Positions 1-48,500 of a stretch of 48,500 nucleotides of DNA are shown here, one piece after another; the stretch's first letter is position 1, and every line of letters starts with the position of its first letter. The DNA lies in contig NZ_VZPL01000035.1 of NCBI RefSeq assembly GCF_008801575.1, positions 1 through 48,500 of the forward strand, in the 5' to 3' direction. Source of the stretch: Xanthomonas cissicola (GTDB lineage: Bacteria; Pseudomonadota; Gammaproteobacteria; Xanthomonadales; Xanthomonadaceae). A model generated the notes under the pieces. That model had not been told where the DNA came from, did not search any database, and worked only from the letters and a program-made list of their open reading frames with translations. Position numbers and translations under genes: made by a program.

Positions 1-220
1 CGGCCTGGCCAAAAACACCGCACACGTGCTGACCTTGTTTGCGCTCTCCAATCTGTGGATGAAGCGAAAGCAGTTGCTGCCGGCTATGGGGAGCGTGCGC
101 CTGTAAACCAGGAAATTCCCACGGAAAGCGCCAGAAATGGCGAAATTCCAAAGATTCAAACGCCACTCTTCGGAACGACGCGACATCCCGCACTCTCAGG
201 CCTCGTTATTCAGACCTTCC
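1..220 (+). mobile_element. 3' end of an IS5-family insertion sequence
   Basis: The first 106 bases encode the end of a DDE transposase. About 115 bases further on, the sequence TTATTCAGACCTTCC ends at 220. Its reverse complement, GGAAGGTCTGAATAA, closely resembles the IS5 terminal inverted repeat (GGAAGGTGCGAATAAG). The next four bases, TTAG, match the YTAR target preference of IS5. The boundary at 220 is therefore well supported. The left end lies outside the window, so the target duplication cannot be confirmed here. Confidence 0.8.
2..106 (+). CDS. IS5-family transposase, C-terminal fragment
   Basis: An open frame enters from the left edge and ends with TAA at 104-106. The 34 visible residues include KNTAHVLTLFALSNLWMKRK, typical of the C-terminus of IS5-family (DDE_Tnp_1) transposases in Xanthomonas. 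The catalytic core lies outside the window. The gene is truncated only by the window edge, so whether the element is intact is unknown. Confidence 0.8.
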   Translation, partial: GLAKNTAHVLTLFALSNLWMKRKQLLPAMGSVRL

Positions 221-224
221 TTAG
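221..224. repeat. Putative IS5 target-site duplication TTAG
   Basis: TTAG directly follows the predicted IS5 inverted repeat and fits the 4-bp YTAR duplication known for the family. The partner copy would lie left of the window. Confidence 0.5.
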
Positions 225-296
225 ACAGCCGCTGACAAATGCCAGCACACCGCTGCTTCTAAGCTGGCCTCTCAGCATTGCGCGCAGAGGCCGACC

Positions 297-641
297 ATGT
301 TGTTGCTTGCGATCGTATTGGCGGCGTCCGTTCCAGCCGGCCCCCAATTGCTTGTCGGCCAGTCATTCGAAACCTTCGCGACGCAGACCGACAGCCTGTG
401 CCCTGGCAGGCAGGCCAGATCGATCACGCCCGGCGATCTGGATTTTGCGCAAGAAACCTTTGAAGCGCAGTTGCGCCCACGCACCCGCACACGGCTGGAG
501 GCGGCGAATACTGCGGCAACACGCTGCGCCGATCGCAATGGCCTGAGCTGCCAGGTGGAAGCAACACTCGAAGCCCTGCAGCAAACGCGCTTGCTGGCAC
601 GTTTTTCGCGTTATGTCTGCAGCCATCCATCGCCAAGCTGA
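297..641 (+). CDS. Small putative secreted protein of unknown function
   Basis: This is a 114-residue open frame starting at ATG 297, with a short GAGG upstream that could serve as a weak ribosome site. The N-terminus (MLLLAIVLAASVPAG) is hydrophobic and looks like a signal peptide, pointing to the periplasm or outside. The rest is polar and helical, with four cysteines (in GLCPG-, ATRCAD-, SCQVE- and VCSHP-like contexts) that could pair after export. No domain is recognised. It sits alone between the IS5 end and the convergent xanA2-like gene. The call rests on the signal-like N-terminus and plausible composition, and a chance frame in GC-rich DNA is possible. Confidence 0.45.
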   Translation: MLLLAIVLAASVPAGPQLLVGQSFETFATQTDSLCPGRQARSITPGDLDFAQETFEAQLRPRTRTRLEAANTAATRCADRNGLSCQVEATLEALQQTRLLARFSRYVCSHPSPS

Positions 642-689
642 TCCTGACAGACGCAGCGCCCGACGACGCGCGCACGCGGCAGGTCACGC

Positions 690-2033
690 TCAGCCGTTGA
701 GCAATCCCAGCACCACATCGCGCGGCAGCTTGCCGGTTTCGTTGCGCGGCAGGGCGGCGAGTTTGCGCAGGCGGCGCGGCAGGAACACCGGGTCCACGCT
801 GACGCGTAGTGCGGCCAGCACCTGGGCTTCGTCGAGGGTGGGGGCGACCACCAGCGCAGCGATGCGACCGACCGCCTGGCCGGGGTCGGGCGCGAGCTGC
901 ACGATGGTCCCGTCGATGACGCCGGGAATGGCGAGCAAGCGCCGGGTGAGATCGGCCAGCGATGCGCGTTTTCCGGCGATTTCCAGCAGGTCGGCCTGGC
1001 GGCCGCGCACCTGGAAGCGGCCGTCGTCGGCCACGTCCATCATGTCGGCCAGCAGCACCGGCGTGGCCAGATGCGGCGCATGCACCAGCGTGCCTGCAGC
1101 CTGGGTTTCCAGGCGCACGCCGGGCAAGGGCGTCCACGCCGCTTCCAGCGCGGTGCGGCGCACGGCGAACACGCAGGTTTCGGTGGAGCCGAACATCTCG
1201 CGCACCTCACCGCCGAAACGCGCTTCGGCGGCAGCGGCGATCTCCGGCGCCAGCGGCGCGGTGGCCGACACGATGCCGGCCAGCGGCGGCAGCGCCACGC
1301 CGGATTCGACCAACGCACGCAGATGCACCGGCGTGGTCACCAGGACACGCGGCGCGGGAATATCGGCCAGCGCACGTGCCACGTCGTCCGGAAAGAACGG
1401 CCGCCCTGCGTGCACCGCCAGCGTGGTCACCATCGGCAGCAGCACCGACAATTCCATGCCGTACATGTGCTGCGGCGGCACCGTGGCAACCACGTGCGGG
1501 ACGGCATCGGCGTGCGTCCACAGGCTTTGCAGCGCGACCAGATCCTGGCGCGTGCTGGTCAAAAAACTGCCCCATGTCTTGGGATTGGGTTGCGGGCTGC
1601 CCGTGCTGCCGGAGGTGAAACCGATCGCCACCAGCGCATCGTCGGCCAGCTGCGGAATCGGACCCTGGGCCTGCGGCAACTCGGCCGGCAGCTGCCAATA
1701 CCGCGGCGGCGCCAACTCCAGCGTCAGATCGCCCAGACAATAGGTATCGGCGTAACGCGCCTGCACTTCGCCCACGACCGCCGGCGCGCGCGAAGACGGC
1801 AGCAGCGAGACCTGCCCGCGCAGCGCACACGCATAGAACGCCACCATGAAACGGTAGCGGCCTTCGCACAGATTCACCGCATGGCTGCCCGCGGGCAGCT
1901 GTCGCGCCAGGCCGTGCACGTGTGCGATGAAGGTCGCCAGATCGACCGACTGCCCCGCGCGCCAGGCCAGCGGACCGTCGGGCGCACCAACAGCCATCGG
2001 ATGGGAAACAGCGGGAGCAGGCAGGCTGGACAT
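690..2033 (-). CDS. xanA2: AMP-dependent (adenylate-forming) ligase, XanA2-like
   Basis: This protein of about 447 residues belongs to the ANL superfamily of acyl/aryl-CoA synthetases. The adenylate-binding core motif reads FTSGSTGSPQPNPKTWG, and FGSTET matches the A5-type motif. LPRNETGKLPRDV near the C-terminus carries the family's conserved late lysine. In Xanthomonas, a ligase of this type (XanA2) activates 3-hydroxybenzoate and loads it onto an acyl-carrier protein for the yellow pigment xanthomonadin. The assignment rests on family resemblance and on location near hemF and polA, as I recall it from related genomes; no other pigment gene lies in the window. I chose the ATG at 2033. The frame extends to a TTG at 2051 without a convincing ribosome site. 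The IS5 remnant lies about 470 bp beyond its 3' end and does not interrupt it. Confidence 0.6.
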   Translation of the reverse strand: MSSLPAPAVSHPMAVGAPDGPLAWRAGQSVDLATFIAHVHGLARQLPAGSHAVNLCEGRYRFMVAFYACALRGQVSLLPSSRAPAVVGEVQARYADTYCLGDLTLELAPPRYWQLPAELPQAQGPIPQLADDALVAIGFTSGSTGSPQPNPKTWGSFLTSTRQDLVALQSLWTHADAVPHVVATVPPQHMYGMELSVLLPMVTTLAVHAGRPFFPDDVARALADIPAPRVLVTTPVHLRALVESGVALPPLAGIVSATAPLAPEIAAAAEARFGGEVREMFGSTETCVFAVRRTALEAAWTPLPGVRLETQAAGTLVHAPHLATPVLLADMMDVADDGRFQVRGRQADLLEIAGKRASLADLTRRLLAIPGVIDGTIVQLAPDPGQAVGRIAALVVAPTLDEAQVLAALRVSVDPVFLPRRLRKLAALPRNETGKLPRDVVLGLLNG

Positions 2034-2609
2034 GGAAACCGACGGTCGCAAAAGCGCGCTAGCTTGGCCGCCACCTGCGCTGCTGGCAAGTCGGGGGTTT
2101 TCCTCTGCGACACGCGGAGTTGATCGCCGCCAGGGCGTGGCATGGGGGACGGGCCAGTTGCGTGTACCGCGCGCGCCTTGTGCGGCACGGCAATCATCAT
2201 CTCTGCGCTCGGCGGGTCTTCACCAGTGCGTGGTTGCGCTGGACGTTGCGATACACCGGTCGGCTGCAGGTGTGGATGGCAGTCGTACGGCGCGGCTGCG
2301 CAGGTGGGTTTTCCACGCGAGATTTTCGCTGCGCTCGTCTGCGCTCGTCAGTCGCGCGCGGATTTACCAGTGCCGTGGAGTTGAAGTGTTCATTTTGCTG
2401 TCGCATCTTACCTTGCTGATGCCGCGTACCGCTTGCTCTGCAACTGCATGCCTTGCGCAGCGCTCGATCATGGTCGCGCCCGCTCATCGCGCGCTAGCAG
2501 ATGTGACCGGCGGCTGCATGCAGCCACGCACGCATGACCTGTGGCCCAAGCCTGCCACGAAGGCGAACTGCTAGGCTTGCGCGCGCTCCTTTGCGTCCAG
2601 CCGTGTCCG
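2034..2609. other. Divergent intergenic region with no recognised gene
   Basis: These 576 bases separate the starts of the xanA2-like gene (-) and the S9 peptidase gene (+), so they must hold both promoters. Stretches at about 2320-2420 are less GC-rich. I see no convincing coding frame, RNA gene or strong inverted repeat. The frames present lack ribosome sites and have low-complexity Arg/Ala/Pro translations typical of noncoding GC-rich DNA. Confidence 0.5.
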
Positions 2610-4979
2610 ATGCCTAGATTGTTGCCGTTGACCCTTCTGCTGCTGGCCACCGCTGCGCATGCGCAGTCTGCCGCCCCGCTCACCATCGAACAGGCGATGG
2701 CCGACCCGGACTGGATCGGGCCGTCGGTGGATCAGGCCTGGTGGCAATGGGACGGCAAACAGGTGCAATACCTGCTCAAGCGCGATGGCAGCCCGGTGCG
2801 CGACACCTATCGCCAGGGCACCGGCGGTGGCACTGCCGAACGTGTGGCCGATACCGCGCGCGCCGGCCTGGATGCGGCAAACCCCAGTTACGATGCCACC
2901 CGCCAGCGCATGCTGTTCGCACGTAACGGCGACATCTTCCTGCGCGATCTGCGCCCAGGTGCGCTGACCCAGCTGACCCGCAGCAACGAGATCGAATCGC
3001 GTCCGCAGTTCGCCAGCGACGGCGGTGCGATCTGGCGCGCGGGCAACAACTGGTACCACTGGCGCGCCGATGGCGGCACCGCGCAGGTGGCGGTGGTCAA
3101 GGCCGAGCGCGACCCCAACGCCGCCCCCAAGGCCGATGTGCTGCGCGAGCAGCAACTGGCGACGCTGGCCACCTTGCGCCGCGACAAGGAGCAACGCGAC
3201 GCGCTGCGCACGCAGGAAGATGCCTGGCGCCGCGCCGATGCCACGCGTGCGGCAGCGCCGGTGTATCTGGGCGATGAGGTGGAGATCGTCGACAGCGCGT
3301 TGTCGCCGGACGGCCGCCATCTGCTGGTGGTCACACAGGCCAAGAGCGCCGACGAAGGTCAGGCCGGCAAGATGCCCAAATACGTGACCGAATCCGGTTA
3401 CGAAGAATTCCAGGAAGTACGTACACGTGTGGGACGCAACGCACCGGCAGCGCATGCGCTATGGCTGGTGGATGTCGGCGCGGGCACAGCCAAATCGCTG
3501 TCGTTCGATCCGCTCCCCGGCATCGCCACCGACCCGCTGGCAGCCTTGCGCAAGGCCGCCAAGCGCGACCCGCTCAAGGGCAACCGCGCGGTGCGCGTGG
3601 AAAGCGATGGCGACGGCAGCGGGCCGGCCGTGCACTGGAGCGATGACGGCCGCAACGTGGCGGTGGAAATTCGCGCGGTGGACAACAAGGACCGCTGGAT
3701 CGCCAGCGTGGACCTGGACAACGCCAGGCTGCAGCCGCGTCACCGTTTGAGCGATAGCGCCTGGATCAATTGGGACTTCAACGATTTCGGATGGCTGCCC
3801 GACAATCGCACGCTGTGGCTGCTGTCGGAAGAGTCGGGCTATTCGCAGCTGTACACCGTGGAAGGCAACGGCAAGCCGCGCCAGCGCACGCGCGGCAAGT
3901 GGGAAGTGTCGATGCCCGTGCCCAGCGCCGATGGCAGCGGCATGTTCTTCCTGTGCAACCAGAAATGGCCGGGCGATTACGAAGTCTGCAAGCTCGATCT
4001 GCGCAACGATCAACTCACCGAGATCACGGCGTTGAACGGCGTGGAAGGCTACAGCCTGTCGCCCAACGGGCAGCAGTTGCTGGTGCGCTACTCCGGCAGT
4101 TATCTGCCGACGCAACTGGCGGTGGTGCCGGCCGCAGGTGGCCAGGCCACCGTGCTCACCGACACGCGCACGCCGGCCTTCAAGGCGCAGCCGTGGATTG
4201 CGCCGCAGTACGTGCAGGTGCCTTCCAAACATGGCGCCGGCACGGTGTGGGGCAAGTATTACGGGCCCAAGACGCCGGAGCCGGGCAAGCAGTATCCGAT
4301 CGTGATGTTCGTGCACGGCGCCGGGTATCTGCAGAATGTCTCCGAACGCTACACCCCGTATTTCCGCGAGCAGATGTTCCACAACCTGCTGGTGCAGCAG
4401 GGCTACATCGTGCTGGACCTGGACTATCGCGCCTCCGAAGGCTACGGCCGCGATTGGCGCACGGCAATCTATCGCAACATGGGCCACCCCGAGCTGGAAG
4501 ATTACCTGGATGGCCTGGACTGGCTGGTCGCCACCAAGCAGGGCGATCGCGCACGCGTCGGCATCTATGGCGGCTCGTACGGCGGCTTCATGACCTACAT
4601 GGCGCTGTTCCGCAGCCCCGGCACGTTCAAGGCCGGGGCGGCGCTGCGCCCGGTCGGCGACTGGATGCAGTACAACCACGAGTACACCTCCAACATCCTC
4701 AACACGCCCGAGCTCGATCCGGAGGCCTACAAGACGTCCTCACCGATCAACTACGCCGAGGGATTGCGCGACCATCTGCTGATCGCGCACGGCATGATCG
4801 ACGACAACGTGTTCTTCAAGGATTCGGTGGACATGACGCAGAAGTTGATGGAGCTGCACAAGGACAACTGGCAGGTGGCGCCTTATCCGCTGGAACGCCA
4901 CGGCTTTACGCGTGCCGATTCATGGCTGGACGAGTACAAGCGCATCCTCAAACTGTTCAACGAGCAGGTGAAACCCTAA
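2610..4979 (+). CDS. Secreted S9-family serine peptidase (dipeptidyl-peptidase IV type)
   Basis: The predicted product has 789 residues. The start at 2610 gives a clean signal peptide (MPRLLPLTLLLLATAAHAQ), whereas the ORF extending upstream to 2541 would bury it. Residues to about 520 form a beta-propeller-like DPPIV N-terminal region, with the alpha/beta hydrolase domain after it. The catalytic triad is visible: Ser656 in GGSYGG, Asp731 in HGMIDDNV and His764 in LERHGF. The enzyme should act in the periplasm on peptides, probably cutting dipeptides from N-termini; exact specificity cannot be read from sequence. It appears monocistronic, with a hairpin just after the stop codon. Confidence 0.92.
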   Translation: MPRLLPLTLLLLATAAHAQSAAPLTIEQAMADPDWIGPSVDQAWWQWDGKQVQYLLKRDGSPVRDTYRQGTGGGTAERVADTARAGLDAANPSYDATRQRMLFARNGDIFLRDLRPGALTQLTRSNEIESRPQFASDGGAIWRAGNNWYHWRADGGTAQVAVVKAERDPNAAPKADVLREQQLATLATLRRDKEQRDALRTQEDAWRRADATRAAAPVYLGDEVEIVDSALSPDGRHLLVVTQAKSADEGQAGKMPKYVTESGYEEFQEVRTRVGRNAPAAHALWLVDVGAGTAKSLSFDPLPGIATDPLAALRKAAKRDPLKGNRAVRVESDGDGSGPAVHWSDDGRNVAVEIRAVDNKDRWIASVDLDNARLQPRHRLSDSAWINWDFNDFGWLPDNRTLWLLSEESGYSQLYTVEGNGKPRQRTRGKWEVSMPVPSADGSGMFFLCNQKWPGDYEVCKLDLRNDQLTEITALNGVEGYSLSPNGQQLLVRYSGSYLPTQLAVVPAAGGQATVLTDTRTPAFKAQPWIAPQYVQVPSKHGAGTVWGKYYGPKTPEPGKQYPIVMFVHGAGYLQNVSERYTPYFREQMFHNLLVQQGYIVLDLDYRASEGYGRDWRTAIYRNMGHPELEDYLDGLDWLVATKQGDRARVGIYGGSYGGFMTYMALFRSPGTFKAGAALRPVGDWMQYNHEYTSNILNTPELDPEAYKTSSPINYAEGLRDHLLIAHGMIDDNVFFKDSVDMTQKLMELHKDNWQVAPYPLERHGFTRADSWLDEYKRILKLFNEQVKP

Positions 4980-4990
4980 AGCCGGCGAAA

Positions 4991-5033
4991 CTGCGCGTGT
5001 CTGTCCCTGGATGGAAGCGGACGACACGCGCAG
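4991..5033 (+). terminator. Hairpin after the S9 peptidase gene, possible terminator
   Basis: CTGCGCGTGT (4991-5000) pairs perfectly with ACACGCGCAG (5024-5033), and GTCC/GGAC extends the pairing inside the loop. It begins 12 bases after the stop codon. There is no following T-run, so it may be a Rho-assisted or mRNA-stabilising hairpin rather than a classical intrinsic terminator. The rest of the gap to 5372 holds nothing I recognise. Confidence 0.45.
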
Positions 5034-5372
5034 GGCTCGGGCGTTGCGCGTGTTGCACGCAGACGCCGGGGTCAGGCCAGCTCGCAGTCACGATCCGCCC
5101 TGACCAACGGCGCACAACGTTCCTGATGCGGCCATCCCCAGCGACGGCCCTGCGAGCGGGATCAACAATGCAGCACGTGCGTAGGCAAACCAACACCGGC
5201 GCGTCGGTTGCTTCGCACTCACCTGTTGCTACGCAAGTGGCTCTAAGCTTGGCGCAGGACCGGTAACGCGCCCTCGCTGCGCGCGCGTTGCTGCACCGGT
5301 CCGCCGCATGACCGGTGCGCCGCCGGCATGATGGCGCTTCCACTCACCACGGGCGCAGGGAAGGAAGAAGCG

Positions 5373-6089
5373 ATGGGCCTGTGGGACCGTTTGTTTGGAC
5401 GCAAGAGCACTGCGGCAAACACGCCGCGCACAGCACCGACGGCAGCGCCTGTCGCTGCCGCAGACGCCTCGGAGGCGGGGGCCGAGATCGACCCCGCACT
5501 GCAGCCGGCGCTGAGCGCGTTTCAGCGCGGCGACCATGTCGGCGCCTACAACGCTGCGCAGACGCAGCTCCACCTTGGGGCCGATGCGCAGCGCCTGTGC
5601 GCGCTGTCGTTGAGCGCGCTGGACCGCTATCGCGAAGCCTACCCGTACTGGCTGGCGCTGTACGAGCTGGAGCCCAGCGCACACAACGCACTGCAGTTGG
5701 CAACCACCTCGGTGATGTGCAACGAGATCGCGCAGGGCGAGCAGTGGTTGCTGATCTTCGACGATCTCAACGCGCAGGAGCGGTCCACCTCGCCCGCCAC
5801 CGCACGTACCAGCTTCCTCACCGCGCTCACCCGCGCCGGCCATGGGGCGCACGCGCTGCCGCATCTGGAATGGTTGCGCGAGGCATACGCCGGCATGTCC
5901 ATCACCGACAGCCACTTCCTGTACGTGCGCGGGCTGCCGTTTCTCGAAGCCTTTCTTGAGCGCAGTACGCCGCTGTTGCGCCAATGCCTGCCAGCCGATG
6001 CAGTGCCCGAGTGGTACGCGCAACTGCAACCGGCGCTGGATCCCCCCGGGCAGGCGATGGTGGCTGCCCACATCGCATCGCTGCAATGA
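5373..6089 (+). CDS. Hypothetical cytoplasmic protein, helical/TPR-like
   Basis: This 238-residue protein starts at ATG 5373, preceded by a strong AAGGAAG ribosome site; an ATG at 5328 in the same frame has none. The N-terminus MGLWDRLFGRK is amphipathic, followed by an Ala/Pro/Thr linker to about residue 45. The rest is helical and resembles tetratricopeptide-type repeats (for example ALSAFQRGDHVGAYNAAQ and ALSLSALDRYREAYPYWLAL), suggesting a scaffold or interaction role. It overlaps the next gene by ATGA, so the two are probably translationally coupled and may act together at the inner membrane. Function is unknown. Confidence 0.8.
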   Translation: MGLWDRLFGRKSTAANTPRTAPTAAPVAAADASEAGAEIDPALQPALSAFQRGDHVGAYNAAQTQLHLGADAQRLCALSLSALDRYREAYPYWLALYELEPSAHNALQLATTSVMCNEIAQGEQWLLIFDDLNAQERSTSPATARTSFLTALTRAGHGAHALPHLEWLREAYAGMSITDSHFLYVRGLPFLEAFLERSTPLLRQCLPADAVPEWYAQLQPALDPPGQAMVAAHIASLQ

Positions 6090-6655
6090 GCGCCGTCCAG
6101 CCAGCATCGGCGCGGCAGCGCGGTGGCTTCGTCACTCCGTTGGCGTGGGTTTCCCTGTTGCTGGGGGTGGTCGGCGTGCTGGCCAATCTGGTGCAGATCG
6201 CAATGATCGCACTGACGCCAGGTGCGGCATCGCTAGGCCTGCCCGAAGGCATCACCCTGCCCCACTCCTGGCAATGGCTGATCGATCACGCGCTGTCATT
6301 ATCGGTGGCCGGCGTTGTGCTCTCGGCTGCGTTCTGCTGGTTGAGTTGGGCGCTGCTGCAGCGGCGCGAGTGGGCAAGGCTTGGCTTCGTGGCGGTGTTG
6401 CTGGTGACCGGAGTGCTCAATTTCGGCGGACTGGCGTTGATTGGACCATTGTTCGACGGCGTACAGACGCTGCTGCCCGCCGATGTGCTGCAAAGCCCGG
6501 AATGGCCGCAGATGCAGGCACGTTTGCAGGCCACCCAGCAGATGGCATTGGTCCTCACCGGCCTGGGTGCGCTGGCGATCGGCTGCGTGCATGCGGTCCT
6601 GGCATGGCGGTTGTGCACGCCCGCTGTCCGCGCGGAGTTTTCGCAACCTGAGTGA
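6086..6655 (+). CDS. Hypothetical inner-membrane protein with four predicted membrane segments
   Basis: The predicted product has 189 residues. The start codon overlaps the previous stop (ATGA at 6086-6089). Hydrophobic segments lie at roughly residues 16-40 (WVSLLLGVVGVLANLVQIAM), 65-90 (ALSLSVAGVVLSAAFCWLSW), 95-120 (LGFVAVLLVTGVLNFGGLAL) and 150-175 (MALVLTGLGALAIGCVHAVL). A soluble loop between segments three and four contains an LLPADVLQSPEWPQ stretch. No family is recognised. Coupling to the upstream TPR-like gene suggests a two-component unit of unknown role. Confidence 0.8.
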   Translation: MSAVQPASARQRGGFVTPLAWVSLLLGVVGVLANLVQIAMIALTPGAASLGLPEGITLPHSWQWLIDHALSLSVAGVVLSAAFCWLSWALLQRREWARLGFVAVLLVTGVLNFGGLALIGPLFDGVQTLLPADVLQSPEWPQMQARLQATQQMALVLTGLGALAIGCVHAVLAWRLCTPAVRAEFSQPE

Positions 6656-6922
6656 CTTGGGAACGGGCAAGGACGCTGCAGCAGATCAGCTGCCTTGCAA
6701 CGAAATACCCCTCGCTTGCCAGTTGCGCATCAAAAACTGAGAGCTTGCGTGTGCGGTTGCCCGGCGATCTTCAAGCCCAGGTCGACTGTACGGCGCCCGC
6801 ATCGCTCGCGGCACACGCCGTGCACCCATCGTTGCGGAGGACACTGCACCAGCATCCCCGCATCGCACTGCGACAAACGGGCGCGCTTGCGCGGGATGCA
6901 CCACGCGGAGTGCACGGCTTAG

Positions 6923-7831
<909 letters not shown>

Positions 7832-8412
7832 TGAAGACGCCGCTGTAAGGCGTGTCATCCTAACGGACCTGCATGCAGGCTGTGGTCGTGGCCGATACGT
7901 TCCAGCGCGCGTCGCGAGCAAGTGCGCTACTTGCTGACGGCTCGATCGACTGTGCGTCATCGGTGCGCCACGCCGCCGGCGACAGCGCCGCAAAGGCGCG
8001 GATCGCGCGACGCAAGGCGACCTGCTCCCTAGCAGGATGAAACTCGCCAACCATCGCCGGCATCGGGAGCGTGTCCGGCAAGCGCGCAGGGCTAGCGTGT
8101 GCAACGCAACAACGGTAAGCCGATAGCTGAATGCGCGCGGTGGCACGACCCATAAGTCTGAATGCCTGAGAGGGTCACCATACCGCCGTCGCAGCATGAC
8201 CTCTACATCGCCGCGCGCGGCCAATCGCGCGCGGCCAATTGAATAGCATTTTTCCTGCAACGCAGCCTGCAGTGGCGCCTGGCGCAAGCCAATGCGTCGC
8301 CTGCGCGGGACCTCTGACCATGTCGCTACATGCCGCGCGCCTGCGCACGCCGAGGCACACCGCATCGCAACCGACCCTGCAGTGCTTGCGGCATCATTGG
8401 GAAGACACAAAT
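7832..8412. other. Intergenic region between hemF and the sRNA terminator
   Basis: These 581 bases hold no convincing gene. A perfect 14-bp tandem duplication of CGCGCGCGGCCAAT occupies 8212-8225 and 8226-8239. Short frames here have no ribosome sites and unnatural translations. Base composition is slightly lower in GC than the flanking genes. Confidence 0.5.
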
Positions 8413-8449
8413 AAAAAAGCCCCGCAGACCAGGGGGAGGTCGGCGGGGC
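8413..8449 (-). terminator. Intrinsic terminator of the sX13-like RNA
   Basis: An 11-bp GC-rich stem with one mismatch (8449-8443/8441-8438 with 8430-8427/8425-8419) is followed by six Us at 8418-8413. It would also stop read-through from polA, which runs in the same direction. Confidence 0.85.
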
Positions 8450-8533
8450 CAGGGAACGGAAACTTGGGGAGGAGTTTCCGCTCCGAGATCTGCTCCAGGG
8501 GATGGGAGAGATCTGCCGACAGGCATTGCGCCC
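8413..8533 (-). ncRNA. sX13: sX13-like small regulatory RNA with three C-rich hairpin loops
   Basis: Read leftward, three hairpins follow one another. SL1: AGATCT-CTCC pairs with GGAG-C-AGATCT (8514-8486), loop CATCCCCT. SL2: GGAAACT pairs with AGTTTCC (8479-8458), loop CCTCCCCA. SL3: GCCCCGC-GACC pairs with GGTC-GCGGGGC (8449-8419), loop TCCCCCT, followed by six Us. This is the architecture known for sX13 of X. campestris (about 115 nt), whose exposed C-rich loops pair with G-rich ribosome sites. I recall that sX13, like Spot 42 and ErsA, lies downstream of polA. A TTATAT -10-like box at 8547-8542 would start transcription near 8536-8530. The exact 5' end is inferred. Confidence 0.8.
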
Positions 8534-8541
8534 GTCGAGGG

Positions 8542-8547
8542 ATATAA
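8542..8547 (-). promoter_or_regulatory. Probable -10 element of the sX13-like RNA
   Basis: TTATAT on the minus strand, in an AT-rich stretch (8541-8660) unlike the GC-rich surroundings. No good -35 hexamer is seen at the usual distance (ATCCAT at 17 bp spacing). The AT-rich upstream tract could act as an UP element for strong expression. Confidence 0.45.
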
Positions 8548-8701
8548 CAACATTTTCCACATTGATGGATCGTGAAGATGACTGTTAAAAAAATGTAGAA
8601 TTTAGGGGGTATTCATTCCATTAACTCAGCTGAATTCACATTATGTTTGGAACGGATTATTGCTGATCTGCGTATTCAGCATATCGCTGCCATTCGCCGC
8701 A

Positions 8702-11506
8702 TCAATGCGCTTGGTCCCAATTATCGCCAACGCCCGAATCGACCACCAGCGGCACGCGTAATTCAGCAGCGCCCGCCATGCGCGTGGTGACCTCGCTCAG
8801 CAGCGTGTCGACGAAATCGATATCGGCTTCGAACACCAGTTCGTCGTGCACCTGCAAAATCATCTTCGCGCGTTGCGCGTGGTCGGCGATCCAGCCATCC
8901 ACCTTGACCATCGCGCGCTTGATGATGTCCGCAGCGGTGCCCTGCATCGGCGCGTTGATGGCGGCGCGCTCGGCACCGGCACGCTGGCCCTGGCTGCCGG
9001 CATTGATGAAATCCAGGTACAGCCGGCGGCCGAACACGGTTTCCACATAGCCCTTGTCGCGCGCCTGCTGGCGGGTGGTTTCCATGAAGTCGCGCACGCC
9101 CGGGTAACGGCTGAAGTACAGCGCAATGTAATCCTGCGCCTCGCCGCGGCCGATACCGAGCTGGCGGGCCAGGCCAAAGGCGCTCATGCCATACATCAGG
9201 CCGAAGTTGATCGCCTTGGCAGCGCGGCGTTCGTCAGCGCTGACGTTGTCGATGGTGCGGCCGAAGACTTCGGCGGCCGTGGCGCGATGCACGTCGGCGC
9301 CGGACTCGAACGCACCCACCAGCCCGGGGTCGCCGGACAGGTGCGCCATGATGCGCAGTTCGATCTGCGAATAGTCGCAGGCGATCAGCTTGCGTCCGGG
9401 CGGTGCGACGAAGGCGCGGCGAATGCGGCGGCCGTCTTCGGTGCGGATCGGGATGTTCTGCAGGTTCGGATCCGAGGAGGACAGCCGCCCGGTGGCGGCA
9501 CCGGCCTGGTGGTAGCTGGTGTGCACGCGCCCGGACTGCGGGTGGATCATCTCCGGCAGCTTGTCGGTGTAGGTGCTGCGCAGCTTGGTCAGGCCACGGT
9601 ATTCCAGGATGACCCGCGGCAGCTCGTGCTGGTCGGCGATGGCTTCCAGCGCCTCTTCGTTGGTCGAGGGCTGGCCCTTGGGCGTCTTGACCACGGCAGG
9701 GAGCTTGAGCTCGTCGAACAGCAGGGCCTGCAGCTGCTTGGGCGAATCCAGGTTGAAGGTGCGCCCGGCCAGCTCGGTGGCTTTCTGCTGGGCGGCGAGC
9801 ATGCGCTTGGACAGGTCCGCGCTCTGGCGGCGCAGTTCGGCCGCATCCACGCACACACCGTTGGCCTCGATGCGGGCCAGCACGTCCACCAGCGGCATTT
9901 CGATGTCGCGGTAGACGCGCTCCAGGCCCGGTTCGCTGGCCAGGCGGGGGCCGAGCACGCGATGCAGGCGCAAGGTGATGTCGGCGTCTTCTGCGGCATA
10001 GCGGGTGGCGTCTTCCAGGCTGATCTGGGCGAACGGGATCTGCTTGGCGCCCTTGCCGCAGACGTCTTCGTACTTGACGGTGTCGTAGCCGAGATAGCGC
10101 TTGGCCAGGCTATCCATGTCGTGGCGGGCGCTGCCGGAATTGAGCACGAAGCTCTCCAGCAAGGTGTCGTCGGCGTAGCCGGCCAGTTCCACGCCATGCC
10201 GGCGCATCACGTGCAGGTCGTACTTGCCGTGCTGGCCGAGCTTGCGCACGGCCGGGTCGGTGAGCAGCGGCGCCAGCTGCGCCAACGCCTGGGTGCGGTC
10301 GAGTTGAACCGGGGCGCCGGGAAAGTTGTGGCCGAACGGCAGGTACGCCGCCTGGCCAGGCTCGGCGGCCACGCTCAGGCCGATCAAATCGGCTTGCAGC
10401 GGGTCCAGGCTGTCGGTTTCGGTATCGAAGGCGAACTGCCCGGCGGCACGCAGCCGCGCGATCCAGCTGTCGAGCTGCTCCTGGGTCAGGATGGTGTCGT
10501 ACTGGCCGGGCGTCGACAGCGACGGATCCAGATCCACCGCTGCGTTGACGGGGCCGGAGACGAAGCCGGTGCCGCGCGCGCGGCCCGGCTCGGTGCGCGC
10601 AGTGGCAGCAGCAGCGCCCAGCGCCACCGGCTCGGCCAGCAGGCCCGCCTGGGCAGCGGCCGCACCACCGAGTTCGCGCAGCGCCTGGGTGAAACCGTAG
10701 CGGGCATACAGCACCGCCAGCGCCTCGGCATTGGGCTCGCGCAGGTCGAGCGCGCGCGGGCCGCTGGCCAGGGTGACATCGGTCTTGATGGTGACCAGCG
10801 TGCGGTTGAGCGGCAGCCGTGGCAACGCGGCGCGCAGGTTGTCGCCGATCTTGCCCTTGATCTTGTCGGCATTGGCAATGACGCCATCGAGCGAGTCGTA
10901 TTCGGCCAGCCATTTGGCGGCGGTCTTGGGGCCGCACTTTTCCACGCCGGGCACGTTGTCGACGGTGTCGCCCATCAGCGCCAGCAGGTCCACGATCTGC
11001 TCCGGCCGCACGCCGAACTTGGCGATCACCGCCGCGTCCGAATCCATGCGGCTGCCGCTCATGGTGTTGACCAGTTCGATGCCCGGGCGCACCAGCTGGG
11101 CGAAGTCCTTGTCGCCGGTGGAGATGGTGACGGCCAGGCCATCGGCGGCGCCCTGCAGCGCCAGCGTGCCGATCACATCGTCGGCTTCCACGCCGTCGAT
11201 ACGCAGGATGTCGATGCCCAGCGCATGCACGATGTCGCACATCGGCTGCACCTGCGCGCGCAGGTCGTCGGGCATCGACGGCCGGTTGGCCTTGTAGTCG
11301 GCATACAAGTCATCACGGAAGGTTTTACCGGGCGCATCCACCACGAAGGCGATGTAGGCCGGGCGCTCCTTCAAGGTGGCGCGCAGCATGTTGACCACGC
11401 CGAACAAGGCGCCGGTGGGCTCGCCCTGCGCATTGGTCAGCGGCGGAAGCGCGTGGAACGCGCGATACAGGTAACTGGACCCGTCGATCAGGACTAATCT
11501 GCTCAT
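8702..11506 (-). CDS. polA: DNA polymerase I
   Basis: This 934-residue protein carries all three expected domains. The N-terminal 5'-3' exonuclease (about 1-300) contains LLALMGDTVDNVPGV. The 3'-5' proofreading domain (about 330-520) has FDTETDSLDP, supplying the metal-binding Asp/Glu. The C-terminal polymerase has motif A (DYSQIELRIMAHLSGD), motif B (RRAAKAINFGLMYGMS) and motif C (QVHDELVFE). It fills gaps in replication and repair and removes RNA primers. The ATG at 11506 is 76 bp from the divergent lipoprotein start. The sX13-like RNA lies downstream in the same direction. Long open frames on the opposite strand are codon-bias shadows. Confidence 0.98.
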   Translation of the reverse strand: MSRLVLIDGSSYLYRAFHALPPLTNAQGEPTGALFGVVNMLRATLKERPAYIAFVVDAPGKTFRDDLYADYKANRPSMPDDLRAQVQPMCDIVHALGIDILRIDGVEADDVIGTLALQGAADGLAVTISTGDKDFAQLVRPGIELVNTMSGSRMDSDAAVIAKFGVRPEQIVDLLALMGDTVDNVPGVEKCGPKTAAKWLAEYDSLDGVIANADKIKGKIGDNLRAALPRLPLNRTLVTIKTDVTLASGPRALDLREPNAEALAVLYARYGFTQALRELGGAAAAQAGLLAEPVALGAAAATARTEPGRARGTGFVSGPVNAAVDLDPSLSTPGQYDTILTQEQLDSWIARLRAAGQFAFDTETDSLDPLQADLIGLSVAAEPGQAAYLPFGHNFPGAPVQLDRTQALAQLAPLLTDPAVRKLGQHGKYDLHVMRRHGVELAGYADDTLLESFVLNSGSARHDMDSLAKRYLGYDTVKYEDVCGKGAKQIPFAQISLEDATRYAAEDADITLRLHRVLGPRLASEPGLERVYRDIEMPLVDVLARIEANGVCVDAAELRRQSADLSKRMLAAQQKATELAGRTFNLDSPKQLQALLFDELKLPAVVKTPKGQPSTNEEALEAIADQHELPRVILEYRGLTKLRSTYTDKLPEMIHPQSGRVHTSYHQAGAATGRLSSSDPNLQNIPIRTEDGRRIRRAFVAPPGRKLIACDYSQIELRIMAHLSGDPGLVGAFESGADVHRATAAEVFGRTIDNVSADERRAAKAINFGLMYGMSAFGLARQLGIGRGEAQDYIALYFSRYPGVRDFMETTRQQARDKGYVETVFGRRLYLDFINAGSQGQRAGAERAAINAPMQGTAADIIKRAMVKVDGWIADHAQRAKMILQVHDELVFEADIDFVDTLLSEVTTRMAGAAELRVPLVVDSGVGDNWDQAH

Positions 11507-11582
11507 GACCCAATTCTACGCTGCACGCCCAGGGCACACCGCGCCAGCGCATACTTGCCGACGCTCAATACGGATAACGACA

Positions 11583-11873
11583 ATGAACAAAGCACGTCTT
11601 TTGCTGCTGCCGTTCCTGCTGCTCGGCGGCTGTGCCACCAGCGGCGGCGACCGCGCCGGTGGCGATATCCCGGCTGGCGCCGATGTCACCAGCAAGACCA
11701 TGGGCAACGGCGACAAGGTCGACGAATACCGCGTCAACGGTCAGCTGGAAATGGTGCGGGTGACGCCGGCGCGTGGGGCGCCTTACTTCCTGTACGACCG
11801 CGACCACGACGGGCATACCGACGCGGAAAGGGACAAGGTCAACAAGGTGTATTGGCAGCTTTATAGCTGGTGA
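11583..11873 (+). CDS. DUF2782-family lipoprotein
   Basis: The predicted product is a 96-residue lipoprotein. The start at 11583 gives an N-terminal MNKARLLLLPFLLLGGCATS with a lipobox LLGGC, so Cys17 would be lipidated. An ATG further upstream in frame (11505) would overlap the polA start and bury the signal. The mature part (DEYRVNGQLEMVRVTPARGA, then PYFLYDRDHDGHTDAER) matches DUF2782, a small family I recall as commonly found beside polA in gammaproteobacteria. Its role is unknown. The gene is divergent from polA with a 76-bp shared promoter region and ends in a tandem-repeat tract. Confidence 0.88.
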   Translation: MNKARLLLLPFLLLGGCATSGGDRAGGDIPAGADVTSKTMGNGDKVDEYRVNGQLEMVRVTPARGAPYFLYDRDHDGHTDAERDKVNKVYWQLYSW

Positions 11874-11933
11874 TTGGTGATTGGGGATTGGTGATTGGGG
11901 ATTGGGGATTGGGGATTGGGGATTGGGGATTCG
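11871..11933. repeat. Nine tandem copies of a 7-bp GGGATTG/GTGATTG unit
   Basis: Starting at the lipoprotein stop codon, the 7-bp unit TGATTGG/GGATTGG runs nine times (63 bp), the last copy ending TCG. Such AATCCCC-type heptamer tracts are common between genes in Xanthomonas. Copy number is likely to vary between strains. Because the TGA stop is part of the first unit, changes in copy number would not alter the protein. Confidence 0.9.
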
Positions 11934-12223
11934 TAAAGCAGGGGCCGCGGGTCGGAGACGTTCCGTGGCTTTGTTTTTGATCTCTGGTTTGGTGGGTTAG
12001 GTGCGTTGCGGCGTTGCTTGTAGAGATGGCTGACTGAGGCCTGGGTACAGTTCTTCGCATGCCGGCGTCGTGCGCCGCCAGTTCTGCTGCTTTGCGGTGA
12101 CGGCACGGCTGGGCGCGTGGCTCAGCGTTTTTCCAGTTGGCTGGGCGCACCGCTCGGCTTTCTGCGCCCGGTCCGGTGCACCAGTTGGCCAGCTTGCTCG
12201 GCCTGCCGGGCGCTTGCGCAGCT
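11934..12223. other. Intergenic region between the heptamer repeats and tssA
   Basis: These 290 bases hold no recognised gene. A T-rich patch around 11970-12000 stands out. This is where the T6SS run ends, but no hairpin followed by a T-run was found on the minus strand. Confidence 0.4.
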
Positions 12224-13266
12224 TTAGCTGTCTTCCAGCGGGCCGGTGACGCGTTGCGGTTCGTCGATGCCGGCCGGGGCCAGCTCCTTCATCAGGGCCA
12301 GGAAATCGGCGCCGACCAGGCGTTGCGCGCGGCGCAGCAGCATCGGCACCGGGCTGGACGGTTCGTGCCGGGCGTAATAGGCGCAGATCTCTTCCAGCCG
12401 CTGCTTCACATCTCGGGACCGGCGATCTCGTCGTTGCGGCGCGTGGCGTTGGTTGCCGAGGCGACGGCGTGGCCTTCGCCGGCAGTCTGCTCGCCGTCTT
12501 CGGTGATCGCCGAGATGCCCTGCCGTGCTTGCCAGTGCGGCAGCACGAAGCGCTCCAGATCGCGCAGGTCGGTCAGTAGCGGGCGCAAGTCAGGGGCGGC
12601 GGTGCCGACACGTTCGCTCAGCAGCGCATCGATCGCGCGCGCCTGCCGCAGCGCTTCGGTAATGGCATGGGCAGAGGTGGCCAGCGTTTCCGGCGTGCAG
12701 TCCTGGCAGCAGGCTTCGATTTCGGCCAGGCTGGGGCCGCTCTGGCCGTCGGGCAGCTTGATGCTGCCATTGGCCACGCGTAGATCGCGCAGGCTGAAGC
12801 GGCCCAGCCGCGGCGACTGCACGAACGCGGTGGTGCGCAGCGCGCCGAGCAGGCCCATCGGGTCGCTAAGACCGACCAGCGCATTGATGCGCGAGGTCGG
12901 GTCGTTGTCGTCGTCGACATCCAGTTGCGGATGCACGCTGTCCCAATGGCGCTCAAGCAGGCCATGGATCAACGCCAGCGCGTCGGCCCAGCCCGGCAGG
13001 CCGCGCAGGCGCAGCCAGGCGGCGCCGAGCCTGCCGGCCACGCGCAAGTCGCGGCTACGCCGGCACAGGTCCAGCGCCAGCGCCTGTACCTTGTCCCAGT
13101 CCGGTTCTTCGGCGGCGATGACGCTCTCGCCCAGCGCGCGCTCGGCGCGGACCGCCGATTCGCGCTCCAGGCGCAGGAACTCCGGGTCGTATTCCAGATC
13201 CGGTCCGGCCGGGGCGTCGTCGCCGAGCGGCGCCAGCAGGGTCTCCAGGGAACTGTCGTCTTGCAT
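12224..13266 (-). pseudogene. tssA: T6SS cap/baseplate protein TssA (ImpA-type), frameshifted
   Basis: TssA organises T6SS baseplate and sheath assembly. The main frame (13266 to 12406, 286 residues) starts at ATG 13266 behind GGAGG and carries the ImpA N-terminal signature DDAPAGPDLEYDPEFLRLE. It stops after NDEIAGPEM. The conserved C-terminal tail (KQRLEEICAYYARHEPSSPV, then LLRRAQRLVGADFL) continues in another frame to 12224. One extra base near 12418, between GG and TCC, would join them as EIAGSRDVKQRLEE. The total of 1043 bases fits one missing base. In the present sequence the stop overlaps a GTG codon (GTGA), so a separately translated 61-residue tail is conceivable. This could be a true frameshift, a sequencing error or a split gene. 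It lies 49 bp after tpsA. Confidence 0.85.
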
Positions 13267-13315
13267 GGCACGGCCTCCATCGGGGGAGCCGCCGCGGTAA
13301 GCGGCGGCAGGCAGA

Positions 13316-16300
13316 TCACTCGGGGCTGCAGACTGCGTCCGGATCGCCGGCATCGCAGGCCGGCTGCTGGTCGTCGGGCAGACGTAGGCCGGGGCGGACC
13401 AGGCCGAAGGCGCGGTACGGGGTACCGCTGGCCGACAGGTCCACGAAGGCCACGGTGCGGCTGGCCGAACTCTGCGCACGGCCCGCAAACGCCGAGGCCG
13501 GCACATTGAAGCCGGAGGCGCCGGCCAGATCGAGCAGGCTGCCATCGACCGCCGTGGCGTTGAAATACGCCGGCGGCGCGCCGATCGCCGCCACGGTCTG
13601 GGTGCCGGTGCCGGTGCCGGTTACATAGATCGGGTTCTGCTGCGTACCGATCTGGCCGGTGGCGGCAAAGGTGCCGGTGGCGTTGCGCAACGGCGCGCGG
13701 CCGTCCTGGAACAGATTGCCGCGTACCGACAGGAACATCGCGCTGTTGCCGGCATCCACGCTGTAGCTGCTGCCATTGGCCAGCACCAGCAGCAGGTCGC
13801 CGCCGTTGGTGAAGCTGAAGCCGTTGCTGGCGACGAAGTCGCCCAGGCGTACGACACGGTTATCGATGAAGCCGGCCGCATCGCCCAGCGCCACTGGCCC
13901 GCCTGCGCTACCGCTGAGCAGGGTGGCGGTGATCGCGCTGCCGGCGCGCTGGCCGATGCCGGCAGCGGCCTGCAACCAGCTGGTGGCACCGCTGAGCTGG
14001 CCGCTCAGCTGCAATTCGCCGCCGCTGCGCAGGCGCAGCGAGGGGCCGCCGGCGACGCGGCCGCTGACCAGCAATGTGCGGTTGCTGAGCACATCCAGGC
14101 CCTGCGCGCTGAAGTCACCGAGCACATCGATGGCGTTGCCGCTGCCGGTGAGCGCGACCGCCCCGGCGGCGCTGCCGCTGAGCTGACCGGCGCGCAGGTT
14201 GCCGGCGTCCTGGGTGATCGCCCCGCCGCTGCTCAAGGCCACGCTGGCGCCTCCAATGTCGTGACCGAGTACCACGCCGGTGCCGCCGCGCAGGGCGATG
14301 GCGTTGGCGCTGAGCGTGCCGGCGGTAGCGAGCTGACCACCGGCCTGCAGACGCAGGGCATCGCTGGCTTGCGCAGTCGCCGCCAGGTCGTTGCGATCGA
14401 CGATGGCGATGCTGCTGCCGCGCGCCTGCACCGTGCCCTGGAAGTCGTTATCGGCCGCATCCAGCACGATCGCGCCGGTGCCGGCATCGAGCAGGCTGCT
14501 GCCGACCACCGTCAATGCGCCTTGCTGGGCGATGCCGGCAGCGGTGGCCGCAGGCACGGCGATCGCCTGGGCAACGACCGTGCTGGCGTTGGCCGTTGCT
14601 GCACTCCCGCTGCGTGCCACCAGCGCACCGCCGATCCGCCCCTGGCCCAGATCCAGGCCGGCGCCGCTGGCGACCTCCAGTGCATCGACATCCAGGTTGC
14701 CCAGGACCAGCGCATTGCGATCGCGCACGCTGGCCGTGCCGCCGCTCAGGCTCACCGCCGCCTGGAAATCGTTGCCGGCATCGGTCAATGCAATGGCGGC
14801 GCCACCGCTATCGATGCGGGCACTGCCGGTAACGGTCAAGGCGCCGCTCTGGGTGACGGCGCCGCCGTTGCTGGCCGCATCCAGATCGCCATTGACCAGG
14901 CCAACGCCCAGATTCAGCGCACTGCCGTTGCGGACCTGCAGGTCGCCGGTGTTGAGCGTGCCCAGGGTCAAGGCATTGGCATCGCGCACACTGCTTGCAC
15001 CGCCGGTCAGGGCGAGCACGCCCTGGAAGTCGTTGCCCGCCGCCTCCAGGGCAATGGCGCCGCCGCCGGCATCGACCGCGGTGTCGCCTGCGACCAGCAA
15101 TGCGCCGCCGGTCTGGGTGATGGCGGCATTGGTGCTGTTCAAGCGCAGCGCGTTGCTTGCCGTGACCGTGTTGCTCAGCGCAATGCCGCTGGCGCCGGTC
15201 AATTGCACCGTGCCACCGCGCAACGCGCCGGCAGTGCGCAAGGTGCCGCCGTTGGCTGTCAGCGTCAGCGCGCCGGTGCCGGCGTCGATCTGGCTGGCCG
15301 GCAGGTTCAAGTCACCGCCCGCGACCAGCGCGATCGCCGCGTTGGCACCGCTGCGCACCGCAGCGATGCTGAGGTCGTTGCGATCCTGCACGGCGATGGC
15401 ATTGCCGGTGAGCGCAACCGCGCCGACGAAGTCGTTGTCGGCATCGGTCAAGGCGATGTCGCCGCTGCCGGCATTCAACGTGGATGCACCGCCGACCGAC
15501 AACCCGCCGCTCTGGGTGATCGCTGCATTGCCGCTGGTGCCGTTCAACGCGCCACGCACCACACCGCGACCGAGATTCAATGCGCCACTGCTGTTGGCGA
15601 TGAGTGCATTGGTGGACAGCGTGCCGAAACCGAGTACGTTGCCGGCGATCTGCACATCGCCTGCCGTGAGATTGACCACGCCGTTGAAGGTGTTGCCCGC
15701 GATGTTGAGCGTGACGTCGCCACTGCCTGCATTGACGGTGGTGGTGGTGCCAACGTTGAGTGCCGCGGCGGTCTGCGTGATCGCGGTGTTGTTGCTGCTC
15801 AGCGATAGCGCGTCGGTGGTGGTGATGGTGTGGCCGATGGTGAGACCGTCGCGTGCGGACAGGGTCACGTTACGGCCGCGTAAGTCGCCGCCGGTGCTCA
15901 TGCTGCCGCCGTTGGCGATCAGGGCAAGATCGGCGGTGCCGGTGTCCAGGTTCTGCGCGGACAGATTCAGTGCGCCGCCGGCGGTCAACGCGATGGTGCC
16001 GTTGGCGCCGGCATTCAAGGCATTGATGGTGAGGTTGCCGCTATCGGCCACCGTGATGCCGGTGCCGGTGAGACTGATGCCAGCGCCAAAGCGGTTGCTG
16101 CCACCGTTGAGCGCGATGCTGGCGCTACCGGCATCGACGGTGCTGGCACCCACCACGGCGAGTGCGCCGGCGTTCTGCGCGATGGCGGCATTGGTGCTGC
16201 GCAGGGCGAGCGTGTTGGCGGTGACGGTGTGGCCGAGCGTCAGGCCGTCGCGTCCGAACAGCGTCACGTCGTTGCCACCCAGGTCTGCGGCCGTGCTCAG

Positions 16301-19300
16301 TGCGCCGCCGTTCGATGACAGGGTCAGGTTGCTGTTGCCGACCGCGATAGCCTGCGACGGCAGGCTCAAGGTACCGCCGGCCGTCACGACGACCGCGCCA
16401 TTGCCGGTGCTGGTCAGTGCGGCGAGGCTGAGGTTGTCGCCGTCGGTCACGCCAATGCCGTTGCCGGTCAGGCGCACGCTGTCGAAGTTATTGCCGGCTT
16501 GCAGCAACGAAATCGCACCCGTGCCTGCATCGACCGTGGTGGCGCCGCTGACCAGCAGTGCGCCGCCGCTTTGCGTAATCGCGGCATTGCTGCTGGCAAG
16601 CGACAATGTGCGCGCGGTGATGTTCTGGCCCAAGGTCAAGCCGCTGTTGGCGCGCAGGCTCACTTCGTCGCCAAGCAACGCTGCGGACAGGCTCAGGTGG
16701 TTGGCGATCAGATCGATGTTGCCGCTGCCGTTGTTCAACGTCGTGCCTGGCAGGGCCAGATTGCCGCCCGCGGTCAGCGCGATCGTGCCGCCGTTGTTGC
16801 TGGTCAACGTCGAGAGCGTGAGATCGTTGCTGTCGCGCACCGCGATGCCGGCACCGGTCAGGCGCATGGCGCCCTGGAAATCGTTGCTGCCATCGGTCAG
16901 CGCAATGGCGCCGCTGCCGGCATTGAGGGTGGCGGCAGCATCGACGATCAGTCCGCCGGACTGGCCGATGGCGCCATTGCCGCTGCTCGCAGCAAGCGTG
17001 CCGGCAACGCGACCGCTACCCAGGTTCAATGCACCATTGCTGGTCGCGGTGAGGCTGCCGGTGTTCAGCGTGCCCAGCGTCAAGGCGCCGCTGTCGCGGA
17101 TCGACACATCGTTGCCGGTCAGACTCACTGCGCCGCCGAAGTGATTACCGGCGCTGCCCAACGCGATCGCGCCGGAGCCGGCGTTGACGCTGGAGGTCGA
17201 ACCGATACGCAAGGCGCCTGCGGTCTGGTTGATCGCGCCGTTGCTGGTGGACACCGACAACGTGCTGCTGTCGATGCCGGTCGCCAGCGTCAGTGCGTTG
17301 GCGCTGAACAGCGAGACCGCATTGCCGACGAGATCGCCGCCCAGTGTCAGCGTGCCGTTTTCTGCGCGCAGCGTCAGGTCATCGCTGCTGGTCAATCCGC
17401 TGCCAGGCAGCGTGAGCGAGTTGCCTGCGGTGAGCGCGATGGTGCCGGCGCCACCGTTGGTGAGCGAGACCACGCTGAGATCGTTCGCATCGACCACGGC
17501 GATATTGCGACCGGTCAGTGCAAGGCCGTTCTTGAAATCGTTATCGCCTGTCAGCGAAATGGCGCCACTGCCGGCATCGACGGTAGCAAGACCGCCGACG
17601 TCGAGCACTCCTGCATTCTGGAAGATCGCGTTGGTGGTGGCAGTCAGGCCCAAGCTGCCACTGGCGGTGACGTTGTGATTGAGCACCACGCCATCGCGCG
17701 CGCTCAGGCTGACGTTGCCACCGCTCAAGCTGCCGTTCGTGCTCAATGCACCGCCATTGGCGATCAGGCTGAGCGCGCCAGTGCCGGTGCTGAGGTTTTG
17801 CGTGGGCAGCGTGAGTGCGCCACCGGCGGTCAGGGCGATGGCGCCATTGGTGCCGTTGCTGATCGAGGAGACGCGCAGGTCGTCACGATCGACCACGCTG
17901 ATGCCGGTGCCGGTCAGACTCACGTCGCTGCGGAAATTGTTGTTGCCTTCGGTCAGCGCGATGACGCCGCTGCCGGCGTTGAGGATGGCCGTGCCATCGA
18001 CGATCAGTCCGGCGCTCTGACTGATGGCGCCGTTGCCACTGGTCGCAGCAAGCGTGCCGCGGACGCTGCCGCTGCCCAGGTTCAACGCACCGTTGCTCGT
18101 GGCGATGAGGTTGCCGGTATTCAGCGCACCCAGCGTCAGCGCGCCAGTGTCGGCGATGCGGGTGTCGCCTCCGGTCAGCGTCACCACGCCCTGAAAATCG
18201 TTGGTCGCTTCGTCCAGTTCGATGACGCCGGTTCCGGCACTGACGGTGCTGGTGCCGGTGGCGGTCACGCTGCCGCCGGTCTGGGTGATTGCGCTGTCGG
18301 TCGTGGTCAGTGCCAGCGTGCCGCTTGCAGTGACGTCATGCCCCAGAGTCATGCCGGCAGTGCCGGTGAGGTCCACGTTCGTGCCGGCCAACGTGGCGCG
18401 CGTGGTGAGGCTGCCGCCGCTGGACAGGGTGAGGTTGGCGCTGCCGGTGTTGATCGCCGCTGCCGGCAGGGTCAATGCACCGGTGGCACGCAGCGACAGT
18501 GCGCTGTTGTTGCCAAGGCTCAAGGTGCCGATCGACAGAGTGCCGGCAGCGTTCAACGAGATACCGCGCCCGGTCGCGCTGACCAGATCGCCAAAGATAT
18601 TGCCACTGTTGTTCAGCGTGATCGCACCGGTGCCGACCGTGAGGTCGCTGGTGCCGACGATGGTCAAGCCATCGGTTCCCGACTGCGTGATCGCGCCGTT
18701 GTTGCTGGTGGCGAGCAACGCACCGCCCACCCGGCCGCTGCCCAGGTTCAACGCGCCGTTGCTGGTGGCGGTGAGATCGTTGCTGTTCACCGCACCCAAG
18801 GTCAGTGCGCCGCTGTCGCTGATGCGTGTGTTGCCGCCGGTCAGCGCCACCGCACCCTGGAAGTCGTTGCTCGCACCGTCCAGCGTGATGGCGCCGGTTC
18901 CGGCATTGATGGTGCTGGTGCCGGTGGCGGCCACGCTGCCGGCGGTTTGGGTGATCGCAGCATTGGTGGCGGTCAATTTCAGCGTGCCGGTCGCAGTGAC
19001 GTCGTGCGCCAGCGCGATGCCGCCGCGACCGGTGAGGTCCACGTTCGTCCCGGCCAACGCAGCGCGCGTGGTGAGGCCACCGCCGCTGGCCAGGGTGAGG
19101 TTATTGCTGCCGGTGTTGATCGCCGTTGTCGGTAACGTCAATGCACCGGTGGCACTTAACGACAGCGCGCTGTTGCTATCGAGGTTCAACGTGCCGATCG
19201 AGAGATTGCCTGCCGCGTTCACGGCAATGCCGTTGCCGCTGGCGCTCAACAGGCCACCGAAGGTATTGCCGCCGTTGGTCAACGAAAGCGCACTGCCGGA

Positions 19301-20449
19301 CTGCAGGAACTGGCTGGTGCCCGTCACCGCCAGCGAACCGGATTGGGACAACGCGACCGTGTTGGTCAGGCTGAGGTTGCCGCCTACGTCCAGGTTGCCG
19401 AGGCTGCCGATCTTGTTGGCCCCGCTGAAGGTGGCACTGCCACCGATAAAGCCACCCAGGCTGCCGGCGGTGTAGATGCCGGTCTGCTGTACGCCGCGAC
19501 CGGTGCTAAGGGTGATGGCCCCGGTGCCGGCATCGATGCTGCCGCCGCCGGCGACATCGAAGCTGCCAGCGCCGGAGGCGATCAGCGACACGCTGCCGTC
19601 GGGACCAGTGGACAGCGACGACGCACGAATGGTGCCGCTGTTGTTGATGAGTCGATCGAAGATGCCTTGCGCCGCGCGCGCCTGCAGCTGGATCGCGCCG
19701 CCTGGCGCGCTCAGGGTGCCGGAATTGTCCACCGCTTCGGTGGCCAGACTCAGCTGCAGCGGCTTGTCGATCAGCACGCCGAAGCCGCCGCTTTCGAACG
19801 TCAGCGTGGCTGCGTCGGCACCGGCGAGGGTGATGTTGCCGGCGGTGGCGGTGATGGTGCCGCTGTTGGCGACCCGGCCGCCGATCAGCGTGGCCGACCC
19901 GGCCGCCGCATTGATGGTGCCGCTGTTGGAGACCAGCGCCACGGTATTGCCGCCGGCGTCGAAGACGTAGTTGCCGTTCATGAACTGGGACACGCTGGTG
20001 CCCAGCGTACTGACCACCAGGCCACCGACATTGATGTTGGCGGTGCTTCCGAGCAGCACACCGTTGCTGTTGAGCAGGAACACCTGCCCGTTGGCAGTGA
20101 GGTTGCCGAAGATCTGTGTGGGGTTGCCCCCCTGCACCAGGTTGAGTACCACCGAGGTGGTCGTTGGCTGGTTGAAGGTCATCGTCGCGGCCGAGCCGAT
20201 GTCGAACGCCGACCAGGTCAGCGCCATGCGCGAGGAGGTCTGGTCGACAACCCGGGTCGTGCCGCTGGCAGCGTTGATGGTGCCGGTGCCGCCGACGATG
20301 CTGCCGCCGGTGGGCAGCTGGTTGGCCGCCACCTGGGCCAGGCCGCTGACCGGCATGGCCATCAGCGCAGCTGCTAGCGCGAGGGCCAGCGGGCGATGAC
20401 GCAACGGGAGCGTGCGCGGCGAGGTCGCGGGATGGATGGTGGCGTGCAT
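13316..20449 (-). CDS. TpsA-type filamentous haemagglutinin-like exoprotein
   Basis: This 2377-residue exoprotein belongs to a two-partner (type Vb) secretion system. The ATG at 20449 is 11 bases after the tpsB stop; its GAGGG ribosome site touches that stop. A long signal peptide ends near GLAQVAANQ. The TPS domain follows, with TFNQPTTTSVVLNLVQGG, NPTQIFGNLTANGQVF and NSNGVLLG, as in FhaB/HMW proteins. Residues of about 380-2200 are Gly/Ala/Asn/Leu/Thr-rich beta-helix repeats with recurring units such as NDFQGAV-LTG, ALTLGTLNTG and AITQSGG. No C-terminal toxin is seen. The last 20 residues contain a CX8C pair (ACDAGDPDAVCSPE), recalling the surface-tethering loop of HMW1. A role in adhesion or biofilm is likely. 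Confidence 0.93.
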   Translation of the reverse strand: MHATIHPATSPRTLPLRHRPLALALAAALMAMPVSGLAQVAANQLPTGGSIVGGTGTINAASGTTRVVDQTSSRMALTWSAFDIGSAATMTFNQPTTTSVVLNLVQGGNPTQIFGNLTANGQVFLLNSNGVLLGSTANINVGGLVVSTLGTSVSQFMNGNYVFDAGGNTVALVSNSGTINAAAGSATLIGGRVANSGTITATAGNITLAGADAATLTFESGGFGVLIDKPLQLSLATEAVDNSGTLSAPGGAIQLQARAAQGIFDRLINNSGTIRASSLSTGPDGSVSLIASGAGSFDVAGGGSIDAGTGAITLSTGRGVQQTGIYTAGSLGGFIGGSATFSGANKIGSLGNLDVGGNLSLTNTVALSQSGSLAVTGTSQFLQSGSALSLTNGGNTFGGLLSASGNGIAVNAAGNLSIGTLNLDSNSALSLSATGALTLPTTAINTGSNNLTLASGGGLTTRAALAGTNVDLTGRGGIALAHDVTATGTLKLTATNAAITQTAGSVAATGTSTINAGTGAITLDGASNDFQGAVALTGGNTRISDSGALTLGAVNSNDLTATSNGALNLGSGRVGGALLATSNNGAITQSGTDGLTIVGTSDLTVGTGAITLNNSGNIFGDLVSATGRGISLNAAGTLSIGTLSLGNNSALSLRATGALTLPAAAINTGSANLTLSSGGSLTTRATLAGTNVDLTGTAGMTLGHDVTASGTLALTTTDSAITQTGGSVTATGTSTVSAGTGVIELDEATNDFQGVVTLTGGDTRIADTGALTLGALNTGNLIATSNGALNLGSGSVRGTLAATSGNGAISQSAGLIVDGTAILNAGSGVIALTEGNNNFRSDVSLTGTGISVVDRDDLRVSSISNGTNGAIALTAGGALTLPTQNLSTGTGALSLIANGGALSTNGSLSGGNVSLSARDGVVLNHNVTASGSLGLTATTNAIFQNAGVLDVGGLATVDAGSGAISLTGDNDFKNGLALTGRNIAVVDANDLSVVSLTNGGAGTIALTAGNSLTLPGSGLTSSDDLTLRAENGTLTLGGDLVGNAVSLFSANALTLATGIDSSTLSVSTSNGAINQTAGALRIGSTSSVNAGSGAIALGSAGNHFGGAVSLTGNDVSIRDSGALTLGTLNTGSLTATSNGALNLGSGRVAGTLAASSGNGAIGQSGGLIVDAAATLNAGSGAIALTDGSNDFQGAMRLTGAGIAVRDSNDLTLSTLTSNNGGTIALTAGGNLALPGTTLNNGSGNIDLIANHLSLSAALLGDEVSLRANSGLTLGQNITARTLSLASSNAAITQSGGALLVSGATTVDAGTGAISLLQAGNNFDSVRLTGNGIGVTDGDNLSLAALTSTGNGAVVVTAGGTLSLPSQAIAVGNSNLTLSSNGGALSTAADLGGNDVTLFGRDGLTLGHTVTANTLALRSTNAAIAQNAGALAVVGASTVDAGSASIALNGGSNRFGAGISLTGTGITVADSGNLTINALNAGANGTIALTAGGALNLSAQNLDTGTADLALIANGGSMSTGGDLRGRNVTLSARDGLTIGHTITTTDALSLSSNNTAITQTAAALNVGTTTTVNAGSGDVTLNIAGNTFNGVVNLTAGDVQIAGNVLGFGTLSTNALIANSSGALNLGRGVVRGALNGTSGNAAITQSGGLSVGGASTLNAGSGDIALTDADNDFVGAVALTGNAIAVQDRNDLSIAAVRSGANAAIALVAGGDLNLPASQIDAGTGALTLTANGGTLRTAGALRGGTVQLTGASGIALSNTVTASNALRLNSTNAAITQTGGALLVAGDTAVDAGGGAIALEAAGNDFQGVLALTGGASSVRDANALTLGTLNTGDLQVRNGSALNLGVGLVNGDLDAASNGGAVTQSGALTVTGSARIDSGGAAIALTDAGNDFQAAVSLSGGTASVRDRNALVLGNLDVDALEVASGAGLDLGQGRIGGALVARSGSAATANASTVVAQAIAVPAATAAGIAQQGALTVVGSSLLDAGTGAIVLDAADNDFQGTVQARGSSIAIVDRNDLAATAQASDALRLQAGGQLATAGTLSANAIALRGGTGVVLGHDIGGASVALSSGGAITQDAGNLRAGQLSGSAAGAVALTGSGNAIDVLGDFSAQGLDVLSNRTLLVSGRVAGGPSLRLRSGGELQLSGQLSGATSWLQAAAGIGQRAGSAITATLLSGSAGGPVALGDAAGFIDNRVVRLGDFVASNGFSFTNGGDLLLVLANGSSYSVDAGNSAMFLSVRGNLFQDGRAPLRNATGTFAATGQIGTQQNPIYVTGTGTGTQTVAAIGAPPAYFNATAVDGSLLDLAGASGFNVPASAFAGRAQSSASRTVAFVDLSASGTPYRAFGLVRPGLRLPDDQQPACDAGDPDAVCSPE
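17934..19265 (-). repeat. 666-bp tandem super-repeat inside tpsA
   Basis: Two adjacent copies (about 18600-19265 and 17934-18599) line up with an offset of 666 bp (222 codons). For example, the GTCAATGCAC block occurs at 18471 and again at 19137. In protein both copies run through ALTLP, INTGS, LAGTNVDLTG, HDVTA, ATGTST, NDFQG, ATSNGALNLGSG. The copies are diverged but clearly related. The in-frame period implies duplication of a beta-helix segment. Boundaries are approximate. Confidence 0.75.
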
Positions 20450-20460
20450 GCGCAGATCCC

Positions 20461-22143
20461 TCAAAAAGTGAAGCCGAAACGCGTGTAGATGCGGGCGTCG
20501 TCGCGTCCGTCGGAGGCATTGCGCGCGCCGGTCGGAAGCGCGGCGCTGATGCGCCATTCGAAATTGGCGTACTGCGGCAAGCGGAAGGTCAGGCCCACGC
20601 CGGCGGCATCGAAACTGGCCGGTGCCAGGCGGCCATTGGCGGCGAACACGCGGGCGTGGTCGGCGAAGACATCCAGCTCCACCAATTCGCGCCAGGGCCG
20701 GCCATTGAACGGCGATGCGGCATCGGCAAAACCGGGGGCGTCGATGTGGTATTCAAGCGCGGTGTAATACCCGCGGTCGCCCAATGCATCGGAGACCGGA
20801 TAGGCGCGCACGCTGTCCGGCCCACCGACAGCGAACTGCTCCATCGGGGTCAGCGTATCGTCGCTGTATTGGCCGTTGAACTTGAAGTACAGCCGCTGCG
20901 TGCGGGTGAGGTATTGCAGGCGCGTGTAGGCCAGCCGCGCGATGGTGAAATAGCTGTCGCGACCGGGGCTGATCTGGTCCACCGGCGCCGAGCGGTCGCG
21001 CAAGGATTGGCGCACGCTCACCTGCAGCAGATCCACACCGCGCCAGCGCAGATCGGTGCGCCGCAACGACAGGCCCAGTTCGGCGACATCGAACTGCTGG
21101 TCGGACAACTGCATGCCCAGCGCACTGAGCTTGGATTGCTCGCGCAGATAGCGCGCCGAGCCCTGCAACTGCAGCGTTTGGCTGTTGATGAATTTCCAGT
21201 CGGCGCCGGTGTAGACGATGGAGGTCGGCCCCTTCAGGCCAAGCCGGGCGAACACGCCGTTGCGCACTTCCAGCTCGCTGCGGCTGGCGCCGATCACCGC
21301 GCTCAGGCCGGACACGCTACCGATCGGCAAGCCATACGACAGCGCGCCGATCTGGCTCTGCTGCGGCGCCAGCGAATAGGCGTAGTTGGCGGCGAACACG
21401 TCGCCCAGGCCGAGCGGGCTATTCCAGGTAATGCCGGCCTGGGCGCGATAGCGGCCGGTCAGCTCGGTGCCGTAGTTGTTGCCGCCCAGGGTGATCACAT
21501 ATGGGCGGGCGGCCTCGCTGGCGACCAGCACCACGTCGGTCTCGCCTTCCTTCTGGCCGGGCTGCAATACCGACGACACCGACACCCCGGGCAGATCGCG
21601 CGCATACAGCAGCGCGGCGTCCACGTCCTGCTTGCGCAGCGGGCGGCCCTGCAGCTGGCGCAGCGGTGCCGACAAGGCGTTGCCGCGGTAGCGTGCGGCG
21701 CCCTGCACGCTGATCTGGCCGATGCGCCCTTCCAGCACGCGGATCTCGATCAGTTGATCGGGCCCCGGCGTCTGCGCCGGCAGATAGGCCGTGCTGACGA
21801 TGAAGCCGGCCTGGCGATAGGCGCGGGTGATGGCATCGGCCACCGCCTGGAGCTGGTCGAAGCGCAACGCCACCACCGGCTGGCCCTGGGCCAGCTCGGC
21901 GAAGGCAGCGTCGGCCACGGCCTGCATGCGGGGCGGGTCGATGCCGGCCTCCGGGTAGTGGCCCACATCGCGCACGCGAAAGCCGCGCACCTGCAGGGTG
22001 ACCGCATCGGTCCGGTCCTTCATGGCCGGCACCGCCGCTGCGGACTGCGCAGCAGCCGTGGCATCGGTCGGCGATTGCGCCCACGCGGGTGCGGCCAGCT
22101 GAAGGCACGCGGACACCGCCGCGGCCAGACACGTCATACGCAT
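20461..22143 (-). CDS. TpsB-type outer-membrane transporter (ShlB/FhaC/HecB family)
   Basis: The predicted product has 560 residues. After a signal peptide (residues 1-22, ending PAWAQ) comes a POTRA region, about 50-210, with IEIRVLEGRIGQISVQGAAR. The 16-strand barrel follows. AVGGPDSVRAYP corresponds to the conserved loop motif (VRGY in most members, VRAY here), and the chain ends in FGFTF with the terminal Phe of outer-membrane barrels. It should export the TpsA protein encoded 11 bp downstream. AGGGGAAA precedes the ATG at 22143. The start lies 10 bp inside the end of the upstream membrane-protein frame, so the pair is physically linked to the T6SS run. Confidence 0.93.
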   Translation of the reverse strand: MRMTCLAAAVSACLQLAAPAWAQSPTDATAAAQSAAAVPAMKDRTDAVTLQVRGFRVRDVGHYPEAGIDPPRMQAVADAAFAELAQGQPVVALRFDQLQAVADAITRAYRQAGFIVSTAYLPAQTPGPDQLIEIRVLEGRIGQISVQGAARYRGNALSAPLRQLQGRPLRKQDVDAALLYARDLPGVSVSSVLQPGQKEGETDVVLVASEAARPYVITLGGNNYGTELTGRYRAQAGITWNSPLGLGDVFAANYAYSLAPQQSQIGALSYGLPIGSVSGLSAVIGASRSELEVRNGVFARLGLKGPTSIVYTGADWKFINSQTLQLQGSARYLREQSKLSALGMQLSDQQFDVAELGLSLRRTDLRWRGVDLLQVSVRQSLRDRSAPVDQISPGRDSYFTIARLAYTRLQYLTRTQRLYFKFNGQYSDDTLTPMEQFAVGGPDSVRAYPVSDALGDRGYYTALEYHIDAPGFADAASPFNGRPWRELVELDVFADHARVFAANGRLAPASFDAAGVGLTFRLPQYANFEWRISAALPTGARNASDGRDDARIYTRFGFTF

Positions 22144-22595
22144 ACGTCCATTTCCCCTGAGACCATCCGTTGTTGCGCATGGCCGACGTGTCCCGCTGCA
22201 TAGACAGGCGCCACAGTGGCCACTGCACAGCGGGTGGCGTGTCTGACCTCGCCACTTGCTGAACGTCGATCAAACCCTGACGTACATTTATGCAATGTTA
22301 GCAAGATTATTGCGATGGTCATCACAATTACGAAGACTGCGACCACCTGACTGCGCAGTTTGCGTGTGACCCGATACCCCGAAAGCGGGCTCGTCCGAGC
22401 ATCAGACGAACTCGGCAAGGCGTTGCGCAGGGTCACCCCCTGGGTCTGCCGGGCGGCGTCCAGCACGCGCCGACGGCGTGCGCGGTATTGCTCGCGGTCG
22501 AGTTGGCCCTGCTGATGGGCCAGCGCCAGCGCCTGCAGCTGCGCATTGGCCGGGTGCGCAGCTGCAGCGGTGGGCGACGGCGGGGTAGCGCTCAT
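22134..22595 (-). CDS. Small predicted membrane protein linking ppkA to tpsB
   Basis: This 153-residue frame starts at an ATG that overlaps the ppkA stop (ATGA at 22595-22592), implying translational coupling. Residues of about 15-50 (ALALAHQQGQLDREQYRARR) look like a short SHOCT-like helical oligomerisation motif. Residues of about 84-103 (VVAVFVIVMTIAIILLTLHK) form one membrane helix. The stretch after it reads less like protein, and the true product may rely mainly on the first 105 residues. The frame ends 10 bp inside tpsB. Function is unknown; position suggests an accessory to the kinase or the export machinery. Confidence 0.65.
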   Translation of the reverse strand: MSATPPSPTAAAAHPANAQLQALALAHQQGQLDREQYRARRRRVLDAARQTQGVTLRNALPSSSDARTSPLSGYRVTRKLRSQVVAVFVIVMTIAIILLTLHKCTSGFDRRSASGEVRHATRCAVATVAPVYAAGHVGHAQQRMVSGEMDVCV

Positions 22596-25500
22596 GGCAG
22601 CTCCCGCAGCACGCGCAGGCCCACGTCCGGTTGCGCCGAGCCGTTGTCGGCACGGCTGGCCTGCACCGTGCAATCGGACCAGTAGCTGGAAAAACTTCCG
22701 CCGCGCGCCTGCACGCCTGTTCCGGTCGACACCCACTCCCAGACATTGCCGGTGAGATTGATCAGGCCCCAGGGATTGGCATCGCGTCCGCGCGCCGACA
22801 CCGGTGCGCGCGCAGCATCGCCAGCGCTGGCGTTGGGCGGCACGCAATTGCTGTCTTCGGCCTGCCGCCAGTTGCTGGCCGCCTGCGCGGCATGCAGCCA
22901 TTCGGCATCGCTGGGCAGGCGGTAACGCCAGCCGCCGCTGCCGATGGTGAGCCAGCGCAGATAGGCCTGCGCCAGGGTCAGGCTGATGTTGCGCACCGGC
23001 GCGCGCGCCAGTTCCGGGGTGGCGGCGGCCTGGGCGGTGCAGCGGCCGGTGGCCTGGCAGAACAGGTTGAAATCGGCCACCGCCACTTCGCCGCGCGACA
23101 ACGCATACGGCTTGCCGCCGGCGATGGCCGGGATCACCACCAGCATCGGCGCGCGGGTCTGCCCGAGTGTGTCGAAGCACGCCGCACCACGCCCGGCCAG
23201 GCCAGCGCAGGGATCCGGGCCGGTGGGCACCGGCGGCAGGCTGTCGGCATCGTCCACGTTGGCGGGCAATGCCGCAGCGGTGGAGGGGTCGCGCGCAGTG
23301 GTCGGGGTGGCGGCGGCAGGCCTGGCAGCGGATTTGTCGCGCGCCGGTTTTGCGCCGACGGCAGGCGTAGCTGTCCCGGTGGCGCTGCCTGGCGGCACGC
23401 TGTCGTCGGCCGGCGCATCGGCGGCGGGCGCGCGTTGCAGACGCGCCGACAACGAGCCTTCCGGCAATTGGCCGGCCGCCTTCATCTGCGCCTCCAATTG
23501 CGCCAGCGCGGTGGCATCGGTTCGATAGAGCGTCTGCAGGCGCCCGGCGAGTTGCTGGCGTTCGCTGGGCGGCAGCGCGCCAGCAGTCATCACTGCGGCG
23601 GCCACCGCATAACGGGTTTGCGCGCTGCGCAGTTCGGCGCGCTGGCCGAGCGTCTGCAACCCTTGCCTCAGCAGGTCGACCGCCTGGGCGTATCGCCCCT
23701 GTGCGAACGCATCGCCGGCGGCATTGCGATACACCTGCGAGAGCAGTTGCGGGCCTTCGCTGCGCAACAGCGGATGGCCCGGTTGCAGTGTGCGAATGCG
23801 CGCCAGTGCGTCGCGGGTCTTGCCCAGATCGTTGGCGGCGGCGGCGCGGCGCAGCGATTCGATCCGCGCGGCCAGTTCGGCCTCGGCGCTTTCGCGTGCC
23901 AGCGCTTGTTCGAACTGGTGCTCCAGCGTCTGCAGGCGCATGCGCTGGGCCAGCAGGCTGGCCGATCGCGGGGCCAGGCCCAGGCCGAAATCCACCAGCG
24001 CCTGCGCGCCAGCCAGCTGTGCGGGGTCGCTTTGTGCGGCGACCGCCGTGCTGATGGCCTCGGCCAGCGCGCTGCCCTGGCTGCTGCGCTCGGCCGCCGG
24101 CAGTGCGGCCAGTTCGGCGTCGATGCGCGCGCGCCAGGCAGGGTCGGTACTGGGGTTTGCCAGATCGGCAGCCAGCGCCGTGCGTGCGCTGTCCGCATCG
24201 CGCGGCGTGGCGGCAACCGGTGTACGTCTGACTTGCTGCTCGGCCACGCCGACCTCGGCGCTGCGCAACTGCAGGCGCAACGAGTCCGGGAAGGCTGCGC
24301 GCGCCTGTTCTACTTCGGTCCGCGCGGTGGTGAGTTGCCCGGCGGCCACCGCCTCGGCGATGGCCGCGTCCAGCCGTACTTCGAGCGCGGAATGGCGCAG
24401 CAGGCTGCTGCCCGGATCGATGCGTCGCACCTGATCGAGCGTGGCCAGCGCGTTGTCGGGCTGGGTGCGGAACAACAGCCCGGCATCGAGCTGGCGGTTG
24501 AGCGTGGTGTCGAGCGCGTTGAGGCGTTGGTTCTTTTCGCGTTCGATGGCCTGGCGGCGCGCATCCAGCGCGGGCGAATACAGCCGCAGCCGGTCGCGCA
24601 AGGCGAACACCTGCAACGCGCCGCGGTAATCGTCGCGGCCGTTGGCCGGATTCCACAGCGCGTCCAGGCGGCGCAGCAGGAAATCTTCGATGAGGTCGCT
24701 GCGGTCCATCAGCACGCGTCGGCGGTCGTCTGCGCTCAGGCTGGACAGCGCCTGCATGGCCTGGGTTTCGTCGCGGTAGTGCTGCGGGTCCTGCGCACCG
24801 AAGCGCGCGATGACCTCATCCAGATGGCGTTGATGCAGATAACGCGATGCGCCCCACCCGCCCACGCCCACCAATGCGAGTGCGGTGGCACCATAGCCGA
24901 TCATTGGCAGCGCGCGCTCGCGCAGCGGCACCTGGCGCAGGCCGTCGAGCAACTGGTCCACGCGCGTGAGCCGCTGCGCAGCCGGGAACGCTACGGCCGC
25001 GCACAAGGTGGCGTACTGGCGACGGGTCAGGCCCGGCACCGGCCGCGGGCGGCGGCCTTCGCGCAGCGCCACTTCGGCGCTGAGTTTGTCGAACGGGTGC
25101 TTGCCGGTCAGCAATTCGAAACACACGCAGCCCAGCGCGTACAGATCGTCGGCCGGTGTGGGCGCTTGGCCGCGAATCATTTCCAGGCTGGCATAGGCCG
25201 GCGTCAATGCGCCCAGCGTTGCCGCATCGAACACGGTTTGTTCGCCCGCCACCTCGGCCGCATGTTTGCCGGCGCGCGCAATGCCGAAGTCGAACACCTT
25301 GGCCACGTCATCGCGGGTGACCATGACGTTGCCGGGCTTGAAATCCGAATGCACGATGCCGGCCGCGTGCGCGCGCATCAGCGCGCGGCCCATCCCATCG
25401 ATCAGCGGCCAGGCCTGCTTGAGCGGCATGCCGTTGTAGGCCTGCTCGCGGATCAGCGTTTTCAGATCGCAACCGTCGATGTATTCCATGGTGATGAAGA

Positions 25501-26305
25501 CCAGGGTGCGATCCTTGTCGAAGTCGTACACGCGCACGATGTTGTCGTGCGCCAGTTTCTGCGAGCGGCGCGCTTCGCGCTGCAATGCGACCAGTGCGTC
25601 GGGATGGCGGCGGAATTCGTCGCTGAGCACTTTGACCGCCAGCCACGGGTCGCGGTCGCGCGCTTCCACCTTGCGTTCGTCGCGCGCCAGATACACCACG
25701 CCCATGCCGCCGCGGCCGAGTTCGCGTTCGAGCTGGAAGCGGCCCTTGAGCAGGCTGCCGACACCGGCATGATCGCCGCCGGCTGCTTCGGCCAGGTGCT
25801 GCCAGCTGGACAGGCTGGCGGTACCGGCCGTGCCAGTGCCAGTGCCAGTGCCAGTGCCGGTCTGCGTGCCGAGGTTGGGGTGCGTGGCCAGCCCCAGGCT
25901 GGTGAGGCTGGGTGCATCACCGGACACGGGCTGCGCCGGTTGCACGCGGGTGATGTCGTTTTCGGCCATGCGCGCCGGGCCCGGTTGTGGCATCACCACC
26001 GTGGCATCGTCGTCGACCACGGTTGGCGTGGGCGTTGGCTCCTGCGCTGCCGATGGCGCAGGCGCAGGCGCAATCGCAGGCGCGCGATCGCGCAACGCAT
26101 CCAGCCGGCTCACCAGGGTGGTCACGGTGGCATCGTCGAGCAGGTGCTGGCGTTGCAGCGTCCACAGCGTTTCCACCCCGGCGCGGTATTCGGCCTCCGG
26201 CACTGCAGCGCGCCTGCCCAGCGCGGCCAGGACCGCGTTGAGGTCGAGTGCGCCGCGGCGCATGGCGGTGACCAATTCGGTCACGGTGGCGGTGTCTTCG
26301 TGCAT
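22592..26305 (-). CDS. ppkA: T6SS Ser/Thr kinase PpkA (TagE) with a C-terminal FGE/SUMF1-like domain
   Basis: The predicted product has 1237 residues. Residues 1-185 form a helical head and an Ala/Pro/Thr linker that includes a Gly-Thr repeat. The kinase domain spans about 190-455: glycine loop GRGGMG (197-202), Lys225 in LAVKVL, catalytic loop HSDFKPGN (319-326, Ser in place of the usual Arg) and DFG (339-341). A membrane helix lies near 467-488. A long helical, probably periplasmic region follows. The last 230 or so residues resemble formylglycine-generating/sulfatase-modifying proteins (YRLPSDAEWLHAA, NLTGNVWEWV, ARGGSFSSYW). PpkA phosphorylates T6SS components such as the FHA protein to promote assembly, opposed by PppA encoded just upstream. 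The start is 4 bp after the pppA stop, with GGAG upstream. Confidence 0.92.
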   Translation of the reverse strand: MHEDTATVTELVTAMRRGALDLNAVLAALGRRAAVPEAEYRAGVETLWTLQRQHLLDDATVTTLVSRLDALRDRAPAIAPAPAPSAAQEPTPTPTVVDDDATVVMPQPGPARMAENDITRVQPAQPVSGDAPSLTSLGLATHPNLGTQTGTGTGTGTGTAGTASLSSWQHLAEAAGGDHAGVGSLLKGRFQLERELGRGGMGVVYLARDERKVEARDRDPWLAVKVLSDEFRRHPDALVALQREARRSQKLAHDNIVRVYDFDKDRTLVFITMEYIDGCDLKTLIREQAYNGMPLKQAWPLIDGMGRALMRAHAAGIVHSDFKPGNVMVTRDDVAKVFDFGIARAGKHAAEVAGEQTVFDAATLGALTPAYASLEMIRGQAPTPADDLYALGCVCFELLTGKHPFDKLSAEVALREGRRPRPVPGLTRRQYATLCAAVAFPAAQRLTRVDQLLDGLRQVPLRERALPMIGYGATALALVGVGGWGASRYLHQRHLDEVIARFGAQDPQHYRDETQAMQALSSLSADDRRRVLMDRSDLIEDFLLRRLDALWNPANGRDDYRGALQVFALRDRLRLYSPALDARRQAIEREKNQRLNALDTTLNRQLDAGLLFRTQPDNALATLDQVRRIDPGSSLLRHSALEVRLDAAIAEAVAAGQLTTARTEVEQARAAFPDSLRLQLRSAEVGVAEQQVRRTPVAATPRDADSARTALAADLANPSTDPAWRARIDAELAALPAAERSSQGSALAEAISTAVAAQSDPAQLAGAQALVDFGLGLAPRSASLLAQRMRLQTLEHQFEQALARESAEAELAARIESLRRAAAANDLGKTRDALARIRTLQPGHPLLRSEGPQLLSQVYRNAAGDAFAQGRYAQAVDLLRQGLQTLGQRAELRSAQTRYAVAAAVMTAGALPPSERQQLAGRLQTLYRTDATALAQLEAQMKAAGQLPEGSLSARLQRAPAADAPADDSVPPGSATGTATPAVGAKPARDKSAARPAAATPTTARDPSTAAALPANVDDADSLPPVPTGPDPCAGLAGRGAACFDTLGQTRAPMLVVIPAIAGGKPYALSRGEVAVADFNLFCQATGRCTAQAAATPELARAPVRNISLTLAQAYLRWLTIGSGGWRYRLPSDAEWLHAAQAASNWRQAEDSNCVPPNASAGDAARAPVSARGRDANPWGLINLTGNVWEWVSTGTGVQARGGSFSSYWSDCTVQASRADNGSAQPDVGLRVLRELP
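25831..25860 (-). repeat. Hexanucleotide microsatellite in the ppkA linker
   Basis: Five tandem 6-bp units (TGCCAG on the plus strand, the last reading TGCCGG) encode the Gly-Thr run at about residues 149-159 of PpkA. Copy changes stay in frame and would only alter linker length between the N-terminal head and the kinase domain. Confidence 0.85.
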
Positions 26306-26309
26306 GCAC

Positions 26310-27026
26310 TTACTCCTGCAGGCGGACGACGACGGCGGTGACGTTGTCGCGTGCCGCCCTCCCCATCGCCAACTCGAACAGACGCGCCAGCAGCGCGCGC
26401 GGATCGCCGAAGCGATGGCATTCGGCATCCAGTTCCGGGTCTGGGATTTCCTTGTTGATGCCGTCGCTGCACAACAGGAATTGCGTGCCCGGCAGGCTCG
26501 GCGTCAGCACCCAATCGACGAACAGCGGCTCCTGCGCGCCGACCGCGCGCGTGAGCACGCCGGCCGCCGCAGCACTGGCCTGCGCACCGCCAAACTGGGT
26601 GATGTCCTCGCGCACGCCATGCACGTGGTCGCGTGTGAGCTGACGCAGCGGGCCGCCGTGTTGCGCATAGATGCGGCTGTCGCCGACCCAGCCGCACAGC
26701 ATGAAATCCGGGTCGTGCACCAGCACCACTACGGTGGTGGCGATCATGTCCACACGGCGCTCGCGCGCGACCTGCAGCAGCTCGCGGTTGATCTGCGCCA
26801 GGGTGTCGTCGATGGCATCCAGGAAATCGCATAGGTCGGCCTGGCGCACCAACGCCCTCAGCCGCTGCACCAGCAACTGGCTGGCGTAGTCGCCGGCACT
26901 GTGGCCACCCAGGCCATCGGCCACCACCCACAGCCCGGCGTCTTCGCGCAGCAGCAAGGCATCTTCGTTGAGACGGCGCACCTTGCCGGTTTCGGTGTGC
27001 CCGGCCGATTGGTAGGGCGCGTTCAT
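26310..27026 (-). CDS. pppA: T6SS PP2C-family protein phosphatase PppA
   Basis: This 238-residue PP2C phosphatase starts at ATG 27026, which overlaps the tagF stop (ATGA). Metal-binding and core motifs are present: GKVRRLNEDALLL, VADGLGGHSAGDYA, CGWVGDSRIY, LLCSDGINKEI and ARDNVTAVVV. PppA removes the phosphate placed by PpkA and so switches T6SS assembly off. It lies directly upstream of ppkA, 4 bp apart. The protein is cytoplasmic, and I see no missing catalytic residue. Confidence 0.96.
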   Translation of the reverse strand: MNAPYQSAGHTETGKVRRLNEDALLLREDAGLWVVADGLGGHSAGDYASQLLVQRLRALVRQADLCDFLDAIDDTLAQINRELLQVARERRVDMIATTVVVLVHDPDFMLCGWVGDSRIYAQHGGPLRQLTRDHVHGVREDITQFGGAQASAAAAGVLTRAVGAQEPLFVDWVLTPSLPGTQFLLCSDGINKEIPDPELDAECHRFGDPRALLARLFELAMGRAARDNVTAVVVRLQE

Positions 27027-27598
27027 CGGGTCACCTCGGTGGTGTCCTGCTCGGCCAGCAACCAATCCAGATACGTCTCTGCAGGGGGCAGCCCATGCAT
27101 TGCCTGTGCGGCCGCACCGAGTCGCCACCACCACGATTCGCCGTGCACCGGTGCGTACGTGCTGGAAGGCGCGGCCGGCACGCCGAGCGCAAGCAGCGCC
27201 GCATCGAATCCGGCTGCATCGGTGCGCGCGCGCAAGCTGCGGCCCAGGCACGCAGCCACCGCGCCGAACCATGCCGCCGGCGGCAGGCACATGTGCGGCA
27301 AGGGCATCGCCACGGTCAGCGGAAAACAGCGCCCCACGCGGTCTTCGCCCGGGCCGAGCATGCCGGCCCAGGCCTGCGCCCCGCACACGCCCGGCCCCAA
27401 CGCAAACGCGCGCAGACCGCTGTTGCGATACGCGCCAGGCCAGTGCTGCCCGAGCTGCTGGCGCACCGTGTCCAGGCAGTTGGCGAAGTGCAGGTCCCAC
27501 GGCTGCACGAAGCTGGCCGGCAGGCGCCGCTGCACGAAGTCGCCCACGCCAGGCAACTTGCCGTGGAAGCCGAGTGGTTCGTGCGCCGGCATGCTCAT
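27023..27598 (-). CDS. tagF: T6SS-associated protein TagF
   Basis: The predicted product has 191 residues, with the family signature at the N-terminus (GFHGKLPGVGDFVQRRLPAS, then VQPWDLHF) and a conserved GESWWWRL near residue 150. TagF is a post-translational repressor of T6SS in other bacteria, acting independently of or alongside PpkA/PppA. The start ATG at 27598 overlaps the tssM stop (ATGA at 27598-27595), and a second in-frame ATG follows two codons later. Unlike fused TagF-PppA proteins in some species, the two are separate here. Confidence 0.95.
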   Translation of the reverse strand: MSMPAHEPLGFHGKLPGVGDFVQRRLPASFVQPWDLHFANCLDTVRQQLGQHWPGAYRNSGLRAFALGPGVCGAQAWAGMLGPGEDRVGRCFPLTVAMPLPHMCLPPAAWFGAVAACLGRSLRARTDAAGFDAALLALGVPAAPSSTYAPVHGESWWWRLGAAAQAMHGLPPAETYLDWLLAEQDTTEVTR

Positions 27599-30500
27599 CC
27601 GCCGCACGCGAAGTGCTGGACGTCGCGGTCCAGAAACGGGTGGCGCAGGTTGCCGGCACGCAGCGGCACCTGCACGTCGTGGCCGCCAAGCGCGAAGCTG
27701 GCGACAAAGCGCAGATCCGATGGGTTTTCCAGGTGCCCGGCCTGCAGCGCACGGAACAGCGCCCAGTCGCCCTGGTAGTCGAGCGTTCCCAGCGCCACGC
27801 CATCGGCGCCGAACGCGGCGATGGAAACATGCCCCGGCACCGGGCCGGGCCAGATCATCGGCATGCTTTGCGCCGCGCCGGGCTGGTAGTCGTAACGCTG
27901 GCCTTCGATATCCAGCGTCAGCCGGGTCACGCCCTCGCCCAGCGTGGGCGCCAGCACGGTAAAGCCGATCTGCGGCGTGGGCCCGCCGCGAAAATATTTC
28001 TGCCGGATCCGTTGCGCCAACTGCAGTTGCACCGGCAGACCGGGCGCGCCGATGACCTCGTCCGGGCCATCCTTCCAGCGCCATTGCGGGGACTGGGTGT
28101 CCAGCAGCGGTTTGACGGTGCCGGTGTAGAGCGTCTCCAGACGCCCACCACTGCCGAACAACTCGCCGAAATTCTGCAGCGGAATCTCCACCTGCGCCTC
28201 CGGATCGAACGGGTAGCGGCCACGCACGAAATCCGTGCACACCTCGCCCACCGATTGCCTGACCTGCGCATCCAGTGCGGCGCGTGCACCCTGGGTCATC
28301 AAGGTGGCGCTGCTGCCGGCCAGGCTCTGCAGCCAGTCGGTCACCGGCGGTGGCAATTGCGCCATTTCCTGCCGGGCCAATGCCAGTTGCGCGTTGGCCG
28401 CCGCGGCATCGCCGCCGCCCTGGGAGATCACCAGCAATTGCTTGCCGAGCTGATCGAGCACGCTCAGCAGATGGTCCAGCGGCGTGCTGCCGGGCGCGCC
28501 GGCGGCCAAGGCGTTGAGCGCCAGAAAATGCTCGCTGATCGCCGCACCCGGTGCCGGCGCCGCGCCTGCGGCACCATCGGCGGGCGTGGCCAGCGCGGCG
28601 CTCATCGCCGCGCCGCCGGGGAGTTTGGCCGCGGCGGCATTCGCCTTGGCGCCTGCCGCGCTGGCGGCAGCCGCCAGCGCGCGTTGCGCGGGGTCTGCCG
28701 GCGGTGCGCGGTCCATCGCCTGGGTGTGCTCGCCCACCACGCCCAGCAGCAGCCGCAGGGGCGAACTGGGCCCGGCCAGCTTGGCGGCAGTGGCGCTGGC
28801 ACCGGCCAGATCGGCCGAGGGGCGCAGTTGCAGATCGGCCAGCAGTCCATCCCAGTAACGGATGTAGTCGGCCGTGTAGCGCTGCCCCACTTCGCGCACC
28901 AGCGTGGCCCTGGCAGACGCATCCAGCGCCGCACCGCCGAAGACCCAATCGTCGCGGCCGAAGCGTTCCACCGCCTGGCCGATGCCCTCGCGTTGCAGGG
29001 CGGCGAACACCGGCTGTGTGTACAGCGCCGGCACCGGCATGGACAACGCCGTGCCACTGCGGCGCACGAAGGTGTCGGCCAGCAGGCCCAGCGCTTTGTC
29101 CAGCCGCAACGGCGTGCCGTCCGGCGGGGTCAGCAACAGGTTGCCGTAGATCAGTGTCGACAGATCGGCGGCACGCAGGCTGGCACGCGCCTGGGCGATG
29201 CGTTGGTTGTCCAGCGACAGCGCACGCACGTGCGTGGGCGACTCCAGCACCGCCTGCAGATGCGCACTCAGCGCCTGCTGCAAGGCCGGCTCGCCCGGGA
29301 ATAATTTTTCGGCTTCGATCGCCGCCAGCGCGCCGAGTTGCGCCGGGTCCAGATGCTGCGGCTGGCCCAGCATCAGATAGCCCTTGAGCGTGTAGTACAG
29401 CGCCTGCGGCGCCTGCGCGTTATCCACCAGACCGGTGCGCAGGCGCACCGCCAAGGCCGGCAACAAGGTGGCGTTGAGCTGACGCAGATAGCCCGCCCGC
29501 ACTTGCTCGCCCAACGCCTGGCCCTGGAACAATCCCATGCGCAACGACCACGGCGCGCCGGCGTGATACTGCTGCGCCACCTTCACCACCGCCTGCGTCG
29601 CATCCGCTTGCTGCAGGGTGCGCGCGACGTACTCGGGCATGCCGGTGGCGGCATGGGGATCGGGCACTGCCGGCCGCGCCTCCAGTGCAGCACGTACCTG
29701 CTGCAGGTACGCACGGTTGCCCAGGTAGCTGAGCCCCAACCCGGCCAGCACGGCGCCGGTCAGCAACGCCACACCCGCGTACGCGGCGGCCTGCAACCAC
29801 GCCCTGCGGCGCTGCTGGGCGGGCGGAGCATTGGCCAGGCCGGATTCGCGCAGCACCACCTCGCGCAGCAGCCGCTCGACGAAAAAGGTGCGACGTTGCG
29901 CGCCCGGTGCCTGCACGCGCGCTTCTTCCAGGCCGAAGGTGCGCGCCACCGCGCCCATCATGCGGTCGATCGGCGTGCCGTCCTGGGTGCCGGAGGTGAA
30001 GTACACCCCGCGCAGCAGCGGTGCCGGGCCATACGCATTGCCGGCGAACGTGCCTTCGACAAATTGCCGTGCACGCTCGCCAAGAGCGGCAACCTGTTGC
30101 GGAAACGACAGGATCGCCGCACGCCGCAGACGGTCGCGCTCCAGGTTCAGGCGTTCGAACAGGCGCGCGCTCAGCTGCTGCTGCAGCACGCCGAACTCGT
30201 CGGCGAACTTGCGCGCCGCGTGCCCGTCCAGGGTCTGCGCCAGCGCAAATGTCATGCCCCACACCTGGTTGCGCTGCGCCGGCGTCAGATCGTCGAAGAA
30301 CTCGCCGAAGCCGCCGATCAGATCGCACTTGGTGAAGATCAGATACACCGGCACGCTGGCCTGCAATTGCTCGGCCAGTTCGTCCAGGCGGCGGCGGATC
30401 GCCTGCATATGCGTGTCGCGCTCGGCATCGTCGAGCAGCAACAGGTCCGACATGCTCATCGTCACCAACACGCCGTTGAGCGGGCGGCGTGGGCGATAGC

Positions 30501-31125
30501 GTCGCAGCAGGCGCAGGAAATCGCGCCACGCGCCGGCATCCACCGCCTGATCCGAATCCTGCGTGGTGTAGCGCCCGGCGGTGTCAAGGAACACCGCTTC
30601 GTCGGTGAACCACCATTCGCAATCGCGGGTGCCGCCGACGCCGCGCAACGCCGCATCGCCCATGCGCGCAGCCAGCGGAAACTGCAGGCCCGAATGCTGC
30701 AGCAAGGTGCTCTTGCCCGAACCGGGCGGGCCGATCAGCGCATACCACGGCAGCGTGTACAGATCGGCGCCGCCGCGCCGCTTGCGTAGCAGCTGGATCG
30801 CCTGCTGAAAGCGCGCCTGCAGCTGCGCGCGTTCCTGCCCACTGCGCAGCTCGCGGTCGTCGTCGCGGCCGGGCGCCGCCAGTGCGCTGGACAAGGTCGC
30901 CGCACGCGCCTGCCTGCGCCAGCGGCGCAGCGCCAGCACACCCACCCACACCACCAGCAGCAACACGATCGCCAGCAACCGCGCCGCCACGCTGCTCAGC
31001 GGGCTCCAGCCGGCCAGCGCCACATACGGCCCACCCACCCACAGCAACACCGACAGCAGGCACAGCGCCAACAGGCCGACCACCACCGTTGCGCTCAGCT
31101 TGGACAACAGCGTCTTCATCGTCAT
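27595..31125 (-). CDS. tssM: T6SS inner-membrane protein TssM (IcmF)
   Basis: This 1176-residue protein is the largest membrane-complex component of the T6SS, linking TssL at the inner membrane to the TssJ lipoprotein. Two N-terminal membrane helices lie at about 11-31 and 47-66. A cytoplasmic GTPase-like domain carries a complete Walker A motif, GPPGSGKST (132-140), and VFLDTAGRY. A third helix near 435-455 (YAGVALLTGAVLAGLGLSYL) precedes the large periplasmic domain with the IcmF-related C-terminal region. The start at 31125 overlaps the tssL stop (ATGA). The gene is fully open, unlike its partner tssL. Confidence 0.96.
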   Translation of the reverse strand: MTMKTLLSKLSATVVVGLLALCLLSVLLWVGGPYVALAGWSPLSSVAARLLAIVLLLVVWVGVLALRRWRRQARAATLSSALAAPGRDDDRELRSGQERAQLQARFQQAIQLLRKRRGGADLYTLPWYALIGPPGSGKSTLLQHSGLQFPLAARMGDAALRGVGGTRDCEWWFTDEAVFLDTAGRYTTQDSDQAVDAGAWRDFLRLLRRYRPRRPLNGVLVTMSMSDLLLLDDAERDTHMQAIRRRLDELAEQLQASVPVYLIFTKCDLIGGFGEFFDDLTPAQRNQVWGMTFALAQTLDGHAARKFADEFGVLQQQLSARLFERLNLERDRLRRAAILSFPQQVAALGERARQFVEGTFAGNAYGPAPLLRGVYFTSGTQDGTPIDRMMGAVARTFGLEEARVQAPGAQRRTFFVERLLREVVLRESGLANAPPAQQRRRAWLQAAAYAGVALLTGAVLAGLGLSYLGNRAYLQQVRAALEARPAVPDPHAATGMPEYVARTLQQADATQAVVKVAQQYHAGAPWSLRMGLFQGQALGEQVRAGYLRQLNATLLPALAVRLRTGLVDNAQAPQALYYTLKGYLMLGQPQHLDPAQLGALAAIEAEKLFPGEPALQQALSAHLQAVLESPTHVRALSLDNQRIAQARASLRAADLSTLIYGNLLLTPPDGTPLRLDKALGLLADTFVRRSGTALSMPVPALYTQPVFAALQREGIGQAVERFGRDDWVFGGAALDASARATLVREVGQRYTADYIRYWDGLLADLQLRPSADLAGASATAAKLAGPSSPLRLLLGVVGEHTQAMDRAPPADPAQRALAAAASAAGAKANAAAAKLPGGAAMSAALATPADGAAGAAPAPGAAISEHFLALNALAAGAPGSTPLDHLLSVLDQLGKQLLVISQGGGDAAAANAQLALARQEMAQLPPPVTDWLQSLAGSSATLMTQGARAALDAQVRQSVGEVCTDFVRGRYPFDPEAQVEIPLQNFGELFGSGGRLETLYTGTVKPLLDTQSPQWRWKDGPDEVIGAPGLPVQLQLAQRIRQKYFRGGPTPQIGFTVLAPTLGEGVTRLTLDIEGQRYDYQPGAAQSMPMIWPGPVPGHVSIAAFGADGVALGTLDYQGDWALFRALQAGHLENPSDLRFVASFALGGHDVQVPLRAGNLRHPFLDRDVQHFACGG

Positions 31126-32349
31126 TCCCCAGGCTGGAACAGGATCTCCACGCGGCGGTTGCGCGCGCGGTTGGCCGGTAATTGCACCGGCTGTGCGATC
31201 GGTTGCGAATCGCCGGCGCCAATGGCTTCCACCCGCCCCGGCGTGCTCAGCTGCGCCTGCAACACCTGCGCAAGCGCCTGCGCACGCGCGGCCGACAAGG
31301 CGTAGTTGTCCTGGAAGCACAGCGAGCGCACCGGCACGTCATCGGTGTGCCCGACCACGATCACCCGCCCCGGCAATTGCTCGATGGCCGCTGCAATCTG
31401 CGCGATCAAGCCGCGCTGCTGCAGCTCTACCTCCACCCCGCCGGAGGCGAACATCGCCGCGCTGCTGAGGCGCACGCGCGTCTGCCCGTCGGCCTGTTCG
31501 TCCACGCGCAGCAGGCCGGCGCGTTCCTGCGCGGAGAGCAACTGCTTGAGCCGCACCGGAGGCGGCGGCACGGGTGCAGCGTCCGGCGGCGTGGCCGGCG
31601 CAATTCCCCATTGGGCGGCCTTCGCACTGATCGGTGCGGACAGGCTGTTCAAACGCGCCTGCAACCACACGAACGCCCGCCCACACCGGCAGATAACGGC
31701 CCAGCCGGCGGCGGTCTTCCACCCCGCGCCAACGCGGCGCCAAGCTGTCCGGCGCGGGGCCCCGCGCCGCACGGATGCGGCGATAGACATCCTCCTGGAT
31801 GGCCGCCAGCGTCGCGATGCCGCCGGCCTCGATCTGGTAGCGGCCGACGAACCCCAGCGCCAGGCACAGGTACATCAACTCGATCAAGTCCAGATGCCGC
31901 GGCATATCGGCGCACAAGCGCTCCAGGATCTGGAAGAACTTGGCGCCGCCGTACGATTCGCTGTGGAAGGTCACCAGCAAGGTCTTCTGCGACCAGCCGC
32001 TGCGCTCGCCCCACGGTGCGTTGAGTACCGCTTCGTCCAGCAGCGCGCACAACACGTAGCGCGCGGCGGTGACCGCTTCCACCGGCGCGCCTCCATCGCG
32101 CGCACGGTGTTCGAAGCGGCGCACCTGCGCCATCACCTGCTCGCGCAGGCGGGCCACATCGGGCGATTGCGCACTGTGGCGCAACTGCACCGCCAACAGC
32201 AGCAGCGGCGTGGCGGCCTGCACCAACGGGTTGACGCTGCGGCCCAGCAATTCGCTGATGTCGGTGTCTTCGCTGGGCACGCCGGTGCCCTCTGCGGCCG
32301 GCAGCGGTGCGGCGTAGGCTGGCGCCAGATCGGCAACAGGTCGGCTCAT
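31122..32349 (-). pseudogene. tssL: T6SS membrane protein TssL (DotU/IcmH) with OmpA-like domain, frameshifted
   Basis: The start is ATG 32349, 2 bp after the tssK stop. The DotU part is clear (SVNPLVQAATPLLLLAVQLR, ALLDEAVLNAPWG, LIELMYLCLALGF, GRYLPVW). The frame then shifts within 31664-31700, where the membrane anchor should be. The second frame resumes FVWLQARLNSLSAPISAKAA and continues to a complete OmpA-like peptidoglycan-binding domain (VIVVGHTDDVPV, NRARNRRVEILF), ending at 31122. Removing one base from the G/C run at 31674-31683 would give LPVWAAFVWLQARLNS. A larger out-of-frame deletion is also possible, as the rejoined hydrophobic stretch looks short. As written, the first frame lacks the OmpA domain and probably the anchor, which should break the membrane complex. 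Confidence 0.88.
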
Positions 32350-32351
32350 GC

Positions 32352-33686
32352 TCAGCTCCGGATCGCCCACAATTGCAGGTCCAACCCGGCGAATTCGCTG
32401 CCGAAGTGGAATGCGATACCGCCGGAGGTCTTCAGCGTTCGCCACAACGCTGCGCTCTTGTCGAATTCGAAATACAGATAGCCGGCGTGATACGGAATCT
32501 GTCGTGGCGCCACCGGCATGGGCGTGGCCACGATGCCGGGCAACTGCAGATTGACCAGATCGCGAATCTGCTCCACCGCCCCGATCTTGGCGTGCGCGGG
32601 CAATTGCCGGCGCAACTCTTCGCTGGGCATGTCGGCCTTGGCCGCGAGCACGAACGCCGCGCTGTCGAGCAGGCCCGGGTCCGGCACCATCGCCACCCAC
32701 ACGCCGAACTTGCGCGCCTGGATCGGGAGCGGCGTGGCGGTCTGTTCGAGCACTGCGCTCAAACTGCTGCGCAGGGCGCCGATCACCGGCTCGAAGCTGT
32801 CCTGCTGCGATTGGTGCCGATAGGCAGGCCATGCAGGCGGGCGCTTGCCGGCAGCGGTGAACGTGCTCAGTTCACCGGCCAGCGCCACCAAGGCGCGAAA
32901 CAACTCTTCCGGATGCGCCAATGGCGCGGCCGCCCAGTGCGCCATCTGCGGCTGCCAACGGTTGACCAGCTGCAGCAGCAGAAAGTCTGCGATATCGGCC
33001 GCACCGCCGCGATCGGTCAGCGTCACGCGCGATGCCAGCGCTTCGCCGCGCTGATGCAACAGACCGAGCAACTCGGTCAGAAAGGTGGTCAAGCGCGGCG
33101 CCGCTTGGCATACCATCGCGCTGGGAATGAAATGCGGGTCCAGCACCACCTGACGGTCGGCGCGCGCCTCGATGATGCGCGCCACCGCGATGCGGTCCAG
33201 CCCCTCCAACGGTTGCGAGTGCGGCAGCAACCGCGTGCTCAACCCGCCGACTTCCATCAACACCGCTTCGCTGGTGCTGCCGGAGGCGTCGTTGCTTTCG
33301 GTCTCGCGCACGCGGTAGCGAGACAGCTGATCGGCCGGCGATTCCGGGCGCCCGAGTTCGGGCTGCGCCGGCACCCGCAGCGGTACGGTGAGATAGACGA
33401 TCTGGTCGCGGCAGTTGGGCTCGACCTCCAGCGCAACCGGCAGCGGGTCGTCGCCCGGCATCGCGAAGGGCGTGCCATCGGCGAACACGCCACGCGCGCG
33501 CCGCAGGCCCAGCTTGCCCACCGCCAGCAGGTCGGTCTCCCATTCCAGCTCGCTCACGCCCCAGGCATGCGGCCGCAATCGCGCGGCACGCAGATCGACG
33601 TAGCGCTCCAGGTAGCGCTCTTGCTGCTGCAGATGCTGCGGGCGCAGGAACAGCCCTTCGCTCCACACGACCTTGTTGTTCTGCAT
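32352..33686 (-). CDS. tssK: T6SS baseplate protein TssK
   Basis: The predicted product has 444 residues, the usual TssK length. The N-terminus NKVVWSEGLFLRPQHLQQQE is the family hallmark, and YHAGYLYFEFDK lies near the C-terminus. TssK trimers connect the T6SS baseplate to the TssL/TssM membrane complex. I chose ATG 33686, which places the hallmark at the N-terminus; the frame extends upstream without similarity. tssK is the first gene of the compact tssK-to-tssA run, so a promoter is expected in the 579-bp gap before it. Confidence 0.95.
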   Translation of the reverse strand: MQNNKVVWSEGLFLRPQHLQQQERYLERYVDLRAARLRPHAWGVSELEWETDLLAVGKLGLRRARGVFADGTPFAMPGDDPLPVALEVEPNCRDQIVYLTVPLRVPAQPELGRPESPADQLSRYRVRETESNDASGSTSEAVLMEVGGLSTRLLPHSQPLEGLDRIAVARIIEARADRQVVLDPHFIPSAMVCQAAPRLTTFLTELLGLLHQRGEALASRVTLTDRGGAADIADFLLLQLVNRWQPQMAHWAAAPLAHPEELFRALVALAGELSTFTAAGKRPPAWPAYRHQSQQDSFEPVIGALRSSLSAVLEQTATPLPIQARKFGVWVAMVPDPGLLDSAAFVLAAKADMPSEELRRQLPAHAKIGAVEQIRDLVNLQLPGIVATPMPVAPRQIPYHAGYLYFEFDKSAALWRTLKTSGGIAFHFGSEFAGLDLQLWAIRS

Positions 33687-34265
33687 GATGCACTCGCTGA
33701 GGGAGGTCGGCCACCGATGCAGCGCACAGGCATCCACACCGCGTCGCATGCGACCTGCCAGGCACGCTGCAGGAACGTCGATGCGCTGCGTTGTTGGGTG
33801 CATTGAGGTGCGTTGCATGCTGCACGCCTGGCGGTCGTTGCCGACGCAAGCCCCGCACTGCCGATGCGTGTCGGTGGAGCGATTCTGCGGCGCACCAGAG
33901 GTGCTCACCCGTCAAAATGTCTCAGCCCCCCGGCCTCGACCGCAGGCGGCGATATCATCCATCCGAAGCGGTATCGGGCTGCCGCCCAACTCAGACCGGC
34001 GGAACTCTCGCCGAGCCATGCAGAACTGGAAGATGTGCTGGACAACTGCCGCTCCAGCCAGCGACGCCATTGGCGTGCTCTGAACCCGATTCGCTCAACA
34101 CATCGCCCGACGTCAGGCACCGGATCGTTTTTCTCCAACTCTGCAAGCCCGCCTCAGCGATGACGACCCACGTTGGCGGAGGACAACGGATCGGGCCGCG
34201 ATCGATCGCGCTTGACCGAAAGCGATCGGCGATTTGGTGCCGGCCATCGTCGACCAGTGGGCCAA
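33687..34265. other. Intergenic region between tagH and tssK
   Basis: These 579 bases carry no convincing gene. Frames on both strands lack ribosome sites and recognisable domains. The region should hold the promoter of the tssK-tssA run. I looked for the sigma-54 GG-N10-GC pattern and found no good match. TssJ, the expected lipoprotein partner of TssM, is not encoded here. Confidence 0.5.
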
Positions 34266-35582
34266 TCAATGCCGCCGTGCCGATTTCAAGCGCGCCAGTT
34301 GCGCCTCGTAGGCACGCGCGAACTCATCGCCGAACAGGCGACGGAAGCAGTCGTCCGGGTCGCTGCGCAGCTGCTCGAAATTGTCGCGGTAGCGTTCCCA
34401 GTAACGCCCCTTGCCACCGAAACTCAGGCGCTTACCGCCGGCGTCGGCCTCCTGCTCCAGGCGGTCCGGGCTGAAGTGGAACAGCATGGCGTCGAAGGCC
34501 GCGCGCATGCCGGCCAGCATCGCCATCTGATGGCAGCGGATATCGTCGAAGGCATCTTCGAACGCTGGCACCCCGGACAGAAACGACGCGCTTGGCGGTG
34601 CGAGCAACTTCTGCAGCGCATCTTCGGCGGTGGCGGCGAACTTGAGCGGGTTGTTCTCCGAGCGTTGGATCACCGTGACCGGCAAGCGAAAGGTGTTCTT
34701 GATCTCTGCGCGTGCACGCAGCACATCCATGACGCCATCGACCACGATGGCGAAGATGCGATCCAGCTCCGGCGGCACTGTTGTTGCCGCCGATGGTGCG
34801 GTTGCAACCGACACGGCCGCCGCCGGCGCGAATGGCGAGGCCACCGGCGCGGCCATGGGCGCTAACGCAGGCAATGGCGCGGGCGGCGCAAAATCGCCAA
34901 GCGTCATGTCCCAGTTTTCCGGCAAGGTGGCGCGCGCATCGGGACTGGCCGGTGGACGGAAATGGTCGTGGCTGGCGTTGCTCTGATTCCACGCGCTGGG
35001 GCTGGCATCGCGTGTCGGTGCAGGCGACGGGTCGAGCAGGCGCAATGGATCCAGCTCGCCGGGTGCGCCGCTCAGCAGCAGATCGTCCAACAACGCGTCC
35101 ACTGCAGGCCGCGCAGAAGGCGGCGTACCGAACTCCAGCAGATCCAGGCACGCTGTGGCGGAGGGGGCACGCCGCGTCGACGGCGGCGGCGCAACCTGGG
35201 TGCGGTCGTCCATCGCATCTGGCAGCGGGTCGAATGCCGGCGCCGGCGTCGGGGCTGCAGCCAGCGATTGCACCTGCACATGGATCTCGAAGCTGTCCAG
35301 CTGCAGGCGGTCGCCATCGCTGAGCGCTGAGGGGTCCGCACGCGTCAACGCAGTGCCGTTGAGCGACATGCCGTTGGTTCTGCGGTCCTCGATGAAATAC
35401 ATCCCGTTGAGAAAGCGCACCACCGCATGCGTGCGCGAGACACCGGGCGCGGCCAGCACCCAATCGCTTTCGTCGGAGCGGCCGATGCTGCCGCCGGTGC
35501 CGGCAAAGCGCTTCTGCGCGCTGGCGCCGAACTGCGCGGCCTGCGCGCCGCCGACGGTGAGGATCAACTGCGAACTGGACAC
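34266..35582 (-). CDS. tagH: T6SS-associated FHA-domain protein TagH (Fha)
   Basis: This 438-residue protein has an N-terminal forkhead-associated domain (about 1-110): GGSIGRSDESDWVL, VSRTHAVVRF and DRRTNGMSLNG carry the phosphothreonine-binding Arg, Ser, His and Asn. A Pro/Ala-rich linker follows (about 110-270), then the TagH C-terminal domain (SFGGKGRYWERYRDNFEQL). Fha proteins are the main target of PpkA and trigger T6SS assembly when phosphorylated. The start is a GTG at 35582 with AGGAG eight bases upstream; the ATG next to it is in another frame. A hairpin lies about 35 bp upstream. Confidence 0.93.
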   Translation of the reverse strand: MSSSQLILTVGGAQAAQFGASAQKRFAGTGGSIGRSDESDWVLAAPGVSRTHAVVRFLNGMYFIEDRRTNGMSLNGTALTRADPSALSDGDRLQLDSFEIHVQVQSLAAAPTPAPAFDPLPDAMDDRTQVAPPPSTRRAPSATACLDLLEFGTPPSARPAVDALLDDLLLSGAPGELDPLRLLDPSPAPTRDASPSAWNQSNASHDHFRPPASPDARATLPENWDMTLGDFAPPAPLPALAPMAAPVASPFAPAAAVSVATAPSAATTVPPELDRIFAIVVDGVMDVLRARAEIKNTFRLPVTVIQRSENNPLKFAATAEDALQKLLAPPSASFLSGVPAFEDAFDDIRCHQMAMLAGMRAAFDAMLFHFSPDRLEQEADAGGKRLSFGGKGRYWERYRDNFEQLRSDPDDCFRRLFGDEFARAYEAQLARLKSARRH

Positions 35583-35616
35583 GCCATGGGCTCCTGCAAA
35601 GGATCACTGAAAGTGG

Positions 35617-35642
35617 CCGCCGGCAAGCGTGCAGGCCGGCGG
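35617..35642 (-). terminator. GC-rich hairpin upstream of tagH
   Basis: CCGCCGGC (35617-35624) pairs perfectly with GCCGGCGG (35635-35642) around a 10-base loop. On the minus strand it is followed by CACTTTC, too weak for a clear intrinsic terminator. It could end the vgrG-DUF6931 transcript or reduce read-through into tagH. The remaining bases to 35868 show nothing else. Confidence 0.35.
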
Positions 35643-35868
35643 AAAACGCTGGGGACATCGATGCCGCACGCCTGTATGCGGCACGCAGGCAGCCGGTACA
35701 CAGACCTGCGTCCGCCGATACGGATCGGCGCGCGCGCCCAGAGCAATAGATTTGTGCAAGAAAGCCTGCCGGCGCCGTTTCCGCGCGTGGACAGCGCACC
35801 CGCACGCGCAGCCAAACGCCAACGGCCATCGGCGCAATCGACCCCGCCCGTTCGGCGATCAGGCGGCT

Positions 35869-36417
35869 TCATGGCGCCCCCACACTGGTCAGCAGCTCCA
35901 TGGCATGCGCTGCATAGCCGCTGCGCCGCGCTTCCAGCTGCGCCGGCTCGCGCGCGGCCAGCAAGGTGATGGCGGCGGCCACCGCGCGCGCAGTGAGATG
36001 GTCGGCCGGCGGCACGGGCGTGGTCTGATGCGGCGGCGCCAGGCTGCCGCCGGACCAGGCCACTGCCGCCGCCAGCCACGCACCCAGGGAGACATAGCCG
36101 CCGGCATGCGCAAATGCCTGCGCGGCGCGACGATGCGCCTCGCAGGGCTCGCGCACCCACTTCTCGGCCAGTGCCGCGCCGGCACGGTCTTCCTCGTCCA
36201 GGGTTTCGCCGCGCACGCATTGGCACAGCCAGGCCACCGCGTAGCGCTTGGGCAGCAGGCGCGCGAGCAGCTTGATGGCATCTTCGCCATGACCGCTGGC
36301 CAGCAGCGCGCCGACCGCCGCCTGCGGCGCGATCGGCGTACTAAGCTGCGCGCAGGCGGGCGCAGACAACTGCATCTGCGCACAGGCCTGCGCCAGCGAG
36401 AGCGTGGGCGCGCTCAT
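35869..36417 (-). CDS. VgrG-linked protein of unknown function (DUF6931-like)
   Basis: This 182-residue protein starts at an ATG that overlaps the vgrG stop (ATGA at 36417-36414). It is helical, with no signal peptide. The central stretch LLARLLPKRYAVAWLCQCVR, followed by an AEKWVREP-type segment, resembles DUF6931 proteins, which I recall as neighbours of vgrG and tagH in T6SS loci; the family name is from memory. Possible roles are a VgrG chaperone or adaptor, or an immunity protein. No toxin gene is adjacent, so an adaptor is the more economical reading. Confidence 0.75.
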   Translation of the reverse strand: MSAPTLSLAQACAQMQLSAPACAQLSTPIAPQAAVGALLASGHGEDAIKLLARLLPKRYAVAWLCQCVRGETLDEEDRAGAALAEKWVREPCEAHRRAAQAFAHAGGYVSLGAWLAAAVAWSGGSLAPPHQTTPVPPADHLTARAVAAAITLLAAREPAQLEARRSGYAAHAMELLTSVGAP

Positions 36418-38382
36418 CCGATCATGATCAGGCCGCCGCCGACCTGCACCAAGGCGTCGGCCTTGATGCTGACCAACGGGCCCTTGAGCGTGGCCGAGGC
36501 ACCGGCTTCGGCACTGAGCATGCCGCCGGAGGTCAGTTTAAGCGTGGCATCGCCAGCCACTTCGGTGGCCGGCGATTTGGCCTGCAGCTGTGCATCGGCA
36601 AGGAGCTTGATGGCGGTGGAGGTGATCTTGGCTTCCGAGCTGGCATCGACCAGGATCTTGATGCCGCTCAACACGATCTCGCCGTTCTGCTTCATCACCA
36701 GGCGCGCGCTCCCGGTCACCAACTCGATCTCTTCGCCGGCTTTCAGCAGCAGCTTCTTGCCGACATCCACGCTGTCGTTATTGTCGATACGTGCGCTGCG
36801 GTCGTGCTTGACGGTCAGCACCCGATCGTTGTCGATGGTGCTGGTGTGATCGTGCTGCACTTCTTCGCGCAGATCGCGTTGCGCACGCAGGTAGAGCTCT
36901 TCTGCGCCGGCCTTGTCTTCGAATCGCAGCTCGTTGAAATCGGCAGTGCCGCCCAGCAGGCTGCGGCTGCGCACGCCGCTTTGGGTCTTGTTGTCGGGCA
37001 AGGAAAACGGCGGCGCATGGTCGCCGTTGTAGACGCTGCCCACGATCAGCGGGCGGTCCGGGTCGCCTTCCAGAAAGCTCACCACCACTTCCTGCCCCAC
37101 GCGTGGCAGGCTCATCGCGCCCCAGCCCTTGCCCGCCCACATCGAGGCCACACGCACCCAGCACGACAGTGCGGCATGCGGGCGTGCCGCAGTGGCCCAG
37201 TGAAAGGTCACCTGCACGCGGCCATGCGCATCAACCGCAATGTCCTCGTCGGTGTCGCCGGTCACCATCGCCGTCTGCAGGCCGGCAATGGTCGGCGTTG
37301 CGGTGCGTTGCAGGCTACGGAACGGCAGCCGGCTTTCCATCACCTGCACGCTGCTGGAAAACGGCGGCTCGCCGCTAGCGTGTTCGGGCGCGGCCAGCGT
37401 GGTGTGCGCCGACAGCACCAGATATTCCTGATTGAGTTCGGCACGCGGAAACCCGCGCAAGCGAAACAAGGCACCGACCATCAGGCCGCAGGCATTGGTG
37501 GTGGCTGCATGGCTGGCGCGCTGCACGTTGTGCGCCTCGCTGCGCACCTGCATGTAGCGATTACCGTCGGTCTGCACTGTATGCGCACCGGGATAGTCGA
37601 AGGCGATCAGACCATCGACGGTGTGCAACTGTTCGCCGCTGGCGTCGGCCTCGGCGGCCAGCGATACACGCGGCTGCAGCGGGTCGTAGTCGGTGCTGCC
37701 ATGCTGGCTGGAATGTACGCCGCGCGCACTGCGCCAATGGCTCACCACCGAGCGCATCAGGCGCCGGTCGTCGGTGCCCGGCGGCGCATACGGCAAGCTG
37801 TCCACGCCATTTTGCGCTGCATGCGCACCCAGCGCATCGGCCAGCACCAAGGTATGCGCACTGCCGGCTATGGGTGAAGTAGTAGTAGATGCCTTCGCGT
37901 TCCAGCAGCCGGCTGATGAAGCTGAAATCGTCCTCGCGGTATTGCACGCAGTAGGTGCGCTTGGCGTACTGCGCGCTCAACTGCTGCTGCACATCACCGT
38001 AGCCGATCTCGCCCAGCACGCTGGTGACGATCTCCGGCACGCTCATGTCCTGATAGATACGGCAATCGCGGCGCTGTGTCAGCAGCCATGGTTTGGGCAC
38101 CACCTGCAGTTCCAGCACGGCGTACTCGAGCGCATCGACCACGGCGTAGCCGTTGTGCGCGCAACTGGCCACCATGCCGTGATACCAGCGCTGTTCGCCC
38201 TCGCCATCGGCCAGTTGCACCGCCACTGGCGTGCCAAGCAGATCACGCAGGTTGGGCTGCAGCTCGGTGCACAACGCGTCGATGCGGTAGTCGAACAGCT
38301 GCCCCAACGCTTCGCTGGCCTGCATGCGGTGCAGCAGCAGGCGCTCGCCAAGGTCGGAGTGCAGCGTGATGGTGCGCGGCAT
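36414..38382 (-). pseudogene. vgrG: T6SS spike protein VgrG, frameshifted
   Basis: The first frame starts at ATG 38382 (MPRTITLHSDLGERLLLHRM) and contains the gp27-like domain through RLLEREGIYYYFTHS. It then shifts. The second frame resumes HTLVLADALG and holds the gp5/OB fold (MVTGDTDEDIAVDAHGRVQV, SWVR-type sequence, GWGAMSLPRVGQEVVVSF, GDPDRPLIVGSVYN) and the beta-helix tail, ending VQVGGGLIMIG with no extra effector domain. Deleting one C near 37866 (AGCCGGC to AGCGGC) restores YFTHSGSAHTLVLADALG; the total of 1969 bases fits one extra base. As written the spike would lose its needle. Intact, it would have about 655 residues. A PAAR gene lies upstream in the same direction. Confidence 0.9.
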
Positions 38383-38532
38383 CGAAGCATCCACAGGTGA
38401 TGGGGCAACGCACGTTGCGCTGACCGACGGCGCTGTGTTGCGTACCTGCACGTGCAACGGCAGGCGGCTCGGGCACGGCAACCGTCACGCACATGCTCAC
38501 ATGCGTGCGTGCGGCAAAGTCGACATTTCGTC

Positions 38533-39864
38533 TCAGGCCGGCCCAGGCGTGCGCGCGGTCACGACCCAGCCATGCACCGGCTGGCCGCGTTCGCTGCGCA
38601 GCACGTCCAATTCCAACGCGATCGGCTGCAGACCAGCGCCTCGCAATGCGGCGCGCACATGCGCATGGCTGTGCCGATAGCGCCCGCTGGCATCGAGTTC
38701 GACCCGGTCGCTCCGCGCGTCCAGCGCTTCGACCGTGAAGCCCAGCACGCCCCCTGGCGTGAGCGCGCCAGCAGCGGCAGCGAGCACCGGCTGCAGCGCA
38801 CCGAAGTACACCAACGTGTCGGCCGAGCCGATCACATCCCATTGCGCGTGCTGCGCGTGCAGGTATGCAGTGAGTTCGGCCACGTCGAGGCGATCGTAGC
38901 CACCGCGTTGGCGTGCCTTGGCGACCATGCCCGGCGACAGGTCCACACCCACCAGTTCACGTGCATACGGGCGCCACAACGGCGCACACAGCCCGGTGCC
39001 GCAGCCGGCATCGAGCATGCGCAAGCCTGCATGCGGTGGCGCAAGGCAGGCCGCCAATGCCTCGGTCAGCCGTTGCGGCGCGCGGTAATCCAGGTGATGC
39101 AGCAACTGTTCGTCGAAACTGTCGGCAAAGCCATCGAACAGTTCACGCACATAGGTATCGCCGGCACGCGGCGGCGGTTCGGCGCCGCCACAGGCCGCCA
39201 GCATATGCGTCGCCACTGCGTTGCCCGGCTCAAGCGCCAGCCAGTCGCGATACACCGTTTGCGCCTGCGCCTGCTCGCCCAACAGGTAGAACCCGGTGCC
39301 CAGCGCCTCGCGGGCGTGCAGGTTGTCCGGTGCCAGCGTGCAGGCCTGCTGCAGGCACTGCACCGATTGCTGCAGATGCTCGGCGGCCTGCGCGTTGTTG
39401 CGCAGGAACAGGCCGAGCAGGTAATGCGCATGCGCGGATTGTGGATAGATGTGCAACAAGGCCGCATAGGTGACGAAGGCTTCTTCGCCGCGCCGCTGCG
39501 CTTCCAGTACCGCTGCCAGATTCGCCAGTGCATCGGCATGCGCAGGCGCCAGCGCCAGCGCGCGGCGATAGCAATTTTCGGCATCGCGCAGGCGGCCGCA
39601 TTCGCGGTGCACGTTGCCCAGGTTGTTGCAGGCATCCGGTTGCGCGGGCGCCAGCGTCAACGCCTGGGTGATGGAGGCCACCGCTGCGGCGCTGTTGCCG
39701 CGCTGATGCAGCAGGATGCCCTGGTAATGCAGCGCGTCGGCATGCCCGGGCTGATCGTCCAGCAGCTGCGTGTACAGCTGCGCGGCATGTTCGAGTCGGC
39801 CACTGCGGTGCGCGGCGATCGCCTGCTGCAGTGCCTCAGGGTGTGGCTGGGTCGCAGTTTGCAT
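38533..39864 (-). CDS. TPR-repeat protein with C-terminal SAM-dependent methyltransferase domain
   Basis: The predicted product has 443 residues. Residues of about 10-220 are tetratricopeptide repeats (for example DALHYQGILLHQRGNSAAAV and CNNLGNVHRECGRLRDAENC). About 230-443 is a class I methyltransferase with motif I LDAGCGTGL, the acidic VGVDLSPGMVAKAR and VIGSADTLVYFG. ATG 39864 follows GGAGAAGC. It lies between the PAAR and vgrG genes, all leftward. A cytosolic role in modifying a T6SS component or cargo is possible. It has no signal peptide and no recognised toxin fold. Family members elsewhere are annotated only as TPR-methyltransferases, so the substrate is unknown. Confidence 0.88.
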   Translation of the reverse strand: MQTATQPHPEALQQAIAAHRSGRLEHAAQLYTQLLDDQPGHADALHYQGILLHQRGNSAAAVASITQALTLAPAQPDACNNLGNVHRECGRLRDAENCYRRALALAPAHADALANLAAVLEAQRRGEEAFVTYAALLHIYPQSAHAHYLLGLFLRNNAQAAEHLQQSVQCLQQACTLAPDNLHAREALGTGFYLLGEQAQAQTVYRDWLALEPGNAVATHMLAACGGAEPPPRAGDTYVRELFDGFADSFDEQLLHHLDYRAPQRLTEALAACLAPPHAGLRMLDAGCGTGLCAPLWRPYARELVGVDLSPGMVAKARQRGGYDRLDVAELTAYLHAQHAQWDVIGSADTLVYFGALQPVLAAAAGALTPGGVLGFTVEALDARSDRVELDASGRYRHSHAHVRAALRGAGLQPIALELDVLRSERGQPVHGWVVTARTPGPA

Positions 39865-40099
39865 GAGCTTCTCCAAAGACACGGCAACCGGTGGTGCGGG
39901 TACGAACCTGAGCGCGGAGCGGCACGGCGTCACGCCTGCAACGCGCAGCCAACACCACGACCGTGGTGCTGACGCGCCGGGGCAGCCACTGCCTGGAATC
40001 GCTGCGGGCACTGGCAGGCCTGAGTACCTGCGCATGGGCGCGATCGGCGGACAACTGGCGGCAGCCTGCCACCGGTCACCAACCGCCCCACCGCACCGC

Positions 40100-40387
40100 T
40101 CACCCGATCAGCACGGTGAAGCAGCCCAAGGTGATCACCCCGCCATGTGCGGTACTGTCGCCCAGGCGCGCAGCAGGCTGGCCTGCGATCAACACGGTCG
40201 GTGCGCCGGCCACGATGCTGTCCGGCGGGCCGACGCATACCGCCATGTCGCCCAGCCGCGCCGCCGGCAGGCCGCCGATCAATACCGTTGGCGCACCGGG
40301 GCTGACGATCGGCCCGCCCACATGCGGCACCACCCCGGTCACCATGGGGCAGACATGCAAATCGGTCAGGCGCGCGGCAGGTTGCAT
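40100..40387 (-). CDS. PAAR-domain T6SS spike-tip protein
   Basis: This 95-residue protein consists of a PAAR domain only. It contains two copies of the signature (GAPTVLIGGLPAARLGD and GAPTVLIAGQPAARLGD), plus His and Cys residues (LHVCPMVTG, HVGG, AHGGVITLGC) able to bind the zinc at the tip. It would sit on the point of the VgrG trimer and help to load effectors. I chose ATG 40387. A GTG nine codons upstream (40414) is an alternative. A 70-bp gap separates it from the pknS stop. Confidence 0.92.
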   Translation of the reverse strand: MQPAARLTDLHVCPMVTGVVPHVGGPIVSPGAPTVLIGGLPAARLGDMAVCVGPPDSIVAGAPTVLIAGQPAARLGDSTAHGGVITLGCFTVLIG

Positions 40388-40457
40388 CGGCACGCTTCGG
40401 TCGTGGCCATGCACGGCACTATCCAGCCAGGCCGCGCCGGTCACCCGACAATTCGTC

Positions 40458-42959
40458 TCAGCGCTGCGCCACCGCGGTAGTGGCCTCTGCCTCACGGCTG
40501 TCGGCCGGCGGCGTCGCCGATGCCAGGGTCTGGCGCGCGGCGCGCAGTGGCGCGTCTGCATCGCCGAAAATGCCGGTAAGAATCTGCAACGCCTGCCGTG
40601 CATGATCGCGCGCCGCCACGGTCTGGCCCAGCCTGCGCTCGGCTTCGGACATGCCGCGCAGGATCTCGGCCGTTTGCGGATGCGCGCGCCCCAGCACACG
40701 CTCCGATGCGGTGAGCGCGGCGCGCTGTTCGGCCAGCGACGCGTCCACCTGGCCGTCGTCCAGCAGCCAGAACGCATGGTTGCTGCGATAGGCGATGGTG
40801 GCCGGTGCATCGTTGCCGAAGGCCGCCCGCGCGCGCTCCAGCGCCCTGCGGTAGTACGGCCCGGCTTCGGCCACCTTGCCCTGCTGCCGCAACGCGCCGG
40901 CCAGGTTGCCTTCGATCATCAAGGTGTCGGCGGCGCTCTCGCCATACAACGTGCGTGTGACCCGCAGCAGCGGGACGAGTTCGGCTTCGGCACCGGCAAA
41001 GTCGCGCTGCATCAGCAGGAACACTGCCAGGCTGTTGCGCATCGACACCACCAGTGGATGCTCGGGCCCGCGCATGGCCATGCGCTCGCGCAACAGGCTG
41101 CGCTGCAAGGCGATCGCCGGTACCAGCTGGCCGTTATCGGCCAGCATGGCGGCGTAGCTGTTGCCGGCGTCGATACGCTGGTCCGCGCTGCTGGAGGCAT
41201 TGGCCAGCGCAGCGACATAGGCATGCCGGCTCTCTGCCAACGCATCGCGCATGCGGCCCTGTTCGCGCAGGGCCCACGCCAACCACGCACGCAGCTCGTT
41301 GCCCATGGCCTGCTGTTGCGCATCGCCGCGTGCTGCCTGTGCAATGCCCTGGCGCAAGACACGCTCGGCGTCGCCGGGTTTGCCGTCACCGGTGAGCGCC
41401 TGTCCCAGCATGGAAGCGGCCTTCAACGCCGGCAGGCTGCCCGCGCCGGCGGTCTGCTGCGCCAGGGTCTGTGCGATGCGCAGATGCTCCACGGCCTGCG
41501 GGAAATTAGCCAGCGCAATGAGCGTGCGGCCCAGCGTCAGTTCCACCTGGGTGCGCGCATCGGGCTGGTCGGCCAGCTCGCGCGCCGCACGCTGCGAGGC
41601 CTGCTGCATCACGCGCAGCATCAGGGTCTTGTCCAGGTCGCGCGCCACACCAGGGTCCACGCTGGACAACACCGAACTCATGAAATCGCCGGTGACCTGC
41701 GCGCGTTGCGCATCGCGCGCGGCCTGTTGCAGCGACCACAGCGTGGCACCCAAACCGGCGACCACGGCGATCGCAGCCAGGCCGGCGGCGGCGACGCCGC
41801 TGCGATGACGCTGGGTGAATTTGCGCAGCCGCAGCCAGCGGCTCGCCTGCAGGGCGCGCGGCGGGTAACCGTCCAGCCAGCGATGCAGATCGTCCAGCAG
41901 CGCAGATACCGATGCGTAGCGCGCACCCGGTTGCGGTTCCAGGGCGCGCAGCACGATCGCATCCAGCCCGTCGCGCAGTTGCTCGTGTAGTTTTTGGTAG
42001 GTAGTCGCGCGCGCCGCGCAGATGCGCGCACGCGCATCGGCCGGCACTGCTGCCACCCGCTGCGACGGCGGCTGCGGCACCCCGTCGCGTCCGGCCACTG
42101 GCGCCAGCCCGCAACTCAATTCGTAGAACATCGCTCCCAGCGCATAGATATCGCTGCGTGCGTCCACATCCTGCGCGCCGCGTGCCTGTTCCGGGCTCAT
42201 GTAGCCCGGCGTGCCGCGATCATGCGCGTAGGTCATGCCCGGGTTGGTCGCATCGACGGCGATGCCGAAGTCGATCACCCCTGGCATCGGCCGCCCGTCG
42301 ATCTCGCTGACCAGCACGTTGCTGGGTTTGAGGTCGCGATGGATCACGCCCTTCTGATGCGCGTGCTGGACTGCCTCGCCGACACGCAGCATCAGCAATA
42401 CGCGCGCATGCAGCGACAGGCGGTGTTCGTCGCACCACCAGGTGATCGGCTCGCCGCGCAGGTATTCCATCACCAGGTACGGCTGGCCGTGGGCATCGGT
42501 ACCCACGTCGTGTATCTGCGCGATCGCCGGGTGCACCATCTGCGCCAGCAGCCGGCACTCGAATTCGAACAGTGCACGGCCCTGCGCATCCAGCGCATCG
42601 GCAGCCACCAGCTTGATCGCCACCTCGCGCTCGTACGCGCCATCGGCACGGTGGCCCAGATACACCTGGCCCATGCCGCCAGCGCCGATCAGGCGGTCGA
42701 TCGCCCACGCACCGAAGCGTGTGCCGGCCGGCAGTTCCGGTAATGGCGCGCGCAATGCGGCGGCGGCCTGTTTCAATGGCGCCCGCACGCGCAAGGTGGC
42801 CTGCGATTCCACCGCCAGCATCGCCAGCAGTTCGTCGCGCAAGCTGGCGTCGTCGCCGGCCTGCGCGCGCGCGAATGCCTCGCGCTCAGCCGCAGGCAGC
42901 TGGCAGGCCCGATGAAACAAGGCTTCCAAACGTTGCCACGCGGTGGCCGCCAGGCTCAC
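40458..42959 (-). CDS. pknS: Transmembrane Ser/Thr protein kinase with periplasmic TPR region (PknS-like)
   Basis: This 833-residue kinase starts with GTG at 42959, overlapping the ecfK stop (GTGA), so the pair is translationally coupled. The kinase domain covers about 80-365: glycine loop GAGGMG (92-97), Lys116, HRDLKPSN (207-214), DFG (230-232) and GTPGYMSPEQ. One membrane helix lies at about 388-408. Residues 410-833 are helical TPR-type repeats, predicted periplasmic, a likely sensor. In X. citri, PknS is required for the sigma factor EcfK to activate T6SS genes and resist amoeba predation. The same order here strongly suggests orthology. All catalytic residues are present. Confidence 0.93.
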   Translation of the reverse strand: MSLAATAWQRLEALFHRACQLPAAEREAFARAQAGDDASLRDELLAMLAVESQATLRVRAPLKQAAAALRAPLPELPAGTRFGAWAIDRLIGAGGMGQVYLGHRADGAYEREVAIKLVAADALDAQGRALFEFECRLLAQMVHPAIAQIHDVGTDAHGQPYLVMEYLRGEPITWWCDEHRLSLHARVLLMLRVGEAVQHAHQKGVIHRDLKPSNVLVSEIDGRPMPGVIDFGIAVDATNPGMTYAHDRGTPGYMSPEQARGAQDVDARSDIYALGAMFYELSCGLAPVAGRDGVPQPPSQRVAAVPADARARICAARATTYQKLHEQLRDGLDAIVLRALEPQPGARYASVSALLDDLHRWLDGYPPRALQASRWLRLRKFTQRHRSGVAAAGLAAIAVVAGLGATLWSLQQAARDAQRAQVTGDFMSSVLSSVDPGVARDLDKTLMLRVMQQASQRAARELADQPDARTQVELTLGRTLIALANFPQAVEHLRIAQTLAQQTAGAGSLPALKAASMLGQALTGDGKPGDAERVLRQGIAQAARGDAQQQAMGNELRAWLAWALREQGRMRDALAESRHAYVAALANASSSADQRIDAGNSYAAMLADNGQLVPAIALQRSLLRERMAMRGPEHPLVVSMRNSLAVFLLMQRDFAGAEAELVPLLRVTRTLYGESAADTLMIEGNLAGALRQQGKVAEAGPYYRRALERARAAFGNDAPATIAYRSNHAFWLLDDGQVDASLAEQRAALTASERVLGRAHPQTAEILRGMSEAERRLGQTVAARDHARQALQILTGIFGDADAPLRAARQTLASATPPADSREAEATTAVAQR

Positions 42960-43495
42960 AGCTGCGCCGCCAGCCACACCCTGGCAAAACGCAGATCGCG
43001 CTCCAGCGTCGGCACCGACACCTCCAGCTGTTCGGCTGCCTCGGCCACGCTGAAACCCACCAGCTCGGTCAACGCGAATGCCTTGGCTTTGCGCTCGTCC
43101 ACCTGGGCCAGCTTGTCGAAGGCATCGGCCACCAGCATCAATGCCTCCGGCCGTGCGGCGCCGTCGGACAGGCTGATGGTCAGCGTCACCGCCTGCCCCA
43201 ACCGCTTGGCGCTGGCCTGCTGGCGCGCCAGATCCACCAACAGGTGGCGCATCTGCAGCGCAGCCACCGAATAAAAATGCGCCCGCGAACGAAAACCCTG
43301 CTGGCCCTGTTCCAGTCGCATCCACGCCTCGTGCACCAGCTCGGTTGCCTGCAAGCCGGCGCGCGCGTCGCGACGCAGCTCGCGCATCGCGGTGGCGCGC
43401 AGCACGTCGTAGACCTGGCGCGCCAATGCGTCGCCCGCGCCGGGTTCGTCGCGCTGCCAGGCCTGCAACAACTCGGTGATCGGCAGCTCGGACAT
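42956..43495 (-). CDS. ecfK: ECF sigma factor of the kinase-linked type (EcfK-like)
   Basis: This 179-residue extracytoplasmic-function sigma factor has region 2 at about 10-85 (VYDVLRATAMRELRRDARAG, then TELVHEAWMRL) and region 4 at about 120-175 (KAKAFALTELVGFSVAEAAE, then QLEVSVPTLERDLRFARVWL). It belongs to the ECF43/TIGR02999-type group, which lacks a cognate anti-sigma factor and works with a Ser/Thr kinase. In X. citri the orthologue directs T6SS transcription once PknS signals. ATG 43495 is preceded only by a weak GAGATGGG stretch. It is the first gene of the leftward T6SS island and is divergent from the fecI-like gene. Confidence 0.93.
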   Translation of the reverse strand: MSELPITELLQAWQRDEPGAGDALARQVYDVLRATAMRELRRDARAGLQATELVHEAWMRLEQGQQGFRSRAHFYSVAALQMRHLLVDLARQQASAKRLGQAVTLTISLSDGAARPEALMLVADAFDKLAQVDERKAKAFALTELVGFSVAEAAEQLEVSVPTLERDLRFARVWLAAQL

Positions 43496-43843
43496 CCAAG
43501 CCCATCTCGCCTGCGTGGACACGCAGTATCCCGCATTGGCGCCAACGCGGAACGCGCAGCCGGTAACCAATTGGATTCCCGATCACCGCGCCCCCGACAG
43601 CGCGGAGGAGCCAGGCCGGCGACCAGGTGTCGCCGGCAGCCGGGTCCGCCTCGGGCACGCCCAGCCTGTCCCCCGGAAAGCGCGACCTCCGGACGCCGCG
43701 GTATCGGGTAGCGGCGGCTGCGTGGGCAAGCACAGGCCTGTGCCCGCCTGCGTGCCTGCCGCCACGTCATGGGCAGCAACCGCGTCACCGCGACGTCATA
43801 CGACGCCGCTAGCCTGCGCCCCTGCAATCGGCCGGAGGTTGGG
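43496..43843. promoter_or_regulatory. Divergent promoter region between ecfK and the fecI-like gene
   Basis: These 348 bases separate two oppositely transcribed sigma-factor genes and must contain both promoters. A perfect 10-bp palindrome, TTGGCGCCAA, lies at 43536-43545, about 40 bp before ecfK, and CCAATTGG lies at about 43568-43575. Either could be an operator, but no regulator is known from the sequence. I see no convincing -35/-10 pair. No coding frame is supported here. Confidence 0.45.
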
Positions 43844-44371
43844 GTGTCGGCACATCCAAAGCGCGCCTGGGCACGTCTGTTCACCGAGCATGGCCCGGTG
43901 CTGCGCGGCTTCTTCGTGCGCCGCGGAGCAAACGAGGACGCCGAAGACCTGGTCCAGGAAACCTATCTGCGCCTGCTGCGTGCGCATCAGCAGCCGGGCC
44001 AGGCCATCGCCAACCCGGAAGCGTATCTCTATACCGTGGCGGTCAATCTGGCGCGCGAGCAGGCGGCGCGGCGCAGGCAGGCCCCGCTGCGCATCGAGGA
44101 CATGGAACAGTTCGCCCAACGGCTGGTGGCCGGTGACGATGTCGAAGACAGCGCCCAGCGGCAACAGCGCCAGCAACGCCTGCAGACCGTACTGGCCGGG
44201 CTGCCCGAGCGCGTGCGTGCGGTGCTGGTGATGCAGTACCGCGACGGCCTGAGCTACAAACAGATCGCCGAACGTCTGGGTGTGTCCTCGCACATGGTCA
44301 AGAAATACGTGGTGCGCGGCCTGTCGGCCTGTCGATCGGCGCTGGCCGACGAGGGAGCGCAGTGGTGGTGA
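43844..44371 (+). CDS. FecI-type ECF sigma factor
   Basis: This 175-residue sigma factor starts at GTG 43844, preceded by GGAGG six bases upstream; the ATG at 43769 in the same frame has no ribosome site. Region 2 (GANEDAEDLVQETYLRLLRA) and region 4 (LPERVRAVLVMQYRDGLSYK, then QIAERLGVSSHMVKKYV) are clear. FecI factors transcribe a TonB-dependent receptor gene when the receptor signals through FecR. The next gene, fecR-like, starts before this gene's stop, so the two are coupled. The regulated receptor is the disrupted gene at 45904. Confidence 0.93.
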   Translation: MSAHPKRAWARLFTEHGPVLRGFFVRRGANEDAEDLVQETYLRLLRAHQQPGQAIANPEAYLYTVAVNLAREQAARRRQAPLRIEDMEQFAQRLVAGDDVEDSAQRQQRQQRLQTVLAGLPERVRAVLVMQYRDGLSYKQIAERLGVSSHMVKKYVVRGLSACRSALADEGAQWW

Positions 44372-45438
44372 GCGTCGCGTCGCTGGCGGCGCGCCGCCTG
44401 ACCGAGGAAGCGGCACACTGGCATGCGCTGCAACGCATGCAGCCGCTGGATGCCGACCAGCAGGCGCGTTTCATGGATTGGCTGACCGCCTCGCCGGCGC
44501 ATGTGCGCGAATACCTGGCAGTGACGCAGGTGGCCGGTGCGCTCGGCGAGGCGCTGGATGCGATGGCGCTGGATGTCGAGGCGCTGCTGCAGGCCGAGCG
44601 CCAACGCGACACCGGGACGGCGCGCAACGTGGTGGCGCTGCCGTTGCCGCCGCGGCGTCCCGTCGCTGCAAGGGGAACCGCGCGATCGCGGTCGGCGGCA
44701 CGCCGGTCGCACTGGCATGTCGGTCTGGCCGCCATGCTCGGTCTGCTGACCGTGCTCGGCGGCTGGGCCTGGCCGCGCACCACGACCTATGCGACCGCAC
44801 ATGGCGAACAACGCCGCGTGCAACTGGCCGACCGCAGCGTGGTGTTCCTCAATGCAGACACGCGCATCCAGGCCACCATGTCGCCGTGGTCGCGCCACCT
44901 GCAGTTGCTGCAGGGCCAGGCGAGCTTCGATGTCGCCCCGGATCGGCGTCCGTTGCAGGTCCGGGTGCTGGACCTGCGCGTGGAAGACATCGGCACCGCG
45001 TTCGACATTGCCCTGCATGGCCAGCAGGCACGCATCGACGTGTCTGCCGGTCGTGTGCATGTCTGGCGCGCCGACCGCCCGGCGCAGCCGATGCTGGCCA
45101 ACCTGGGTGCAGGACAAAGCGCGCGCATCAATGGCGCCGGCCAGGTCGAGTTGAGCAATGAAGATGTCGCCACCATGCATGCGTGGCAGCAGCAGCGCAT
45201 CGTCTTCCGCGACGAGCCGTTGCGCAACGTGGCCGAAGACTTCAATCGCCTCAATCGCATCCAGCTGCATATCGACGATGCGCGCGCCGGCGCGATGCGC
45301 CTGACCGGCAATCTGCGTAGCGACGATCTCGCCGGCCTGCGCGCGTTTCTCGCGCGGCAGCCCGGCCTGCGGCTCGAACAGCACGCCGATGCGCTGCACA
45401 TCGTCAGCCGTGCACCACCGGCGACCGCCAACCGGTAA
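44362..45438 (+). CDS. FecR-type anti-sigma/sigma-regulator membrane protein
   Basis: This 358-residue single-pass protein has an N-terminal cytoplasmic DUF4880-type region with the conserved Trp motif (FMDWLTASPAHVREYLAV). A membrane helix follows at about 113-133 (HWHVGLAAMLGLLTVLGGWA). The periplasmic FecR domain contains RVQLADRSVVFLNADTRI, LLQGQASFDVAPDRRPLQV and VSAGRVHVW. The C-terminal part has RIVFRDEPLRNVAEDFNRLN, an STN-like fold that contacts the receptor's signalling domain. Three consecutive GTG codons (44362, 44365, 44368) are possible starts; GAGGGAG lies just upstream and the first is best spaced. It overlaps the sigma-factor gene. Confidence 0.93.
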   Translation: MVVSVASLAARRLTEEAAHWHALQRMQPLDADQQARFMDWLTASPAHVREYLAVTQVAGALGEALDAMALDVEALLQAERQRDTGTARNVVALPLPPRRPVAARGTARSRSAARRSHWHVGLAAMLGLLTVLGGWAWPRTTTYATAHGEQRRVQLADRSVVFLNADTRIQATMSPWSRHLQLLQGQASFDVAPDRRPLQVRVLDLRVEDIGTAFDIALHGQQARIDVSAGRVHVWRADRPAQPMLANLGAGQSARINGAGQVELSNEDVATMHAWQQQRIVFRDEPLRNVAEDFNRLNRIQLHIDDARAGAMRLTGNLRSDDLAGLRAFLARQPGLRLEQHADALHIVSRAPPATANR

Positions 45439-45903
45439 GGCCCGCGGCCAACGCGACAGACACGCTGGCGCTCACGTGCGTGCAGAAGTCAGCACTGCAG
45501 GCACCACCGCATTGCTCGGCGTGTGCCTGCCGTGGGTCGGCACGCCGCGGCGTCGCACTTTCATGCCTGTTCGCATCGCAGATTCGCGCTGACGCATCTG
45601 CGCACCGAACGGCTGGCATCCGGATTGACGCAATGCGATCTAGGCGTGCGCATTGCGCTGCATGGTGCCGCGCAACGCAACGATCGACGCAATCGGCGAT
45701 CGAACCGCCAACGTGCTGTTCGCCGGGCAACACGGGCCTGCATGCACTCCACGGCACGCGCACGCCTGCGCCCCTGCACGTGTCACAGAAAATTCATGGA
45801 AAAACGGTGCCCGACTCGGCTTGTCGCGCCTCGTAGATGGGGTAGTCGCCGCATCGCCCCATGCGCGTGTGCGGCGCCCCTCTCCCTCTGCCTGGAAGTG
45901 ACG
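45439..45903. other. Gap between fecR-like and receptor genes
   Basis: These 465 bases hold no supported gene. One less GC-rich island (45787-45804, GAAAATTCATGGAAAAAC) lies about 100 bp before the receptor start and is the most promoter-like part, but I cannot identify a FecI-type -35/-10 pair. Frames on the opposite strand are shadows. Confidence 0.45.
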
Positions 45904-48237
45904 ATGCGCCGCTGCCTGTTCCTGTCCGTTGCCCTTGCCCTGCATGCCGGTGCTGCCGGCGCCCAAACGCCACCCGTCGCGGTCACTGCCATTCCCGCAC
46001 AACCGCTGGCACGCGCGCTCAATACGCTGTCGCGCCAGACCGGTCTGCAATTCGTCTACGCGGCCAGCGTCGGCGCCGAGCGTCAGAGCCGTGGCACCAC
46101 CGACGGCGCGGCACCCGAGCAGGCATTGCAACAACTGCTCGATGGCACCGGCCTGCGCTATCGCTATCTCACGCCCACCACGGTGACCATCGAACCGGAC
46201 ACCGCCACCAGCCAGGCGCCGGCTGCAGCGGTGCCGGCTGCGCCAAGCAGCACGCCGATCGCCGCCGGTGCACCGGTGCGCGAACTGGACAGCATCCAGG
46301 TGCTGGGCAGCTATGCCGGCAGCCTCAGCGCCGCGCTGCGCGAGAAGCGCTATGCCGACAGCGTGGTGGACGTGATCGCCGCCGAAGACATCGGCAAGCT
46401 GCCAGCGCAGAACGTGGCCGAAGCCCTGCAGCGCGTGCCGGGCGTGTCGATCGTGCGCGACCGCGGCGAAGGCGTGTACGTGCGCGTGCGCGGCCTGGGA
46501 CCGAATTTCCAGGTGACCACGCTCAACGGCCAGACCATGGCGGTCAACGAGAACGTGCGCACCTCCGGCCAGACCGGCCGCCAGTTTCGCTACGACACCT
46601 TGCCGGCGGAACTGGTCTCCGGCCTGGACGTGATCAAGAGCCCCACCGCCGATCTGGACGAAGGCGCCATCGGCGGCATCGTCAACGTACGCACCTTCCG
46701 CCCGCTGGAACTGGGCAAGACCTTGCTCAACACCTCGCTGGAATCCAGCCAGGCGCAACGCACGCATGCCAACGATCCGCGCGTCTCCGGCCTGTTCAAC
46801 TGGGTCAATGCCGAGGGCACCTTCGGCATGCTGGTGTCCGGCGCATATGCCCAGCGCAGCCTGCGCCAGGACCGCGTCAACGAAGTGAGCTGGGATTACT
46901 ACCCCAATGGCGTGCCGGGTGCGCCGGGTGCGTCCTACCTGCCCACCGGCCTGCGCCCGACGCTGGAACTGGAGCAGCGCGAGCGCACCGGCGTGGCCGC
47001 CTCGTTGCAATGGCGCCCCAGTGCCGCCTGGGAAACCAATCTGGACCTGCTGTATGCCAGGCAGACGGTGCACTACGACGAATACAGCCTGGGCGTGGGC
47101 TTCGACGGTGTGTCCAAGATGAGCAACCTGCAAGTGGACCATGGCGGCGTGACCGGTTTCGACTATCGCAATGGCCAGGTGCAGGTCTCGCGCGAAACCT
47201 CCGGCATCACCGACGACAACCGCAGCGCGCGCCTGTCCAGCACCTGGAATGGCGATCTGTGGACACTCGGTGCGGTGGCATTCCATTCGCAGGCACACAG
47301 CTACGACTCCGACCCGATCCGCCGCACGCGGCTGCGCAGCGGCACCAACCTGTCGATGCGGGTGGAAATGCCGCAAGCCGACGACGACAACGTGCCGAAC
47401 TGGAGCTTCACCAATGGCTTCGATCCGACCAACCCGGCCAGCGTCAGCGGACGCCGGCTGGAATGGCGCGAAATCGATGCCCGCGACAAGGAAGACGCGC
47501 TGCAGCTGGACGCCAAGCGCACGCTCGGCGATGGCTGGCTGCGCGACATCAAGTTCGGCGCCAAGTACCGCGAGCGCTCGCGCACCTACGATCGTGCCGA
47601 CCTGCTGCTCAACCGCATCGCCGGCGTGCGCTTTCCGGGCAGCTATTTCACCGCGCTGCCGGTGAGCGACATGCTGGTCGACGGCAAGGGCACGCTGCCA
47701 CGGCAGTGGCTGGCGCCGATCGAAGCGCCGTTCTGGGGCGACTGGCCGACCGCCGCCGACCTCAGCGGCACGCCCAACAGCGCCGACCTGCAGAATTCCT
47801 ACGAGGTGCGCGAGAAGATCGGCTCGGCGTATGCGATGACCGACTTCGGCGGCACCCTGGCCGGGCGCGATGTACGCGGCAATTTCGGCGTGCGCTTGGT
47901 GCGCACCGAGCAGACCACCGACGGCCATGCCGACCTCGACGGCGCCGCCCAGCCGGTGCATTTCGAGCGCAGCTACACCAACGCCTTGCCCTCGTTCAAC
48001 GCCGCCTGGGACGTGCGCGATGACATGGTGTTGCGGACCTCCGCGGCCAAGGTGATCACCCGCCCGGATCTCACCGACCTCTCGTCCAAACTCACCTTCA
48101 ACTCCAGCGGCGAAGTGTTGACCGCCAGCGGCGGCAATCCGGCGCTGCGTCCGTTCGAGGCCTGGCAGTACGACCTGACCTTCGAGTGGTACATCGACGG
48201 CACCTCGGCGCTGACCGGCGGCGTGTTCTACAAGCGT
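45904..48237 (+). pseudogene. TonB-dependent receptor with STN signalling domain, interrupted by an IS element
   Basis: The start is ATG 45904 behind GGAAG, with a signal peptide ending near GAAGAQ. Residues of about 25-100 form a secretin/TonB short N-terminal (STN) domain (IPAQPLARALNTLSRQTGLQ), as in FecA-type transducers. The plug follows (VIAAEDIGKLPAQNVAEALQ, RVRGLGPNFQVTTLNG, GAIGGIVNVRTF), then barrel strands. The family is the Xanthomonas/Caulobacter type. About 777 codons match before the frame enters insertion-sequence DNA just after GGVFYK near 48235, where the last barrel strands should be. The receptor would therefore lack its C-terminal strands, so neither uptake nor signalling to FecR is expected unless the rest lies intact elsewhere. 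Confidence 0.9.
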
Positions 48238-48500
48238 AAGCTCCCCCGTCAAGCAGGCACTTTAAAAGTAGAGCTTTCGGCGTACTTGTTGCGGTACTCG
48301 ACCGGGGTCATTCCGCCGAGCGAATCATGGGATCTTGCTTGGTTGTAGTCGATCATCCACCAGTGGGCGGCTTTGCGCACCTCGTCGAGGCAGGCGAAGA
48401 GATTCAGGTCGAGCACTTCCTCGCGGAACGTACGATTGAAGCGCTCAATGAAGGCATTCTGATTGGCTTTCCCGGCTGGATGTACTGTAGTGCGACGCCA
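48238..48500 (-). mobile_element. IS3-family insertion sequence, one end only
   Basis: The transposase end begins 12-15 bp from the break in the receptor gene. The element boundary lies within about 48235-48241 (GTAAGCTCCCCCGTC). I cannot define its inverted repeat or target duplication because the other end is outside the window. Confidence 0.75.
48249..48500 (-). CDS. IS3-family transposase, C-terminal fragment
   Basis: The frame enters from the right edge and stops with TGA at 48251-48249. The 83 visible residues contain NQNAFIERFNRTFREEVLD, with the catalytic Glu of the DDE integrase core (FIERFN). They then contain DYNQARSHDSLGGMTPVEYR, the standard C-terminal signature of IS3-family OrfB. 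Only the window edge truncates it. Confidence 0.9.
   Translation of the reverse strand, partial: WRRTTVHPAGKANQNAFIERFNRTFREEVLDLNLFACLDEVRKAAHWWMIDYNQARSHDSLGGMTPVEYRNKYAESSTFKVPA

What the first reader, a model, noticed from the sequence alone, without database searches (positions are those of the whole stretch)
12224..26305. Two-partner secretion system embedded in the T6SS run
ppkA, a small membrane protein, tpsB, tpsA and tssA follow one another with an ATGA overlap, a 10-bp overlap, and gaps of 11 and 49 bp. A giant FHA-like exoprotein and its transporter therefore seem to share a transcript with T6SS control genes and TssA. A contact-dependent weapon and a large adhesin could be made together, so that adhesion holds the target while the T6SS fires. 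The small membrane protein between them is unexplained.
Basis: partly seen in the sequence, partly recalled or inferred. Interest (0 to 1): 0.7.

Follow-up and report, generated by a model that had tools for sequence, protein, structure and literature searches.

The report
Anchored adhesin wired to T6SS kinase
In Xanthomonas and its relatives the genes for a giant surface protein and its exporter lie just downstream of the control kinase of one kind of bacterial stabbing machine (the type VI secretion system), in all 43 genomes found with a close version of that kinase, so the surface protein likely serves as the machine's contact arm or contact sensor.

Summary
The arrangement is not local. 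Among 397 genomes of the order, 43 carry a close PpkA and all 43 have tpsB downstream within 2.8 kb; nine with a more distant PpkA have none. The small protein overlaps ppkA in 36 of 36 loci and also follows PpkA in 8 of 8 TPS-less clusters read, so it belongs to PpkA. All 30 readable TpsA C-ends keep a cysteine pair like the HMW1/HxuA anchor, so TpsA is probably tethered. Outside the order, 6 of 12 nearest TpsB relatives lie beside a PpkA-like kinase and PP2C, four in genomes with no detected TssK; 0 of 14 remote TPS loci do. This ties TPS to the kinase rather than to the T6SS tube. I favour an anchored contact module feeding PpkA; function is untested. That X. citri has hemagglutinin/hemolysin genes flanked by T6SS genes is in print; the order-wide link and the kinase-TPS module I did not find there.

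The parts
22592..26305 (-). ppkA: Ser/Thr kinase domain (res 190-408) and C-terminal FGE-sulfatase domain (res 1065-1234), 1237 aa
   Evidence: Pfam PF00069 E=1e-34, PF03781 E=3e-16
22134..22595 (-). smp: 153-aa small protein, SHOCT-like helical hairpin (res 15-57) plus one membrane helix (~84-102); 4-nt overlap with ppkA, 10-nt overlap with tpsB
   Evidence: SHOCT match is below the Pfam cut-off
20461..22143 (-). tpsB: outer-membrane transporter, POTRA_2 + ShlB, 560 aa
   Evidence: Pfam; profile match to CdiB structures 6wim/6wil
13316..20449 (-). tpsA: FHA-like exoprotein, TPS secretion domain and 15 matched DUF5649 stretches, 2377 aa, only two Cys (2365, 2374)
   Evidence: Pfam PF05860, PF18886; NCBIfam TIGR01901; Cys positions
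13316..13357 (-). TpsA C-terminal tail with the Cys-X8-Cys pair, predicted disulfide anchor
   Evidence: both Cys columns invariant in 30 of 30 readable C-ends; coordinates computed from residue numbers
13288..13308 (-). perfect G+C hairpin in the tpsA-tssA gap, no T-run; possible processing or attenuation site
   Evidence: by eye a comparable hairpin in 13 of 13 Xanthomonas loci compared and, with another sequence, 3 of 3 of the X. bonasiae group
12406..13266 (-). tssA, frame interrupted at 12406; conserved C-terminal segment continues in another frame to 12224
   Evidence: TIGR03363 E=3e-72; 286 aa here against 343-351 aa in 17 of 17 relatives
26310..27062 (-). pppA: PP2C phosphatase
   Evidence: Pfam
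27023..27598 (-). tagF: T6SS-associated (TagF N-terminal domain)
   Evidence: Pfam PF09867; coordinates from the frame
27595..31320 (-). tssM
   Evidence: Pfam IcmF domains
34266..35582 (-). fha, with T6SS FHA C-terminal domain
   Evidence: Pfam PF00498, PF20232
42956..43570 (-). ECF sigma factor, candidate EcfK (not compared with the X. citri sequence), next to a kinase-TPR frame (40458-43733)
   Evidence: Pfam; EcfK/PknS role in X. citri from PMC13147305 passages

Best explanation
The tpsB-tpsA pair is a conserved, predicted surface-anchored exoprotein module that likely works together with the kinase PpkA as the contact arm and sensor of one subtype of type VI secretion system. Shown by sequence: constant gene order; smp overlapping ppkA; TPS downstream of smp; the invariant cysteine pair near the C-end of TpsA; and the recurrence of TPS beside PpkA-like kinase + PP2C genes in other families of the class, some with no detected TssK. 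Inferred: TpsB exports TpsA as a beta-solenoid fibre whose C-terminal disulfide knot stays in the periplasm and locks it in the TpsB pore, as described for HMW1 and HxuA. The anchored complex would sit over the predicted periplasmic FGE-like domain of PpkA. Target contact would then locally raise PpkA activity, phosphorylate Fha and start T6SS assembly at the site of adhesion, with the small SHOCT-like membrane protein as a PpkA partner at the inner membrane. Adhesion and sensing would be two sides of the same contact.
For: 43 of 43 genomes with a close PpkA have tpsB downstream on the same strand within 2.8 kb. PpkA and TpsB distances correlate (r=0.965, n=36). smp overlaps ppkA in 36 of 36 loci, and a look-alike follows PpkA in 8 of 8 TPS-less clusters read (judged by eye). 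Cys pair in 30 of 30 readable TpsA C-ends; the anchor of HMW1/HxuA is described in PMC5422565 (passages). Outside the order, a kinase (50-54% identical to the PpkA kinase domain) and a PP2C lie in the stretch around 6 of 12 of the nearest TpsB relatives, against 0 of 14 remote TPS loci and 0 of 7 free-standing siblings. TssK is undetected in four of those six genomes (G729, G589, G558, G669). Precedents read as passages: TagQ-TagR feed PpkA from the outer membrane in P. aeruginosa (PMC6657622, PMC11881912); TssW, an outer-membrane protein encoded beside ppkA, binds PpkA and places the T6SS in A. citrulli (PMC12607579).
Against: No experiment links TpsA to T6SS activity. The line between 'close' PpkA (47% or more) and the nine TPS-less ones (40-46%, shorter matches) was drawn after seeing the result; a tree sets the TPS-less ones apart. 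The Cys pair is also present in 6 of 6 free-standing sibling TpsA proteins read, so anchoring is a trait of the TPS clade and not T6SS-specific. PpkA clusters without TPS exist, and G303 keeps TPS with no PpkA or TssK hit. In 15 of 18 Rhodanobacteraceae-like loci 440-1451 nt separate smp from tpsB, so one transcript is not universal. Distance correlation is also expected from shared vertical descent. Six of the 12 outside loci show no kinase, though four of these stretches are short contigs. The 14 control loci come from the window's own family, not from the families of the six hits. TPS in those modules is divergent or at the far end of the cluster, so the link there could be co-regulation. 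The tail of the TpsA model is unstructured (pLDDT <50) and Foldseek gave no hit at E<=0.001. The PpkA membrane helix scores low (max 1.46), so its topology is by homology.
Confidence: 0.45

Rival explanations
1. Grip only: TpsA is an adhesin that holds the target so that an independently controlled T6SS can hit it; no signal passes from TpsA to PpkA.
For: FHA-type TPS domain and repeats, predicted surface anchor, fixed place among T6SS genes.
Against: Does not explain why TPS recurs beside PpkA-like kinase + PP2C genes where no TssK is detected.
Confidence: 0.28
2. Shared regulation only: TpsA is a biofilm or host-surface adhesin that is expressed with the T6SS (for example under EcfK/PknS) but plays no part in T6SS action.
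For: A candidate EcfK lies upstream in the window. The Xanthomonas adhesin XacFhaB acts in attachment and biofilm (PMC2632755, passages). G303 keeps TPS with no TssK hit.
Against: Linkage is far wider than Xanthomonas, and EcfK/PknS are reported absent from the most similar Dyella clusters (PMC6653060). Among T6SS genes the constant neighbour is the kinase gene.
Confidence: 0.2
3. Positional hitch-hiking: TPS was inserted once between smp and tssA and has stayed by inertia without any functional tie.
For: One related clade without TPS; the tpsA frame ends early in 4 of 38 loci, one of them a complete chromosome (G027, G012, G032, G432).
Against: TPS present in 43 of 43 close PpkA loci although TpsB has fallen to about 50% identity; cysteine pair invariant in readable C-ends; separate kinase-TPS modules outside the order.
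Confidence: 0.05

Closest known systems
X. citri anti-amoeba T6SS (XAC4116 PpkA, XAC4117 PppA, XAC4127 PknS, XAC4128 EcfK)
   Same: By the names given in the passages read, the same gene set: XAC4114 is a ShlB-type TpsB (PMC2632755), and XAC4112-4125 is a hemagglutinin/hemolysin region flanked by T6SS genes (PMC6797930). The X. citri sequences were not compared here.
   Different: In the passages read, the T6SS is counted from XAC4116 (PMC3071791), and the Xanthomonadales survey names only one 'adhesin' among predicted effectors (PMC6653060). Order-wide linkage, anchor and the small protein are not discussed there.
HMW1/HMW1B and HxuA/HxuB anchored two-partner secretion (Haemophilus)
   Same: TPS domain, TpsB, C-terminal Cys pair of TpsA (anchor described in PMC5422565).
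   Different: No kinase or T6SS tie is mentioned in the passages read; here the knot is inferred from sequence only.
TagQRST-PpkA sensing module of P. aeruginosa H1-T6SS
   Same: Envelope input to PpkA-Fha-PppA; an outer-membrane protein takes part in the signal (PMC6657622, PMC11881912).
   Different: TagQ is a lipoprotein and TagR a separate periplasmic protein; here an FGE-like domain is fused to PpkA and the outer-membrane partner would be TpsB/TpsA. That TagR itself is FGE-like is recalled, not tested.
TssW-PpkA-Fha axis of Acidovorax citrulli
   Same: Outer-membrane protein encoded next to ppkA that binds PpkA and positions the T6SS (PMC12607579).
   Different: TssW is encoded between ppkA and fha; sequence similarity to TpsB or TpsA was not tested; no TPS is mentioned in the passages read.
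CdiB/CdiA contact-dependent inhibition
   Same: TpsB matches CdiB structures.
   Different: TpsA ends in a cysteine tail and no toxin domain was found by Pfam; tssA follows, not an immunity gene.

Membership tests
Two-partner secretion (type Vb) | TpsB with POTRA and ShlB/FhaC barrel | tested here: met
   PF08479 E=6e-9, PF03865 E=2e-29
Two-partner secretion (type Vb) | TpsA with N-terminal TPS domain encoded next to TpsB | tested here: met
   PF05860 E=5e-26, TIGR01901 E=1e-22; 11-nt gap
Two-partner secretion (type Vb) | TpsA is exported by this TpsB | not testable with these tools
   inferred from adjacency
HMW1/HxuA-type anchored TpsA | C-terminal Cys pair | tested here: met
   invariant in 30 of 30 readable C-ends, within the last 28 residues or so
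HMW1/HxuA-type anchored TpsA | disulfide-locked tail retained in the TpsB pore | not testable with these tools
   model tail is low-confidence
CDI (CdiBA) | C-terminal toxin domain and immunity gene downstream | tested here: not met
   no toxin family found by Pfam; tssA follows tpsA
T6SS with threonine-phosphorylation control (group 3) | PpkA, PppA, Fha, TagF together with T6SS core genes | tested here: met
   PpkA, PppA, TagF, Fha, TssA, TssK, TssL, TssM, VgrG, PAAR; TssB/C/E/F/G/H, Hcp and TssJ were not named among the frames scanned, and the contig ends at 48500; group assignment follows PMC6653060
TagQRST-type sensing | TagQ, TagS and TagT genes | tested here: inconclusive
   none named by Pfam among the frames scanned; not every small frame was scanned and the contig ends at 48500
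SHOCT domain protein | SHOCT motif above the family cut-off | tested here: not met
   window small protein 15.0 bits against cut-off 27; some relatives are annotated SHOCT or DUF1707; hairpin in the model

The most novel reading that the evidence does not exclude
TpsB/TpsA is the extracellular receptor half of a transmembrane signalling unit whose inner half is a PpkA-type kinase with an FGE-like sensor domain and a SHOCT-like partner. The unit predates or is independent of T6SS in some gammaproteobacteria, and in Xanthomonadales its output is T6SS assembly at the point of fibre contact: a giant adhesin as the trigger of a T6SS.
Probability: 0.3. Interest if true: 0.88.

Novelty: new variant of a known kind. 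Interest (0 to 1): 0.62.

Why it matters
How a T6SS recognises that a target is in reach is a long-open question; to my recollection few envelope inputs to PpkA are known outside P. aeruginosa TagQRST. A conserved anchored adhesin beside PpkA, and the same pairing in genomes with no detected TssK, offers a concrete, removable candidate for that input, testable in harmless relatives. It also joins two secretion systems usually annotated apart: in the table read (PMC3071791) the X. citri T6SS is counted from ppkA on, which leaves the TPS genes just outside it.

Tried and rejected
CDI toxin system: rejected, no toxin domain found and tssA follows tpsA. Small protein as a TPS chaperone or third partner: rejected, it overlaps ppkA in 36 of 36 loci and a look-alike is present in 8 of 8 TPS-less clusters read. 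Cysteine pair as a T6SS-specific mark: rejected, 6 of 6 free-standing siblings read have one. Solved-structure match for the TpsA C-end: no hit at E<=0.001; the HxuA and FHA secretion domains appear only at E 0.8-9. Tandem DNA repeats in tpsA: one short array only. The extra ~370-aa ORF after tpsA in Rhodanobacteraceae-like loci: no Pfam or NCBIfam match in the two examples scanned. Outside-order survey by PpkA was not run; only TpsB was used.
Full report
Anatomy. The operon runs on the minus strand. Pfam and NCBIfam name PppA (26310-27062), PpkA (22592-26305; kinase plus C-terminal FGE-sulfatase), TpsB (20461-22143; POTRA_2, ShlB), TpsA (13316-20449; TPS domain, 15 matched DUF5649 stretches) and TssA. 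A 153-aa small membrane protein (22134-22595) lies between PpkA and TpsB. Upstream lie TagF, TssM, TssL, TssK, Fha, a DUF6931 gene, VgrG, PAAR, a kinase-TPR frame and an ECF sigma factor. TssB, C, E, F, G, H and Hcp were not named among the frames scanned; the window is a whole contig that ends at 48500. The tssA frame stops at 12406; 17 of 17 relatives read have 343-351 aa instead of 286. The vgrG frame is also broken near 37.7-37.85 kb. Both may be draft errors (314 contigs) or real; intact tssA copies exist in relatives.

Conservation in the genus. A TpsB at 81-100% identity is present in 15 of 35 same-genus genomes: 13 in one piece, G011 and G014 in two pieces. A 44-residue remnant occurs in G008; the other 19 have only matches of about 25-29% or none. 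The order ppkA-smp-tpsB-tpsA was read in 14 of 14 loci, and tssA follows in 13 of 13 not cut by a contig end. Named holders include X. euvesicatoria, X. phaseoli, X. maliensis, X. floridensis, X. cucurbitae, X. melonis, X. dyei, X. codiaei and X. bonasiae. The tpsB-tpsA gap is 11 nt in 17 of 17 Xanthomonas and X. bonasiae-group loci. In X. phaseoli (G027, a complete chromosome) the ppkA and tpsA frames end early, and tpsA also in G012, G032 and, outside the genus, G432.

Conservation in the order. With TpsB as query, 51 of 397 genomes match at E<=1e-60. With the PpkA C-terminal 349 aa, 52 of 397 match at E<=1e-25. Put together, 43 of 52 PpkA loci have tpsB downstream on the same strand, 427-2732 bp from the end of the PpkA match. 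All 43 are at least 47% identical in PpkA; the 9 without TPS are 40-46% identical over a shorter stretch and fall in one genus. That cut was drawn after seeing the result. Nine TpsB places have no PpkA: G303, five free-standing siblings in another Xanthomonas-like genus (G182, G040, G117, G091 and a second copy in G164), G493, G086, G190. The midpoint-rooted PpkA tree sets the TPS-less loci apart (7 of them in the tree, support 1.0), and PpkA-TpsB and TssA-TpsB distances correlate (r=0.965, n=36; r=0.945, n=26; 0 of 2000 permutations each), as vertical co-descent would also give. In the Rhodanobacteraceae-like loci (relatives named Dyella, Rhodanobacter and Frateuria) tpsB is 440-1451 nt from smp in 15 of 18, tpsA is followed by an unnamed ~370-aa ORF in 11 of 16, and tssA is convergent in 9 of 16 clear cases (which includes G303 and G370). 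So the single tight run is a feature of Xanthomonas and a few others, while the neighbourhood is order-wide.

The small protein. It starts at a 4-nt ATGA or GTGA overlap with ppkA in 36 of 36 loci (of 37 with PpkA; G027 was dropped because its PpkA frame ends early). A membrane helix is predicted in 35 of 36. In 27 aligned sequences L20, L23, A26, G30, Y37, R38, R40-R42 and L45 are invariant. The AlphaFold model shows a helical hairpin and one long helix, at modest confidence (pLDDT 68). A look-alike with the same EYRxRRR stretch follows PpkA in 8 of 8 TPS-less clusters fetched (of 9), judged by eye; there tssA is convergent. It is therefore a PpkA/T6SS accessory and not a TPS component. Relatives named by sources in the 120 of 226 hits listed are Dyella, Rhodanobacter, Frateuria and Xanthomonas, some annotated SHOCT or DUF1707.

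The exoprotein. TpsA in the window has two cysteines in 2377 aa, at 2365 and 2374. The pair is invariant in 30 of 30 readable C-ends (29 next to PpkA, plus G303), spaced by 6-9 residues and within about the last 28 residues. Eight of the 38 loci could not be read to the end: four because the frame ends early, four because the stretch or contig ends. The model gives a confident beta-rich domain to about residue 270 of 330, then an unstructured tail. A review describes the HMW1 and HxuA C-termini as a disulfide-closed loop kept in the periplasm that locks TpsA in TpsB (PMC5422565, passages). The same pair is found in 6 of 6 free-standing siblings read, so the anchor is a trait of this TPS clade.

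Kinase-TPS modules outside the order. In 369 genomes of the class, 12 outside the order have a TpsB match at E<=1e-50 (28-35% identity). One stretch was fetched for each. In 6 of 12 a kinase 50-54% identical to the PpkA kinase domain and a PP2C lie in the same stretch. Four of the six negatives are stretches of 6-14 kb on short contigs. The same test gave 0 of 14 remote TPS loci (14 of the weaker places, from the window's own family; two of them short stretches) and 0 of 7 free-standing siblings. In four of the six the kinase also carries an FGE-like region. A protein with a SHOCT match follows the kinase in G589 (23.6 bits, below the cut-off of 27) and G669 (27.4 bits, fused to another FGE domain), and a similar-looking frame without a Pfam match in G729. 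A cyclase-FHA gene is nearby in G729 and G669. TssK (the only T6SS family searched) was not detected in G729, G589, G558 (75% complete) or G669; it is in the locus itself in G601 and on another contig in G909. G601 is a T6SS cluster (Fha, TssK, TssL, TssM, a TagF-like frame judged by eye, PppA, PpkA) with tpsBA divergent beside fha. In the midpoint-rooted kinase tree these kinases fall outside the Xanthomonadales PpkA group. Polarity is open: TPS may have been lost in the TPS-less clade or gained in the other.

The tpsA-tssA gap holds a perfect G+C hairpin (13288-13308) with no T-run. By eye on RNA folds, a comparable hairpin is seen in 13 of 13 Xanthomonas loci and, with another sequence, in 3 of 3 of the X. 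bonasiae group, but not in G062 and G370. It could let tssA be expressed differently from the long tpsA message.

Literature, with what was seen. PMC6797930 (passages) states that the XAC4112-XAC4125 hemagglutinin/hemolysin region is flanked on both sides by T6SS genes. PMC2632755 (passages) names XAC4114 a ShlB-type transporter. PMC13147305 (passages) gives XAC4116 as PpkA and the EcfK/PknS control of this T6SS. PMC6653060 (passages and part of one section) surveys Xanthomonadales T6SS without the words hemagglutinin or two-partner in its main text and lists one 'adhesin' among predicted effectors. PMC3071791 (passages) counts this T6SS from XAC4116. Searches (18 of 18 papers listed; 20 of 67; 10 of 44; 20 of 27; none) listed no paper that, by title or start of abstract, describes a TPS-T6SS or TPS-kinase unit. 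The library lacks many subscription papers; the 2018 X. citri T6SS study cited in these papers was not seen.

Mechanism and verdict. The data show a deep, specific association of an anchored-type TPS with PpkA-type kinases. I infer that the exoprotein makes contact and that contact is passed to the kinase, which in Xanthomonadales would control T6SS. Function remains untested, and the TPS-less clade shows that PpkA clusters persist without it.

Noticed in passing
window 36414-38481 (-): vgrG reading frame is broken near 37.7-37.85 kb; the two halves of the GPD domain are in different frames.
   Followed up: partly
L199, L200, L202, L205, L206: TPS pairs beside PP2C and a PpkA-like kinase (FGE region in four of the five, SHOCT-like protein in some) in five families of the class; no TssK detected in four of the five genomes.
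   Followed up: partly
L157 2367-3464, L167 1266-2375 and other Rhodanobacteraceae-like loci: A ~370-aa ORF with no Pfam or NCBIfam match follows tpsA, before a convergent tssA.
   Followed up: partly
L162 (G303): TPS pair of the T6SS-linked clade kept with no PpkA or TssK found in the genome.
   Followed up: partly
L017 (G008): tpsB reduced to its last ~40 residues beside a tpsA start; no PpkA match in the genome, although a TssK is present elsewhere.
   Followed up: partly
L075 (X. phaseoli, complete chromosome), L086 (X. codiaei), L078 (Leaf148): The tpsA frame ends early while the conserved C-end follows further on; in X. phaseoli ppkA ends early too.
   Followed up: no
window 35869-36417 (-): A DUF6931 gene lies between vgrG and fha in the T6SS run.
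   Followed up: no
window 43769-48348 (+): A second ECF sigma factor, FecR and a TonB-dependent receptor adjoin the T6SS run on the other strand.
   Followed up: no
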